Below are positions 1 to 64,000 of a DNA stretch of 64,000 bases, piece by piece. The stretch comes from Pseudoscleropodium purum. Taxonomy: Eukaryota; Streptophyta; Bryopsida; Hypnales; Brachytheciaceae. The notes beneath the pieces were generated by a model. That model did no database searches and was not told the DNA's origin. It saw only the letters and a program-made list of their open reading frames with translations. Position 1 is the first letter of the stretch; each line of letters starts with the position of its first letter. Location: positions 10,602,001 through 10,666,000 of the forward strand of contig OZ017803.1 of the NCBI GenBank assembly GCA_963969395.1. The letters run 5' to 3'. The position numbers and the translations under genes were made by a program.

Positions 1-1046
1 GGGACACTCTTTTGCCAACTTCATGGATAGGTGGTGCAATCATAGACATGAAAAGAACTAGTTTCTTGTCAACCCACACTATGGCACTAAGTTGCTTAGA
101 TTTATGCATTCTCCATTCCAAATGTCCTTGAGTACATTTTGTATAAAGGGATTTAGTAGCCAAAGCCTTAGGAAGGCCAATGAGATTACCCTAACCATGC
201 CCATTGCATATGTGCCTTTGTTCAAAAGGTCCATAAATAAAGGCACTGAGGAAAAAAAATTATCCATGATCACTATATGTCCACTATTCTCTAGCCCGTA
301 CTATATTTGCACTTTGTATAGCCTTATCCTTCTTAGCATTGGTAATCATAAGAACCCCCTTGTTGGCTCCACAATAAACTTCAAATGTCCATAGATACTT
401 CACTTTTGAATCGATAAGGCACCAAACTTTAATCCCCCACTTTGTTGGTTTCTTGGGCATATATTTGACTGGTCCATAGTTTCTCCATGATCATTATGCA
501 CATGTAAACACCATATGATATGTTCATAATGATTTCGTGACATAATAGATGATATGATTGGGCACCATAGAAAGTTGCATGATTTCTTCCAATAACATCA
601 AACATTTGGCTCAATTTTCATCCCCATGTACAAAGAGATAGCAAAAAATGCCCTCAACTCTAGTGGATGTAGCACAACCCATGTCTCTCCACCCTATAAT
701 TTCTTAGGGGTACATCTAGACCATGGGTTTATTTCAAGGGAATACCTATTGGTCTCAACACGTATCTTACGTAAAGTCTCCTCGTTCCAAAACTTATGAA
801 ATAAACCATATAGAGTGGGCATTTTTGGTGAAGGGTTTGATAATCCCGGGGTGGAACCAGTAAAAGCAATTGGAGATGGATCAAACATAGAAAATGTCTT
901 CTCTTATGAATCATCATTATAAACTTCCTTCAACCTTGGTGATTTTTCTTTCCTCATTTTCTTCCCATTTGCATTTTTACCTATAATTTCAATCTCTGCC
1001 TCACATGCACAAAACTATAAATGACAAGAACAAACACATTTGATTT

Positions 1047-1272
1047 GGCTAGAGAAGATTGAACCCCTTATTGCCCCATTCAAGAATAAATTGGAACATT
1101 GCCCCCTACTTTATGTAACATAATTTTTTATTTTCTTCACCTCTCTTGACTAATTTCAGGCAAATAATTGCAAATATGAATTCAGAATTTGCAGATTTTA
1201 TCATGGGCAGTAAAAAACTAAATCCCAATAGTTTCTCCACAACTGAAACAAAGGGCAATAAGGGCCCTAGCC
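1047..1272. mobile_element. MITE (GGCTAG...CCCTTATTGCCC ends), copy 1
   Basis: A 226-bp element lies in the intron of the piggyBac-like relic. Its ends are inverted: the left reads GGCTAGAGAAGATTGAACCC and the right, read backwards, GGCTAGGGCCCTTATTGCCC. The interior shares the stretch ATTGCAAATATGAATTCAGA with the element at 49231-49468, so these are two copies of one non-autonomous DNA transposon family. A target duplication is not clear. Two further degraded copies lie in the long direct repeats near 44630-45655 and 53690-53960. Confidence 0.75.
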
Positions 1273-1284
1273 AAAGTAAATGGC

Positions 1285-1440
1285 AATAACCATGAATTAA
1301 AAAAAAACTTACAAGAACTATGAATTAAAAGAATGATAATTAAAAAACAAACTTGCAAGAACCATGGATTAAAAAAATGATGATTAAAAAAAAACTTGCA
1401 AGAACCATGAATTAAATAAATTATAATTAAATAAAAAGCT
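1285..1440. repeat. Minisatellite, about 50-bp unit
   Basis: About three to four imperfect copies of a unit containing ACTTGCAAGAACCATGAATT followed by an A-rich tract. It directly follows the MITE, inside the intron of the piggyBac-like relic. Confidence 0.75.
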
Positions 1441-1789
1441 TACCTTCAAAGTCGGTCGTTGGTGGAGCTCTTGCCGTTGTTGGAGCCATTGGTGGAGCTT
1501 TAGTAAGCTCACCTTCCACCAACAACTTAGCTCCCTTCATAGCTTGGCCCCCCTTATAGTTGGCTCTTCTTCCACTCATGCATGTTGGAGATGCTCTCCT
1601 ATCTGTCACCCTGATTCCACCAGTTGCAAACTTGTGTTCCCTTGGACCACTTGATGTGCCCACTTGCCCTACCTGACGTGCTTGTTGCTGCGTGTGATGC
1701 ATTGTCCCACTTTCTTTGCAATTCAAACTCCCTCTCATTGTCCTGCTCCCGCCTATGAAAGTCAAACCCACTACGTTGCCCATCATACT

Positions 1790-3199
1790 ACAACTTCCAC
1801 CACCCGGCTCTCCATCATTTGCAATAGTCTTTTGCTTCTTCTTTGGATGTTATGCTTGCTTGGTTAGTTCCTCTTCTTTGGCCACTGATAGTCTTTCTTT
1901 TGCATGTTCATGGATCATCACAGTTCCTATCTTTACTCTATATTGATGTGTTACGTTTTACTTTGTTGATTTCTCTTTGTTCTGTTGTCTTCCTATTGCT
2001 ACGGTAAGTCTTCTCACCATTGTGTTTTTTTCGTATGCATAGTCTAAGCGTAAGTATCTTTACACATAAAAAAATGGTAAGATGATATAGATTATCATTC
2101 CAAGGAATTCCAAATGTTCTTCCAAACTTCAGTATCTGGATGATTTCTTTTCTGGATCCAACTACTATTTGAATTCCAATCTGCATCAAACTTCATTCGG
2201 TTTCTGATTATGTCTTTTGATACATTGGTTTTCAATTCCTTTGTTTTACCCTCAAAGGGTCCATTGTTGATCTTTCAAGGGGTAGGAACTTCACCACTCT
2301 AGTCTCTCTACTTATTAAACTAACAAAAACAAACAAACACCCAAGTAATCAAGGGGTTGCAACATGGAAAGAAGATCTGGATCTTTACAATGTTCTGGAT
2401 GGCCGATTCAGAATGCAAGTTACTTAGGACTGCATTCACTCCTCCTTACTACAATGACAAATCTCAAGCATCCGAAACAGACAAAGGGGTAGTCTTTTTA
2501 GATGTAAGATGGATTCCAAAGTTGGCAAACCTTTTGGTGAGTAGGAGTTTCCCATTGGCGGTTGCTAATCCCCGCACAGAATCGTTTCCAATTCCGGATT
2601 TGCACTCACACTACTCTTCAATATAACCGGATTACAATTCCGGTAGTTCAAAGGCACCACGCTTAGCTCCTCAGTTACAAATCTAACACCATTACAATAG
2701 TACTCCCTCAATCCAATCTAGTTACCCAAAAATCCAAATTCCTCCTCATCCATCCTTCTCACATCTCAACACTCCAAGCATTAAACTAATACAATCCAAA
2801 CACAAAGTCGGAGTCAGAATGTTGACCAGGTGGCTCAGATTACAGAAGGGAATGAAATACAATGGAATAATCGCTAGGATAGAATGAGAGGGCAACAAAC
2901 TTATCCGCCCTTAAAAACCAAAACCAAAACCAAAACCAAAGTCAATGCCTAAAAAGCCAAAAAGACACCCCAAAAATCAAGATAACCATACACTGAACAA
3001 CCCAAGATATCCGAAAAGTTCATAGCCCAACTATTTCTAAAAAATCTGAAACTCGGGCCCACATTTGGGAAACCAGTTCTAGAATGAAAATCCTAACTAA
3101 TTTTTAGATAACTACCTACCCTGCCGTACCTTCTTTGTATTGCTCCTGCTTCGGCTACCCAGAGTCTTCACCAAAGCCTTTACTGATGTATTCTTCATT
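1790..3199. other. Intergenic stretch without a supported gene
   Basis: Only short, unsupported open frames are present. A small run of AAAACC units (about four) lies at 2915-2940. I recognise no domain or transposon end. Confidence 0.5.
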
Positions 3200-4571
3200 G
3201 ACGATCAAGTTTGAGGTTTCCATGAAATTTCTAGAAGGGCTTTAGATTTCGTCTCTTCCTCAGATTCAGACTTCAACACATTCTCTTTCGACTCCTCAAT
3301 CTCTTGAATCTCTGGATCTCTAGCTTGTGGTGACTCACTCAACTCAATCTCCACGCGATTCCACTTTGGTGTCGATTGCTGCATGTACGAGAAATCTTCC
3401 AGATGAGATCGGGCCAAATTTGTCATTGCTCCAATCCGTGCGTTGAAGTTGCCATGAACAATCAATCCGAGTACCACAAACTTTTTGGCTGTGATTCTCC
3501 TAGGTGGTGGAAGAATTGGAACTTGAGGCTATTCCTTTCCTCTTGCAACTTCCGGATTTGTTCCTCCTTTTGTCAGAATTCTACTAGATCTGGTTGTTTC
3601 TAGATCTCCTCCAAAATCTGGTCCAGCTCCACCTTGAGTTCACTCAAGATGAAGAGTATGTGATCCTCTAGATCACCATACATTTGTTTGGCTTGCTGCA
3701 TCCACTAGATTCCAGCTTCAAAGAAATTCAAGTCTTCATAATGTTTTGGATCCAGACTCAACTCCTCTCTATCTAGTGTTGGTGCCTTCCCTGGTACAAC
3801 CGGATCCGTGGACCTCCTCCGTTTCTACTCGACCGCTTTTTCTTCTTCTTCTAGTTGTCCTTCTTTAGATTCCTTCTCCTCCTTCTCCAGTTCATTTGTC
3901 AAGTCGTACTTCAAGATCTTGACTCCGATGTTGTATTGAATCGTTTCCTTGGCACTCAAGACCTCCTTGTGATGATAGAGGTGGAATAGATACGGGGTGA
4001 TAAGGTTGTGTTTTGCTCTAGCCATATGATCCACTAGTTTGCTCACTACACCCTGAATCACTCTCCTCCAATGAACAATCTATTCCTCTAAAGCCCCGAA
4101 GATGGTGTTAGCTACTGTGACTATAACCCGAGTAGGCTTTTCCAGATACAAGATTGGAATGAGGAATTCTAGTTACCGTCTATGCCTCTCATTCTTGCAA
4201 TCACTAATGGCAAAACCCTCCTTCATGTGAGCCAAACTCTGGAACTTTCTAGTTACGTACTTATCCACCCTTCTAGCTAGTCCGAGTCCGTTCTTTTTAA
4301 ATGAATAGATATCTGCCCAAATATCTTCCGTCCAAACTATGGGTCGACCTTTCACCATAAACTTGTACTAGTTTGAAACTCCATAAATGAGTTCTTGAAT
4401 CATCTCCTCGTTCTTCATATTGCATGGCCTATCTAACAATCTAACACATCCAATACACATGAGGTCCTCCTCTAGGTGCGCTCGGTGGTCCGGATCGAAA
4501 GGAATGACTGGATAGACCATCCGGGCTGCCACTACAGACTTTTGCGTAGCCGGATTACTAGCTACCGCCAT
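3200..4571 (-). pseudogene. Decayed repeat-type ORF, unknown family
   Basis: Minus-strand open segments follow one another: about 4571-4368 (67 codons starting MAVASNPATQ), 4358-4173, 4061-3825 and 3477-3205, with only short stop-containing gaps between them. The last two are rich in Glu and Lys and look like coiled-coil or low-complexity tails (for example ELEKEEKESKEGQLEEEEK). Together they resemble one ancestral protein of at least 400 residues broken by many stops and probable frameshifts. I do not recognise a catalytic domain. A transposon-encoded protein is the likeliest source given the surroundings, but that is inference. Confidence 0.4.
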
Positions 4572-5329
4572 GAATCATCGACAGTTGACAACCTAATCCA
4601 GTGCAAACAACACTGACCTTTCTGTTCTCTCCTTATCCTGATTGCTAACTCACCATTCTTTTTCTCAACTATACGTTCACACGGTTGAGCAACCAGAAAG
4701 GGTGAAACAGTAAAGTAGTAGTGGATTTAAGTACCCAGCACGTGGCCAACAGTTCCCACTGGAGAATGGGTAGAAGACCTTTCCCCTAATGGTACCCTAG
4801 TTCCCTAAACCGGAAGCCTAGAATGTAGGTTTCAGGAATCCAGAACATTCTCGGATCCGTTTCCATAACGCTAGTAACAATTCTAGCAATTTGGAAATTG
4901 ACTGTTTCCACAATAGTCTTAAGGTAGCAAAAATCTCTATGGGTTACCAAAAAAATAAAAATTGTAAGTCTATCTAATCCTATTCTAAACTATTCCTATC
5001 CGGTTTGAATTTCTATGCTCTCATAGTTTTTTATGTTTTTTGCAAGTGTTTCCTTCGCTATAGCATACAAACTTTGTTCCCAAGCTTCCCATTTTGTAGC
5101 TTCATTTTGAAGATCATTGTCATAAAATTTAGGCCAACTATTGTCACCATTCCTATTACCCTCTTCATCTTCCAATTCATCATCACTTCAAGTATTAAAT
5201 ATTGGATCATTGCATTGTATTGATTGTGTTGCATTGTGTTTATACCTCAATATTTGCTCTATAGGCATATAGTGGAATACACTTTGTAACTCCATTGGCA
5301 AATAAAATCTGATACATTCTAGTATTTGA
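4572..5329. other. Noncoding stretch
   Basis: AT-rich DNA between two decayed minus-strand ORF regions, possibly the upstream or intron part of one element. No motif recognised. Confidence 0.4.
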
Positions 5330-6254
5330 CTATTCTTCAATGAAACTCTTTTGCACCACGCCTAGTATCCACTCTATGCCTTCTTGTTTCTCTCCTTCTT
5401 CCTCTGTTGATTCCTCTACATCATTCAAAATATAAGTTGGAACTCTAACTAGTACTTCATGTTCTTGCATTGTAACTTCTAACAATCTAAACTTATTGAA
5501 ACCACTTAGAAAGGACACATCCCCTTGCCTCTCTAGACTTGTTGTGGTTCCAAATTTATTACTTTCCTCTTTTGTTTTTGGCCATTTGTTGCTACAATTG
5601 CCTCCTCCACTGCTATAGTTGTCTTTTCTACTATTGCAACCACATCTCCCACTATTGTAGCTGCCTCTCCCATTGCTGCAACGCCCCTCTTCTTCATAGC
5701 ATGTTTCTGTCTCTCCCCTACTCGTTTCCTTCCTTCTAACTACACTTTTGTATAAGCTACTTGTGTCCTCCTTGTTGTCTTTGATGTGCATCTCTTCACT
5801 GCCAGCTTAGGTGATTTGCTACACAATTTTGTTGTCCTTGGCCATTGCAAATCGCTCTATTGAAATATCAATGTGGTTGTTCCCCTTCTCTCTAATACCT
5901 CTAGGATTCTCTCCTTCCAAATCTCTATGTTTCTCTCCATGATTTGGCCACACCATTGTCCTCAAGGTGTCTCTTACAGATTCAAAGAAACCATTTACAT
6001 GCCTCTCCTTCCACCTCAAAATGTGAGCTATTTGTTGATAGTATCTAGATCTAAAAGCGCTATTCTTTGAAGTAGTGCCAATGTCTCTCCACTTCTTGGC
6101 TTAGGCAACTTGGTAAGATATTTTGAATCTACAGTTGCTAGAATAAATCTCTCTTGCTGTGCATTTGCACCTTGCTGCCTTGCCTAAGTTCTAACTATGT
6201 CTATTAGTCCTCCAATGTAACCAAGAGAGATAGGACGATTTGGAATTTCAGCCA
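5330..6254 (-). pseudogene. Decayed ORF region, unknown family
   Basis: Minus-strand reading begins at an ATG at 6254 (MAEIPNRPISLGYIGG) and continues through stops and frame changes to an open segment of 153 codons ending at 5330. The middle segment (6019-5819) reads FFESVRDTLRTMVWPNHGEK. The 153-codon part has a Cys, Ser, Asn and Gly-rich stretch made by CTACTATTG-like triplet repeats, then an acidic end. No domain is recognised. It may belong to the same mobile element as the region at 3200-4571, which has the same orientation, but nothing proves this. Confidence 0.35.
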
Positions 6255-6530
6255 TTGTGACAAATTTGTATGCAAATGAAGATCTATAAATTCAAATTTG
6301 AATTGCTACAACTTATAAATGTTGTTTTTGCAATATTTGTAGTAGCTATTTTTCTTTACAATGTTTTGTATATTTTATTGCATCTTTCATTAAATTGTTG
6401 GTTGGAGTGCTTTGCAACGTTTCTTGGGTATAAATTTTTTGGAGCTTTTGTCAATTGAAACCATTGTGGCCACTTTCATTTTCATGTCATCAAGTTGTGA
6501 AAGTTTAGAAACCGTTGTAAGTTAGGAATT
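6255..6530. other. Noncoding stretch
   Basis: Nothing recognised beyond a 62-codon hydrophobic open frame that has no other coding support. Confidence 0.4.
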
Positions 6531-6700
6531 GGCTATTATCATGGTTGTCACATTGGACAGATTACTATTCATTTCACGTCCTATAGGACAAGTTACTATT
6601 CATCAGATGTACATCTTATGTACATCTGATGAATAGTAACTTGTCCTATAGGACGTGAAATGAATAGTAATCTATCCAATGTGACAACCATGGCTATTAT
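6531..6700. mobile_element. Foldback MITE with 9-bp target duplication
   Basis: Positions 6541-6614 and 6618-6691 are inverted copies of each other, 74 bp long with one mismatch, around a 3-bp loop (CTT). The element is flanked by the direct repeat GGCTATTAT at 6531-6539 and 6692-6700. A 9-bp duplication is the hallmark of the Mutator superfamily, so this is probably a Mutator-type MITE. The near-identity of its arms suggests recent insertion or arm homogenisation. Confidence 0.9.
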
Positions 6701-9059
6701 TACTTACCAGAGTGGCTACAATGTACTTTTTTGTCATTTAGGAGGTTGTACAAATGGAATGTTTTCATTGGTTTTAGTTTCTTGTTTTTCAGATACCAAA
6801 CTAGGAACCGTTTGCACTAATATTGGACCCATTCTAGCAAAAGCCAAGCCCATTGCCTTCAAAAAAAATTTCCTCTTTGACTGCTTCATACATGGCACTT
6901 TGTTATTGGTTCTCCAATACTACCCTCTTCCACAATGAAACATGTATGCTTTTGAAGGCCTCCCAAAAATCAAATATCTATCTTTTTCAATGAAAAATAA
7001 AAGTTTCTAGTAGTTAACCTTCAATATTGCCTGTCAAAATTTTTAAAACAATTAGATGAATTTAACTGCCCACACCAAAATGAACTCAAAGTTTTTGATT
7101 GACCATATATGGTCAATTGGGTAGTTAGGGGTTAGACAATCTTTTTTTGGTATTGAAGAATGCATGATTTCTATTCAATATTTTGTGTGCAAATTTATTA
7201 GTGCTATTGGTGTTATATTCACATCATTGAATTAAGTTCAAGTCATGTATTACTTGTTTTTGATTTTATACAACATAGCTTGTAAAAAATAATAGTATAT
7301 CTATACACTATATTTCTTGCTTTGAGATTATTTCCCTTAAAATTTGATTTTGACATTCAATATTACTTCTTTAGCTTTATAGCAAATCTTACAAAATAAA
7401 GCTTCTAAACTAGTTTTTCTACTCTACTTGAATATTTTGAAAAAATCCTACAAAATAACTTTTTATTGGATTTGAATTTGAGGACCTATGACCAAGTTTT
7501 GGAATATAAAGGGATACAAAATTGTTATTTATACTATAGTATTTTATAATATAAAATAATATACTTCTATTCTAAAATTTTCATATCTTTTTTATTATGT
7601 TTTTTATTTTATTTGAATTTTTTCTACTTTTTTTTCAAAAATTCATTATAATTTGAGATTTTTCCAAAAAAATCTAAAAATAAAAGATTTTAAGATTAAT
7701 TTGAGTACTCAATCATGACCTCCATCTTTACATGGTTAAGTATTCTAGCCAAAAAAACAAAAAAAGACACCAAAATAATCATTTGAAAACAAAATTATAT
7801 AAATTGCAAAAAGTCTATGCCAAATACCACCACATTTTTCAAAATACAACCAAAAAGAATATACATAACTCTCTTTAAAAACTCATATACTTTCCCACTA
7901 AACTACATACAAGATAAATATGTAAACTAATTACCAATTTACAAAAAAAATTGCAAATGAAATATATAAACAACAAACTAAATCCAATCAACCACTCGTG
8001 TAACTTCACCACTCTACCACTCCACCCATTATTTTAAAGACTTCGAGTAATTATGGATAAAATATTGATAAACAAATGACACATTTGGGATGAAACAATA
8101 TTTCAATGGATGAACTTTTGGTAGATGAATTATAAAATATTGGATGATTTTTCTACTTTTGAATGGCAACATTTCTAGATGATTGAAAGTAGGGCATATA
8201 AATGGTAGATTTTTGCTTGAATCAAGATGGATGAATTTGTGGCACATGATAAACCAAGAATTGGTGGATTGCTAAAGCCAAGCAAAACTACTAAGAATAT
8301 CAAAAGCTCAATAATAGTTCACTTAAGCAAAAATAGATTAAAGGTTTGATTTATCAATTTCTACATTGTATTGAATGTATACATTATAATGTAGAAAGTT
8401 CTATAGACTCCTTGCATTTCCAATTTTTTTCTTTAAAGAATCAAGAAAAAATCAAGGAAAAATAAGCTCTAAAAAAAAACTCAACTTGCATCCCTTATAC
8501 GTTCATAGAATTACACCTAATAACTTGAACAAGCATTGTAGGGCCATAACTTGAATATCACCACTACACTCCAATAGAGTACAAAAGTGATCCACCCTTT
8601 CCACCTAATTAATACATCACATGAAGAAAATAGTTCATGTGAGTCTTGTAACTTCGCTAAAGAATCCAACCAATATGAAGAACAAAAGAAATTGAGAGTG
8701 CCATTCAAGACTCTTTTCAATTCACAAAGAAAACTTTAAACAAAAAAGTAGTGCAACGATTGAATTCACATGGCAAGTAGTATTTATGTAGCATGGGAAA
8801 AGATTGGGAACCAAAATCCAAGGAATTCCCTAGTGGTGATTCTTTTGATTGGAAAAGGTCAAATAGTCTATTGTTTTGATTCTAAGGTGACTTTTATAAT
8901 AGCAATTTACTCAACTTAGTGCTTTAAGAAATAAAAATTAATTAAATTAAATACAAAAGGGTATGTGTTTCATTAGCCTATGCTAGTAGTCCATTCATTT
9001 TTTCAATGTATGCACACTATTTGAAATGCTATGCAGTCTTATACTAATGTTTTAATGCC
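6701..9059. other. AT-rich intergenic DNA
   Basis: Very AT-rich with homopolymer runs. No coding region or clear transposon end is supported; the short minus-strand open frames near 8029-8247 and 8517-8720 lack any motif. Confidence 0.5.
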
Positions 9060-10140
9060 AAATTGTTAGGATATGTCAAATAGTCTAGGTTGGTCAAATA
9101 ATCTAGGTTGGTCAAATAATCTTATGCCTTGAAATGCATTTTATCAACCTAATCAAATATCCACATATAAAATCTATATAATATCTATATAATATCTATA
9201 TATGTCTATATATGTTTATTTCTCTCTCTCTCTATATATATATGCCATCTTCCTTAATTACTTCTTCATTTTAATTCATGGTAGTGGTCAATTGGTCCAG
9301 TAAGCTAAGGCTAATTACTACTATATAGAGATGCAAGTCTATAATTGTCAAATTGTTCTAGTATGCAAAAGTAAGCAAAATTTTATGTTTATTACACTCT
9401 AAATGAATCAATTAGTCTTAGCTTTCTTCTTTTTCTTGTTCCATACATAGTCAAGAAGTCAATTGGTCCATTTTCTAAAGCTTAGATTCTCTTGGTCTAA
9501 ATACTTAATTATTGTATGGTCAATTGGACTTCTCTCTAAAGCTATGGCTGATTCCATTGCTTCACTAAAATGATCTCTATTTAATCAACATTAAGGTCAA
9601 TTTGTCAAACACTTGGCCCTTATATAATCTACTTGTCAAATGGGCAATCTTGCTCTAACTCTAAGTTGCTAATTTCAACTTAATACTATTCTATTACTTG
9701 TACATATCAACTAACTAATTGACATCTCAACCACCAACAACAATCAAGGAAATCTCCCGAGTACATTTGGTCAATTTGTCTTGGTTGCCAACAAGTTGCT
9801 GAGCTCCTCATTTGTTTGTCAATTTGTCCATATTCTCATAAATATATCCACATTATCAAACAATTACTCCATTTTCCAATCACTAACTTAAACTTCTCAC
9901 TCAAAGCTCTTTTCAACCAATGAAACAATTAGACTACAATAACTAACACACTCACATACATAGACAATTAGACAAAAGATTTTACTAATTGTTTGGTCCT
10001 TTACTAGGTAATCACTCATTGTAACCACATATTTGGACAATTAGACAAGGTGCTGCAATTACCAATTATACACTTGAATTAAGAATTGATCACAATTATA
10101 ACTACTAGACTATTAGACCAAATAATTCAAAAAATTATTG
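9060..10140. repeat. Cluster of degenerate GTCAATTGGTC words
   Basis: More than a dozen variants of (G)GTCAATTGGTC, GTCAAATAGTCTA, GTCAATTTGTC and, on the other strand, GACAATTAGAC are spread over about 1.1 kb with irregular spacing. A microsatellite of TCTATATAATA and TCTCTCTATATA type sits at about 9165-9242. No gene is visible. Confidence 0.6.
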
Positions 10141-13100
10141 CATGGCAGGGTTTAAAAAACCTTCCCCATAATTCTTAGGGGAGAGGTTTCTTTTTGGTGA
10201 TCATATGGAGGCTTTCCATGAAATATAGAGGCCTGAGATTCTCTTCCTCGTACTATTTCAAAATTCCTGTATCAATCTAATTTGATTAGAAACTTTGTTT
10301 TTTGGATATGTTCTTTCTGTTTCTCTACTTGCGTGCTTTGTGAGGAAGAGGCCTTGAATTGAGGGTGAAGTCTCTTGCTTTTACAATGTGCAGACTTTTG
10401 GAGTGCAACTACTTCCAAGGCGCCAGACCGAAGTTGGAAAGTAATATCACGTGAGTGGGGCACCATGAAAGCATCACTCTGTGAGGTCAACTGAGAATTG
10501 CAAATTGTAACACACAGTCAGGGATTTGATACAACGTCCTTGTGAATGTTTGTGAGCACTTTTTAAGTCTTCAATGTTCCATTTTGAGTTTGGCTAAAAT
10601 CTTATCTTCTTGACTGCTGCAGAGGCAGCCTGGACTATAACTGCTGGGAAACGGAGCCATCTCTGGAGAATCAGACGTCGACCAAAAGAACAACCAGAAC
10701 GTCTTGACTACTTCCAGTCTGAAAGACCAGGTAACCCTCCAGACCTTAATTGCTAAGTGGATACAAAAAAAGTTCTCTCATTACAAGGTTCATTTTGAGA
10801 CTAAGTTAGAGAGTCCAATTTGCATCGTTTTCAACATTTTAACCAGTTTACTTGAACTTTCTAAACAAGCAGGTAGAAAGGGGTATAAGTATGAGATCCG
10901 AACTCTCTTTAGATCAAATTTTAATCAATTAATATACAATCATTTCCAATCCAATCATTTAAAGTGGGAGGCTGTAGATCGGGATACTTGAAAAGCGTAT
11001 CCCTTCCATAATGACCTACAACTTTCCACTTTAAAAGATCAGTAGCCACAGACATGAAGCCAAGTCAAACTTACGCTCAACTTGCTAATTGAAGCCCACC
11101 AACAAGTATGGGTAGTTGAGTTCTTTTTGCTAACAACAAGAGTCATGGCAAATGAGTCCCTCCTCATTGATTATCAATTGTTTCTGTTAGTTTAAGGGTT
11201 AAATAATATAGAAATGACACTGTTATAGTGCCATTCTTATGCTTTTTGTTTATGTGCGTTTAGTACTGAAATGGCAATGCGTCAATGGTTGATGAGATGA
11301 CACTGAAATGACATTCTTCTAGTGACACTTTAGCTGGTGAAGTTTTGATTGAGAGACTGGTCTTTGCTGGGAGCAGGGAATTTGAGCATCTTGCACTCCT
11401 GGGAAGTGCCGGGGGGTGTACAGTACTTCACTTTGGAGGAGCTGAAGAGAGCCACCAAGGGATTTGGGGGGGATAATGAGATTGGCGAGGGTGGGTTTGG
11501 CAAAGTGTTTTGGGGCACTTTTCCTGGTGGACGTACACTGGCTATCAAACGGGCAGGCTCTGCAAATTCTTCTGCGCAGTTCAGAAATGAGGTCACCGGT
11601 ACTACCTGTTTGAATTCTGTGGCATTCTGTTCAAACATTCTTCATTAGCAGTTGTGAGAAATTCGTGCAGTTTCCGTTGCTTGACTGAAATCTCAGATCT
11701 GTGTCAAGGTAACTACACCTAAATTTTTCTGAACAAGCAATTGAGCATTGTTCAAATTATGAAACTGCGTAATTTTTTGTCGGATATTGTTGAAATTCAA
11801 AAGAGTATTATGTATTCTTATGCATTACTCCGTATTACTTTTGGACACCGTATGAATAAACTATGAACTTCAAACTGCTGGAAATTGGTGTACCCAAAAG
11901 CGCCCCTAGGCTCTCATGAATGGAGGCAGTACTTTTATTTTTGGCAAGAATCTATTGGGGTCAGTTTTAGAAAGGGGTCAGGAGAATAGAGGCAGTACAT
12001 TCATTTTAGGCAAGAATCTATTGCGGTCGGTTTTAGAAAGGGGTCAGAATGGGGTGCAATTACGCAAGTCCTAATTTTTGAGTTCTGGGCTCTTGAATGT
12101 CACGATTTCGCAGCTTTGAAACCAACCACTTGAACGAATGCGACTCTGCGTAGTGGCATTGCTATCTGCACATGGACATTAGACCTAAAGCAGAGCCATA
12201 ACTCCGAGTCCATTGGTTTATCAGGTCTTACCATTAAGCAGGCTTCACCACAAGAGCTTGGTACGGCTGGAGGGGTTCTGCGATGAGACCGGGCAGCAGG
12301 TCGTTCATCTCTCCTCTCCAGTTTCTTTGCTTTTCGTACACTCACTGCTGTTTTTTGATGTGTTCTTAGTATTCCGTTTAGAATATTGTAGTCCAGAACT
12401 TTCATTGAGCAGTGGCAAGTGAACCTCTAAACCGTTTTATGCTTGCTTATGGATTGCTCCAGAACACTAAGTAACCGTTTAGTTTCCTAAACTAAGATTT
12501 CCTTTGTGTCATGTGCCCATAGATTCTAGTGTATGAATTCATGAAGATGGGAAATCTTCACAGTCTTCTCCATGGAAGGTGTCAAGGTACAAACCCAGCT
12601 TCTCCTGCAGCTGGAGGTGTAACTTACTTTCTATGTTCACAACTTGTGTCAGTGGCTTCACCATTGAGAGCAGGAAGTTGGAACAACATTACAGTCTGAG
12701 TTAGAGCTTATACACACATGGTCGATACTCATGTTGAAATGCTTTTTCTCCCTCTCTTGAAAGGAATTCATCCGATTTCTTTACTGGTGAGAATTAACAA
12801 GCTGTTCATGTCCACCTAATTTATTTTATTTTTCATTGATGAATTATGTGTACAATTTGCAGAACGCTATAGAACCTTGAATTGGTATAAGAGGCTGGAG
12901 ATCGCTGTCAGTGTGGCCCCCAAGGCTTGGACTACTTGCATTCCTTTGCGGTACTCGGCACTTATTTCCTTGTTACTGATCTTTCTTGACGGGATTCGAT
13001 TAACATGTTCTAGTTGGTTTGGGTTTTTGAGAGCTGAGCGTTGAATGGAACTTGGTAGATAGTTTTATAGAAAATCATCTGCTTGCTGAATGTTTACTGT

Positions 13101-13800
13101 CAAGGGAAGGGGTCCATAAGTTTTATTCAAATGCTGTCCAGGATCCTCCTGTTATACACAGAGATGTGAAGCCCACCAACATCTTGCTTGATGAAAACCT
13201 TGTTGCCAAAGTGGCTGATTTTGGCATCTCCAAAGAGTCACGTCAGGTTGATACCCATGTGTCTACAAGGCCCGCTGGTACAGTAGGGTATCTAAGTCAT
13301 CACCTTACTCTATCCTGAGCCTTTCTTTCAAAATCATCTTCAAATACGAACCAATCCACTTAAGACTTCTCATGTCTCATGCTAGACTCCCCAAATGCAT
13401 TTCTTTATATGAAGTTTAATAGCATTGTGATACTTAACCCTTAAAGGATGTTGTGGTTGTTTTTTGGTTAATGAACAACAAAGAATCCTTCTATATAGGA
13501 TACAAATGCAACTATTCATTCTCAAAATTTTGTGTGACTTTCAATGAGTGCTTTTGGATATTTGTAAACCAATGATTCATACGGTATTGAAAGAGATGAT
13601 TTCGACAATCACCAATTCGTCCTTTAAGGATTAACAGTGTTGCATGTAATTCCAACATTTAGAAAGTTTATATGAAGTTGAAAACACTCCAAACTGTCCT
13701 AGTGTACCTACTTTTGACAAATAGACTTCCATTAAATCATGTCTCCCAAAGTGTCAATAAATTCCCATATTTGACTATGATTCGTTGATTGTTGATTTCT

Positions 13801-14045
13801 CTAGATTTGGGTTTCAAGACCAAGTTATGTGCAACAATTACAGTGACCTAGGGAGCTCCACTTTGAAAATTCTTAGAAATTACATGTCTTATCCTAGAAT
13901 TCTAATTTTCTTTTTGGAAATTTAAGATTTTCAATTGCTAAAACTACAAATTCATATTTTTTTCTAGAGAAAGGTGCCTCCAACTATTGCTGAACTCCTT
14001 ATTTTGACTGTTTTCAGTGTTTCTACCTTAGTTGCATTGTGGCAA
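13801..14045. repeat. Dispersed repeat in a kinase intron, copy A
   Basis: This part of the 0.96-kb kinase intron resembles 16436-16665: both carry GGTTTCAAG-like DNA, then CTTTGAAAA, TAGAAATTACAT, GCTAA-ACTACAAA and GTGCCTCCAACTAT in the same order and orientation. It is a repeat of unknown class present twice within 2.7 kb. Confidence 0.6.
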
Positions 14046-14506
14046 TGAATAGTGTTGGACATCAAGAGAGAAAATAGGATTGCAGGAGTTGTGTTGGTAG
14101 TCTAGAATCCATTCCATTTCACATTTGTATGCAAGCCATTCCTGCGCATCAGATAATGTGATTACGAGTGCACACAAGTTACTACTAAGTAGTATTATAG
14201 AAGTTTAAATGTCAATAGTTTCTCACTTGTATGCTTTCTAATGCAGGTAATTTGACCCCCAATACTTCCTGCGCCATCAATTGACCACAACTAGTGACGT
14301 GTACAATTTTGGTGTGGTGCTTCTGGAACTCATCAGTGGGCACAAAGCCATTGAATTGAATTGCCCGGAAGAGGAGGAATCCAATCTTATTGAATGTGTA
14401 AGAATGATGACTTACAACATGTTTCCAGAGTGTAATTTCTTGCATCAATGGTGACTTGCAATGAGAAAATGCTTAAGAATGAGATCATGGGATTCTAGGG
14501 ACTCAT

Positions 14507-14672
14507 TCCAATACAAGAGAAAGGGGTGTTTTAAGTGAGTTTTTACATATAGTCCTAAACATGAGATTATAAGTAACAACCTTTAAGGAGATTTTCAACA
14601 AATTTTTACCAAAAATACATGTCTAAGACTATACTTAAAAACTCACTTAAAACATCCCTTTCTCTTGTGGTG
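14507..14672. mobile_element. CACTA-type MITE relic in a kinase intron
   Basis: A foldback element in the intron between 14397 and 14708. The left end reads TACAAGAGAAAGGGGTGTTT and the right end, read backwards, CACCACAAGAGAAAGGGATG. The interior (TATAGTCCTA, TAAGTAACAACCTTTAAGGA, AATACATGTCTAAGACTATA) matches the better-preserved copy at 42396-42605. The internal second arm is shortened. Confidence 0.75.
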
Positions 14673-15774
14673 TTCATGTTTATTTGGTTTGTCTGTGCTA
14701 TTCTCAGAGCAACCAAAAGATGAAACCAGGCCATGGTGGAATTGAAAGCACCGTGGACCCTAAATTAGAGGGAAACTATCCACATGAATTGTTTATAACA
14801 CTTGTGAAGTTGGGATTGAAGTGCTTGTCATTTAGAAGAAATGTTCGGCCAACAATGAAGGTATAGAATGCCTGTATGATATTCTTATGAAACAAAAGTA
14901 ACTCTACTGAATTTGATTTTCTATGATTGTAGCTTTGTTTGTTTGATTTTAGGTAGTAGGGAATGAAAGAAATGACCCTTGTCAATGAAATTGAAAAGAA
15001 ACTCAATGTTGTTAAATTGTAGAAAATTGCAAACTTTGGTAGTGTTCAAGGGAGTGTCCCAAAACATAAAGCTCTTCAAATCTTAGTTTAAAAACCTTTG
15101 TGCAAATGCATGTCACGATGTGGATGCTTTGAATCATGCCAATAAGTTAAGTACACCCACAATCGACACTGGAAGAATAATAAGATATTAATATTTGGAC
15201 CAAAAAGCATCGCAAACATCTAGATTCTGATTACACAAAATGTATGCAATCAAGACACATGAAGAACATCTAGCTTAGTGTTGGAATCTAGTGCACTTGG
15301 AGACAATAGTTTAAAACTTCATTACTTGTTCGTATGGTGTCCAAATAATGCATGCTAGAGTGCGTTGGAATCCTCTTTTCAATTGCCAATAAGGTACAAG
15401 AAAAATAATAGAAACTACAGTATGCTCAGTTGTAATTAGTGTGACAATTACAGGTGCACACACCTTGAGTTATAACAAAATCAGCGTTCCAAGGCATTAT
15501 TCGGTTTGCAAATTTTTAGCAGACTAACTTAGATTGTGGCAGTGCATTGTGAGTATTCTGGAGTCCCTGTTGGAAGAAGCTGCGCCCCTGTCGCAGGGAA
15601 ATGAGTTATCACCATGGCCTTCACCACTGCCGCTGCTGCCTTCTCCAAGGACACCCAACACTGCAAGTGATGTAGCAGGCTCTGATGAAGGCTCCATTCA
15701 AGGGCGGCATCGTCGCCGTGAAACGTTTACTCGAGGCCTGAATTTCATTTTTTACTAACTCTTACAAAGTCTGC

Positions 15775-16720
15775 TTTACTCAGCACTTCAAAGAGAAAGG
15801 CCATCTGGAAGCCCCAATTAATGCCTTGTTAATTCAAGTGCTTGTCGGCCCACTATTTTGGAGTATCTTTGCCACTGTAGTTTGGAGTTGTCACTAATAA
15901 TTTGGAGTGTCACACCGCGTTTTGGAGCTCTCAGCTATTGTTTTGAGCATCTGTTTTGGTCTCGTAGCTGTGGAGTACTATTTTGTAGTTTCTGAGTCAT
16001 TGTTTTGGAAGATCTCAACTGCTACTTTAGAATACCAGTATTCCAACCTCTATTTTGATGTCTTAGTCACTTTTTTTGGAGTCTCTCAACCGTTGTTGAA
16101 GTCTATTGTAGCCAATTGTTGGATTATAGAGGAAACACTACAAGTGACACATCAGATGAGTGGCATTGTGGTATTGAAAGTAAGTTGGTCTCTCCATTAA
16201 TTTAGTTGCTAGTATCTTGGTCCACTATTTTGGAGTTGTTGCCACTAATCTAGAGTCTCTCAGCTATTGCTTCCAAGTATATGTTTGGGTCTCTCAACCA
16301 CTATTTACAATCCTTGAGCTATTGTTTTAGAGGATTTCAATTACTAATTTAGAATAGCAATATCCCAGTTTCTATTTTGGGTGTCTTAATTTAGGTAGAA
16401 ACACCCATTTCCATCCATGGCCCCATTCTTGAACCTTAGATTGTCACTTTAGGTTCAAGGTACACCTACGGGACACTTTCAATGGTATAGAGAGCCAACA
16501 CTTTGAAAAATCATAGAAATTACATACGACATTCAAAAAATCTATTTTTTTAAATATTCATGATTTCACTTGCTAATACTACAAAAGTCTTATTTTTAAG
16601 AAAAAGTGCCTCCAACTATGTTGAATTGCTTAAATTGATGGTTTTGGGTGTTTTCATTGTAGTTACTTTTTGTAATTTCAACCATTAATTTGGAGTCTCT
16701 CAACCAAACTATTGGAGGTC
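15775..16720. repeat. Degenerate minisatellite (TTTTGGAGTCTCTCA type) plus repeat copy B
   Basis: From about 15855 to 16400, and again at 16675-16715, units of about 30 bp recur with the core TATTTTGGAGTCTCTCAGC in many diverged forms. Copy B of the dispersed repeat (16436-16665) interrupts the end of the array. The 97-codon open frame at 15907-16200 is a by-product of the repeat. Confidence 0.7.
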
Positions 16721-19700
16721 CAAATGGATGAAGGTACCCACAACAACTATCCACTCACAATATATGTTGATGTTAGTATAATGTTGTGAATTCCTAGATG
16801 CATGAAGCAAATGCCAAATCTCTTGCTACTAATGTTCTAGGAAAGAGATTGGTACAAACTCTTTCCACTTATTGTACCCATAGTGCAGAATCAACGGAAA
16901 GTATTTATTTTTGTAACTATCCAAAAGAAAAGAAAATGAAAAAACAAAACAAAAAACTATTGAATTCAAAAAAGGATTAAATGAACTAATTTTCCTAAAA
17001 AAAATATATCCAATTTTAATCAGAAGGTCCAAAGTATAGTCCTAGAACTATCCACCATTTAGAAAACTTTTGAAGGCATAGTGTAGAAATTTCATCAACA
17101 TTTATAAGGAATAAAGGATGGAGAGGTCATTTTTATAATTAACTCCGTTGTCCATCATGAACTTTCAAAGAATATGGGATAATTTGAAGATGAGAATTTC
17201 TCTATGCTCATTGTCAAAATGTATGAATTGTATTCAAAGTAGAATTTCAGGCTTCATTTTAACATAGTAGAATAACTTTTTTCAAATAAACTTTGAACTA
17301 AGAAAAGTTAATTATTCAAGATAAATTTCCTCTCTAAAAATCCATTTGAGAATTAAATCCTTTAACAAAAAATTTTTGAACAAATTTTAGAAAGGATGTT
17401 TGAAAATGTCAAAGAAAATGTCTCTTCCAAATCCTCTCTGAAATTTGTCCATAACTTTTGAATGGAGGCTTTAAATCTCAAACAGATTTTCAAAGAAGAC
17501 AATTAGTTTGATTAAAAAATTATTTTAGTTTAAAGTTTTTTGAAACAAGTTATTCTACACTACCTAAATGAGGTTTGAAATTTTACTTTGAACACAATTC
17601 ATTGCTTTTGACTTAACTATCAATAATTGATTACCTACTAATCCTAACATTTAACCATTTAAATATCCCACATAGGTAGCTTTATCTCCTACCACTCCAT
17701 TTGTATAAAGAAATTGTTTTTGTTTTTTATGCTTGTCTTTCTCAATTTCATGCACATCAAATGGAATGGCTTTCAAATGGTAGCACCCAAATATTTTGGA
17801 TTTTATTTAATATAATGGCCAAATTTATAATATTAAATTTCAAAATGCCAAAGCTACTTTGGGAACTTTAAATAATTATTTAGCATCAATGTGTTGATCC
17901 TATCCTATGGCTACAATATTAATTGTGATAGTCATCACAAAATCAATCCTAGATATCGTAAGAAAGATGTGAAAGTTGCCTTTATTTTAGAACAATAGGA
18001 ATGGAAGATGGATTGCATTCTTTCCCCTCTTGTGTGGTTAAAGTCCTACAAAATATTAGAGATGGCTACTTCAAGAAGTGGCCTCAAACCCAACTACATA
18101 CTTTATAAAGATCAATACATCATAATATGTTATCCAAACATCAACAAAAAGTGAGCTATGGTTCACTCCTTTTGTTTTATGTTACAATAAAATTTTGTGG
18201 ATACAATTCCTAATATAATTCATAGTCTTGAGCATGCCAAAATTAGCTTGTACAATTTTTTGACTTTCCTAGAAAGAAAATCAATGCCATTTAGTAGCAT
18301 GAGTCCTATAAAGTTTAATATTTTTTCCAATTGCTAAATTGCTAAATTTCATTCCATATTTTATCATTAATGTGTGGTATTTGAATTAGACATGAATTAT
18401 CCTTACTAAACATTCTTTATATTAGAGTTATTTATTTATATTTAATAGTATAAATCTTTGAAGTTAAAAATAAATATTTGCATACAAAAATTCTTCATCA
18501 ATTCTTTTATTATATACTTAATAAAATAATGCAACTGAAAATAAACAACATAGTTACATAACATGATACAAAAAGTCCTATAGTATATAAAAGATTAAGA
18601 GTATTGTTTGATACAACAATTGTAGCTTAATTTCATAGCTTGGATTTTAACTTCACTTGTCTAGCTTCTCATGGTTTGAAACGTCAATTTAGTTGAGGCT
18701 TTATAACTTTGGTTGTACCTATTTGCACCTAATACACATATATTTGTTAATGCAAAATTATATAGATATAGATATACAAGTTATTACCTAAACTAATTTT
18801 GACCTAAAGACCTTCATTGGAATTATATTCCAAAAGAATTTGAAAGGACAAAATGATACTTGAGAAAATGAGAAAGAATCCATTTGAAGTTGATTGGCAA
18901 TTCATGGCTAATTCCTAAGAGATGTAGATTATAAAAGTTTTCAAGACCATACTCTATAAGTCCTAGATTATCTTTAATTTCCATTAAACTTGATGCTCTT
19001 GCTAGTTTTAAAAGGCAATCGATGCAATTTAGACTTGGACTACATTGATATATCTTTGGAAATTAGTGTCACCTAAAAAATTAGTGTAACCATAAATAAA
19101 TCTATATTTGTGAAAATTGATAAAATTTCAACCTACACTAATTCAAATTAGTGTGATTTGGATATATTAGTGCCACATATAGTATAAGGGCAAATCACTA
19201 TATTATTTATACTTTAATCCACATGCAATCATCATGTAAGTGTATATGTACAATTCTTAAAACCATACAATGCAACTAAACAAGTTCATGATGTAAATGA
19301 TCCTAAATGAGCTTGCACAATATTTTGCATATTTTCATATTTTCATATAGGTAGTATTTTCTAATAGTTGAAATTTTGCAAAAAACCTTAGCTTGCTACT
19401 CTAGTAGATAGACACACATATACCAATCAGTTGTATAATTGTTTTTTACATCTAAAACACTAAAGGTTCCAAGCCAACTAAGTGATTCTAAAGTGAAGAT
19501 CTAAAGAATGGTGCATTTTGGTTTCTTGGGAATGAGAGAAGTCATGTCATTGTAGAAGACTAAAGTAAGATCAATCAACGCCTCTTATTTTAGGGCATTT
19601 TAGCAATAAGATTTCTTAGATACCCTAAGTTGAGGTCAAATTCATCAAACCCCATACAAAATCATTTCTTTTTGGATTGAATTATCTTTCATTAATTAAA

Positions 19701-20100
19701 ATTAGAATTTTTGAAATTTCATTTCACAAGATGTGAAATATTTCATGACCTTTGGCATTTATACTAGTATTCAATATTTTACCGAATTTTTTGTGACCTT
19801 TAGCAACTGATTTCTCACAACTTAGTAAGTTAGTAAAAGAATTGGTTAAGTTTCACTCCCTTTTCGTGAACACAATCTCTCTTCAAGGAGGGGAAAAAGG
19901 ACTAAGCTTAGTAAGCTTCTATATTCTATGAATTTTTTACATTTATATAGCAACCACCTTTATATGTATATTATTTTAATTTCTCATAGATTTTAAAAAA
20001 AAAAATTCACATTATTTTCATTAATATTTTCTTCACTATTCAATTATGCCAGATTATAATTTCTGAAGATTTCATTTCATGCCATATTTAATCATTTTTT
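16721..20100. other. AT-rich intergenic DNA
   Basis: About 3.4 kb, very AT-rich, with no coding segment beyond 70 codons and no recognised transposon ends, RNA gene or large repeat. Confidence 0.5.
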
Positions 20101-20103
20101 GAA

Positions 20104-21148
20104 TTATTGAGTAACAAACAGGGTAGTCTTATATTTGCATTCGGCTGTAAATGCATTTACACCATCAACGTTTTCAGTCAATATTGCATTCACTCCGTCG
20201 AAGTTTTCTGTCCATATTGACAGACTTGGGTCATGGTTGGCTCTACAGCATCCTACCTTACCTCCAACACATGCTCCAACTGTAATAATAATGGATTGCC
20301 TGCTCTTCCATAAATCACCCACAAATGACGAGCATTGACATTTCAAAGCTAACTCATGGCAAAAGAAATCAGTTACTTCAGGATGCAGGATCCCCTTTCT
20401 TCACGAACAACCAGCAACACTGCAAAGACGCTATGTCCATGTGTACCAATTCGCTTCTTGAGCCAAGGGTTCATAAGACTTCTGTTACATTCACTGAAAT
20501 CCATGGTAGTTGACAGAACACATCATAGTCACATTCTTTCGCAGCTTAAATTTGTGCAAGCTCTCGTTCAGTGAGCCTCATTTGGCGCAGACGATGGGGA
20601 AGACAAGCGAAAGCTACAACTACTGTAATGGTAGAAAGCAGACGACATACCTTTGGTTGTCTTTTCACAACCGGAAATGCTTCACAAGAAACGTTCGGGA
20701 AAGATTCCACGCAGACCTGTAAAGTACTACATATTACCAATCCAAAAGTTCAAAGACAAAACAGTGCAGAATTGCAGATACGTTCTCTCATGGCCATCGT
20801 CAAGAATTGCTTCCCAACAACCAGCTTCAGACCGTGTGTGAATTATAAATCTTCGTAAAGATTGCCTGACACTGAATATTTTATAAAGAAATATTCACAA
20901 AACGATTTCGCACATCGCTACAGTCGAAAACATCCTAAACCCCAAACCCTTGCGCACTGACACCAACATCCTCGTCCCTGGATTTCCAACAACAAGGCGC
21001 CAAAACTAGCCCTGCTGTCGCGAAAGACAAACGCAGAATTTATTCCAGGCAGGAGACCATAGCCACGGGTCATTTCTGTATTGCCGTCGCAGAAATTGTT
21101 GAGCTTCAATTTGTTTGCGATCACGAATCCCAAACCTTCATCAACCAC
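20104..21148 (-). other. Possible exons of a minus-strand gene, unrecognised
   Basis: CG dinucleotides become frequent here, unlike the DNA on the left. On the minus strand several stretches have plausible splice edges: 20716-20651 (22 codons between tttacag and gtatgt), 20493-20377 (reading NPWLKKRIGTHGHSVFAVL) and the open segment 20346-20104, whose end contains a short internal duplication (TENFDGVNAI, TENVDGVNAF). Another open segment, 21148-20918, reads DEGLGFVIANKLKLNNFCDG. Stops separate them and I recognise no family. It could be a decayed gene or a gene head-to-head with the FKBP gene. Confidence 0.25.
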
Positions 21149-21149
21149 A

Positions 21150-22259
21150 AAAATGTATCACAGAGCTCAAGAATGAAGCAACCAAGTGATCAGAGACACA
21201 GAAATGCCTGCCTCCATACTATTCATATCTCCATAACCCGATTCTCCATCCCAACGAGAAATAGAACCACCTCCTGCGAACCGCCATGGCGTCCAGTCTC
21301 AGAAAATTCAAGTACGAAATTTTTGAATCCGAAACCGCGCCGAAAAATTGAAAGCAAGAAAAGCTCCGCCGTGCCAATCTCTCATGGCACCATCGCCGTT
21401 CCCACCAAAATGGTTTGAAATCCTAAGATGGGCGCCATGCAGGTCTTCGTCGTCGTCGGTAAACTACTACCGTGGCAGGGATGAACGAAAGCTGTGAGCA
21501 CGGTTTCAGGCCCTTCTCGACCCGTTGGCCTTCTAGGACATTCCTCGCCCGGCCCCTTCCAGTACCTTCCACACTCTAGTTTTCCTGTTCCCGTGGCCTG
21601 GTTCTCAGTTCCTGTTTCGCCATTGTACTCCTTGTGTTCTCTTCTGCGAGCTCCCCTGATTTAGGGCCTGCTTTCGTCTCGGGCGTCGCGCTCTTTGGCT
21701 CTGTGTTTCGTTCTTTTCTTCTTCCTCTTGCTGCTTCTGGTAAGCTTCTTCGCCTCTGTCCACGGCTCTGTGCGTTCAGAAGTCGGCCCGGTGTTGCTTT
21801 GATCGATTTTTGAGGGTGTGCCATTTTTTGGTTTTCTAGGTTTTAGGTGTTGGGGGTTGGAGTTTTGGGGAATTTTGATGGTGTTCGTGCTTGCTGGGAT
21901 TTTTGATGCTTGGGTTCTGGAAATGGGAGCGGATCAGTTGTTTGATTTTGCGCATGTGAAGACAAATTCCAGGTCGGTAGAGTGAGGGGAGTTGCGTGGC
22001 ATTGTTTGAATGTGGGATTGGTTGTTTAGTGGTGCGTATTTGAAGAAGAGCGCGTGTGATGAGTATGAGTTGAATTGCGTATGCGGGGGGGGGGCGGGGG
22101 GCGGGGGGCAACCTGCAATTGCTTGCGGTGTCGCGAATTCGGGAGAAGGAGCTGTGTTTGTACCGACTGTGAGGTTTTTGTATTCGTGGGCAGTGATGAG
22201 TGGAGTGTTTGGTCCTGATGTATGGAAGATTCTGTGGTCGCAGACCTTAATCGATAAGA
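21150..22259 (+). promoter_or_regulatory. CpG-retaining promoter and 5' leader of the FKBP gene
   Basis: GC- and CpG-rich DNA directly upstream of the FKBP start codon, in contrast to AT-rich flanks. It contains a G-run tract at 22085-22108 (ten, six and six G separated by single C). The transcription start is not evident. No other gene is supported inside; open frames on both strands lack family motifs. Confidence 0.55.
22085..22108 (+). promoter_or_regulatory. G-run tract, possible G-quadruplex in leader or promoter
   Basis: Three G runs of ten, six and six bases separated by single C bases lie about 150 bp before the FKBP start codon. Such spacing allows a four-tract quadruplex in DNA, or in RNA if transcribed. 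Confidence 0.4.
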
Positions 22260-25200
22260 ATGATGGCGGATGATTTCGACCTCCCCGATGCTGAGGACGT
22301 GGAGGAGTCCGGAGAGGAAGTCGATTACGATCCTGCCACAGTCGGGAAGATGCAGGAGTTGATCAAGGGAGGAGGATTGCAGAAGGTTATCACCAAAGCT
22401 GGAGAGGGCTGGGAGAGTCCTGACACCGGCGATGAAGTCTCAGGTTGGTGATAGATTCTGATCCGCAGTTTTTGAAAGAATTAGCTCACTCGCGTGTTCT
22501 TGGATATGGCGTTGGATATTTCTGGTCTTTACACTGCAGATGAGCCGAGGGTACTTGGTCTTTAACACATCGTGGTTCTGTTTTTTTGCAGTGCATTACA
22601 CTGGGACTTTGCTTGATGGGACGAAGTTCGATTCCAGCCGGGACAGAGGAACGCCTTTTACGTTCAAATTGGGTCAAGGTTAGCTCGTTGCACCTTGTGG
22701 AGTTTCAACTTAACGGGTTGTGGTCCTTCCAAAGAATCATTTTCTTCCAGAGCTTCCGAGTTTTAAGATGCGATCATTTCATTTGCTGCAGGTCAAGTGA
22801 TCAAGGGATGGGATAAAGGTGTGGCAACTATGAAGAAGGGCGAGCAAGCTACGTTTACTATTGCCCCTGAAAATGCTTACGGCGAAGCTGGTTCCCCTCC
22901 CGTTATCCCGGCAAACGCGACTCTGAAATTTGACGTAGAGCTGCTCTCTTGGGCTAGTGTGAAGGATATTTGCAAGGATGGTGGTATTATCAAGAAAGTT
23001 CTTAACGAAGGCAAGAAATGGGAACACCCGAAGGACTCGGATGAAGTTCTCGGTAAGCATTGTGTTTTTTGGAACTTATTTTTTTTGGTTGTGGGTCCTC
23101 TGCAGCTGGCTTTCGTCACTTTGATTAGCACATATTCTAGAGTAACGAATGCTGCAGTCACCAACACTAATTTTATGAGAAGAAGCCGTTCTCTGTTAGG
23201 GTCTTTCTAATTTTTGATGGGTTTCGTAGGTTCAGTAACATTGAGGTGCCAAGTTCTGTACTTTGAATTATCCTGTCCTTGCGTGTGCCACCAGTTTACC
23301 GAAGTCGTACACTGTAAATTTGTGTAGGTTGAAATGTAACTGTATTGAACTAATTTCCACCAAGAAGATTGTCCCTGATAAATAGTTGCAGTCTGAACTC
23401 TCACCTTCAGGAGTTTCTTAGAATATGTTATTTTTGGATTGACGTAGAAGTGAGTGAAAGTCAGATAAAATAAGTGGTAGTTTACCCATGTTTATCATGT
23501 AATTCAATGTCATTGGGAATCGGTGTTTTAGGAAACTGGACATGAGGGCGGTTGATGGCTCAAACTGACGTTGTATAGGAAGATGGCCCTGCTGAATCTT
23601 GGCAGTTTCAGAATTTTCTTTGATTTATCTTTGATTATGGTAACTGGCAGTTAAATTTGAGGCGAAACTTCAACGTGGTCGAACGGTCGTGGCTAAATCT
23701 CCAGAAAGTGGTGTGGAATTCACTGTAAAAGATGGTAAGATCTTTCTAGGGATATTTCTTTACCCTTTGGTTATCACCTGTATCAAATGCCCGTCTCAGG
23801 TTTATTTTTAAAGACTGCAGGACGCATTCTTGACGTTAGATTTTCTAGGGGTTTAATGCAGAGTTTTCATGTTGATACCACAGGGTACTTTTGTCCTGCG
23901 CTGAAGGAGGCGGTGAAGACTATGCTGAAAGGAGAAAGAGCTTTGCTGACAGTGAAGCCTCGATGTAATTGCTAGCCCTGGCTGATATTATGAACAGCAT
24001 GTTTTGTGAAATCGCAATGTTGAATTGCATGACTGCCCTAGAATTTGAATTTTTCAGACTTGTCGTTTCACTTAAGCTTTGATAAGCTGCCTTTGAAATG
24101 TATAATCCGGGTTGTTCCAGATGGGTTTGGAAGTGCTGGCAAGGCTCCTTCTGGAGATGTGCAAGCCATTCCTGCTGAAGCTGTCCTTGAAATTGAACTT
24201 GAGCTTGTATCATGGAAAGTGGTCGAGGAGGTGACTGACGATAAGAAAGTAATGAAGAAAATCTTGTCGCCTGGAGAAGGCTACGAAAAGCCCAACGATG
24301 GATCGGTTGTGAAAGGTATACAGTGCCAATTTCTAACTCTTTACCATCAAGTTTAGGGTACTCGTGAAGTTTGATTCTATCGTCACCTTTTGCTATAGCC
24401 GTGGTAGTTCTGGTAGTGTCTTTCTGCCATTGGGAAAAGGTCACGCGTGGAGTCTGATTCGTTTATTTTCTGTGCAGTGAAATATGTGGCCAAGTTGGAG
24501 GATGGAACAATATTTGAGAAGAAGGGGCATGATGGGGAGTTGTTTCAGTTCGTCACTGATGAAGGTATGTAAAGAGTGATTGGTTTTCGTGAGTCAACAT
24601 TACACTAGCAAAGCCTAATTACTTCTTCTCTAGGTTCTCTGCTTACATATGTTTATGTGCATCTACAGGGCAAGTGATTGATGGTCTTGACAAATCTGTG
24701 CTCTCTATGAAGAAGAACGAACTTGCTCTTGTAACTATTACCCCGGAATATGGGTACAAAGCAGAGGAGATTAAGACAGACCTGGCTACAGTGCCTGCCA
24801 ATTCTACTCTCATATATGAAATTGAACTTGTTGAGTTCGTAAAGGTAAAAAGTCCCTCGCAACTTTTGCGTCTTACAATTATGACAGACGCCTAGTCAAT
24901 TAATTTGTGGACAAACCCAAGCTAGAAACACCTAATTTCAGAACTATCACCTTTTCTCTTGTCCCACAATACTGAAATTTATGATTTCCATCTAGTTATT
25001 TTTACCGATTTGTTATTGGGATATCCACATAATTGAGCTTAAGTTCAAGAAATATTAGTTATTTTCTGATTAAATATTGTTTCAAATAGACAGAATAGTA
25101 AACCTTCGTAGGGTATTTTAGCCCTTTTCATCTTTTGTATTTTTAACTTGATTTTGACACTTCTTGATTTTTATTTATTTATTTAGCAAATCTAACAATT

Positions 25201-26728
25201 TGAAGTTTTGATTGTGCTTAAAGTTTGTGTTAAAATATGTAACTTCAGTGTAATTTTAAGTTGGGAGCCTATAATCATGTGTAAAGTATAGAATGATGTG
25301 GGGATCTTATTTAACAACCATAATGTTCTCTACTAAAATATATACCTATGATGAATTTTTCAGGGTGTTTTTTTGTATTTTGTATTTGATATGAGTCTTT
25401 TTGTTCTTTATATTATTAAAAAATTCAAGGTAATTTCAAAATAATCTTCCTTTTTGACTTCTAGAGGACATGGGATTCCATCTCTAGAAAGAAGAAAATA
25501 AATAAATAAATCATTCATATTGTGGCAAAATGGAGCATGTAGAGTTTAGGATTTGAAGTTTGCGTACTCGTTTGGATCCTTATAGGGTTGAGGCGTATTA
25601 ATCAGGACAGATATTTTAGAAGTCTAGCTATCAAGATCGTGTATTTCTTAAAGTAGGCTTGCGTAGATCAAGATTTTGCTATGTTATGAAAAAAGTAATG
25701 GATTTCTAACGTATTGCCAATGAAGCAGGATAAGGAATCGTGGGATCTGGAGATTCCTGAAAAATTGGAGAATGCTGTAAAGAGGAAGGAAGATGGTAAT
25801 GCGCTTTTCAAAGCTGGAAATTATGCACGTGCTGCTAAGAGATACGAGAAGGTGAGGTTCAAGACGCAATAACGGAAGTAGGAAGTGTACTGCAAGAAAT
25901 TCGGACTCTTTTTGGTGATATAGTTGCAATATCCACTCTACAATGATCAACTTTCGTAATGAATGTTCATTTACACATCCTGTGTTTTGTTGTGCAGGCA
26001 GTTAAGTTGATAGAGTATGATAGTAGCTTTGACGAGGCTCAAAAGAAAGAGGCAAAGGCACTCAAGATCAGTTGCAACCTCAACATGGCTGCGTGCAAGC
26101 TAAAACTCAAAGACTATGGAGAGGTGGTGAAATTGACGACCAAGGTAGGTTACTAATACTCACTATATATCTTCATGTTGGTACATTATGAATGTCTTTG
26201 TGAGTGGAGGTAATTGATTATTTTATTTTCTATAACTTGCGTTCCGATGGAGCAGGTTTTGGAGTTGGAATCGACAAGCATCAAGGCTCTATACAGAAGA
26301 GTGCAAGCGTACATTGAGTTGTTAGATCTTGACTATGCGGAGACAGATATCAAGAAAGCCCTAGACTTGGACCCTAATAACAAGGAGGTGAAGCTTGAGT
26401 ACAAGCGATTGAAGCTGAAGCAGGCCGAACAGAATAAAAAGGAAGCGAAGTTATACGGGAATATGTTTGCTCGCCTCAGCAAACTGGAAGCAGCAGAGAA
26501 GGTCTAGGTGAACAACTCCCGAACCGCAAAGCTTTGACAAAGGGGTGCATCATCAAGGCATTTGTTCCCTTTACGAGGGTCTCTTGTGAAAGACAGCATC
26601 CTGTTTTTTACTTGTTTGTATGCTTAGTGAATCTTCCTTTTTTGTTGCTGTTGTCGGTTGGTTGTGAACAGAAGCTCGTTTCAGAGACAGAAGCAGGTGG
26701 TACAGAGCCCATGGCTACTGATGCGTAG
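22260..26728 (+). CDS. FKBP62: Multidomain FKBP-type peptidyl-prolyl isomerase, ROF1/FKBP62-like co-chaperone
   Basis: Proline isomerase and Hsp90 co-chaperone of the plant ROF family. Exons: 22260-22443, 22592-22678, 22792-23052, 23651-23734, 23884-23964, 24121-24315, 24478-24564, 24669-24844, 25729-25851, 25998-26144, 26256-26501, 26672-26728; all edges GT-AG and phases join, giving 575 residues (family 550-580). Acidic N-terminus; FKBP domain 1 about 55-150 keeps binding residues ([29 protein letters not shown]), so probably active; domains 2 (about 172-266) and 3 (about 292-384) lack several of them, as usual. TPR region about 400-515 keeps the N and K/R positions of a carboxylate clamp ([15 protein letters not shown]) for Hsp90 binding. 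[12 protein letters not shown] matches the family calmodulin site. The last exon needs a weak donor (AAG/gtctag); unspliced, a stop at 26505 gives 558 residues. In family members the protein is cytosolic/nuclear and acts in heat-stress responses. Confidence 0.95.
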
Positions 26729-27442
26729 TGCATAGCATGATCACTTGTGAGAAACCAGATTGTCACTTCTTGAGATCAAAAGCAGTTTTCAACTCTTGTT
26801 GCCAGGTTGCAACTGAACTGTCGTGATCGGAATTGAACTCTTTTAAGTGTTAAATTGGGCTTTCTGACCACTTCTGGACAGGGCTTTGCCATGTGGAGGT
26901 TCAAACTCAGTTTGGTGTTTCCGAACAGTACTGTGATGAGTATTTTATCCGATTGGCTCCACAATCAGAATGAAAACTGAATGAACTTGAATTCTAGTTC
27001 AAAGCGCTCTTGTTTTACTTGTAGCATGGCCGTAATACTGAATTGAAATCTGAACTTTGTAGAGCTTAGAGACCACTACTGTAGTGGAAACTGAGCTAAC
27101 ACTGAATGACTGCCGAGTCAATTTCTAGCTTGTGAATGAAACTGAACGACTGCAATGGTGATATATAATTTGAAAAAAATGTTTTAAGGATGGAGTCTAT
27201 GACCATGTAAAGGACCGCAAATATCTTTTGCTTTGTGTGCTCAAGTTACAGTCCATAAGGTAGGAAGCCCATAAACTGACCATTTAAGAGCTGGAACTGA
27301 TTTTGGGGAGGTGAAACTTCTTCAAATATGTTTCAGTAAATTTTCCTTGAAAGACATCCAGAATTGTCATCTAATTCAAGTTGTTTCATGTTTTTTGGAG
27401 CTTTGTGGAATTAGTTACAAAATTTTGAAGTTGAAGTGGCAT
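26729..27442. other. 3' flank of the FKBP gene
   Basis: Contains loosely repeated GAACTGAA-like words (26810-27150) and no supported ORF. The FKBP polyadenylation site is expected near the start of this stretch but is not obvious. Confidence 0.4.
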
Positions 27443-29624
27443 AGGGCTCAAATAGCGTCCACCTCCTAAAATGTACACTGTTAGTTCATGGCTGAAGGTT
27501 TCTAAAAAGCAACATTTACAGTACCCACCAACAAGTTTACATTCAAATTTTGAACTCCAATTGCCAGCGAAAAAAAAGTGCAACTTTAAGAAATCATCTC
27601 CCAATTTACAACTCCAAACTTTGTGAAACTGTCACAAGTTTGTTTAAAAATAAGTTAACTACATTCTAGGTGTCATTAGTATGCAAATTTGAACCATGTG
27701 TCTAGAAAAAATCAGATTGCATTAATTGCACTCCAAGTTGTGTTTGTAGGCTTACATTGTGAAGACAACATCCATCCTTCTTGAACCAACAAACTTTAGA
27801 TTTTTGTGAATTTGAGCTTCATATATGGATCTCTAGCAACCTTTTAGCAAAAAACATACTTTGTTCAAGTAATGTGGTAGCTTAAAGATACATTGTATAA
27901 GTGTTTTTGGTGAGTAGTTGCAATTCTAATGGTTTTGTTTCTTGAGCTTGCAACTTTGCACAAATAGTAGAATTGGAAGGTTTTATTGCTTCTTTAAGAT
28001 TTTGGTGGGCATAACATCAACTAGAAGAAAAAAATTCACTCAAATTTATAAGTGCTAATACTCTAATTCTCAATTCCAATGGTCTTAAATAGCTTCATGT
28101 GATGATATGGTGCGGTTGTCATGCTATATTGATGAATTGAGATGGTATGGTAATGTCTTGATTAATTCAAATAGTATAGTCATGATATTGAGTTCAAATG
28201 TTCTTGATTGAATTCACATGCTCTTGACTTGTTCACATTAATTAGATTAGACATCTTCCTAGTTGTTAGAGTAGTACAAAAGTATATTTACTTCTAAAAG
28301 GTTTTTGAAAAAAGAGGTGTTTTGATTTTGAATTCACTAGTGTTGTTGTTGGGTTTCAGGGCTATGAAGACTAGAATATTGAAAGAAGATTATTGGGAGA
28401 TGATTGTTGGTATGTGTACTACTGACATGTCAACACCTCATATTGCAGTAGAATTAGGAATGACATAGTCTACAGTGTTTATTGTTTGGAAGAGTTTTCA
28501 AGAGCGTGGAACTATACAACCATTGAAGTCAAACGGTAGGCCTCCAAAGCTCAATATGCATGATATGAGAGTGCTTGGCGGTATTCAACAATTTGTTGCA
28601 ATTAGAGAAAAGATGTATATGAAGGTTTCCCCCACCACATTAAGGAAAGTGATGAAGAGTATCAAATTTTCTAACCAAGTTTAAGCAAAAAAGCCATTTC
28701 TTAGTCATGAGCACAAGGCAAGGAGATTGGCATTTGCCAAAAAAACACCAACATTGGGTAACATCTAATTAGAAGAATGTGATATGGATAGATGAATCTT
28801 CATTTGAAACTAGAAAAAGATCGAGGCCCGTGAAAGTATGGCAAAAGTCACATGAATGTTTTCCTTTGAATTGTTTAGCACCATCTTTCAAATCCGGTTG
28901 TTCATTAGTGATGGTTTGGGGTACATTCACCATTTTTGACAAGTGCCCACTTGTTATAATCCCACTTGATAGACGGAAAGGTAGGAACTTTATTGATGTA
29001 GTTTATGAAAGTCGCTTAAGTGGCTTCTATTTCTTCCTCAATCACCTTGAGAAATTTTTACTCATGGAAGATAGTGCCTTAATGCATTGTAGTAAGGAAT
29101 TAAGTGATTGGAGGCAAGCACATGGCATAAGAAAGCTTTTATGGCCCTCAAACTCTCTCAACTTAAACCCCATTGAAAACCTATGGAAGATTGTGAAAGA
29201 TACTATTCAAAAGGAAGAGCTACCACAAAACAAAAAAGAATTAGTTAACACCATTCAAAGGGCATCGGAAGAGGTGTCTTTAGAGATGATTGAAGTTCTC
29301 CTTGCTAGCATGCCTTACTGTATGAAGGTTGTAATCAAAGCTCATGGTGGTAGCACTAGATGGTAGATAGTTTGTCAAAAAATGCTATATTTACATATAA
29401 ATCTAAAAGTTTTTTTGTAAATGCCTAATATATTAGTAAAGTAGATTTCATTATCTCTCCAACACACTTTGCGGTTTGTGATTTGGATCATTTTTTAGCA
29501 AATGGTGGCAATTTGAAATTGGAGATATGTGCCTTGTTTTTGCAGAATGATTGTTATGAACGTAAACTTGTTGGTGGGTACTATACACGTAGTATATATT
29601 TAAGGAGGTGGATGCTTTTAGAGC
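27443..29624 (+). mobile_element. Tc1-like DNA transposon with inverted ends
   Basis: An element of about 2.2 kb surrounds the DD34E transposase relic. On the left, GGGCTCAAATAGCGTCCACC and GTACCCACCAACAAGTTTAC (27531-27540 and on) recur inverted on the right as GTAAACTTGTTGGTGGGTAC (29562-29581) and GGAGGTGGATGCTTTTAGAG (29604-29623). The outer blocks are separated from the inner ones by about 50 bp on the left and about 20 bp on the right, so the terminal repeats are long but interrupted. Exact ends and the TA target duplication could not be fixed. Confidence 0.75.
28364..29366 (+). pseudogene. Tc1/IS630-type DD34E transposase, disabled
   Basis: Starts at ATG 28364, just after gtttcag, so an upstream intron is possible. 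The first third has a helix-turn-helix of the Tc1 type (IAVELGMT, stop, STVFIVWKSFQERG, then GRPPKLN). The catalytic part is open from 28779: VIWIDESSFE (first Asp), FLLMEDSALMHCS (second Asp), LNLNPIENLWKIVK (Glu). There are 34 residues between the second Asp and the Glu. Breaks: TAG at 28466-28468, TAA at 28682-28684, a frame change in the A-rich run near 28738-28750, and TAG at 28770-28772. Plant mariner-like elements normally have a DD39D spacing, so this belongs to a different branch. It is not functional as it stands. Confidence 0.9.
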
Positions 29625-29649
29625 TTGTGTGCTTTTAGAACCTCCTACC

Positions 29650-31470
29650 CTAATAGACAAAATGAATAGAAGATGTTACAATAGGCTAAAAAATTGACTA
29701 AGATTTATTATGTATAGGGTTAGGTTTACAAAATTGCATGGGAATTTTTTTCAAAATTAGTTGTGACATTGAATTTATGAGACAAAACCAACAAAAAAAA
29801 GTATATTTATAATGGTCATCTTACTCACCTAAAGTAGTCATAGTATTAATAAACATCGTTATAATATAAAGGATTTAAAAAGTCATTTCTACAATGAATT
29901 TATATTGTAGAAATAAAGGTATCTATCATAATCACTAATCACTAATCACTCCATTATTGTTACTTCAAACATTTAAAAAAATAATAGTAGGTCATTCCCT
30001 AGATGTTCAAAACGGGTCTTTTGATCTTAATAGGTTATTCTACCATAGTGGAAAGGGCTATAGACAATTGCCTAATTTCTACAATTATGGTGCTTGGGCA
30101 TTTTTCAAAATGGACAATATCTAATATGGGCTATTGGCCTTCTTTGCCAAATTGATGTTTTTTTATTTCAAACTTGATTTTAGAGTTTAGGTAGACCAAC
30201 CCATAGCCACTATTTTCCTAATACCACTATCTTACTTTTGGCCCTATTACCACTACAAAACTCATCCAAATCCATTTACTTTTCTAATAAAATTAGCATA
30301 TTAATTCCAACTTGGTTAATGTTTTAATCTTTGATTAGTGGATATCCAAGTGTTAATAGATACACTTTAAGGTGGTTATGGGTTGTTAATATGACATCTA
30401 TGACTTTACACTATGGGTAGTTTTGTAATTTCTGGGCAAATCACTTCAAAAATTTATAGAAATTATAATTTCAACCAATAAATTATCATTTTTACTAGGA
30501 TTTGATTTGTGAAACTAGCACACACATGTGAAAAATACCCACCCCTCTAAAGTTGTCCCTAAGATATTCAAATTACTTGTCAAGGTAGTAATAGGTTGGT
30601 CTACGTTAAGGGCATTTTCAATCCACTTTACCAAATGCTTCTCCATATAAACTTCTCACTTTTTAATATTTTATACTTATTAGAATGTAAAATTCTTATC
30701 ATTAGAAGTACACCCCAAGGTACTTAGGATATGTACAATATAATATACATTTAAACATTATTCAATAAAAATAAATTTCTTCAAAGTATAAACCAAAAAT
30801 ATAAAAATGCTGGAAAATCATGGTTACTAAAGCATTTTGAACTCCAAATTTGGAGTGAAATGTGATTTGGTAATTGTAAGTCGTGAAGACTACAATTATT
30901 TTTTACTACTATACACATTTTGACCATTGTAACTTGTTCTAAATTTCCACCTTATTGTCACTAAATATTAGTGAAAATTTTTAATTTATTTTAGGAGACA
31001 TAATCACTTGTCTTCTATAAGTTATAAAAAATTTAGTTTTTTTTGTCAAAATTTGAAACTATTGGAAATTTTTGCAATAAGAGTGAAGAAAAATCATATC
31101 AAATACAATATATATTTAAATTTTTTGAAAATTTCACCCAAAAATTTTACCCCAAATTGATCTTTGCTTATGTAGAGAAATCAAGCATTTGATCTTTGCT
31201 TTGGATCTAAAAAAATTTAGCCCAAAAGCATTTTACTTATATAGAGAACTCAATAATACCTCAATGAGGTGATTTTCACCAAATTCTGGTGCAAATACGC
31301 ACATTCAAAGAACTGTCCAAAAAATATTAGATAAAAAATGTTTTTCTTCATCTTGTATTGCTCATTTGAAATCATCAATTCACTACAAAGTAACATCTTG
31401 GTTTTTGAAGAACAAATGTACATTAATTTGATGAAGTCAAGCCATAGAAAGTTGGAGGTAGTTTTGTAAT
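29650..31470. other. AT-rich intergenic DNA
   Basis: No coding or transposon end recognised in about 1.8 kb. Confidence 0.45.
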
Positions 31471-32401
31471 TTAACCCCTAAAGGATGAGCATGTATTTTT
31501 TGGCTATATAGAAATTTTGGGCAAGCTACTATGAATGAAGATTTGTATATTTGAAGATGAAATCATAATAGAAGGTGTGAACAAGGAATATTTTTCATAT
31601 GCACTAAATTTCATGACATTTGGAACTACCAAAATACGAGTCAAAAGTTATAGCCTAATATGTTATCTTTTTTGTAAATGGGAACTAGGCAAATAAAAAA
31701 AATCACTTTTTGGGAAACAAAAATTTGGAATTATTATTTTAGAAATATATACATGTGGAAAGCTTTGAATCATTTCAATTTGATCAATGAGTCAAAAGTT
31801 ATGAGGATTTTTTGTTTGTGGGTAGTTATAAAATTTTTACTCTAAAATAAATTGAAGTCTTTTATCTTACTCAATTTTCAAAAATTATGGGAAAAAATAA
31901 AATTATAAGGTGTAGATTGTTTATTACAACATTGGAACCATTGGAATTGGCATTTGCTTTATTCCATAATGAAATTCTTAACAATTTTGTTTTTTGAATC
32001 ATTCTTTAGTATGATTTACTGAATACTATTTTTTCCTACATGTTGTACAATTTCAAACGATCTTGAAATTTTGCAATCATGTAGCCAACTTGTCTCGGAA
32101 AATGAATCCAAAGAAGCACCACCATTTCGAACCTTTTTTTTTAAAGAGCTTGTAGAGTGCAGCTACCCTACTTTTTGTTGGGTAGAAAAAATGATTTTAG
32201 TGAATTTGAATGTTTATATCTTGCAATCCATGCAATGGAAATGTTTGAAATTTTTACCTCATGTTTTCAATTTAGGATACTATAAGATCCTATGGTTGAA
32301 CATGTCAAAAAAATTTCAAAAGTTTGGTAAATGTACAAAAAAATGGCAGTTTTCAAGCATTTCTTGTGAAAACCGCATAGTCATGGAATTTTAAGGGTTA
32401 A
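31471..32401 (+). mobile_element. TTAA-flanked non-autonomous element (piggyBac type), copy 1
   Basis: Begins TTAACCCCTAAAGGATGAGC at 31471 and ends TTTTAAGGGTTAA at 32401, so the body of about 923 bp lies between two TTAA tetranucleotides. The body aligns along its length with copies 2 and 3, for example CAAGGAATATTTTTCATATG and GTGGAAAGCTTTGAATCATT. No coding sequence is visible; the 107-codon frame at 32071-32394 is not conserved in the other copies. TTAA target sites with termini starting CCC are the known signature of piggyBac. Confidence 0.85.
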
Positions 32402-33801
32402 AGATTTCAATTTTAAGATAATGGTTGAAAATGGAAGGTTAAGGATTAAAAAAAAAAAAAAGTCTACATTCTTTGTGACTTATAAAAAGTGAGTGATTTT
32501 GGTTGTTAAAATAAATGAAATTATTTTCATTCATGTATGCATCACATAATCAATGAATATTGAAGTTGTAGCATTTCATTCTAGATGGTTAAGGTTAGCA
32601 TTTTATCATTGACTAATTATGTTACTTGACAAATTTTTTCAATAGAAATATTTTACAATAGAAATAGGAAAACAAAAATATGGCTAGTTTTTGCTAATCT
32701 TGACTACTAATTATGGTATTTTCATAATTTCATGTATTCTAGGGAATATTTTTTTAGCCCTTCTTTGCTCTCTGTGCTACTAGTAACATCGATTGAAGAT
32801 TAAAATTTTTAAGCATAGTTTTTTTCTTGGGAGAACATAGCAAAGGAAGTTCAACCCTCAAATGGATGTGAAAAGCCAAAAATAATGGTCCTCAAAGTAG
32901 GTTGCTTTCCTACAAAAAAAAATTATGTAGTGGAACAACAAACTTGAACAAAGCATGAAGTAAAAGCCACAATGGTTATAGAGGTGAGTTGGTCATATGC
33001 GCTAATAAAGAAAGCAATTTCCATTGGAAATGATCATTTTTAAACATTAATTTTTTTTTTCAAAAATTTGCATCTCATACAATAGTTATTTAGCAATTTT
33101 AAACAAAAAACATTCAAAAATTAATTATTGAAAAAGTCACAATAAGATTAATTAATTTCAATATCAATTTGGGCATTGAAAAAAATTTATTAGTTTTTTT
33201 GTTTTGTTGGATAGATTGATTTTTGTTTAAAAAACTTTGATTGTCTATTATAATTAAATCTATAACTTTTAAAGTCCCAAGGACCTTCTTAGAAGGCAAT
33301 TGGAGGTTTAGTTCAATTCCTATAATCTCAATTTTAGGCATACTTTATGAAACTATAAATTCTTTAAGATAGAAAAGTATATGATTTTTTTAGAAATATA
33401 ATTTTTCATTTAAACTGAAGCCCTACATAAAAAGTTTATGATACACAAAGCTCAAAATAGTCAAATTCTAGTAGCAAAAAAATCACAAAATTTCAAAATA
33501 TTTATAAAATTTTTTATTTTTGATACATTTATATTTGTTTGCATACAAATGATTGATTCATGTCATTTAGGTTAGTGTTGTGAAAATTATGAAGCATCTT
33601 GTTTGCAAGCAATCATAGCATTCTTTTAGAAAAATAACATATTGGATTCATTTTTTAACTCAATTTTCATAATTTTTAGAAAAATAAATTGTACAAGGTT
33701 TAATTTCAACTCTAAAAAATCCTCCTTTTGGATACTTAATGAACTATTTATTCTAATTCAAACCTCCTTTTGCTCAAATGAATCACTTGATTTCAATCCC
33801 C
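32402..33801. other. AT-rich spacer
   Basis: Noncoding, starting with a poly-A run at about 32446-32460. No gene or element recognised. Confidence 0.45.
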
Positions 33802-34735
33802 TTAACCCCTAAAGGACCAGACTGCATTTTTTGGTTGTATAGAATTTTTGGGCAGGTCATTGTGACCAAAATTTTTCATATTTAAGGCTGAAATTTTAAT
33901 AGAAGATGTGGACAAGGAATATCTTTCATATGCAATAAATTTCATGATATTTGGAAATAGGAGTCAAAAGTTATGGCCCAATGTGTTGTTTGTCTCTCAA
34001 CTCGGGCAGTCTGGGCAGATCTGATAAATTGACTTTTTTCAAAAATAAAAATTTGAAATTGACTTTCTATATTTATATGTGTGTGGAAAGCTTTGAATCA
34101 TTCTATTTCAATTAATGAGTCAAAAATTATGAGGAATTTTTGTTTGTGGGCAATTATGGATTTTGTACTCTAAAATGAACTTTGAAGTTGTTTATTTTAC
34201 TCAATTTTCAATATTTAAGAAATCAAATCAAATCATAGGATGTACATTGTTTATAAGAACATTGCAACCATTGAGATTGATATTTTTCAATTCCATAATT
34301 AAATTCTTAACAATTTAATATTTTGAATCATTCTCTATCTCTTTCTACTTACTATTTTTTTCCTATAAGTTGTACAATTCCAAATGACTTGAAAATTTTC
34401 AAGCATGTGAACAACTTGTTTAGAAAAACAAATCCAATGAAGCACCACCATTTTGAACATTTTTTCATAGAAAAGTGAGCTTGTAAAGTGCAGCTGCCCA
34501 GTTTTTCACAGGGTTAAGAAAAGGAGTTTTGTCTATTCAAATGCTAAAATCTTGCAATCCACATAGCAGAAAGTTTTGAATTTTTTTCTACATCTTTTCA
34601 AGTCAGTTTTCTACAAGATCCTATGATTATATATGTCAAAAAAAAGTTTTTTTCCAAAAATTTGGTACTTGTATTGAAAATGGCAGTTTTTGAGTAGTTT
34701 CAGAGAAAATAGAGTCATGGAACTTTAGGGGTTAA
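33802..34735 (+). mobile_element. TTAA-flanked non-autonomous element (piggyBac type), copy 2
   Basis: Best-preserved copy: TTAACCCCTAAAGGACCAGA at 33802 and ATGGAACTTTAGGGGTTAA ending at 34735. The inverted termini CCCCTAAAG are perfect over nine bases and sit against TTAA on both sides. It is in direct orientation to copy 1 and inverted relative to copy 3, which begins 1.16 kb downstream. Confidence 0.9.
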
Positions 34736-35897
34736 TGACATTATTTCTTGAGAAAAAATAGTTTCAATACATTGTGATTCTTTTGGTAATTGATGCTAGT
34801 GACTAAATCAGGACCATAATCAAAGACACGTATAGAATTATCCTAAACATGGAATCCAACAAAAATGAATCGAAAGTATCGAGAATGGAGCACAACAAGC
34901 AAGATGGATTGTTTAAAGGGTTTTATTAGTGCACAACACAACTCAAAAAAACTTGTCAAGATTAGTTTTATAAACCTAATAGAGTTCATCTTATGTAGAC
35001 AAAGCCCCAAGGTGACATTGAAGATAGTCACTCACCCTAGCATGGTCCTTGTAGTAATATCCAAATTAATTGATTAAGAGATCCAAATTTTTCTAGTTAG
35101 TGATTACCTAATCCCTAATAAATAAAATATTTTTATTTTTATCATTAGCAATAATAAAGTACAATATAAATAAATTATAAATAAATAAAAAATTGAATTT
35201 GAAATAGCTCTTTGATTCTTAGGGGTCAAAATTATTTTTTTATTCAAATATTTATTGCAATTGTAGATGAAGGCAAACACAATTATATAAATCAATACTT
35301 GTAATTGCACTCATTTGACTTCATTCCATGGCTTTAGTCTTGTGAAATCATGATTCCATGGCCAAGTTGTGCATTGGCTTCATTTCATGACTTTAGAGCC
35401 TTGGGTCTCATAAGTCCATAGCCAAATTTTATCTAAATGCACCTTATATTTGTCATATCCTAGTGCACCTTGTGTTCATTGATATAGGAATATATATAAC
35501 CAAATAATGGCTAAACCAATTCCATTTTAAAGGTCATCACCAAAATATTAAGGCAATGACAATTGAAAGTGATAATTAAACAATCAAACAATATAAGCAT
35601 CTATTTGCAGTACCAAATATTGCATCAATGATGAAAATTCAACCCATACTAATTCTCATTTCAAAATGTTAGCATTTTGAAAATTTCAGCCCCTCAATGC
35701 CAGAGCCTTTTGAGGGCTTTTTTGAATTGCTCTAAATTGAACAAAATACCAACATTTTGATATATTTTATCAATCTTTTTTCAATTAAAAGTGTAAAAAT
35801 TCAAACTAGGCATGTTTGAAATCACATGGGAAAAGGCAACAAAACAAATGAATATTAGTTATGGATTGAAAGATTAAAATGCTTGAACATGAGTGTG
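34736..35897. other. Spacer between inverted element copies
   Basis: AT-rich, with GGCTTTAGTCTTGTG and CATGACTTTAGAGCCTTG-like short repeats near 35320-35420. No gene is supported. Confidence 0.4.
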
Positions 35898-37117
35898 TTA
35901 ACCCCTAAAGTTCTATGACTCTGTCAAAAACTGCCATTTCCAATACAAGTACCAAATTTTTGGAAAAAAACTTTTTTTGACACATATAACCTTAGGATCT
36001 TGTAGAATATTGATTTGAAAAGATTTAGAAAAAATTTCAGAACTTTCCAATGTGTGGATTGCAAGATTTTAGCATTTGAATAAATAAAAATCCTTTTTTT
36101 TAACCTTGCATAAAAACAGGTAGTTGCACTTACAAGCTCACTTTTCTATGAAAAAATGTTCAAAATGGTAGTGCTTCATTGGATTTGTTTTTATAAACAA
36201 GTTGTTCACATGCTTGAAAATTTTCAAGTCATTTGGAATTGTACAACATATAGGAAAAAAATAGTAAGTAGAAAGATATAGAGAATGATTCAAAATATTA
36301 AATTGTTAAGAATTTAATTATGGAATTGAAAAATGTCAATCCCAATGGTTGTAATGTTCTTATAAACAATGTACATCCTATGATTTGATTTCTTTCAAAA
36401 AATATTGAAAATTGAGTGAAATAAACAACTTCAAAGTTTATTGTAGGGTACAAAATCCATAACTGCCCGCAAACTAAAATTCCTCATAATTTTTGACTCA
36501 TTGATTGAAATGGAATGATTCAAGGCTTTCCACAACATATGTAAATAAAGAAAGTCAATTTCAAATTTTTATTTTTGAAAAAAGTCAATTTTTGAGATCT
36601 GCCTGGATTGCCCGAGTTGAAAAACAAACAACATATTGGGCCATAACTTTTGGCTCCTATTTCCAAATATCATGAAATTTATTGCATATGAAAGATATTC
36701 CTTGTCCACACCTTCTATTAAAATTTCAGCCTTAAATATAAAAATCTGGTCACATTAGAAGAGTTTTGGGGGGGCTAGAAGCCTGTTTCGAGCCTGTTCC
36801 CCCGCAACTATTCTCCATAGCGAGGGGAACGGCCCGCTGTCAAAAAAAAAATTTCATAAATTTAAAAAAAAATTATATATATATATATATAGTCTCCAAA
36901 TGCAAAAAAAAAAAAATTTAATTAAAAATAAATAAAAATTGAGTTAATGATGTGGCATGGTCTCGGCCTTGTTAGACTGCTGCATCAAACCTGTTTTTTG
37001 CGTTCACAAGTTGTGATAACTCACAGGCCTCCAAAGGCCCCAAAAATCTTCTAATGCAATGACCTCCCCAAAAATTCTATACAACCAAAAAACATAGTCT
37101 AGTCCTTTAGGGGTTAA
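35898..37117 (-). mobile_element. TTAA-flanked non-autonomous element (piggyBac type), copy 3, interrupted
   Basis: Inverted copy: GTTAACCCCTAAAGTTCTATG at 35897 and, at the other end, CCTTTAGGGGTTAA reaching 37117. It matches copy 2 along its length except for an insertion of about 300 bp at 36754-37057, close to its outer end. Copies 2 and 3 form an inverted repeat with arms of about 930 bp. Confidence 0.88.
36754..37057. mobile_element. Nested insertion, small DNA transposon with CATTAGAAGA ends
   Basis: Compared with copy 2, where the uninterrupted DNA reads GGTCACAATGACC, this copy has about 300 extra bases. The ends are inverted: CATTAGAAGAGTTTTGGGG on the left and, read backwards, CATTAGAAGATTTTTGGGG on the right. 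The interior holds a G/C-rich block, an AT microsatellite at about 36875-36891 and poly-A runs. The target duplication is short (two to three bases, imperfect), so the superfamily is open. A similar end (CCCCAAAACACATCTAATG) occurs at 38936-38954. Confidence 0.75.
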
Positions 37118-39344
37118 AATTGTAAAAGTGACTAAAAGTCTTTCAATCCTTTTTTACATGTCAAATCAAAAAAATTGGCTAACAAAAAAAATGAAGGTAA
37201 AGGTCATAACATGCCTAACTCCAATCAATTTATAACTTCTCAAAATCTACTCTACAATTTTTTTAAATAAATTTTTAGTGTGATTTTTTCTTTAAGATTT
37301 AGTGCATTTGAGGCTCATTTTCAAGAGTCCTCAACATTAGAAAATTAAGATTTGCAATGGACCCCCTTGCACAAAATGTTGAATAGAAAAGTCATTATTA
37401 ATCATTCATTTTCAAAATTGGATTTTTGAGGCTAAAACTAAACTTCAAAAAGAATTTTTCAAAAATATAAAATAAAATAAATAATAATTTGGTTAGATTT
37501 TAATTAACTTAAAAGTATTGTCAATACTAGAATTTAATGCCTAATACATTTAGGGGTTAAATCTTGTGTAGGTCGAAATTATAAATATCTATCTATACGC
37601 CCACCTTTTTTTGGGCTTTGTAGTCGATTTAATTTTAGTTATTGTCATCATTCCATAGTCTAAATCCAACATTTTGGCTTTCCTAATCATTTTTTTAAAT
37701 TTCAAAGACAAATCAAAATTTCATATTCAAATTTCATATTCCTCACTTTATAAGTGAAATTTGCATAGAATTTTAATATACACACTTCATTTTCAAGGCA
37801 TTTTTGACAATACTAAAAACAATCCACCTAGTACCTTCAAATTACAATGTATTGAAAAGAGTGCAAACCATCCCTATTTGCATTAGTTGCCCCCCCCCCT
37901 CTCAAAAAATTTATAGGACATTGATTGTTTTAAAAAAAAATACTTACCCTTGAAATCACCGTTGATTTCTCAAAAAATCACAAATTGTTGATTTTGTGAG
38001 ATTTAATTTGAGCCATCCAAAAATACCAGATACAAATACAAAAATGAATACTGGATAAGGATACAATACCACATACAAATATATAGTGAATACTGGATAT
38101 TGATATGGATATGGGATGAATTGTCCCATATTGATTGTCAAATAAATTGGTTTCTAAAAATTACAAAAGAGGGAGGAGAGAGGGGTAATGAATTTTTTTT
38201 AATTTAAATTGCATATTGCCATTCAGTTTAATTTTTTTTGAGCTCATTGTAACAGTTTGTCACACAACGACAATGAGCTTAAAAGAGACAATTTACTATC
38301 TTTACAAGTATCTTTTGATTCAAATGCATATTAACATTACCCCCTTTTATATAATTGTGCACTAGTAAGTATGGTTTGTGTGATTTTTGCATATATGCAA
38401 ACCAATCCATATTACAAATAAAACAAACAAATTTGTACCTTATTATAATACTATGATAAAGAAAAAAAATAAAAAAAAATAAGTATGTACCTATCTACAA
38501 TGAAGAAAAAAAAATCTTATTATACAAAGGCTTGGGAATGTTGTATAGAAATCTTTGAAGTAAGTTGAATTGTTATACATTTAATGTTTATAAAAAATGA
38601 AGTGAACTTCTTTTTTATATTATAAGCATCATTAACTTTTAAAGGTTTAAGATTATGTTTTATAAAAAAAAAGCTTTCAAATTGCCATTTCTAGTACAAA
38701 GCATTAGATGAAATTCAAGAGGAGGGTTGTGAGTTTCCATGCCAAAATCTGTGTTTAAAAACTTAGTGCCTTACCCTATAGCAATTGTGTGACATGGCAC
38801 AACAACTGCCATGTAACCTTTTTAATTTTTTTTTTAAATTACATTTTTTTTTCAACTTTTTTTTTTTTGATAGCGGCCGTTTCTAAACTACTAGGGGAAT
38901 AATATTGGGAATAAGTGCAGACAGCCCTCCAGACACCCCAAAACACATCTAATGAAATACAATAGAAAAGACCTTTTTTTGCATATCTAACCTCAAGATC
39001 TCGTATAAGAATTGTATAAGAATTTTTGGGAAAATTTTGAAAATTTTGATTTTGTAGACTGTAAGATATTAGTATACTACTATTCAAAGTGACTCCCCTC
39101 TAAAATAATTTGAACCTTACAATCCAAGGTTTTTGGACTTTGAATCTTCATAATTCATATAATTCTGCACTAAAAACAAAGTTGTCTCAGACATTCATTT
39201 TTTGGAAAATCACGTCCAAAAAGTAGACGTCTGGACATCCTGGGTCCCTAGACATTGCGGATGCTATCTAGTCGCCATTCATCAGTTGGGCAGTTGGGTG
39301 GTTAGGTAGTTGGGCGGATGGGCAGACGGCCCCTACATGAAACA
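37118..39344. other. AT-rich intergenic DNA
   Basis: No gene. A TTTAGGGGTTAA end lies alone at 37549-37560 and may be a remnant of the TTAA element family. Around 38880-38960 there is a fragment with ends like those of the nested insertion at 36754-37057. Confidence 0.45.
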
Positions 39345-40022
39345 ACCAACTTCATTTGCGATTTTCCATTGCATTTTTTAGAATTTTGAGGCATGTAATG
39401 TACCATTTGAAAGGTGCTTTCAAGACCTTTTCAATGGTATATTACACGCCCCAAATTCCAAAAACTGCAATAGGAAATCGCAAATGAAGTTGACTGTTTT
39501 CATGTAGCGACCATTCGCCCAGCCATTTGGGTGGACGTGTAGTTGTTTTTGCAGCCAACTTCATTTGCAATTTTCCGTTGCAGTTTTTGGAATTTGGGTG
39601 TGCGTAATATATCATTTGAAAGGTGCTTTCAAGACCTTTCCAATGATATATGACACGCCCCTATAGGCCAAAAATTGAAACTGTGAATCACAAATGAAGT
39701 TGACTGCAAAACAACTACACGTCCGCCCAAATGGCTAGGCGGACGGCTTGGCAGACGATGCAAATGAAGTTGACTGCAAAAACAATTGCGTGTCTACCCA
39801 AAGGCTAGGTAGATGGGGCGGACGGGCAAACAATGGATGGGCGGACGGTGGATGCTCACTATACGAAACAACCAACTTCATTTGCAATTTTTCATTGTAA
39901 TTTTTGTAATTTGGGGGGGTATAATATATTATTGGAAAGATGCTTTTAAGACCTTTCCAATGGTATATTAGATGCCCCTAAAGTCCAGAAACTACAACAA
40001 AAAATCACAAATGAAGTTGGCT
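39345..40022. repeat. Three foldback units with GTCCGCC-type spacers
   Basis: Three palindromic units of about 150 bp lie at 39345-39494, 39554-39704 and 39869-40022. Each begins CCAACTTCATTTGC and ends with its complement GCAAATGAAGTTG or a close variant, with a central GAAAGGTGCTTTCAAGACC and GGTATAT. A half fragment lies at 39757-39775. Spacers and flanks carry repeated GGGCGGACG, GTCCGCCCAAATGGCT and inverted forms. This looks like a cluster of one foldback element or a short satellite of hairpins. Confidence 0.75.
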
Positions 40023-42395
40023 ATTTTCATGCAGCGATTGTCTGCCCTATCAACCCACTTGTCCGTCCCATCCATCCGTCTGTTGGACGAGGGTGGACTA
40101 AAAATCTCTATGTCTTCAGATGTTGAAAATCAAGTGGACGTTGTGTTTGAACTTCTGGGCATCTATACAACCCTAACTAAAAGGTTTTGAGGTCTAAAAT
40201 TTTGTAGGGGAAAATTGAATTGGAATTTTTTTTTAAATCTTAAAAAAAACAAATTGATTTTCATCCTTTGAAAAATTGTTTAAGTAAAAGAAAATACAAG
40301 ATGAAGGGAAGATTAAATCATAAATAATTCTAAAATAGAATGGAAACATATCAATCCTAATGGTGAAATTGTTGTAACAAGTTAATGAAATAGTCTACAT
40401 TCAATGGACCTTTCTCATTAAAAAATTGTGAAAATTGAGCTTAGAAACAATGGAAATGATGAAATGAATTAAATGCATGAAATTTTTGTAATTGTATCAA
40501 TTGTTTTTTTCAAAAATTAAATATCATAGGTTGTTGTTGAAGAAGGATAATTCCCAATTGGAGATTACCCAATTTAGTATAATAAGTTCGTTCCAAGGGA
40601 GATGGTTAAGTAGGATTAATTTGCTAATAGGACTAATTCCTAAAATAGAATATTCAATTCTCAAATAGAAAACCAAGATCCAATTTAGAAATTTAGCAAT
40701 CATTGAGACTACAATGACATCTCAAAATAAATTCACATACATCAAATTGATTGTTCCAAATTCCAAGGTTTACATATTGTCCAACATAGTACTATCATTT
40801 TAATTCTAAATTTCTCACTATAGCTCTTAAGACAGATACAACAATCACCGATTAGGATTCTACAATGGATTTCTTATTCACCGCTCTAAATCGGCCTCTT
40901 GTATTTCTCATAGTAATACATCCAAGTAAACTACAATTGATCTATCAATTACTCACTCCAACTTGAATTTCTATCACACAATTCTAGATATCATTTCTTC
41001 ACGCTCAGACTTTCACAAATTTAACCATCAGCGCTTCATTCTCCCAAATCAACTCCCGATTTGGAAAATTCTTCATCTAATCTTCGCATTCTGCACACAC
41101 ACAACAACGCCATACACTGGCCGAAATACACTTCCAACTAGGACACACACACAAACTGATCCAACCTTGGATCAACACCAATTAACACAGACACAATTCC
41201 CAATTGGGAATCACACACTCAAACACAAACACATGCAGCCTTCACCGACTGGGACTCACTGGCATTCTCTCACCAGTGGACAAAGAAAAATGAATCCCAA
41301 ATTGGAACTAATAGGACACAATCCAAACGGTTACCAAATTGGAAGAGAAAGCCAACTAAAATCAGCCACCCATTAGGATCCCATTTGGCAACATTCATCA
41401 GACAACACTCACCTACTGACCTTCATCCCATTCGGTTGAACCCACTTCCATTCACAATTACTATTCACCTATTTGGAACTGACTACTGACTCAACCAATT
41501 AACACACATTAAATTTCCAACTGGGAACAAAAATCAACAAATGAAAATCCAATTTGGTTATCTACAGCTGTCATAGCAAGAAACTGCTTTTCTACCTATT
41601 TTGCTTGCTAAAGTATTTTTCAATTACAATTTCAAAGTAATGATCTTATATATTCAAAACTAATGATTCAACATAACTAAAATTCATGGTGAATACAAAT
41701 ATAACCATTTTATATTATTTTTAAATATTTCAATTGTTTTTTTAAATTAATGTCAATTTTCAAAACTATGTCACACTTATTGTTTTAGGATTCAACAAAT
41801 GGGGAGTATTAATGAGACAGTGTACTTTATTTACAAATTAAAATGTCTTTGTTTTAATCTAATTTTCTGAGATTTTTCTCTTTTCTAGTGCTTTTATTAA
41901 TTGTTTCACACTTGATCTTGGGAAAAATATTCTTTAAGGTCTAAACATTTGAATTTGAATTTATTTTTAGATTTTTAATTTTAACTATAATGTACTTCAA
42001 AATATCATAAGTTATATTAGACCAAAATACAACAAATTGTAAAATCATTTTTGCAATCACCTCTATTTTCTATTTTAAATGAGTTTGTAAATTATCATTT
42101 TTTAGTTGTCATATCTTTATGACTTTGGAGTAAGAAGCTACAAGATTTGTGACTTTTATTTGAAAGGCATTTTTCTATCATAGGAATTTACATGCAAATT
42201 TTTCAATGCAAAGAACATGTTAAAATAGTAGATATCATTTAATCTATACATGTGTAAAGAAAGTTTGTTTGCTCAAATTTGGAGACATTCAAAATATTCA
42301 CCATGATGGCATGATCATTTTTTAAGAAGAATCTTACTTTCAAAAGTTTGTAAGAAATGGTAATTATTAATTTATTTGAATGTCTTTATTTATTT
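40023..42395. other. Intergenic DNA with recurring CCAATTTGG-like words
   Basis: AT-rich flanks surround a stretch at about 40545-41570 in which CAATTGGGAATC, CCAAATTGGA, CCGATTTGG and CCAACTGGGA variants recur with irregular spacing, together with CA-rich DNA. The 137-codon frame at 40963-41376 spans it, is rich in Thr, His and Gln and has no family signature; I do not call it a gene. Confidence 0.45.
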
Positions 42396-42605
42396 CACTA
42401 CAAGAGAAATGGGTGTTTTCAATGAATTTTTAAGTATAGTCCTAGACATAAGATTTTAAATAATGACCTTTAAGGAGAATTTCAACAAAAATTTACTAAA
42501 AATACATGTGTTTTTAGTAAAATTTTGTTAAAAATCTCCTTAAAGATCATTATTTAAAATCTTATGTCTAGGATTATACTTAAAACACCCATTTCTCTTG
42601 TAGTG
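42396..42605. mobile_element. CACTA-type MITE with 3-bp target duplication
   Basis: Starts CACTACAAGAGAAATGGGTG and ends with the inverse, CCATTTCTCTTGTAGTG, flanked on both sides by TTT (42393-42395 and 42606-42608). CACTA ends and a 3-bp duplication are the hallmarks of the En/Spm superfamily. The whole 210 bp fold back on themselves. A relative lies at 14507-14672. Confidence 0.9.
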
Positions 42606-43168
42606 TTTCTAAAATTAAAACATCAGAAAACAATTCTTAAATTTTTGGGAACATATAATTTTAAGTGCTTTTTTCCAAAAGCATTTGTGTTTCCAACATC
42701 ATTTCAAATGCACCAAAATCAAAGGGTCTTTCAAGGAGATTTGCCATTTTTTTTGCATATTGCTCTAATACTTGTCATTCATTTTGGGATACTTTGGAAG
42801 TAGAAAAAATTAAACATTAAAATGAAAAACATTGCCTATGTTTAGAATTTAAAAATATTGTATTTTTTGAAGATCAAATATAGTCATATAGAAGAATTTT
42901 CTAAATAGGAGATCTTAATAAAGAACAAAATTTGAAGAAAATTTGATGTTTTGATTAGAAAGACAATTGGAAAAAATATAAAAATCACAAAAATCACATA
43001 TTTCATTTATAAGAGTCTATGGAGATGGTCATTTACCAAAAGAACTAACAAAATAAAATTCTCTATGTTTCAAATGTGTATAAAACAAAGCTTGCATTGT
43101 ACACTTTTCTAGAAAGTGGATTTAATGTTTTTTTTAAATTCACCGATATATGTAGAACTTGCCTTAGT
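42606..43168. other. AT-rich spacer
   Basis: Nothing supported; a 79-codon open frame overlaps the MITE end and has no coding support. Confidence 0.4.
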
Positions 43169-46100
43169 GCATCTTCTTTTATTGTATAACTATCAATTAT
43201 GTAATTAGTAGGTGGGTTCAATTTGAAGTACATTTCCATAAAGGTACAATAACTTTAAGCTTTAAGTTAAGAGAGTTGATTCTGGACCCCATGTGTAATA
43301 GGGATCTATCCGGATATCCTACATAGGGTGGAAAAGAAATTGGTGGCTTCTATATAATGACCCGTTTTTCAAACTATACAGACAAGTACCAAACTATTAT
43401 AGTGGTCTTTATTGAAATAAGTGTCTTCCTTACTAGCTTGCATGTTTGGATGTGGTAGCTTTGCAATTAATTTCTTCATGTGTTCCTAATATTTTTGCCA
43501 ACAGATGAATCTTCATCCTAAGTGGCCCAATTTTAAGTAAATTGTCCTACAATAATATTCCAAATTTAAAATAAAAAAATACTGTAATATACTTAAAAGT
43601 AAATGAGATCTCTTTAAATACATAAACCTCTCTTAGTGCATAGTCATGACACTATGGATTAAGACAAGTTCTATCTAATTATACAATACTTTGTTGTCTA
43701 TTAGAAGACCATCTTCTCCAAATTGGTATCCTACATTAGAAAAAAATAGGGCTTCAAGAGGGCTATTTGATTATAGACCCACAATGCAAATAGAGGAAAT
43801 TAAAAAATATCTAAAAAATACAAAATAGGGAAAAAAAGAAAATTTGCCATATCCGTTAAAGTGATGTATTAGATTGAGATTGTTAATTATTTTATAATAA
43901 TTTAAATATACATATATGTATAATTTCTTTTATTGCCTATTTTAGTGCACTTGTACTATTGGCTAGAATCCAATGATCCTCTTGAGGTTCTATTTTATTC
44001 TAATAAAAATTCCTTAAAAATAGATCACCTAATCATAAAACTCTGAAAGCAACCAACTCTTAAAATTAGCAATCTCTAAAAGAATAATTTTAGAGTTAAA
44101 AAAAGATAAAATTCTAAAATATCCATATTTAGATAAAAACATATTCTTTCAATACATAGTTTTTTTTTTGTTAAATGAGAATTTTCAACATCTAGTGAAT
44201 ATTAGAGTGAGCCCTAAGAGTGCTTACTAAAGTTCTTCAACTCAATCAATCTACATATTTTATACCTTCTTTATTGAGTTGGAAGATTATTCAAGATGAA
44301 TACAAGGCCTATTCTATTGCTTAAGCTCTTCTTTTTATTCACTTGACATCATCGACTCCCCATATAATATAGTAGATGTGACTCCATGTAATGTAATTTA
44401 ACTATAAAGAGCCTTCTTGTATAAATTACATTATGAGGAGATACATAGGATGTAATAAAAAGCTTTATGTAGACTAGTCATAATGTGAAGGGCCTTCCAT
44501 TTGGTCTATAACTAGAATACATATGATATTCATGACTTCAATAAAGTTCTAGGAATATCTATAAACCACCAAATCAAAATCCAAGTCGTTTTTTAGTTAG
44601 TGCATAGTAGTAGGCTAGAGATAATTCTTCCATTCCTTCAACTAAGGATAAATACCCAAATTGCCTTGAGTTCTATTTTGTACTACTTTAATTTCTATAT
44701 CTAATTTGGGACCTTCAATTTCAAATATAAATTAAAAATTTCCAAATTTTATAATGGGGTGGGGTGATTGCAAGAAACACTTGTCCTTTTTGGGTGTCCC
44801 CTCGGTCTCCATGGAGGTGTTTTTCCCTCATAACTTTTGTGGTTTAAGTCCATTTTAGCTAAAATTTGGAGGAAAGATGTGTATTGTAGATCTAGACATT
44901 CAATAATTTTTTCAATTTCTTAAAAAATAATTTACTATTTTTAAAGTGGCCCCAATTGGGTGTCTACCTTGGTTGTTTTAGGGGGTTCTCAATCCTATTT
45001 GGGGACTAAAAATGCAATTCTGAAGCCAAGATTTCAACCTGCTGTAGGTGGGTTAACATTCTAAAGATGTCTGATGAGATTTTTGGCAAAGAACCTAATG
45101 TAAGGGTTGTACATGGGTTGAAAGTGGACATTGTTTATGCAAGCACTATGAAGAAGGGGAAATTTTGTATGATGAATTTTTATTCACATGGGACCAAAAA
45201 TAAAATTAGAAAAACATATTTTTTTCTTTAAATTAAATTTATTTATTTTTTAATTACTGAAAATGACCAAATGAAACTACTTGTTTTCACCTATTTTCTA
45301 GTCCAAACACCTAATGGAGTCCTCCAAAGTGGTGACTACTACTTCTTAGTAGTCAATAATTTGTAGTACATTTTAAATTTGTCAAGACCAGTGTCAGAAA
45401 TGATATTCACTCCCATTCGCCTAGTCAGTTAGTCAGTTAGTCAGAATGTTAGTCAATCAGTTGGTTTAGGTTCACCCAATTAGGAAATTGCCTAGTACTT
45501 GTAGGATTGGGAGTACTGGTTGTACAATGCTAAAAAACAACCATTTTGAGCCAAATTTGTTAAGTGTTTCTTGCAATCACTTGGTGGAAAATAAAAAATT
45601 CTAATGTTTTTCTCTAGGGGTGAAATGCAAGGGGAATAAGGAGGTCAATTTATCTTGACCATGGTCATAACATTGTTTACTAATGAGGGAAGGGTCCTTT
45701 TTTCGCCCTTAACAAGGGGACTCCTACAATACACAAAATTGTCTTATATTGCTACTTAGCCAACCCCAATCCTCATTTAAAAAAAAATGAGGGACTCTAT
45801 AAGACCATTTGATTTTGGACCAATAATCAAATGGCCTTCTAGAGGCCCCAAATTTTCTCTAATGTGAATTAATTTGAAAGTCTCTCTCACACATTTCAAG
45901 AGGCATAATACCTTCTCAATATGGGAGGATCATTGTTTGGTTAAATACAATGCTATGGGTGATCCAAGTAGTTTGCTCTTACTGAAGTACTCTGATACTC
46001 TAAAAGTAATCATGACACATAGGTACATTTTTTCTTTCTTCAATGTATTAAGAGTATATTTGAAGAGGTGGTTGAGCTTATAGTGACCTCTATGTTTCAA

Positions 46101-46258
46101 CTTCAAAAATTTGTAACTAAATTCATAAAGATCCAAACATCATGAGTCAAACAACTTGGGTTAAAGTGCTAAACAGCTTTTGGTAGCGGAAGTAAATTAG
46201 ACTTCAAGATTACTGAACCCACTTATCCACCTCTTGTCAGTTCTCTTGAAACTACTCA
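43169..46258 (+). repeat. Long direct repeat, copy A
   Basis: From GTGCATCTTCTTTTATTGTA at 43169 to about 46258 this DNA aligns in order and orientation with about 52254-54541, for example GACAAGTACCAAACTATTAT, GAGTTGGA-GA-TA-TCAAGATGAATACAAGGCC and CTTTTGGTAGCGGAAGT. It differs by an 817-bp insertion at 44764-45580 and holds only one unit of the 225-bp repeat expanded in copy B. No transposase or other protein is visible. It may be a transposon body, a segmental duplication or part of a larger element. Confidence 0.8.
44764..45580. mobile_element. 817-bp insertion with perfect 19-bp inverted ends
   Basis: The ends GTGATTGCAAGAAACACTT (44764-44782) and AAGTGTTTCTTGCAATCAC (45562-45580) are exact inverses. 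Copy B of the long repeat (53871-53897) has the empty site ATAATGGGGTGGCAAATAAA, while here GGGGTGG precedes and TTGGTGG follows the element, suggesting an imperfect 7- to 9-bp target duplication. No ORF of note; GTCAGTTAGTCAGTTAGTCA microrepeats lie at about 45422-45465. A non-autonomous hAT- or Mutator-like element is likely. Confidence 0.85.
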
Positions 46259-47227
46259 TCAGTATCCTGGTTACATCGTTACATCTTTATTAATGTTGAA
46301 AATGAAAATATCAAGCTTTGACTGCAGCAGAACTGGACTGGCCGGGAGACTGTTCCAGAAGTCGTTGAGAGTATCTAAATGAAAATTGATAAAATCGAAA
46401 ATGAAAGCTTTCTACAGACTTGGTTTTCCACAATGAAAGGCACTCGCCACTTTCTTTCTTTCGGCTGTGGTTGAACAATTGTCCATCACTTTTTGTCCTA
46501 TTCAAAGTTGATGAAACGTTTTCAAACAACCTTTCATAGTCGTGGAACAATGGAAAGCTGTAGTTTGAGACTCAAAGTAGTGACTGAACCGTTCAACACT
46601 CCAAGGGACACACTTTTCTTACCTGGCTACGAAAGCATCTCCATGATCACAAGCAAACAAACAAGCCGATAAATGCCATGAAAACACTGGTAAGCTTAGA
46701 TGTTCGCTAAATAATTTTAACGAATGAATTCAACTCAGGGATCAGATAATCATGCAGTAACCGTCAAGAATATATAGCAAAATGCAATTTTCAAACTCAA
46801 CTCCTATATATAACTTATCTAGACAAAACTAATTGCTTCCAAGCGGAACTCATTCCATCAAACTTACGAAAGAAAACATCGTCTCTGACAGTCTAAACGC
46901 TGGTATCGATCGCCGAACAGCTGAAGTTTACATTTACGTAGCCATTTTCATAGTCTTACGGTTCTGTTTCCTTACATACATTCAAACAGCGGAAGAACAA
47001 AACTGGCTAGCGCCATTTATAAACCCAGAACCGCAGGCCTTGAATTGCACCAACTCTAACTTAAACAGGGGCATGTTAAGGTCCCATAGTCTAGTTTTCA
47101 CACAGGCTGAGAGATAATCGTCACTTGTTTCCCATACAAGTATATAAGAAGTTTCCCGCATGATTTAGCAAGGATCGGAGAAAAGAGGTCTTCAGGGGAA
47201 ATTAGTGGCACAAAGTTTTCCGATCTT
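46259..47227. other. Intergenic DNA, composition shifts toward higher GC
   Basis: CG dinucleotides reappear from about 46320. Open frames (46311-46550 minus, 46833-47117 plus) have no recognised motif and no splice support that I could follow. The stretch may hold downstream exons or flanking DNA of the ORF at 47881-48789. Confidence 0.35.
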
Positions 47228-47905
47228 TAGCCTGTTGGCAAACTGTAAACCCGTCCGGAAATTCATGCTAAACTAATAGGTTAGGAACCCTGTGTCGCAC
47301 CTGTGTAAATACAGCGATTCGTGCTTGCTGGATCCCAAAACGGTCACAGCAATTCCATAGTTTGTGAGCCTGTTGGGAAACTGTCAACCAAAAAAGTTAA
47401 TGGCAATCCGGGAATTGAAGTACCCTGAGTCCATCGCACCTTCAAGGTTAAAGTATGGGCCTTTGGCGCACCTGTGTAAGTCCAGCAATTTGACCTTGCT
47501 GGATCCCAAAACTGTCTCAGCAATTCGTGTTTGCAAGATATATCCCAAGACTATCACAGCAATTCCTGTTTGTGAGCCTGTTGGCGAACTCTTTACCGAA
47601 AAATGAATGGCAATCCGGGAAGTACCCTGTGTCGCACCTTCAGGGTTGATTAAGTACCCTAAGTGGCACCTGACTGTCTGAAGTACAGCAATTCGCGCTT
47701 GCTGGATCTGAAAACTGTCACAATGATTCTTGTTTGCAGGACCCCAAGACGGTCACTGCAATTCCTGTTTGTGAGTCTGCTGGCAAATTCTTAACCGAAA
47801 AATTAATGGCGATCCGGGGAGTACCCTGTGTAAGTACAGCAATTCGTGCTTGCTGGATATGTATATCCCAAGACTTACTGTCACAGTAATTCCTGTTTGC
47901 AGGAT
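47228..47905. repeat. Tandem array, about 150-205 bp unit
   Basis: About four diverged units, recognised by CAGCAATTCGTGCTTGCTGG at about 47312, 47484, 47688 and 47838, followed in each by CCCAA-AC-GTCACAGCAATTCC, CTGTTTGTGAGCCTGTTGGC, AACCGAAAAATTAATGGC and GTACCCTGTGT. The last unit runs into the 3' end of the ORF at 47881-48789, which ends inside it. Confidence 0.8.
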
Positions 47906-48789
47906 CCTAATCCTTCGTGACCTTCAGTTCGCGCTCGCTTTGCAATTGGTTCGGGTTCCGCAACTGCACTAGGGGACCCGCGACTCTCCTCCGACGGCCC
48001 TCGCATGCGTCTCAAACGCGCTCTCTCCTGCCTTCCCATCCATCGCCCCATCCCCAGTTCGATCCGCGCATACTTCAATGCCGTCAACGAAATCGAGAGC
48101 GACTCCGCTTTCTCCATCAGCGTGAGATGCGTATTCGAAGACAAGTCCGACTCCGTCACTCGAATGTCGGTGTCGAACCGTCTCTTGATCACCACGGAGC
48201 GCTCTTGCAATGGCGATCGCGCCCCAGAAGACGGCTGACCCTTGCGTTTGGGGGCGCCCCCGACTGTTACGGAGGCTTGGTCGCGATTAACCTCCGGGAC
48301 CATGGGAGCGGGGATGGTTACTGTTGGAAGCTTGGCGATCACGGCGATGAGCACAGGATCTTCGTCGCGCATACAGATTTGCACGTCGCCCAGAGTCGCG
48401 TCCACGTCCAAGTCCTTCGGGGGGGTGCCGGGGCACTGCAAGCGGAGGACGCGCTCGTCGTCGTCTATGAGGTTCAGCAAGTGCGCGTTGCGATCGACCT
48501 CGGCGACGAAGTGCTGGAGCGTCTCGTGGGGACGTCGAGCAGCGGTCCACATGTGCCTGTTCTTCAAACGCACGGTGAAGGGCTGTTTCGGGAGAATGTG
48601 TTCGGAAACTGCGGGGGGTGGGTCTCGCCCTCCATGGCCATTGAGAACGTTGAACATGGGGACAGGCGAAGCGGAGCCGGGTCCAGAGGGAATACTGGGG
48701 GCTCCGTCTTCTTGCAATTGAACGCCTCTGGCGGACTCTGGAATTCCCCGCGCTCTCTCCATCGATCTCTGCAGTTTAGATATGTACAC
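47881..48789 (-). CDS. Uncharacterised 302-residue protein, possibly nuclear
   Basis: The longest uninterrupted ORF in the window, in a GC- and CpG-richer island. Start options are Met1 (48789) or Met10 (MERARGIPES). Residues about 65-155 look like a compact domain (FTVRLKNRHMW, HETLQHFVAEVDRNAHLLNL, DDDERVLRLQCPGTPP, DLDVDATLGDVQICM); the rest is disordered and charged, with basic clusters (GAPKRKGQP, QERARLRRMRG) and PIAKRARTEG near the C-terminus, plausible nuclear localisation signals. No membrane segment. I do not recognise a family. The last eight residues come from the adjoining tandem repeat, so the true C-terminus may differ or be spliced. Overlapping plus-strand frames (47917-48915, 48242-48721) are also long, a side effect of base composition; I prefer the minus strand because its product has a protein-like order of acidic, hydrophobic and basic segments. 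Functionality is unproven. Confidence 0.5.
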   Translation of the reverse strand: MYISKLQRSMERARGIPESARGVQLQEDGAPSIPSGPGSASPVPMFNVLNGHGGRDPPPAVSEHILPKQPFTVRLKNRHMWTAARRPHETLQHFVAEVDRNAHLLNLIDDDERVLRLQCPGTPPKDLDVDATLGDVQICMRDEDPVLIAVIAKLPTVTIPAPMVPEVNRDQASVTVGGAPKRKGQPSSGARSPLQERSVVIKRRFDTDIRVTESDLSSNTHLTLMEKAESLSISLTALKYARIELGMGRWMGRQERARLRRMRGPSEESRGSPSAVAEPEPIAKRARTEGHEGLGSCKQELL

Positions 48790-49230
48790 ACAAGGAGACG
48801 CCGCTTAGATACACCCACTCGCTCTGAGACCCCGTTTCGATACACACTCCAAATCGAGACACACTTTAGATACTCACACAGAGACACACTTTGGGCACAC
48901 ACACTGCTCAATTAAGATGCAGCTAGTTTAGATGTACACCCACTGATCGAGATGAAGTTTAGAGATCGAATTGAAAGATATATACACACACTGCTCACTC
49001 AGTTAATTAAGACGTCGCAGCTAGTTTAGATGGACACTCACACGTACTGAGACGCAGTTGAATGAGATTCACACACTGAGACGCTAGACACGAATTGAGA
49101 AACTAGTCCGGATCGATATGCAGGCAGAGGAGGAATCGACGCTCCAAGACAGACACCGGAACTCTGGAACTCTAGAATGAAGTGTTCCGAAGAAGTGGGC
49201 CGGGAAGGAAAACCAAAGGCGTGACTTTCG
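48790..49230 (-). promoter_or_regulatory. Putative leader/promoter of the 302-residue ORF
   Basis: Upstream of the minus-strand ORF. Rich in imperfect repeats of ACACACTGAGACGC, GCTAGTTTAGATG and CACACTG on the plus strand (GTGTGT and CATCTAAAC on the sense strand). CpG stays frequent. No clear TATA box. It ends at the MITE at 49231. Confidence 0.4.
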
Positions 49231-49468
49231 GGCCAGGGAAGATTGACCCCTCTATTGCCCCGCCAGAGCCTGGTAAATGTCAAAATTGACCCCTACTTTG
49301 TGCCGCTTACATTTTATATTTCATCACGTCACTCTGCTAATTTGGGGTCTATGATTGCAAATATGAATTCAGAATTTGCAAACTTTATCATATATGGCAA
49401 ATAAAAAATTTCAGTATTTTCTGCAAGGGTAAAACATGGGGCAATGGAGGGGTCAATTCTCCCTAGCT
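49231..49468. mobile_element. MITE (GGCTAGGGAAGATTGACCCC ends), copy 2
   Basis: Left end GGCCAGGGAAGATTGACCCC, right end read backwards AGCTAGGGAGAATTGACCCC; both continue into TCTATTGCCCC or TCCATTGCCCC. The interior shares ATTGCAAATATGAATTCAGA with copy 1 at 1047-1272. Terminal repeats are about 31 bp. It marks the upstream border of the CpG-rich island. Confidence 0.85.
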
Positions 49469-51375
49469 GCAATTTTCGAGTCTTGTCCTACAAGCTTTGG
49501 AGGTGAGATTTTTTGGTCATCGTTTTGTAATCCAAGAGGTTTCATGAATTTCTCTAACACCGCAATAATATTTTGAAAACTTTTAACCCCTAAACATCCA
49601 TATCCTTCTCCAAAATTAATGATTTGGAAAAAATCATTATAAAGTAATATTTGGAAGAATATTTTGGAATTGATATACAAATAAAAGTTGTAGATTCCAT
49701 CACAGATTCCATCCATATAGCTAGATTCACTAGTGCTATCACCAATATTTTTTTTTTATAAATTTTGAAAGGAAAATTTCAAAATTCCTTCTAATTCAAT
49801 TCCAAGCAAAATATTATCATTTTTTCAGTAAAACTTGTTGGAATGGATTTGAAATGAAGTTTTCTTGATATGGTGATTTTTTGAAATTTTTTTGTTCTTT
49901 AAATATATGATCTCATTTTTGCAAGTCTAGATTTAAACTAAAGTCAATGCATTTTTTGATTTGACACTCTTCCACATTTGTAATTTAAAAAAAATACAAA
50001 CTTTAGTAACACCAAATCTAACCATTACATAGGACAACAATTTGATAAAGTATCTCCACAAATTACATGAATTTCATCCAAAATAAAATAAAATTTTGAT
50101 TTTCAATCTATTCATCATCCAAAAATTGGACTTCAAAGGGCTTCAAGGTTAAAGTTGATTGAAAGCATAGGGAAATAGGGAATGGTTATACGTGCTATGT
50201 ACTAGGCTTTCATTGAATGGTCAACATTGAAGCAAAAATTGTTTCAACTACCATTGGTTGCTCTTGGAAAATTGTTAGTGGTGGATTTGAGTTTGTGGTG
50301 ATTGTAAATGGTCATTTGATTAACCTTTAAAGGACAATTGTCTATTGAACGGACAATTGAAAATTCAAATAATTTCCTATAAAATAAACTTTGGTAAGAT
50401 ATTTATGAAATTTTGATATAAAGTGTGAACATGTATCAATGTATTGTATATGAAGGTTTGATTATTAAAATTGAGTTTCCACACCATATTTTTGGAGAGC
50501 CTTGTCACCTCACGCTATTCACAAAATGACATTTGGTACTTTTTTACAAAAATGACTTCATCTTTGTTGAATGTGTCCTTCAAGTAGAGTACCTCTTTAA
50601 TAGTTAATAGGAGTATAATTCTTTTTAAGAAACCGGGTGTTTGAAACAAAAATTATCAACTACCTTGAACTTTGAAGGTAACTCAAACAATTGAGACATT
50701 GTTGAAGCATCTTTTGCTAAAATGTAATCAGAACCCTCATTGACTTTTGAAATTTGGCATATATGTGACTAATAAAATATGGCATACAATTTTTTCCCAA
50801 AAAAATTTTAGTTTTTAAATCACATTTTAAGAAGAATCAAACTTTGTTAGCTATATAAAGGTGGTTTCAAGAAAAATTACTTTCTTATGACTTCAAGCCT
50901 TATTATCTTGCAATTTGAAGTCAAAGTTCTAAAATTTTCTCAATCTCACATATTCTAAATTTTTATCTCTAAATTTTCAATTTTCACTCTTTGTTTTTTA
51001 AATAAAAAATTTCATTGCACAAGAAATCATGAAAAAATGACTAGTATATTGCTAATTCAATACACCTCCTTACATTGAAGGATGATGTAGAATAAGCTAA
51101 ACTCCATATTTGCTTTTGAAATTTTTCATAAGTGAAATTATGAATGGTAAAAATCTTCATTTTTGTATCAAAAACAAAAATTTTATTCCAAAAAGGCTCG
51201 AATTCAAGGCTCCTAACCCCATTTTGCATAAATTAATCTTTTTTTTTTTTATCACTTGATCTTTTTTTAATCACTTCAATCACAAGTTATAATATTTCAA
51301 TCTATTTGGTCAAATGGACTGAAATTTTTTCCATACAAACTTAGAATGATAGAAGAAAGAACAAGATAGAATTTA
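49469..51375. other. AT-rich intergenic DNA
   Basis: No gene. Single TTAACCCCTAAA and TTAACCTTTAAAGGACA words at 49582 and 50323; the second is followed by DNA faintly like the body of the TTAA elements (GATATAAAGTGTGAACATG), so a much older copy may lie here. Confidence 0.45.
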
Positions 51376-52472
51376 GTATTAGTTAATAGGTGGGTCCAAT
51401 TTGAAGTACATTTCCATGAAGGTACAATAACTTTAAGCTTTAAGTTAAGGGAATTGATTTTGGACTCCATCATAATAGAGATCTCCTTGGATATCCTACA
51501 CAGGGTAGAAAAGAAACTAGTGGCTTCTATGAAATACCTATGTTTTAAGCTATAAAGACAAGTAGTGCATTTTCGTTTATGTATAACATGTCAACTATGT
51601 AATTAGTAGGTGGGTTCAATTTGAAGTACATTTCCTTAAAGGTACAATAACTTTAAACTTTATGTTAAGGGAATTGATTTTGGCCCCCATGCATAATAGA
51701 AATCTACATGGATATCCTTCACAGGGTAGAAAAAAAATTGGTGGCTTCTTTGAAATCCCCTTTTTTCAAGCAATAAAGACAAGTATTGCATCTTCTCTTA
51801 GTATATAATATAACTGTCAATTATGTAATTAGTAGGACAGTAGGTGGGTCCAATTTGAAGTATATTTCTATAAAGGTGCAATAACTTTAAGCCTTAAGTT
51901 AAGGGAATTGATTTTAAACCCCATGCATAAAAGAGATCTACTGAAATATCCTACACAAAGTGGAAAAGAAATTGGCGGCTTTTGTGCAATAGTGCAATAT
52001 CTATTTTTCAAGCAATAAAGACAAGTAGTACATTATTATTTATTGTATAATTGTCAATTATGTAAACAATAGTTAAGTCCAATTTGAAGTGCATTTATTT
52101 CCATAAAGGTACAATAACTTTAAGCCTTAAGTTAAGGGAGATGATTTTAGCTCCCATGCATAATAGAGATCTATCTAGATATCCTATACACGACAGAAAA
52201 GAAAGTGGCATCTTTTGTGCAATATTTGTTTTTCAAGCTATAAAGACAAGTAGTGCATCTTTTTTCATTGTATAATTGTCAATTATATAGTTAGTGGGTG
52301 GATCCAATTTGAAGTACATTTCTATAAAGGTACAACAACTTCAAGCCTTAAGTTAAGGGAATTGATTTTGGACCCCATGCATAACAGGGATCTACTTGGA
52401 TATTCTATACAAGGTGGAAAGAAACAAGTTGCTTCTCTAATATACCCATTTTTCAAGCTATAAAGACAAGTA
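51376..52472 (+). repeat. Five tandem units of about 225 bp
   Basis: Each unit has GTGGGTCCAATTTGAAGTAC or a variant (at about 51391, 51610, 51843, 52072 and 52296), then AAGGTACAATAACTTTAAGC, TTAAGTTAAGGGAATTGATT, GGATATCCTACACAGGGT and AAAGACAAGTA. Spacing is 219-233 bp. Copy A has a single unit at 43213, so the array arose after or during duplication. Confidence 0.85.
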
Positions 52473-54541
52473 CCAAACTATTATAGTGGTCCCTACTAAA
52501 ACAAATGTCTTCCTCTCTAGCTTACATATTTGGATGTGGTAGCTTTGCAATTAATTTCTTCATATGCTCCCAATATTTTTGCCAACAAACTTCATCCTAT
52601 ATGGGCCCAATTTCAAATAAATTGTCCTACAATAATATTCCAAAATTTAAAATAAAAACTCCAATATACTTGAAAATAAATGAGACCTCTTTAAATATAT
52701 AAACCTCTCCTAGTGCATAATCCTAACACTATACGTTAAGAAAAGTTCTACCTTTACAATATTTTGTTGTTTATTAGAAGACTATCTTTTCCAAATTGGT
52801 ATCCTACATTAGGAAAAATAGAGCCTCAAGACGGCTATTTGACTATGGATCTACAATGCAAATAGAGAAAATTAAAAAAAATATTTAAAAAAAATAAATA
52901 AATAAATTTTGCTACATCACTTAAAGTGATGTATTAGATTTAGATTGTTAATTATTTTCTAGTATTTTAAATATACATATATGTATAATTTTTTTATTGC
53001 CTATTTTATTATATTTTTTCTATTGGCTAGAATCAAATGACCTTCTTGAGGCCCCATTTTATTCTTTTAAAAATTCCTTAAAATGAGATTCCCTAATTGT
53101 GAAATTCTAAAAGAAACCCACTTCAAAAATTAGAAATCTTCCAAAATTAATTTTAGAATAGAAAAAAAGGTAAAATTCTAAAATGGCTATATTTAGATTA
53201 AAAAAATATTCTTTCAATACTTAGGCTTTTCCTACTTAAATGAAAATTCTCAATAATTACTAATTAGTGAATGTAAAAGTGAATCCTAAGAGTGCTTATT
53301 ATATTTTTTCAACTCAATTACTCTACATAATTCCTACCTTCTTCATTGAGTTGGAGGAATACTCAAGATGAATACAAGGCCTCTTCTATTGGTTGAACTC
53401 TTCTTCTTATTTACTTAACATCATTGACTTCCCATATAATATAGTAGATTTGACTCCATGTATTGTAGTTTAACTATAAAGAACCTTCTGTATAAATTAC
53501 ATTATGTAGAGATACATAGGATGTAATAAAAGGCTTTGTATAGACTAGTCATAATATAAAAAGCCTTCCGTTTGGTCTATAACTTAATAACTAGAATACA
53601 TATGATATTTATAACTTCAATAAAGTGCTAGGAATATTTGTGAACCGTTAAAATCAAAATGCAAGAGGATTTTTAGTTGGTGCATAGTAGTAAGCTAAAG
53701 AAGATCCTCCCATTTCTCCAACTAGGGATAAATGTCAAAATTACCTTCTATTTTGTGCTACTTTAATTTCTCTATTTTTCAACTCAATTACTCTATATAA
53801 TCCCTACCTTCCTACCTTCTATTTTTTGGGGCCTTTGATTCCAAATATGAATTAAAAATTTCCAAATTTTATAATGGGGTGGCAAATAAAAAATTCCAAT
53901 GTTTTTTTTAGGGAAAAAATTCAAGGGGAACGAGGGGGTTTCATCTTTACCATGGTGATAACATTGTTTATCAATGACGCAAGGGTCTTTTTTCCATCCT
54001 TAACAAAAGGACTCCTACAATATATAAAACTATCTTATATTGTTCCTTAGCCAACCCCAATCTTTACTAAAAGAAATTGGAAGACTCTACAAGACCATTT
54101 GACTTTGGACCAACAATCAAATAGCCTTCTAGAGACCCCAAATTTTCTCTAATGTGAATTAATTTGGAAGTCTCTCCCACACATTTTGAGAGGCATAATA
54201 CCTTTTTAATATGGAGAGGATCCTAGCCTAGATATTCAATGTTATTGGTGATCCAAGCAGTTTGCTTTTACTAAAGTGTTGTGATATTCTAAAAGCAATC
54301 ATGACACATATATAATTTTTTCTTTCTTCAATGTATTAAGAGTCTAAATTTGAAGAGGTGGTTGCTTATAATGACCATTATGTTTTAACTTCAAAAATTT
54401 ATAACTAATTCCACAAAGATCCAAAATTTATGAAACTATTTGGGTTAAGTAGCTTTTGGTAGCGGAAGTTAGACTTCAAGATTACTTAATCCACTTATCC
54501 ACTTATCCACCTCTCCCTAGTTCTTTTGAAATTACTCATTA
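51376..54541 (+). repeat. Long direct repeat, copy B, with tandem expansion
   Basis: Copy B of the repeat at 43169-46258. It begins with five tandem units (51376-52472) and continues colinearly from about 52470 to 54541. It lacks the 817-bp insertion of copy A. At about 53690-53960 it holds a degraded copy of the GGCTAGGG MITE, with a small internal duplication of TTTTTCAACTCAATTACTCTA-type DNA. Confidence 0.8.
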
Positions 54542-56819
54542 TGAGAAGGATACCACAAATATGCGGCTTCTATAAGAGTATAGGTTACAAAATCAAATAG
54601 TAACCTTGTTCAATGACCAAACTGGAAATGAGAATTTCCTCAAACCTTTAGACATGGGGGGTAGGTTCATTGTCCCTAAACTCAAAGAATTTGGGTAGGT
54701 GAATGGAGATAGATATTTCTCTTAGCCCTTGGGGTACCACGATAGGCAATTCCCTTGAAAGTATCATCGAGTTCATTTATGAGTTCATAGAATCATCTCA
54801 TGGAATTCTATCGACATTGGACAACCTTGGAGGCCTACGTACTCCACGAACATCCATTTGTTTCGATGGTATTGATAAAAATTGTCACTATCTTCCCCTA
54901 CTTTGGAAGTTTTTTCTTGATCTTTGGTTGGTGTAGGAGAACTATACCTCCTTTCAAAATATAAGGCACGCATGTCACGCCTCTATCTCCTTGGGGTGTC
55001 CGAAGTGCCTTAGTGAGCAAGGGGGACCTTGGTGGTGATTCCCCAAGCTTTGCAATAGACTAAGAAGGGAGTTTTGAGACACTCCTGAGCAAACAGAGCG
55101 CAATAAAGCTCTGGATTTGAAGGTTATGGTAGAGTGTCATACATTCTTGGAAAGCTCTTGAGAAGAATCACCTAAAAGTCTAAAAAACGTGTAATTTGGG
55201 CTAGTTAGCTAGAAGTTATGGTCATTCAAAGTTAGGGGTGTCCCGGTGGCGCTGGGACACTTTAGGCCTAAGAGTAAGGGGTTCCCAAGAAATCTTTCAA
55301 GGAAGTATGGCATGTAGCATATAACTGGAAAGTTAAGAACACACGGATGTTAGAATGATAAAGATTACAAGGTTCTAAGTTAGGAGTCAAAAGTTATGGC
55401 CAAGAGAAGGGCCATGGTAAAGGCGTGACGCCTCCCTTGGTGGATCCTACTCTTTGAAGGGCCATAACTTTGTGAGAACTTGTCCAAATGGAACAAGTGA
55501 ATAGTCCATCGGCATTTAATTGCTACTTAGATGTTTGAAATGGGCTTGCATGTTGGATTTGGAGCTCTGAGCGTAGAATTAAGTTGTTTGAAAGTTCGGG
55601 AGTCCAAATGGTGAAGAAACTAAGGGAGTTCGGGTTGGATTCGGGTGGTCTTTTAAAATCCAAGGTGGGTTGGGGACCCCCTTTGACATAGAAGGGGGGT
55701 GGGTTTGCCGAATCCCATAGAAAGTACTATAAGAGGGGTTGGTCTCCCTCCTCCCTCCCACTTGGAGCTTTAGTGAGTCCCGATGAATCCTAGTGAATTA
55801 AGGTTGGTGGCAAAGGCTCACCACCAGCTCTAAGGCCCCATGGGGCACTTGTGTGAAGTATCCGGTGCCTCTGGTTGGAATGGAACTCTACCTCAAACTA
55901 GCTCACATTCAATGTGTCATGAGTGAGGAGTCCTGATTAGCAATGCCAAAGAGTAGCAAGTACATAAAGGACTAGTTTGGGATATGGTGCCTCTTAAGGG
56001 CGGTAAGGACCTTGGTGAGTAGTGCCACTACGGGCCTTAGCACTTCAAAATAGAGATCTACTCCATGTTACCAAGTGATATGCCCGGTGTCATGTGAAGA
56101 GTGTGTGCTAGAGTTCCAATGATTGGGACTTAGTAAAGTAAGTTGGAAATGGGAACTAACACTATGGGTGTATGGCATGTGCAGTGTTGGCTAGTTGTGG
56201 CTCAAGTAAGGTTGAAAACAAGGCATGGTGAACCCATTGAGTAGTGAAGTGTATTTTGGACCGCTATAGATATCTATGTCTATAGAACCCCCGAGCTTTG
56301 TTTTTGTTCAAAAACTCATTATACTGTAAGTCTTTCAAGTCTTTTTATCGAGTTGGATTCTCTTCACAATTGCCATTCAATTAGTGAGACTAATGACTCT
56401 AGATATGTTTCAGAAACCCCAATGTTCAAATAAAGGAAGATTGAATTATATCTAGGTAGGTGCAATGCAAATGATGAGTCCCTAAGGCATTCTCTATTCA
56501 TTACCAATGATTCAGTATTCTATCTTGGCACTAGTAGCTTTGATTGTACACCTTTGCTTTCTTTTGTGAGGCTTTCAATTGTGGCTTCTATTACTAGTTG
56601 CGAATCTGTTGCAATTAGAAAGTGACAAATGAACATTGATTTATAAGGGTGAATTCTTTGATTAGTCTCATGTAATAATGATCTTGGAGGTTTCTTTTGT
56701 TATATGGTGGTTTTGGATCATGTTAGCTCCATAACTTCTAAACTATGTGCTCTGATTTGCTATAGCTAGTCCACGTATATAGTTCTTATAACTATGTGTT
56801 TATTTAGTGGGGTCTCAAA
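54542..56819. other. Unassigned stretch, possibly part of a transposon
   Basis: Less AT-rich than its flanks. Contains the inverted repeat GTGTCCCGGTGGCGCTGGGACAC-like hairpin at about 55258-55280 (arms GTGTCCC and GGGACAC) and the small palindrome GGCGTGACGCC at 55421-55431. No ORF above 80 codons and no recognised domain. It could be the upstream part of the transposon whose coding region starts at 56820, or a noncoding retrotransposon piece. Confidence 0.4.
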
Positions 56820-59790
56820 ATGGATAACATTGCAAAGAGACAACGTGTACGACATGGTGTTAGTTGCTTGGGTCCAAAAACTAGGGCTATTGTAGCTTGT
56901 TTGGAAGAAGAGTAGGAAAAATTGCTAGCTGCGGGGCTAGCTGAGAAGGCAAGAGAAAGGAAATATCACCAAAGAGCATGAAAGAGACAAAGATATGAGG
57001 AGTCACTTGTTTTAGCTTTTGTAGCACTAGATCTTGAGGTAGAAGACGATCTACCAACGAGAGAGTCAAGCCAGATCTCCCTTCACATAATACAATATTT
57101 AGTTTAGGAGTTGAGATGTTGTCTTAGTCTATTAAATAGGAGAGATGTTATGGAGCGATTATTGTATCACAATAGTGTTTCATCTTTCCTACCTTTTTTC
57201 TATGCTCAGCATCAAGAAGCCAAGGTTATTCATTCTTTCATTAAGAACTTCAAAAATGAATTACAATTAGTAAAGGTGGCTAATTCCAACGAGTTCTTTG
57301 CAAAGAAGAGTGCTCTATTGGATGCAATAATTAGCTTGGAAATTGATGGGGTGAGGTTGTTATTACGTGTTTTAGAGACATCAGTAGAGAGCATCAATAT
57401 TGCTTTTGGTCGAAGAGTTTATGCCCCTAATATTGAAGAAACTGTTTTAGGGCTTCACTTACACTGCAAGAAGAGAGGTGGGCTATCTAACTATGTGAAA
57501 TAGTGCATTTTTCTATGGTGGAATGGTCAAACTAAGGTATCACCAAATAGAAAGGACGTCATCAAACATAGAGAACATCGGAAAGACTGGGCTAAGCCTC
57601 ATTTAACTCATTATTTGTCTGATTCCCAAGTATGTTAAAACTTAGGGTTTAGGTGTTATTTTTGTCCTTGGCATCCTTTAAGTAATGGAGTTTTGATACT
57701 TATTAATCAAACAACGTTGCTAGAAGGGATAGCACAACTACTGTACTTTGTGTACAATGTAATACGCAAATTATAGAAAATAATACTCAAGTTAGAAAAT
57801 AAGCACATTGTACAAAGTTAATTTGGAAGTTTTACACTTTGTGATTAAAGCTTGTATAGTTGTTGCCAAAAATTGGTCTTTATTGTATAAATAGTATTGT
57901 CACAAGAGTTAGTAGTTGTACACTCTTGGAAGTAAGAAGAGATTTTTAGTACTAGGAGTATTCCAAGTACATTCTCAAACTATGTGAAGAGTTGTAGGAT
58001 ACATATTTAATGTTGTTTTTAGTGGTTTGGGGATTAAAAGTATAAATATCTATGATGTAGACACTTCACTTACTTATTGTATATGGAAAAATTGTTAGCT
58101 TGTATTTTTTCAACTTTGAAAAAGTGAGGACTATAAAGCCAATCCAATACAACTATGTGCTCATGTACATTGTGTTGGTAATTATATACATTTTGTACAT
58201 TAGGTATCTTCAATGGCCATGTTGAAGTCAAGTATAAATAATATTAGGGTGTACATTGTCTTAGAAATTACATACACTTTGTACATTAGGTATCTTCAAT
58301 GGTCGTGTTGAAGTCAAGTGTAAATAGTATTAGGGTGGGTTAGTACTTCTAAGTACTTAGCAATAAGTTTTTAGTATGTGGTGAACTGTCTTGGTGTACT
58401 AAATGTACTTATCCAAAGATATCTTGTACAATATCTATTTAGAACTTTAGTATGCTAGTACAATCCATTACACATTTGTGGCTTTGTACATTGTGGTGAC
58501 ATGTACTTTCTCTACAATCAGTAACTTTTGTAAGCATGTTACGTAGAAGGTTTACAAATGAAGGTTCTAACTATACCCGTTGTGCATCACTATGAGTTTT
58601 GCAGACCTCATTCTCCCTCCACTTCAAAGAAGTCCATCCAGAATGTAGTGTGTGGCAAAGGGCATTTGAGAGGTTGAAGCTGTGGTGGGTGCGGAAACTG
58701 AAAGAGAAGAATACATGTTGTATCTATCATGTGGAGACAGACTTCATGAAGGTTGGGCTAAACAATCTGAGAAATGAAGTCCAAGGACTACATATTCATT
58801 GTGTTTGTGACTGTGTAGTGTGCAAAGGCAATGGAGAGGGGATTTGTTGCACATATGAATATATTTTTCAACGGATAACCTTGCTACAAGAAGCATGTGT
58901 TTGTCCAAAAGGAGAGTATGATGTGTGGCATTGACTTGAATGCTTGATGGGAGAATGTTCCGTATGTGGTTTTCATCTCCTTTTAATTTGCCCTTGTGAG
59001 TTGTGTGCTTCTAATACCTTTACCTTGAAGTGGAAGTGTTTTGAGTACTATCAGGTGGGAGTGGATGCTCAGACTGGAAAAGCCACGAAAAGATTGTGGG
59101 AAGCTTTCGAGGAGACACCTACACATGAATTCCTGTCATACATGGAGAAAACCGTAACCACCATCATCACACACAATTTCAAGGCTTGATGGCAAGATGA
59201 ATAGTGCCAGCTCATACATGGAGAAAACCGTAACCACCATCATCACACACAATTTCAAGGCTTGATGGCAAGATGAATAGTGCCAGCTCATGATGAAGAA
59301 TGGTCCTAAGGGGATTATTGTTTTCCATTTTGACTATGTTGAAAACTATAGTTTGGCAATCCAAAACGAGGTGCAAAGCTTGTACTACTTTAGTACGAGT
59401 GTGACCATCATGGTTTACATTACGATGTGGAAGGAAGGAGACTAGACTATGAAGCAGACACACTTTTACATTTTGGATTATAAGGCCTATACTTTAGCCT
59501 TTGTTGAGCATTATGTAATGTTGCATTGGGATTGGCTAAATGACTCTAGATTCACTCCAGAAGAGCATTGGATCTATAGTGAGGGTTGTAGTGCACAATT
59601 AAAATGTGCAACAATAATGTACTTTGTTGCTCGCTACCTTGGGCTCACTAGAGGCTGTAAAATGAATTGGAACTTCTTCAAATCTACTCATAGGAAGGGC
59701 AAATAGGATGGTGCAAGGGTTGTAGTGAAGAGGGCGCTTGCTGCTGAGCAAATTGAAAATCCCTTGAGGCCCTTATGAAATGTTGCCAAA
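56820..59790 (+). pseudogene. Transposase-like protein of the DFxENY / SDGxxxQFK type, decayed
   Basis: Relic of a protein type I know from many animal and some plant genomes. Reading starts at ATG 56820 (MDNIAKRQRVRHG). N-terminal part: WWNGQTKVSPNRKDVIKHR (about 57515-57570) and THYLSDSQ, matching TRVSPNxKDVxxxR...HxLxxSQ. A canonical intron (57630-58604, CAA/gtatgt...ttgcag) then joins in phase to TSFSLHFKEVHPECSVWQRA. A Cys/His-rich middle follows (CCIYHVETDF, HCVCDCVVCKG, CVCPKG, GECSVCGFHL, CPCELC), then FDYVENYSLAIQNEVQSLYY, IYSEGCSAQLK, FFKSTHRKGK and VVVKRAL. Probable catalytic Asp in FDYVENY; the usual SDG is SEG here. In-frame stops occur at about 56914, 57501-57503 and 58932-58934, among others, plus a 76-bp tandem duplication at 59136-59287. 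Superfamily name left open. Confidence 0.75.
59136..59287. repeat. 76-bp perfect tandem duplication
   Basis: The block starting TCATACATGGAGAAAACCGT at 59136 is repeated at 59212 with no difference that I can see. It lies inside the transposase-like relic and breaks its frame, so it arose after the gene lost function. Confidence 0.9.
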
Positions 59791-59859
59791 GTGGTGGATT
59801 TCTTAGAAGAGAAGTACAGTGGGGTACCAATCAAAATGTCGTTTTCGAATTCGTAGTGA

Positions 59860-60430
59860 GAAAAATTTCAGTACTGCCAACTTTGAAAGCCTTCCGAGAG
59901 CTCAAAAATTGGTATTTTACCACAAAATTTTTACTGAAGAATTATCTTTAAGTTAATTATATGTATGACAAATTTCAAGGCCAAAAAATTCACCGAAAAA
60001 AAGTTATTCAAAATCTACCAACATTGGTAGCTGTGGAAATTTTTTCACTGCTGCCAACTTTGACAGCCTCCCAAAGATTGAATTATTTTTTTTTTGCCAT
60101 GAAATTATTGGAACAAAAACCTCTTTATGTTAATAACATATGATAAAAATTTCAAGACCAAAAGATCAATAGAAAAAAAGATATTAACAATCTACCAACA
60201 TGTGTCGTTTTGAGAAACAATTGTGAAAACCGTTTCACTACTTCAACTTTGACACCCTCCCAAGGGCTGAAAAATTGCTTATTTACCATGAAATTTTTGG
60301 CACAACATGCTCTTTATAATAACAACATTCATGCCAAATTTCAAGGTCAAAAAATTTATACAAAAGAAAATATTTACAATTTACCAATGTGTATAGTTGT
60401 GAGATACCTTTTATTAAAGACATTGAAATT
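59860..60430. repeat. Three tandem units of about 180 bp
   Basis: Units start near 59869, 60045 and 60230, each with CACTGCTGCCAACTTTGACAGCC or a variant, then CATGAAATTTTTGGCACAA, AAATTTCAAGGCCAAAAAAT and ATCTACCAACATG. The 60- to 83-codon frames here follow the repeat and are not genes. Confidence 0.75.
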
Positions 60431-61682
60431 GTTGAAGTATGTCAGACAATCATGCTTCTAGATTGAAATTCTCTAGATGATGCAATCTCCAATCATAAAT
60501 GCTTCTCAAGAAAATCAAGGATAGCCAAATTTAGTTGTGTGCACCTTTAGATATAAGCTCAATTGTTTGAATCACCCATCTGATAAGGGCTGTAGGAAAA
60601 ACTTCTACTTGATACTTCATCCCCTACTAAACAACATGATTGCTTTAGTCACTACTACATTTGTACTTGACATTGCACTCCTTAAGAAAAATACGAGGAA
60701 CATGACCCTTGACCCTTGTATATCTGATCTCCCCTAATGCATTGTGCACTAGGCTTACAAATTTCAAATCTCTGTCATTGCCTTCTTCAGTATACTGATC
60801 AGCAACAATGCCTCCTTTGTATGCACTTCGCCCTCCAAGATAGGGTGGGCATGCACATACAAGAATTACTTACACAAGTGTTGGAGCATGAATAGTAGTC
60901 CCTAGGTTGGAGGCCTTCAAGTATGGGATGTACCTAGGCTTGGTCATAGACCACATTTGAATTTATGTATTGAAAATAAGTCAAAGCAATATCAAATTGA
61001 GCAACATGGACGGGGGTCCTCTCGAGCCCCTTAAACAGATCTCCAACATCATACTAAGTCTCGGCTTGGTAATAATCCACCCCAACAACCAACCTTCACA
61101 TGTCAAGGTCTAAGTAAACAAGTGAATTGATATTAAAAGTCAATGCTTGCCTATAATAAATCAACTTATTCCACCAAATGAACCACAAACTTCACATACA
61201 CGTAAGAAAAATACAAGTCAATCAAAAGCATTTCATAGTAGAGGAGCTCACAAGTATTTTAGTGCATTCTTAGTACTTCACAATGAGTTTGTTTAGTTTG
61301 GGTTTAGGACCTCACAAGAATGTTGGATGGGCTTTAGGGCCTCACAAGCCATTCAGTTGTAAGAAAGGGCCCTCACAGATTCCATGAAATACACAGAGAC
61401 CACAGCCTTTCCTAGTAGAGTAGAAAACCGCCACCCAAACTGTAACCACCTTCCCCATAGAGCATAAAACCTTCTCCAAAGAGCATATATAGGTATATCA
61501 ATGGACCAAAATCATAAATATATAGAGGCAAGAAGACACGGTCATACCTTATGCCTATTTTCAAGTGGCACCTCTTCACCATTTTGATAAAGCAATGCCA
61601 CCTACCTGAGTCACCTTTCCTTTTTTCCTTTAACTTTGGTGACTACTGGTGCATCCACCTTCTTTGCAACACGTACTCTAAT
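60431..61682. other. Noncoding stretch
   Basis: No supported gene. Short words such as GGGCCTCACAAG recur at about 61305-61380. Confidence 0.4.
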
Positions 61683-62999
61683 TCACATGGTACTCTCCAG
61701 AACAAGAACCAAACTATCACTACCCCCAGCAATCTTTGACAAATCCTTATAAGTCCTCTTATCTGCAAAATACACATTCTCAATGGCAAACACATTGTCC
61801 ATCTCCATATCATTTAGAATGATTGAACCCTTTACTCTCCTTGCCTTACACTTGAATGGCAACCTTGGTTCCATAACTTCCACCTTCGTTGCTCTCGCCT
61901 CCATCACCTTTGCTCTAGCCACTACTGCTATTCCAACTTCTACCTTTGTTGCTTCCTATTCCACTACCACTGCTCTAGCTTCTACCTCTACAGTTCCAAC
62001 CTCCATTGCCACACTTATACATTGCATTTCTTTTATGACTGGCAACAACTCAATCAAAGCCTCCACCATGAATGCTCCATTTTTCACTATTGTTGTTGCT
62101 TCAACATCAACTGTTGGTTTGGCCTCTACCATTGTTCCTTCACCAATCTCATTGGAAGTAGTCTCCACTTCCTTGGTTGTAGCCTCCACCTCCTTCACTC
62201 CATCCTCCAAGCCCTTTGCATTACACTCTATAGAGTTCTCCTTGCTACTGACTTCCATTTTTTTCCCTCATAGTCCTACTAAGCATTATAACCTTGGTTT
62301 AGGCACGACCAAGTTTATACCTCCATCTTGTGGCTTTGGTGCTTTTCTAATCACCAGCCCACAATCTCCCTCCACAAAAACACGTACAAATCCTACCTTT
62401 GGATTTAATCAGTCACGAATGTGAAATCCACCGTCACCAAGGCTGCATTCCTTTGAGGTCACGGCTACTTCCTCCGGCCCTCCCCCATCACCATGTACAC
62501 CTCCTAGTTTAGTAGCCTCCTTGTCTTACAAGTTGGAACTCTTTGGACTTGAATTGGAGGCATTTACAACGTTATCATGCTTTTTTGTAGCATGCTCAAA
62601 CTCAACGTCATTGTCTTCATTGCCTTTTGAAATGGTGGTGCCTAAGCTTGAAGGCAAACAAGGATCTAATTCGTTATTTGATGAGTCTTCACCTGAATCT
62701 AGTTCAAGTTTAGAAGCCTTTACGCTCTTACCATCATCAAAGCACTCCATGATGACCACTTCAACCAATTTTTCTGGCTTCTATGGCTTCTCTTGTACCC
62801 TCAACTGAGTGTTGATGTCCTTACCGGCCTCAAAAGGCCTTCCACCAGACACATCACCATCCCTTCTTGAACAAATCCCTTGACTTATCTCTCCCTCAGC
62901 TAAATGACATGGGCTATTGGGTGTCTTGAGTTCAATGGCAAACTTCAGGGAAGAGCCTACCAAAATACATAGAAGATTAGTTTCTAGCATCCCAAACAC
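61683..62999 (-). pseudogene. Decayed low-complexity ORF, unknown family
   Basis: Minus-strand segments 62999-62781, 62768-62526, about 62425-62290 (GFVRVFVEGDCGLVIRKAPK), 62258-61956 and 61922-61683 follow each other with few stops. The middle is a degenerate repeat of Glu-Val-Glu-Ala-Thr type (EVEATTKEVETT, KVEVMEP), the last part is more complex (NDMEMDNVFAIENVYFAD). The opposite strand is also open for 213 codons (61783-62424) but gives a Ser/Thr/Ala product that mirrors the repeat. Probably a protein of a mobile element; no domain recognised. It may belong with the transposase-like relic upstream, although it is in the opposite orientation. Confidence 0.35.
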
Positions 63000-63240
63000 A
63001 TAGTAGAACTAAACCAAATACATTAGGACTACTAGTGTACTAAGAATATAAGTGTACTAATATTACAAATATACTAAGAATACAAGTGTAATAAAATTGC
63101 AAGTACACTAAGAATATATATACTTAAAATACAAATGTTATAAAAACACAAATGTACTAAAAATACAAATGTACTTAAAATACAAATGTACTAAAAACAA
63201 ATGAAATACAAATATAAAGCGTACAAATAGTACAAGCAAC
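63000..63240. repeat. Minisatellite, unit about 18 bp
   Basis: Diverged copies of AAATACAAATGTACTAA run through the stretch. The same GTAC-rich character is seen in the intron of the transposase-like relic (57630-58604). Confidence 0.75.
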
Positions 63241-64000
63241 ATGGTTATATTTCTGTTACACCCAAACTAGCGGTTCAATAATACTAGTCTGTAGTATTTC
63301 ATGTACTTAGACACCTTCATGAATGAAACACGTGATTACAAAAATTACCTATTGTGGCTCTGCCAAGTACATTTCTATCTGTGAAGCCCATCGTTAGTAC
63401 ATTTACGATGTCATTTGGAAGTACAAAAAACATGCAATATACATGTAACTAAAGAGAAAAGTAATTGAAGATACCATAGTATACAAAAAATACATGAGTA
63501 GATGCCTCAAAAAATAACCAAGTACTATTCTATGGGTATGAAATATAAGGGAAGTTCTCAAAGTGTTTCTTGAGAACAGAAGTGCCTATTCTAAACCACA
63601 AAATACTATTTGGACATCATTGCACTAAGACCACCTCTAAATATATAATACAATATATGTACAAGCACTAAAGTACATGGATTTTATAAAAATTAGAAAC
63701 AAGAAATACAATTACGTATCATAGGTTGCAATGGTAGACTGCAAGGGAGATGTAGGAATAATAATCCCTAATCTTCATAGTTTTCAAATGAAGCACACTA
63801 TTCGAATCACAAGACAAAGCAGGAATTGAAAGGTGAACTTACCAACTACTGGTAACCTTGCCCTAGCTTGGTTCGTTCTTTCCTTCATAATTCGGCTCCT
63901 TTATTCAACCAATCCAAGCATCAACTCCCTCTGTAATAGCTCCACATTTGGCTCTCCCCAACCAAAGTTCTAATGCCATTATAGATGGGATAACTCTCTA
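63241..64000. other. Noncoding stretch to window end
   Basis: AT-rich and still rich in GTACAA words. Nothing else recognised. Confidence 0.4.

Follow-up and report, generated by a model that had tools for sequence, protein, structure and literature searches.

Among animals, insects and corals have piggyBac-type MITEs, which are short, do not code for protein, and combine TTAA borders with ends of the piggyBac kind; piggyBac figures in a study of coral MITEs (PMC2872659). The T. ni piggyBac element measures 2,472 bp, and CCC forms the first three bases of many animal piggyBac elements (available portions of PMC10813416). In a 2025 account, animals, fungi and protists host the superfamily widely and plants, for example red algae, host it occasionally (available portions of PMC12732532). 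A 2025 MITE census of 207 plant genomes distinguishes five superfamilies, and its main text is without piggyBac or TTAA (PMC12550479); both words are likewise absent from the main text of a 2025 review of plant MITEs (PMC12595863). Other listings count against the novelty of piggyBac in plants: in the portions of text available, a 2023 review makes PiggyBac one of seven angiosperm MITE superfamilies (PMC10004981), a 2024 review names it as one of the DNA transposon superfamilies of plants (PMC10794571), and a table for a fern genome gives 1,230 PiggyBac entries, 0.00% of the genome (PMC6890710). Among open-licence papers, as represented by titles and the openings of abstracts, none was found that ties plant miniatures to a resident plant piggyBac transposase.

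The window, that is, the whole stretch of 64,000 nucleotides analyzed here, contains three related repeats. They are very probably non-autonomous (MITE-like) piggyBac transposons, which would have been amplified in trans by transposases of a single clade and are now probably inactive. Their ends, their TTAA target, its 4-bp duplication and the homology of both ends to piggyBac elements are directly observed.

Three repeats and their genome-wide family

The repeats, and a further element found inside one of them, are as follows.

31471-32401, plus strand: copy 1, 931 bp, of an older subfamily; located by terminus search and alignment (profile match 2-932)
33802-34735, plus strand: copy 2, 934 bp, both 13-base ends exact
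35898-37117, minus strand: copy 3, 1,220 bp including an insertion, both 13-base ends exact
about 36755-37056, strand not given: element of about 300 bp within copy 3, foreign to the piggyBac element

A preliminary description had reported three related copies with shared ends, the first slightly decayed, and coordinates and termini bear this out: three related sequences are framed by ends of the form TTAACCCCTAAAG / CTTTAGGGGTTAA, of which five are exact and one is decayed. Exact occurrences of TTAACCCCTAAAG or its complement lie at 31471 (+), 33802 (+), 34723 (-), 35898 (+) and 37105 (-); the right end of copy 1 (32389-32401) has 2 mismatches to the 13-base end. With up to 2 mismatches allowed, TTAACCCCTAAAG has 13 matches in the window, against a mean of 2.85 and a largest value of 6 in 100 shuffles. 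The terminal inverted repeats of the miniature are 9 bp long (CCCCTAAAG at both ends) and begin with CCC. Copy 3 is oriented on the minus strand, opposite to copies 1 and 2. The length of about 930 bp first given for every copy is right for copies 1 and 2 and wrong for copy 3, which is longer because the other element, with inverted ends ATTAGAAGAkTTTTGGGG, sits inside it. Copies 2 and 3 are 90.1% identical over 877 bp; copy 1 is 75.2% identical to copy 2 over 952 bp and 76.4% identical to copy 3 over 838 bp. The longest stop-to-stop frame in the copies (at least 90 aa was sought) has 123 aa and no Pfam match; DNA folding of copy 2 is ordinary (z -1.73; 1 of 20 shuffles equally good), and an Rfam search of 28000-40000 gave no family at threshold.

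Searches of the window's own assembly (313 Mb in 52 contigs) place these copies in a large family. With copy 2 as query, the search recovered copy 2 and, at 88-91% identity, a further 39 copies of nearly full length (40 of 9,586 candidates scored). Exact TTAACCCCTAAAG occurs 7,845 times (3,972 and 3,873 by strand), and the same letters reversed, as a control, 14 times; an alignment of 44 copies has 88 ends, of which 37 are exact (20 and 17). A rough extrapolation gives 9,000 miniature copies, or 2-3% of the genome, a figure that is uncertain because the sample favors copies resembling copy 2 and because other clades share the tip. When the first 100 listed ends were examined for convergent neighbors no more than 6 kb apart, 13 pairs resulted; nine span 864-1,020 bp, a uniformity expected if one progenitor was amplified, and the remaining four span 573, 2,830, 3,988 and 5,176 bp. 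The 2,830-bp pair (C1:4322858-4325687) was considered as a possible parent and discarded, being two adjoining miniatures. The family is thus short, non-coding, of high copy number and uniform in length, as MITEs are, and its length of about 930 bp exceeds that of most plant MITEs.

Transposase sequences and elements with the same ends

The genome yielded at least 117 listed matches to the piggyBac transposase domain DDE_Tnp_1_7 (PF13843), the best at E 2e-66, from 512 candidates of which 116 were scored; 14 control genomes yielded none. Stop codons interrupt all 30 of the best matches, so that the family looks dead; two short fragments among the 117 listed are free of stops, and an intact gene may exist among the candidates outside those scored. 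With its sources decayed to this degree, the miniature family is probably inactive today. The stops in the best 30 comprise 92 TAG, 38 TGA and 27 TAA; a TAG excess, if real, would fit decay of CAG through plant CHG methylation. The protein read from one locus, L015 (428 residues, with X at one stop), matches piggyBat (9c0f, E 9e-15) and piggyBac (6x67, E 4e-11) in PDB. In public genome and metagenome sets it has 142 matches at E up to 0.001, the best at 70% identity, and PF13843 is present in all 120 of these that were listed. IDEMMI, VTDN and GVDVAD stretches, which we take to be the surroundings of the catalytic aspartates, can be read in L013. On visual inspection, some copies show a cysteine-rich stretch following the DDE region; P0001 and P0039 gave no Pfam match for it.

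Whether such sequences lie between the miniature's ends was addressed with a profile built from 44 miniature copies and run against extended transposase loci. The preliminary description had called for full-length elements with matching ends that encode the transposase; four elements with matching ends around transposase sequence were found, of 2.6-5.6 kb and all decayed.

C46:19635641-19639447: L078, 3,807 bp, both ends present, 13-base ends exact
C48:14479609-14485181: L102, 5,573 bp, both ends around transposase sequence
C40:30686667-30689236: L101, 2,570 bp, both ends present; apparently internally deleted, with decayed tips
C1: L015x, about 5.6 kb, both ends present by profile; outermost 3' tip not located

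The decayed copies place a piggyBac-type DDE transposase between the same ends, as in piggyBac. Their 5' matches cover profile positions 1-256 (E 3e-13 to 4e-20) and their 3' matches positions 544-845 (E 5e-9 to 1e-12): the longer elements share homology at their two ends with the miniature, over its first 216-256 bp and over a stretch within its last ~390 bp. Five further loci of the same clade (L013, L017, L019, L033 and L038) have the 3' end (E 1e-46 to 1e-6), which is found in all nine L078-clade loci examined, downstream on the transposase strand. No profile match was seen in 11 loci of other clades, the window's own relic included, at E up to 0.1, or in 100 Markov-shuffled parents at E up to 0.01. 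A weak 3' match at L010, outside the clade (E 0.013), was left out of the counts. The 5' end is present in 4 of the 6 clade loci having at least 3.1 kb upstream, L013x and L019x being the two that lack it; none was seen in three clade loci with 1.5 kb upstream. About 250 bp past the 3' end of L078x there is a further, unexplained match of 3' type, covering profile positions 714-930 at E 1e-9.

Most ends of transposase loci lie further out than 1.5 kb and were revealed by longer flanks. A search for the 13-base termini (up to 2 mismatches) that extended 1.5 kb from the 30 best PF13843 loci gave an exact match at L031 only, along with a 2-mismatch site at L013 that is doubtful, and when the 30 loci were scanned more generally for TTAA with inverted repeats the result was noise. 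Positions 240-545 of copy 2, the middle of the miniature, match nothing in the four parents (best E 0.37), and simple internal deletion of these parents is therefore not the whole story. A direct progenitor was not found, as the close homology between parents and miniature is all old (about 70-80% identity).

The window holds a transposase relic of its own.

2-1014, minus strand: piggyBac transposase relic, frameshifted and with stops, continuing left of the window

A piggyBac-like relic 30 kb from the repeats had been noted at the outset, and it is real; the suggestion that it was their transposase partner did not find support. Its segment 463-1014 is 65% identical to P0039 (E 2e-72), and the closest matches listed for the relic are P0039 at 52-65% and P0116 at 55-73%, with the remainder at 30-42%. 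At 1.7 kb beyond the window's left edge stands TTAACCCCTAAATATCC, a candidate 3' tip; the relic shares the tip core with the miniatures and not the subterminal sequence, and its flanks give no match to the miniature profile. As the relic belongs to a different piggyBac clade and its flanks are unmatched, it is not a demonstrated partner.

The shared tip admits another account of mobilization, in which the miniatures are indeed piggyBac elements and were moved by several clades having the tip CCCCTAAA, that of the window relic among them, instead of by the L078 clade alone. Of the 11 other-clade loci, three (L027, L029 and the window relic) do have a TTTAGGGGTTAA-like tip (up to 2 mismatches in 13) downstream. 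The subterminal sequence matches the L078 clade only (9 of 9 loci against 0 of 11), and this makes the broader account unlikely. Under mobilization by the L078 clade, which we prefer, the transposases of that clade, when intact, would have acted in trans, binding the ends that the miniature shares with the parents, excising it and reinserting it at new TTAA sites; one progenitor would in this way have been amplified to thousands of copies, and the transposase sources would later have decayed, leaving a family that is probably inactive. Both the movement in trans and the present inactivity are inferred from sequence.

Target site and duplication

TTAA was expected at the borders of every copy and is there in most. 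It adjoins the left end in 34 of 39 other copies, the right end in 31 and both ends in 27, and these ends are not a fully independent sample, because the copies were retrieved by matching copy 2. A count independent of whole-copy alignment agrees: of 2,634 exact CCCCTAAAGGACC 5' ends genome-wide, 2,100 are directly preceded by TTAA. In the 39 copies, no base conservation was seen outside TTAA and no longer duplication; when the comparison is extended by 4 bases, 1 of 39 left borders and 0 of 39 right borders match. In two places (C1:3081018-3081039 and the left flank of L077), a pair of copies lies back to back and shares a single TTAA. A third candidate for such sharing, at C48:6572888-6572891, was rejected, as its second piece begins within the element. 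A miniature that lies within L033x is flanked by CTAG at each end, and its flanks, joined with one CTAG, align with L038x and L019x without a gap at the junction; this favors a 4-bp duplication, here at a site other than the canonical one.

Empty sites give the same length. The flanks of 46 insertions, joined with one 4-bp copy, were compared with the window and with L001-L089; the sites so found are paralogous, and reveal the state before insertion and not excision. Junction-spanning matches were obtained for 8 of 46 insertions, and 7 of these 8 (L047, L049, L052, L062, L072, L074 and window copy 3) have at least one match free of gaps within 10 bp of the junction; the sole match for L046 has one gap near the junction, and three of the four for L062 have gaps. 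L072 is a miniature nested in another miniature, and its comparisons, gap-free in 52 of 53, are not independent because many repeat the same loci. Empty sites with a single TTAA had been predicted, and the one 4-bp copy is found, for window copy 3 among others: its empty site is gap-free in L047 and has one nearby gap in L006. The target letters are TTAA for L047 and copy 3; elsewhere they have drifted (TCAA, TAAA, TTGG, AAGA, GCAA and others), and those cases support the length of the duplication more than its letters. Insertion at TTAA with a 4-bp duplication is the piggyBac pattern, and with the TTAA borders, the empty sites and the PF13843-bearing parents, the original reading of the repeats as piggyBac is upheld.

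The same data bear on readings outside piggyBac. The repeats could be Tourist-like PIF/Harbinger miniatures, which are common in plants (available portions of PMC12595863), with a 3-bp TAA or TTA duplication misread as TTAA, which contains TAA. This is very improbable: the 4-bp duplication fits gap-free in 7 of the 8 empty sites, the nested CTAG copy joins cleanly with one CTAG, PF13843 lies between the ends, and the 3-bp TWA duplication of Tourist elements is not what is seen. A Tc1/mariner miniature, in turn, would duplicate TA, and might have been moved by relatives of a relic that the window contains 2.1 kb from copy 1.

28773-29363, plus strand: Tc1/mariner-like (DDE_3) transposase relic (PF13358; not piggyBac)

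With a TA duplication and an element starting with A, the letters read at a TTAA site would be identical. Such a duplication leaves the outer T and A free, yet TTAA is present at 2,100 of the 2,634 exact ends; CTAG is duplicated whole in one copy, the parents are piggyBac, and the TA duplication of Stowaway elements is not observed, and this origin too is very improbable. The Sola3 superfamily also duplicates TTAA, and the least probable reading of all, that the repeats are Sola3 elements, shares that target with piggyBac and founders on the matching parents, which enclose PF13843 and match piggyBat in PDB.

piggyBac in a land plant

Two exons in the window speak to the host.

22767-23207, strand not given: FKBP exon (232 bits with wheat FKBP, against 99 for the best FKBP5)
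11349-11645, strand not given: kinase exon (19 PDB sequences matched)

Of the 19 kinase matches, 18 bear what we take to be plant names (FERONIA, BAK1, BRI1, CERK1, SYMRK etc.) and one is generic. The NAC domain, which is plant-specific, has 29 exon matches at about 15 loci in this genome and no signal in 14 control genomes. Judged by its FKBP, kinase and NAC matches, the host is a land plant. The small number of NAC loci and the presence of a Tc1 relic might, very tentatively, point to a moss or some other plant without seeds. The repeats are thus a family of known kind in an unusual host, piggyBac being a group known mainly from animals.

A wider perspective, toward which the evidence leans, is that piggyBac was a major, long-resident DNA transposon superfamily in this land-plant lineage, and that several diverged transposase clades with similar tips drove waves of miniatures that now amount to a few percent of the genome. 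If so, piggyBac can no longer be regarded as marginal in plants. The domain matches, at least 117 from 512 candidates, and the matching ends, which number in the thousands, show a superfamily able to thrive in plants. TTAA elements merit inclusion in plant MITE classification, and the arrival of piggyBac, whether horizontal or ancient, can be tested across plant genomes.

Compared with the animal piggyBac-type MITEs, the present family is alike in being short and non-coding, with TTAA borders, and differs in the kingdom of its host. With T. ni piggyBac and bat piggyBat it shares the TTAA target, the CCC tips and a DDE_Tnp_1_7 transposase matching 9c0f and 6x67; the difference is a land-plant host and parents that are decayed, at 2.6-5.6 kb. 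Like the Tourist and Stowaway MITEs of plants, which are non-autonomous, high-copy and moved in trans (available portions of PMC12595863), it would owe its numbers to transposases encoded elsewhere; those elements target TWA or TA and depend on other transposases, whereas here the target is TTAA, with a 4-bp duplication.

Small elements and lone tips

Copy 3, one of the miniature piggyBac-type elements at TTAA, itself carries an insertion of ~300 bp; judging by an alignment with copy 2, the duplication at this insertion seems to be very short, either TG or ATTG/AATG. A candidate element of ~200 bp is possibly another TTAA miniature family, and two single tips, resembling the 13-base terminal sequence of the miniatures, may represent termini from related piggyBac clades; a terminus scan of the window identified no partner for either.

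36755-37056, inserted element inside copy 3, inverted ends ATTAGAAGAkTTTTGGGG
13434-13634, candidate element, TTAACCCTTAAAG...CTTTAAGGATTAA
37548-37560 (-), single tip TTAACCCCTAAAT
49583-49595 (+), single tip TTAACCCCTAAAC

Stop codons in decayed transposases

Across the 30 best loci for the piggyBac transposase domain PF13843 in the plant's own assembly (G000, L009-L038), TAG makes up the majority of stops in decayed transposases (92, against 38 TGA and 27 TAA), a bias that CHG methylation decay may have left behind.

Other repeats and a Tc1/mariner-like relic

Self-comparison of the window yielded a 97% palindrome (6540-6692) and an 83% direct repeat (43165-44700 and 52251-53775, 9 kb apart), whose second copy adjoins an array of ~220-bp units (51380-52472). 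The window also holds a transposase relic:

28773-29363 (+), Tc1/mariner-like transposase relic (PF13358, E 2e-11)

Mariner-like elements of another moss, Physcomitrium patens, have been described as close to fungal ones (PMC7466625).
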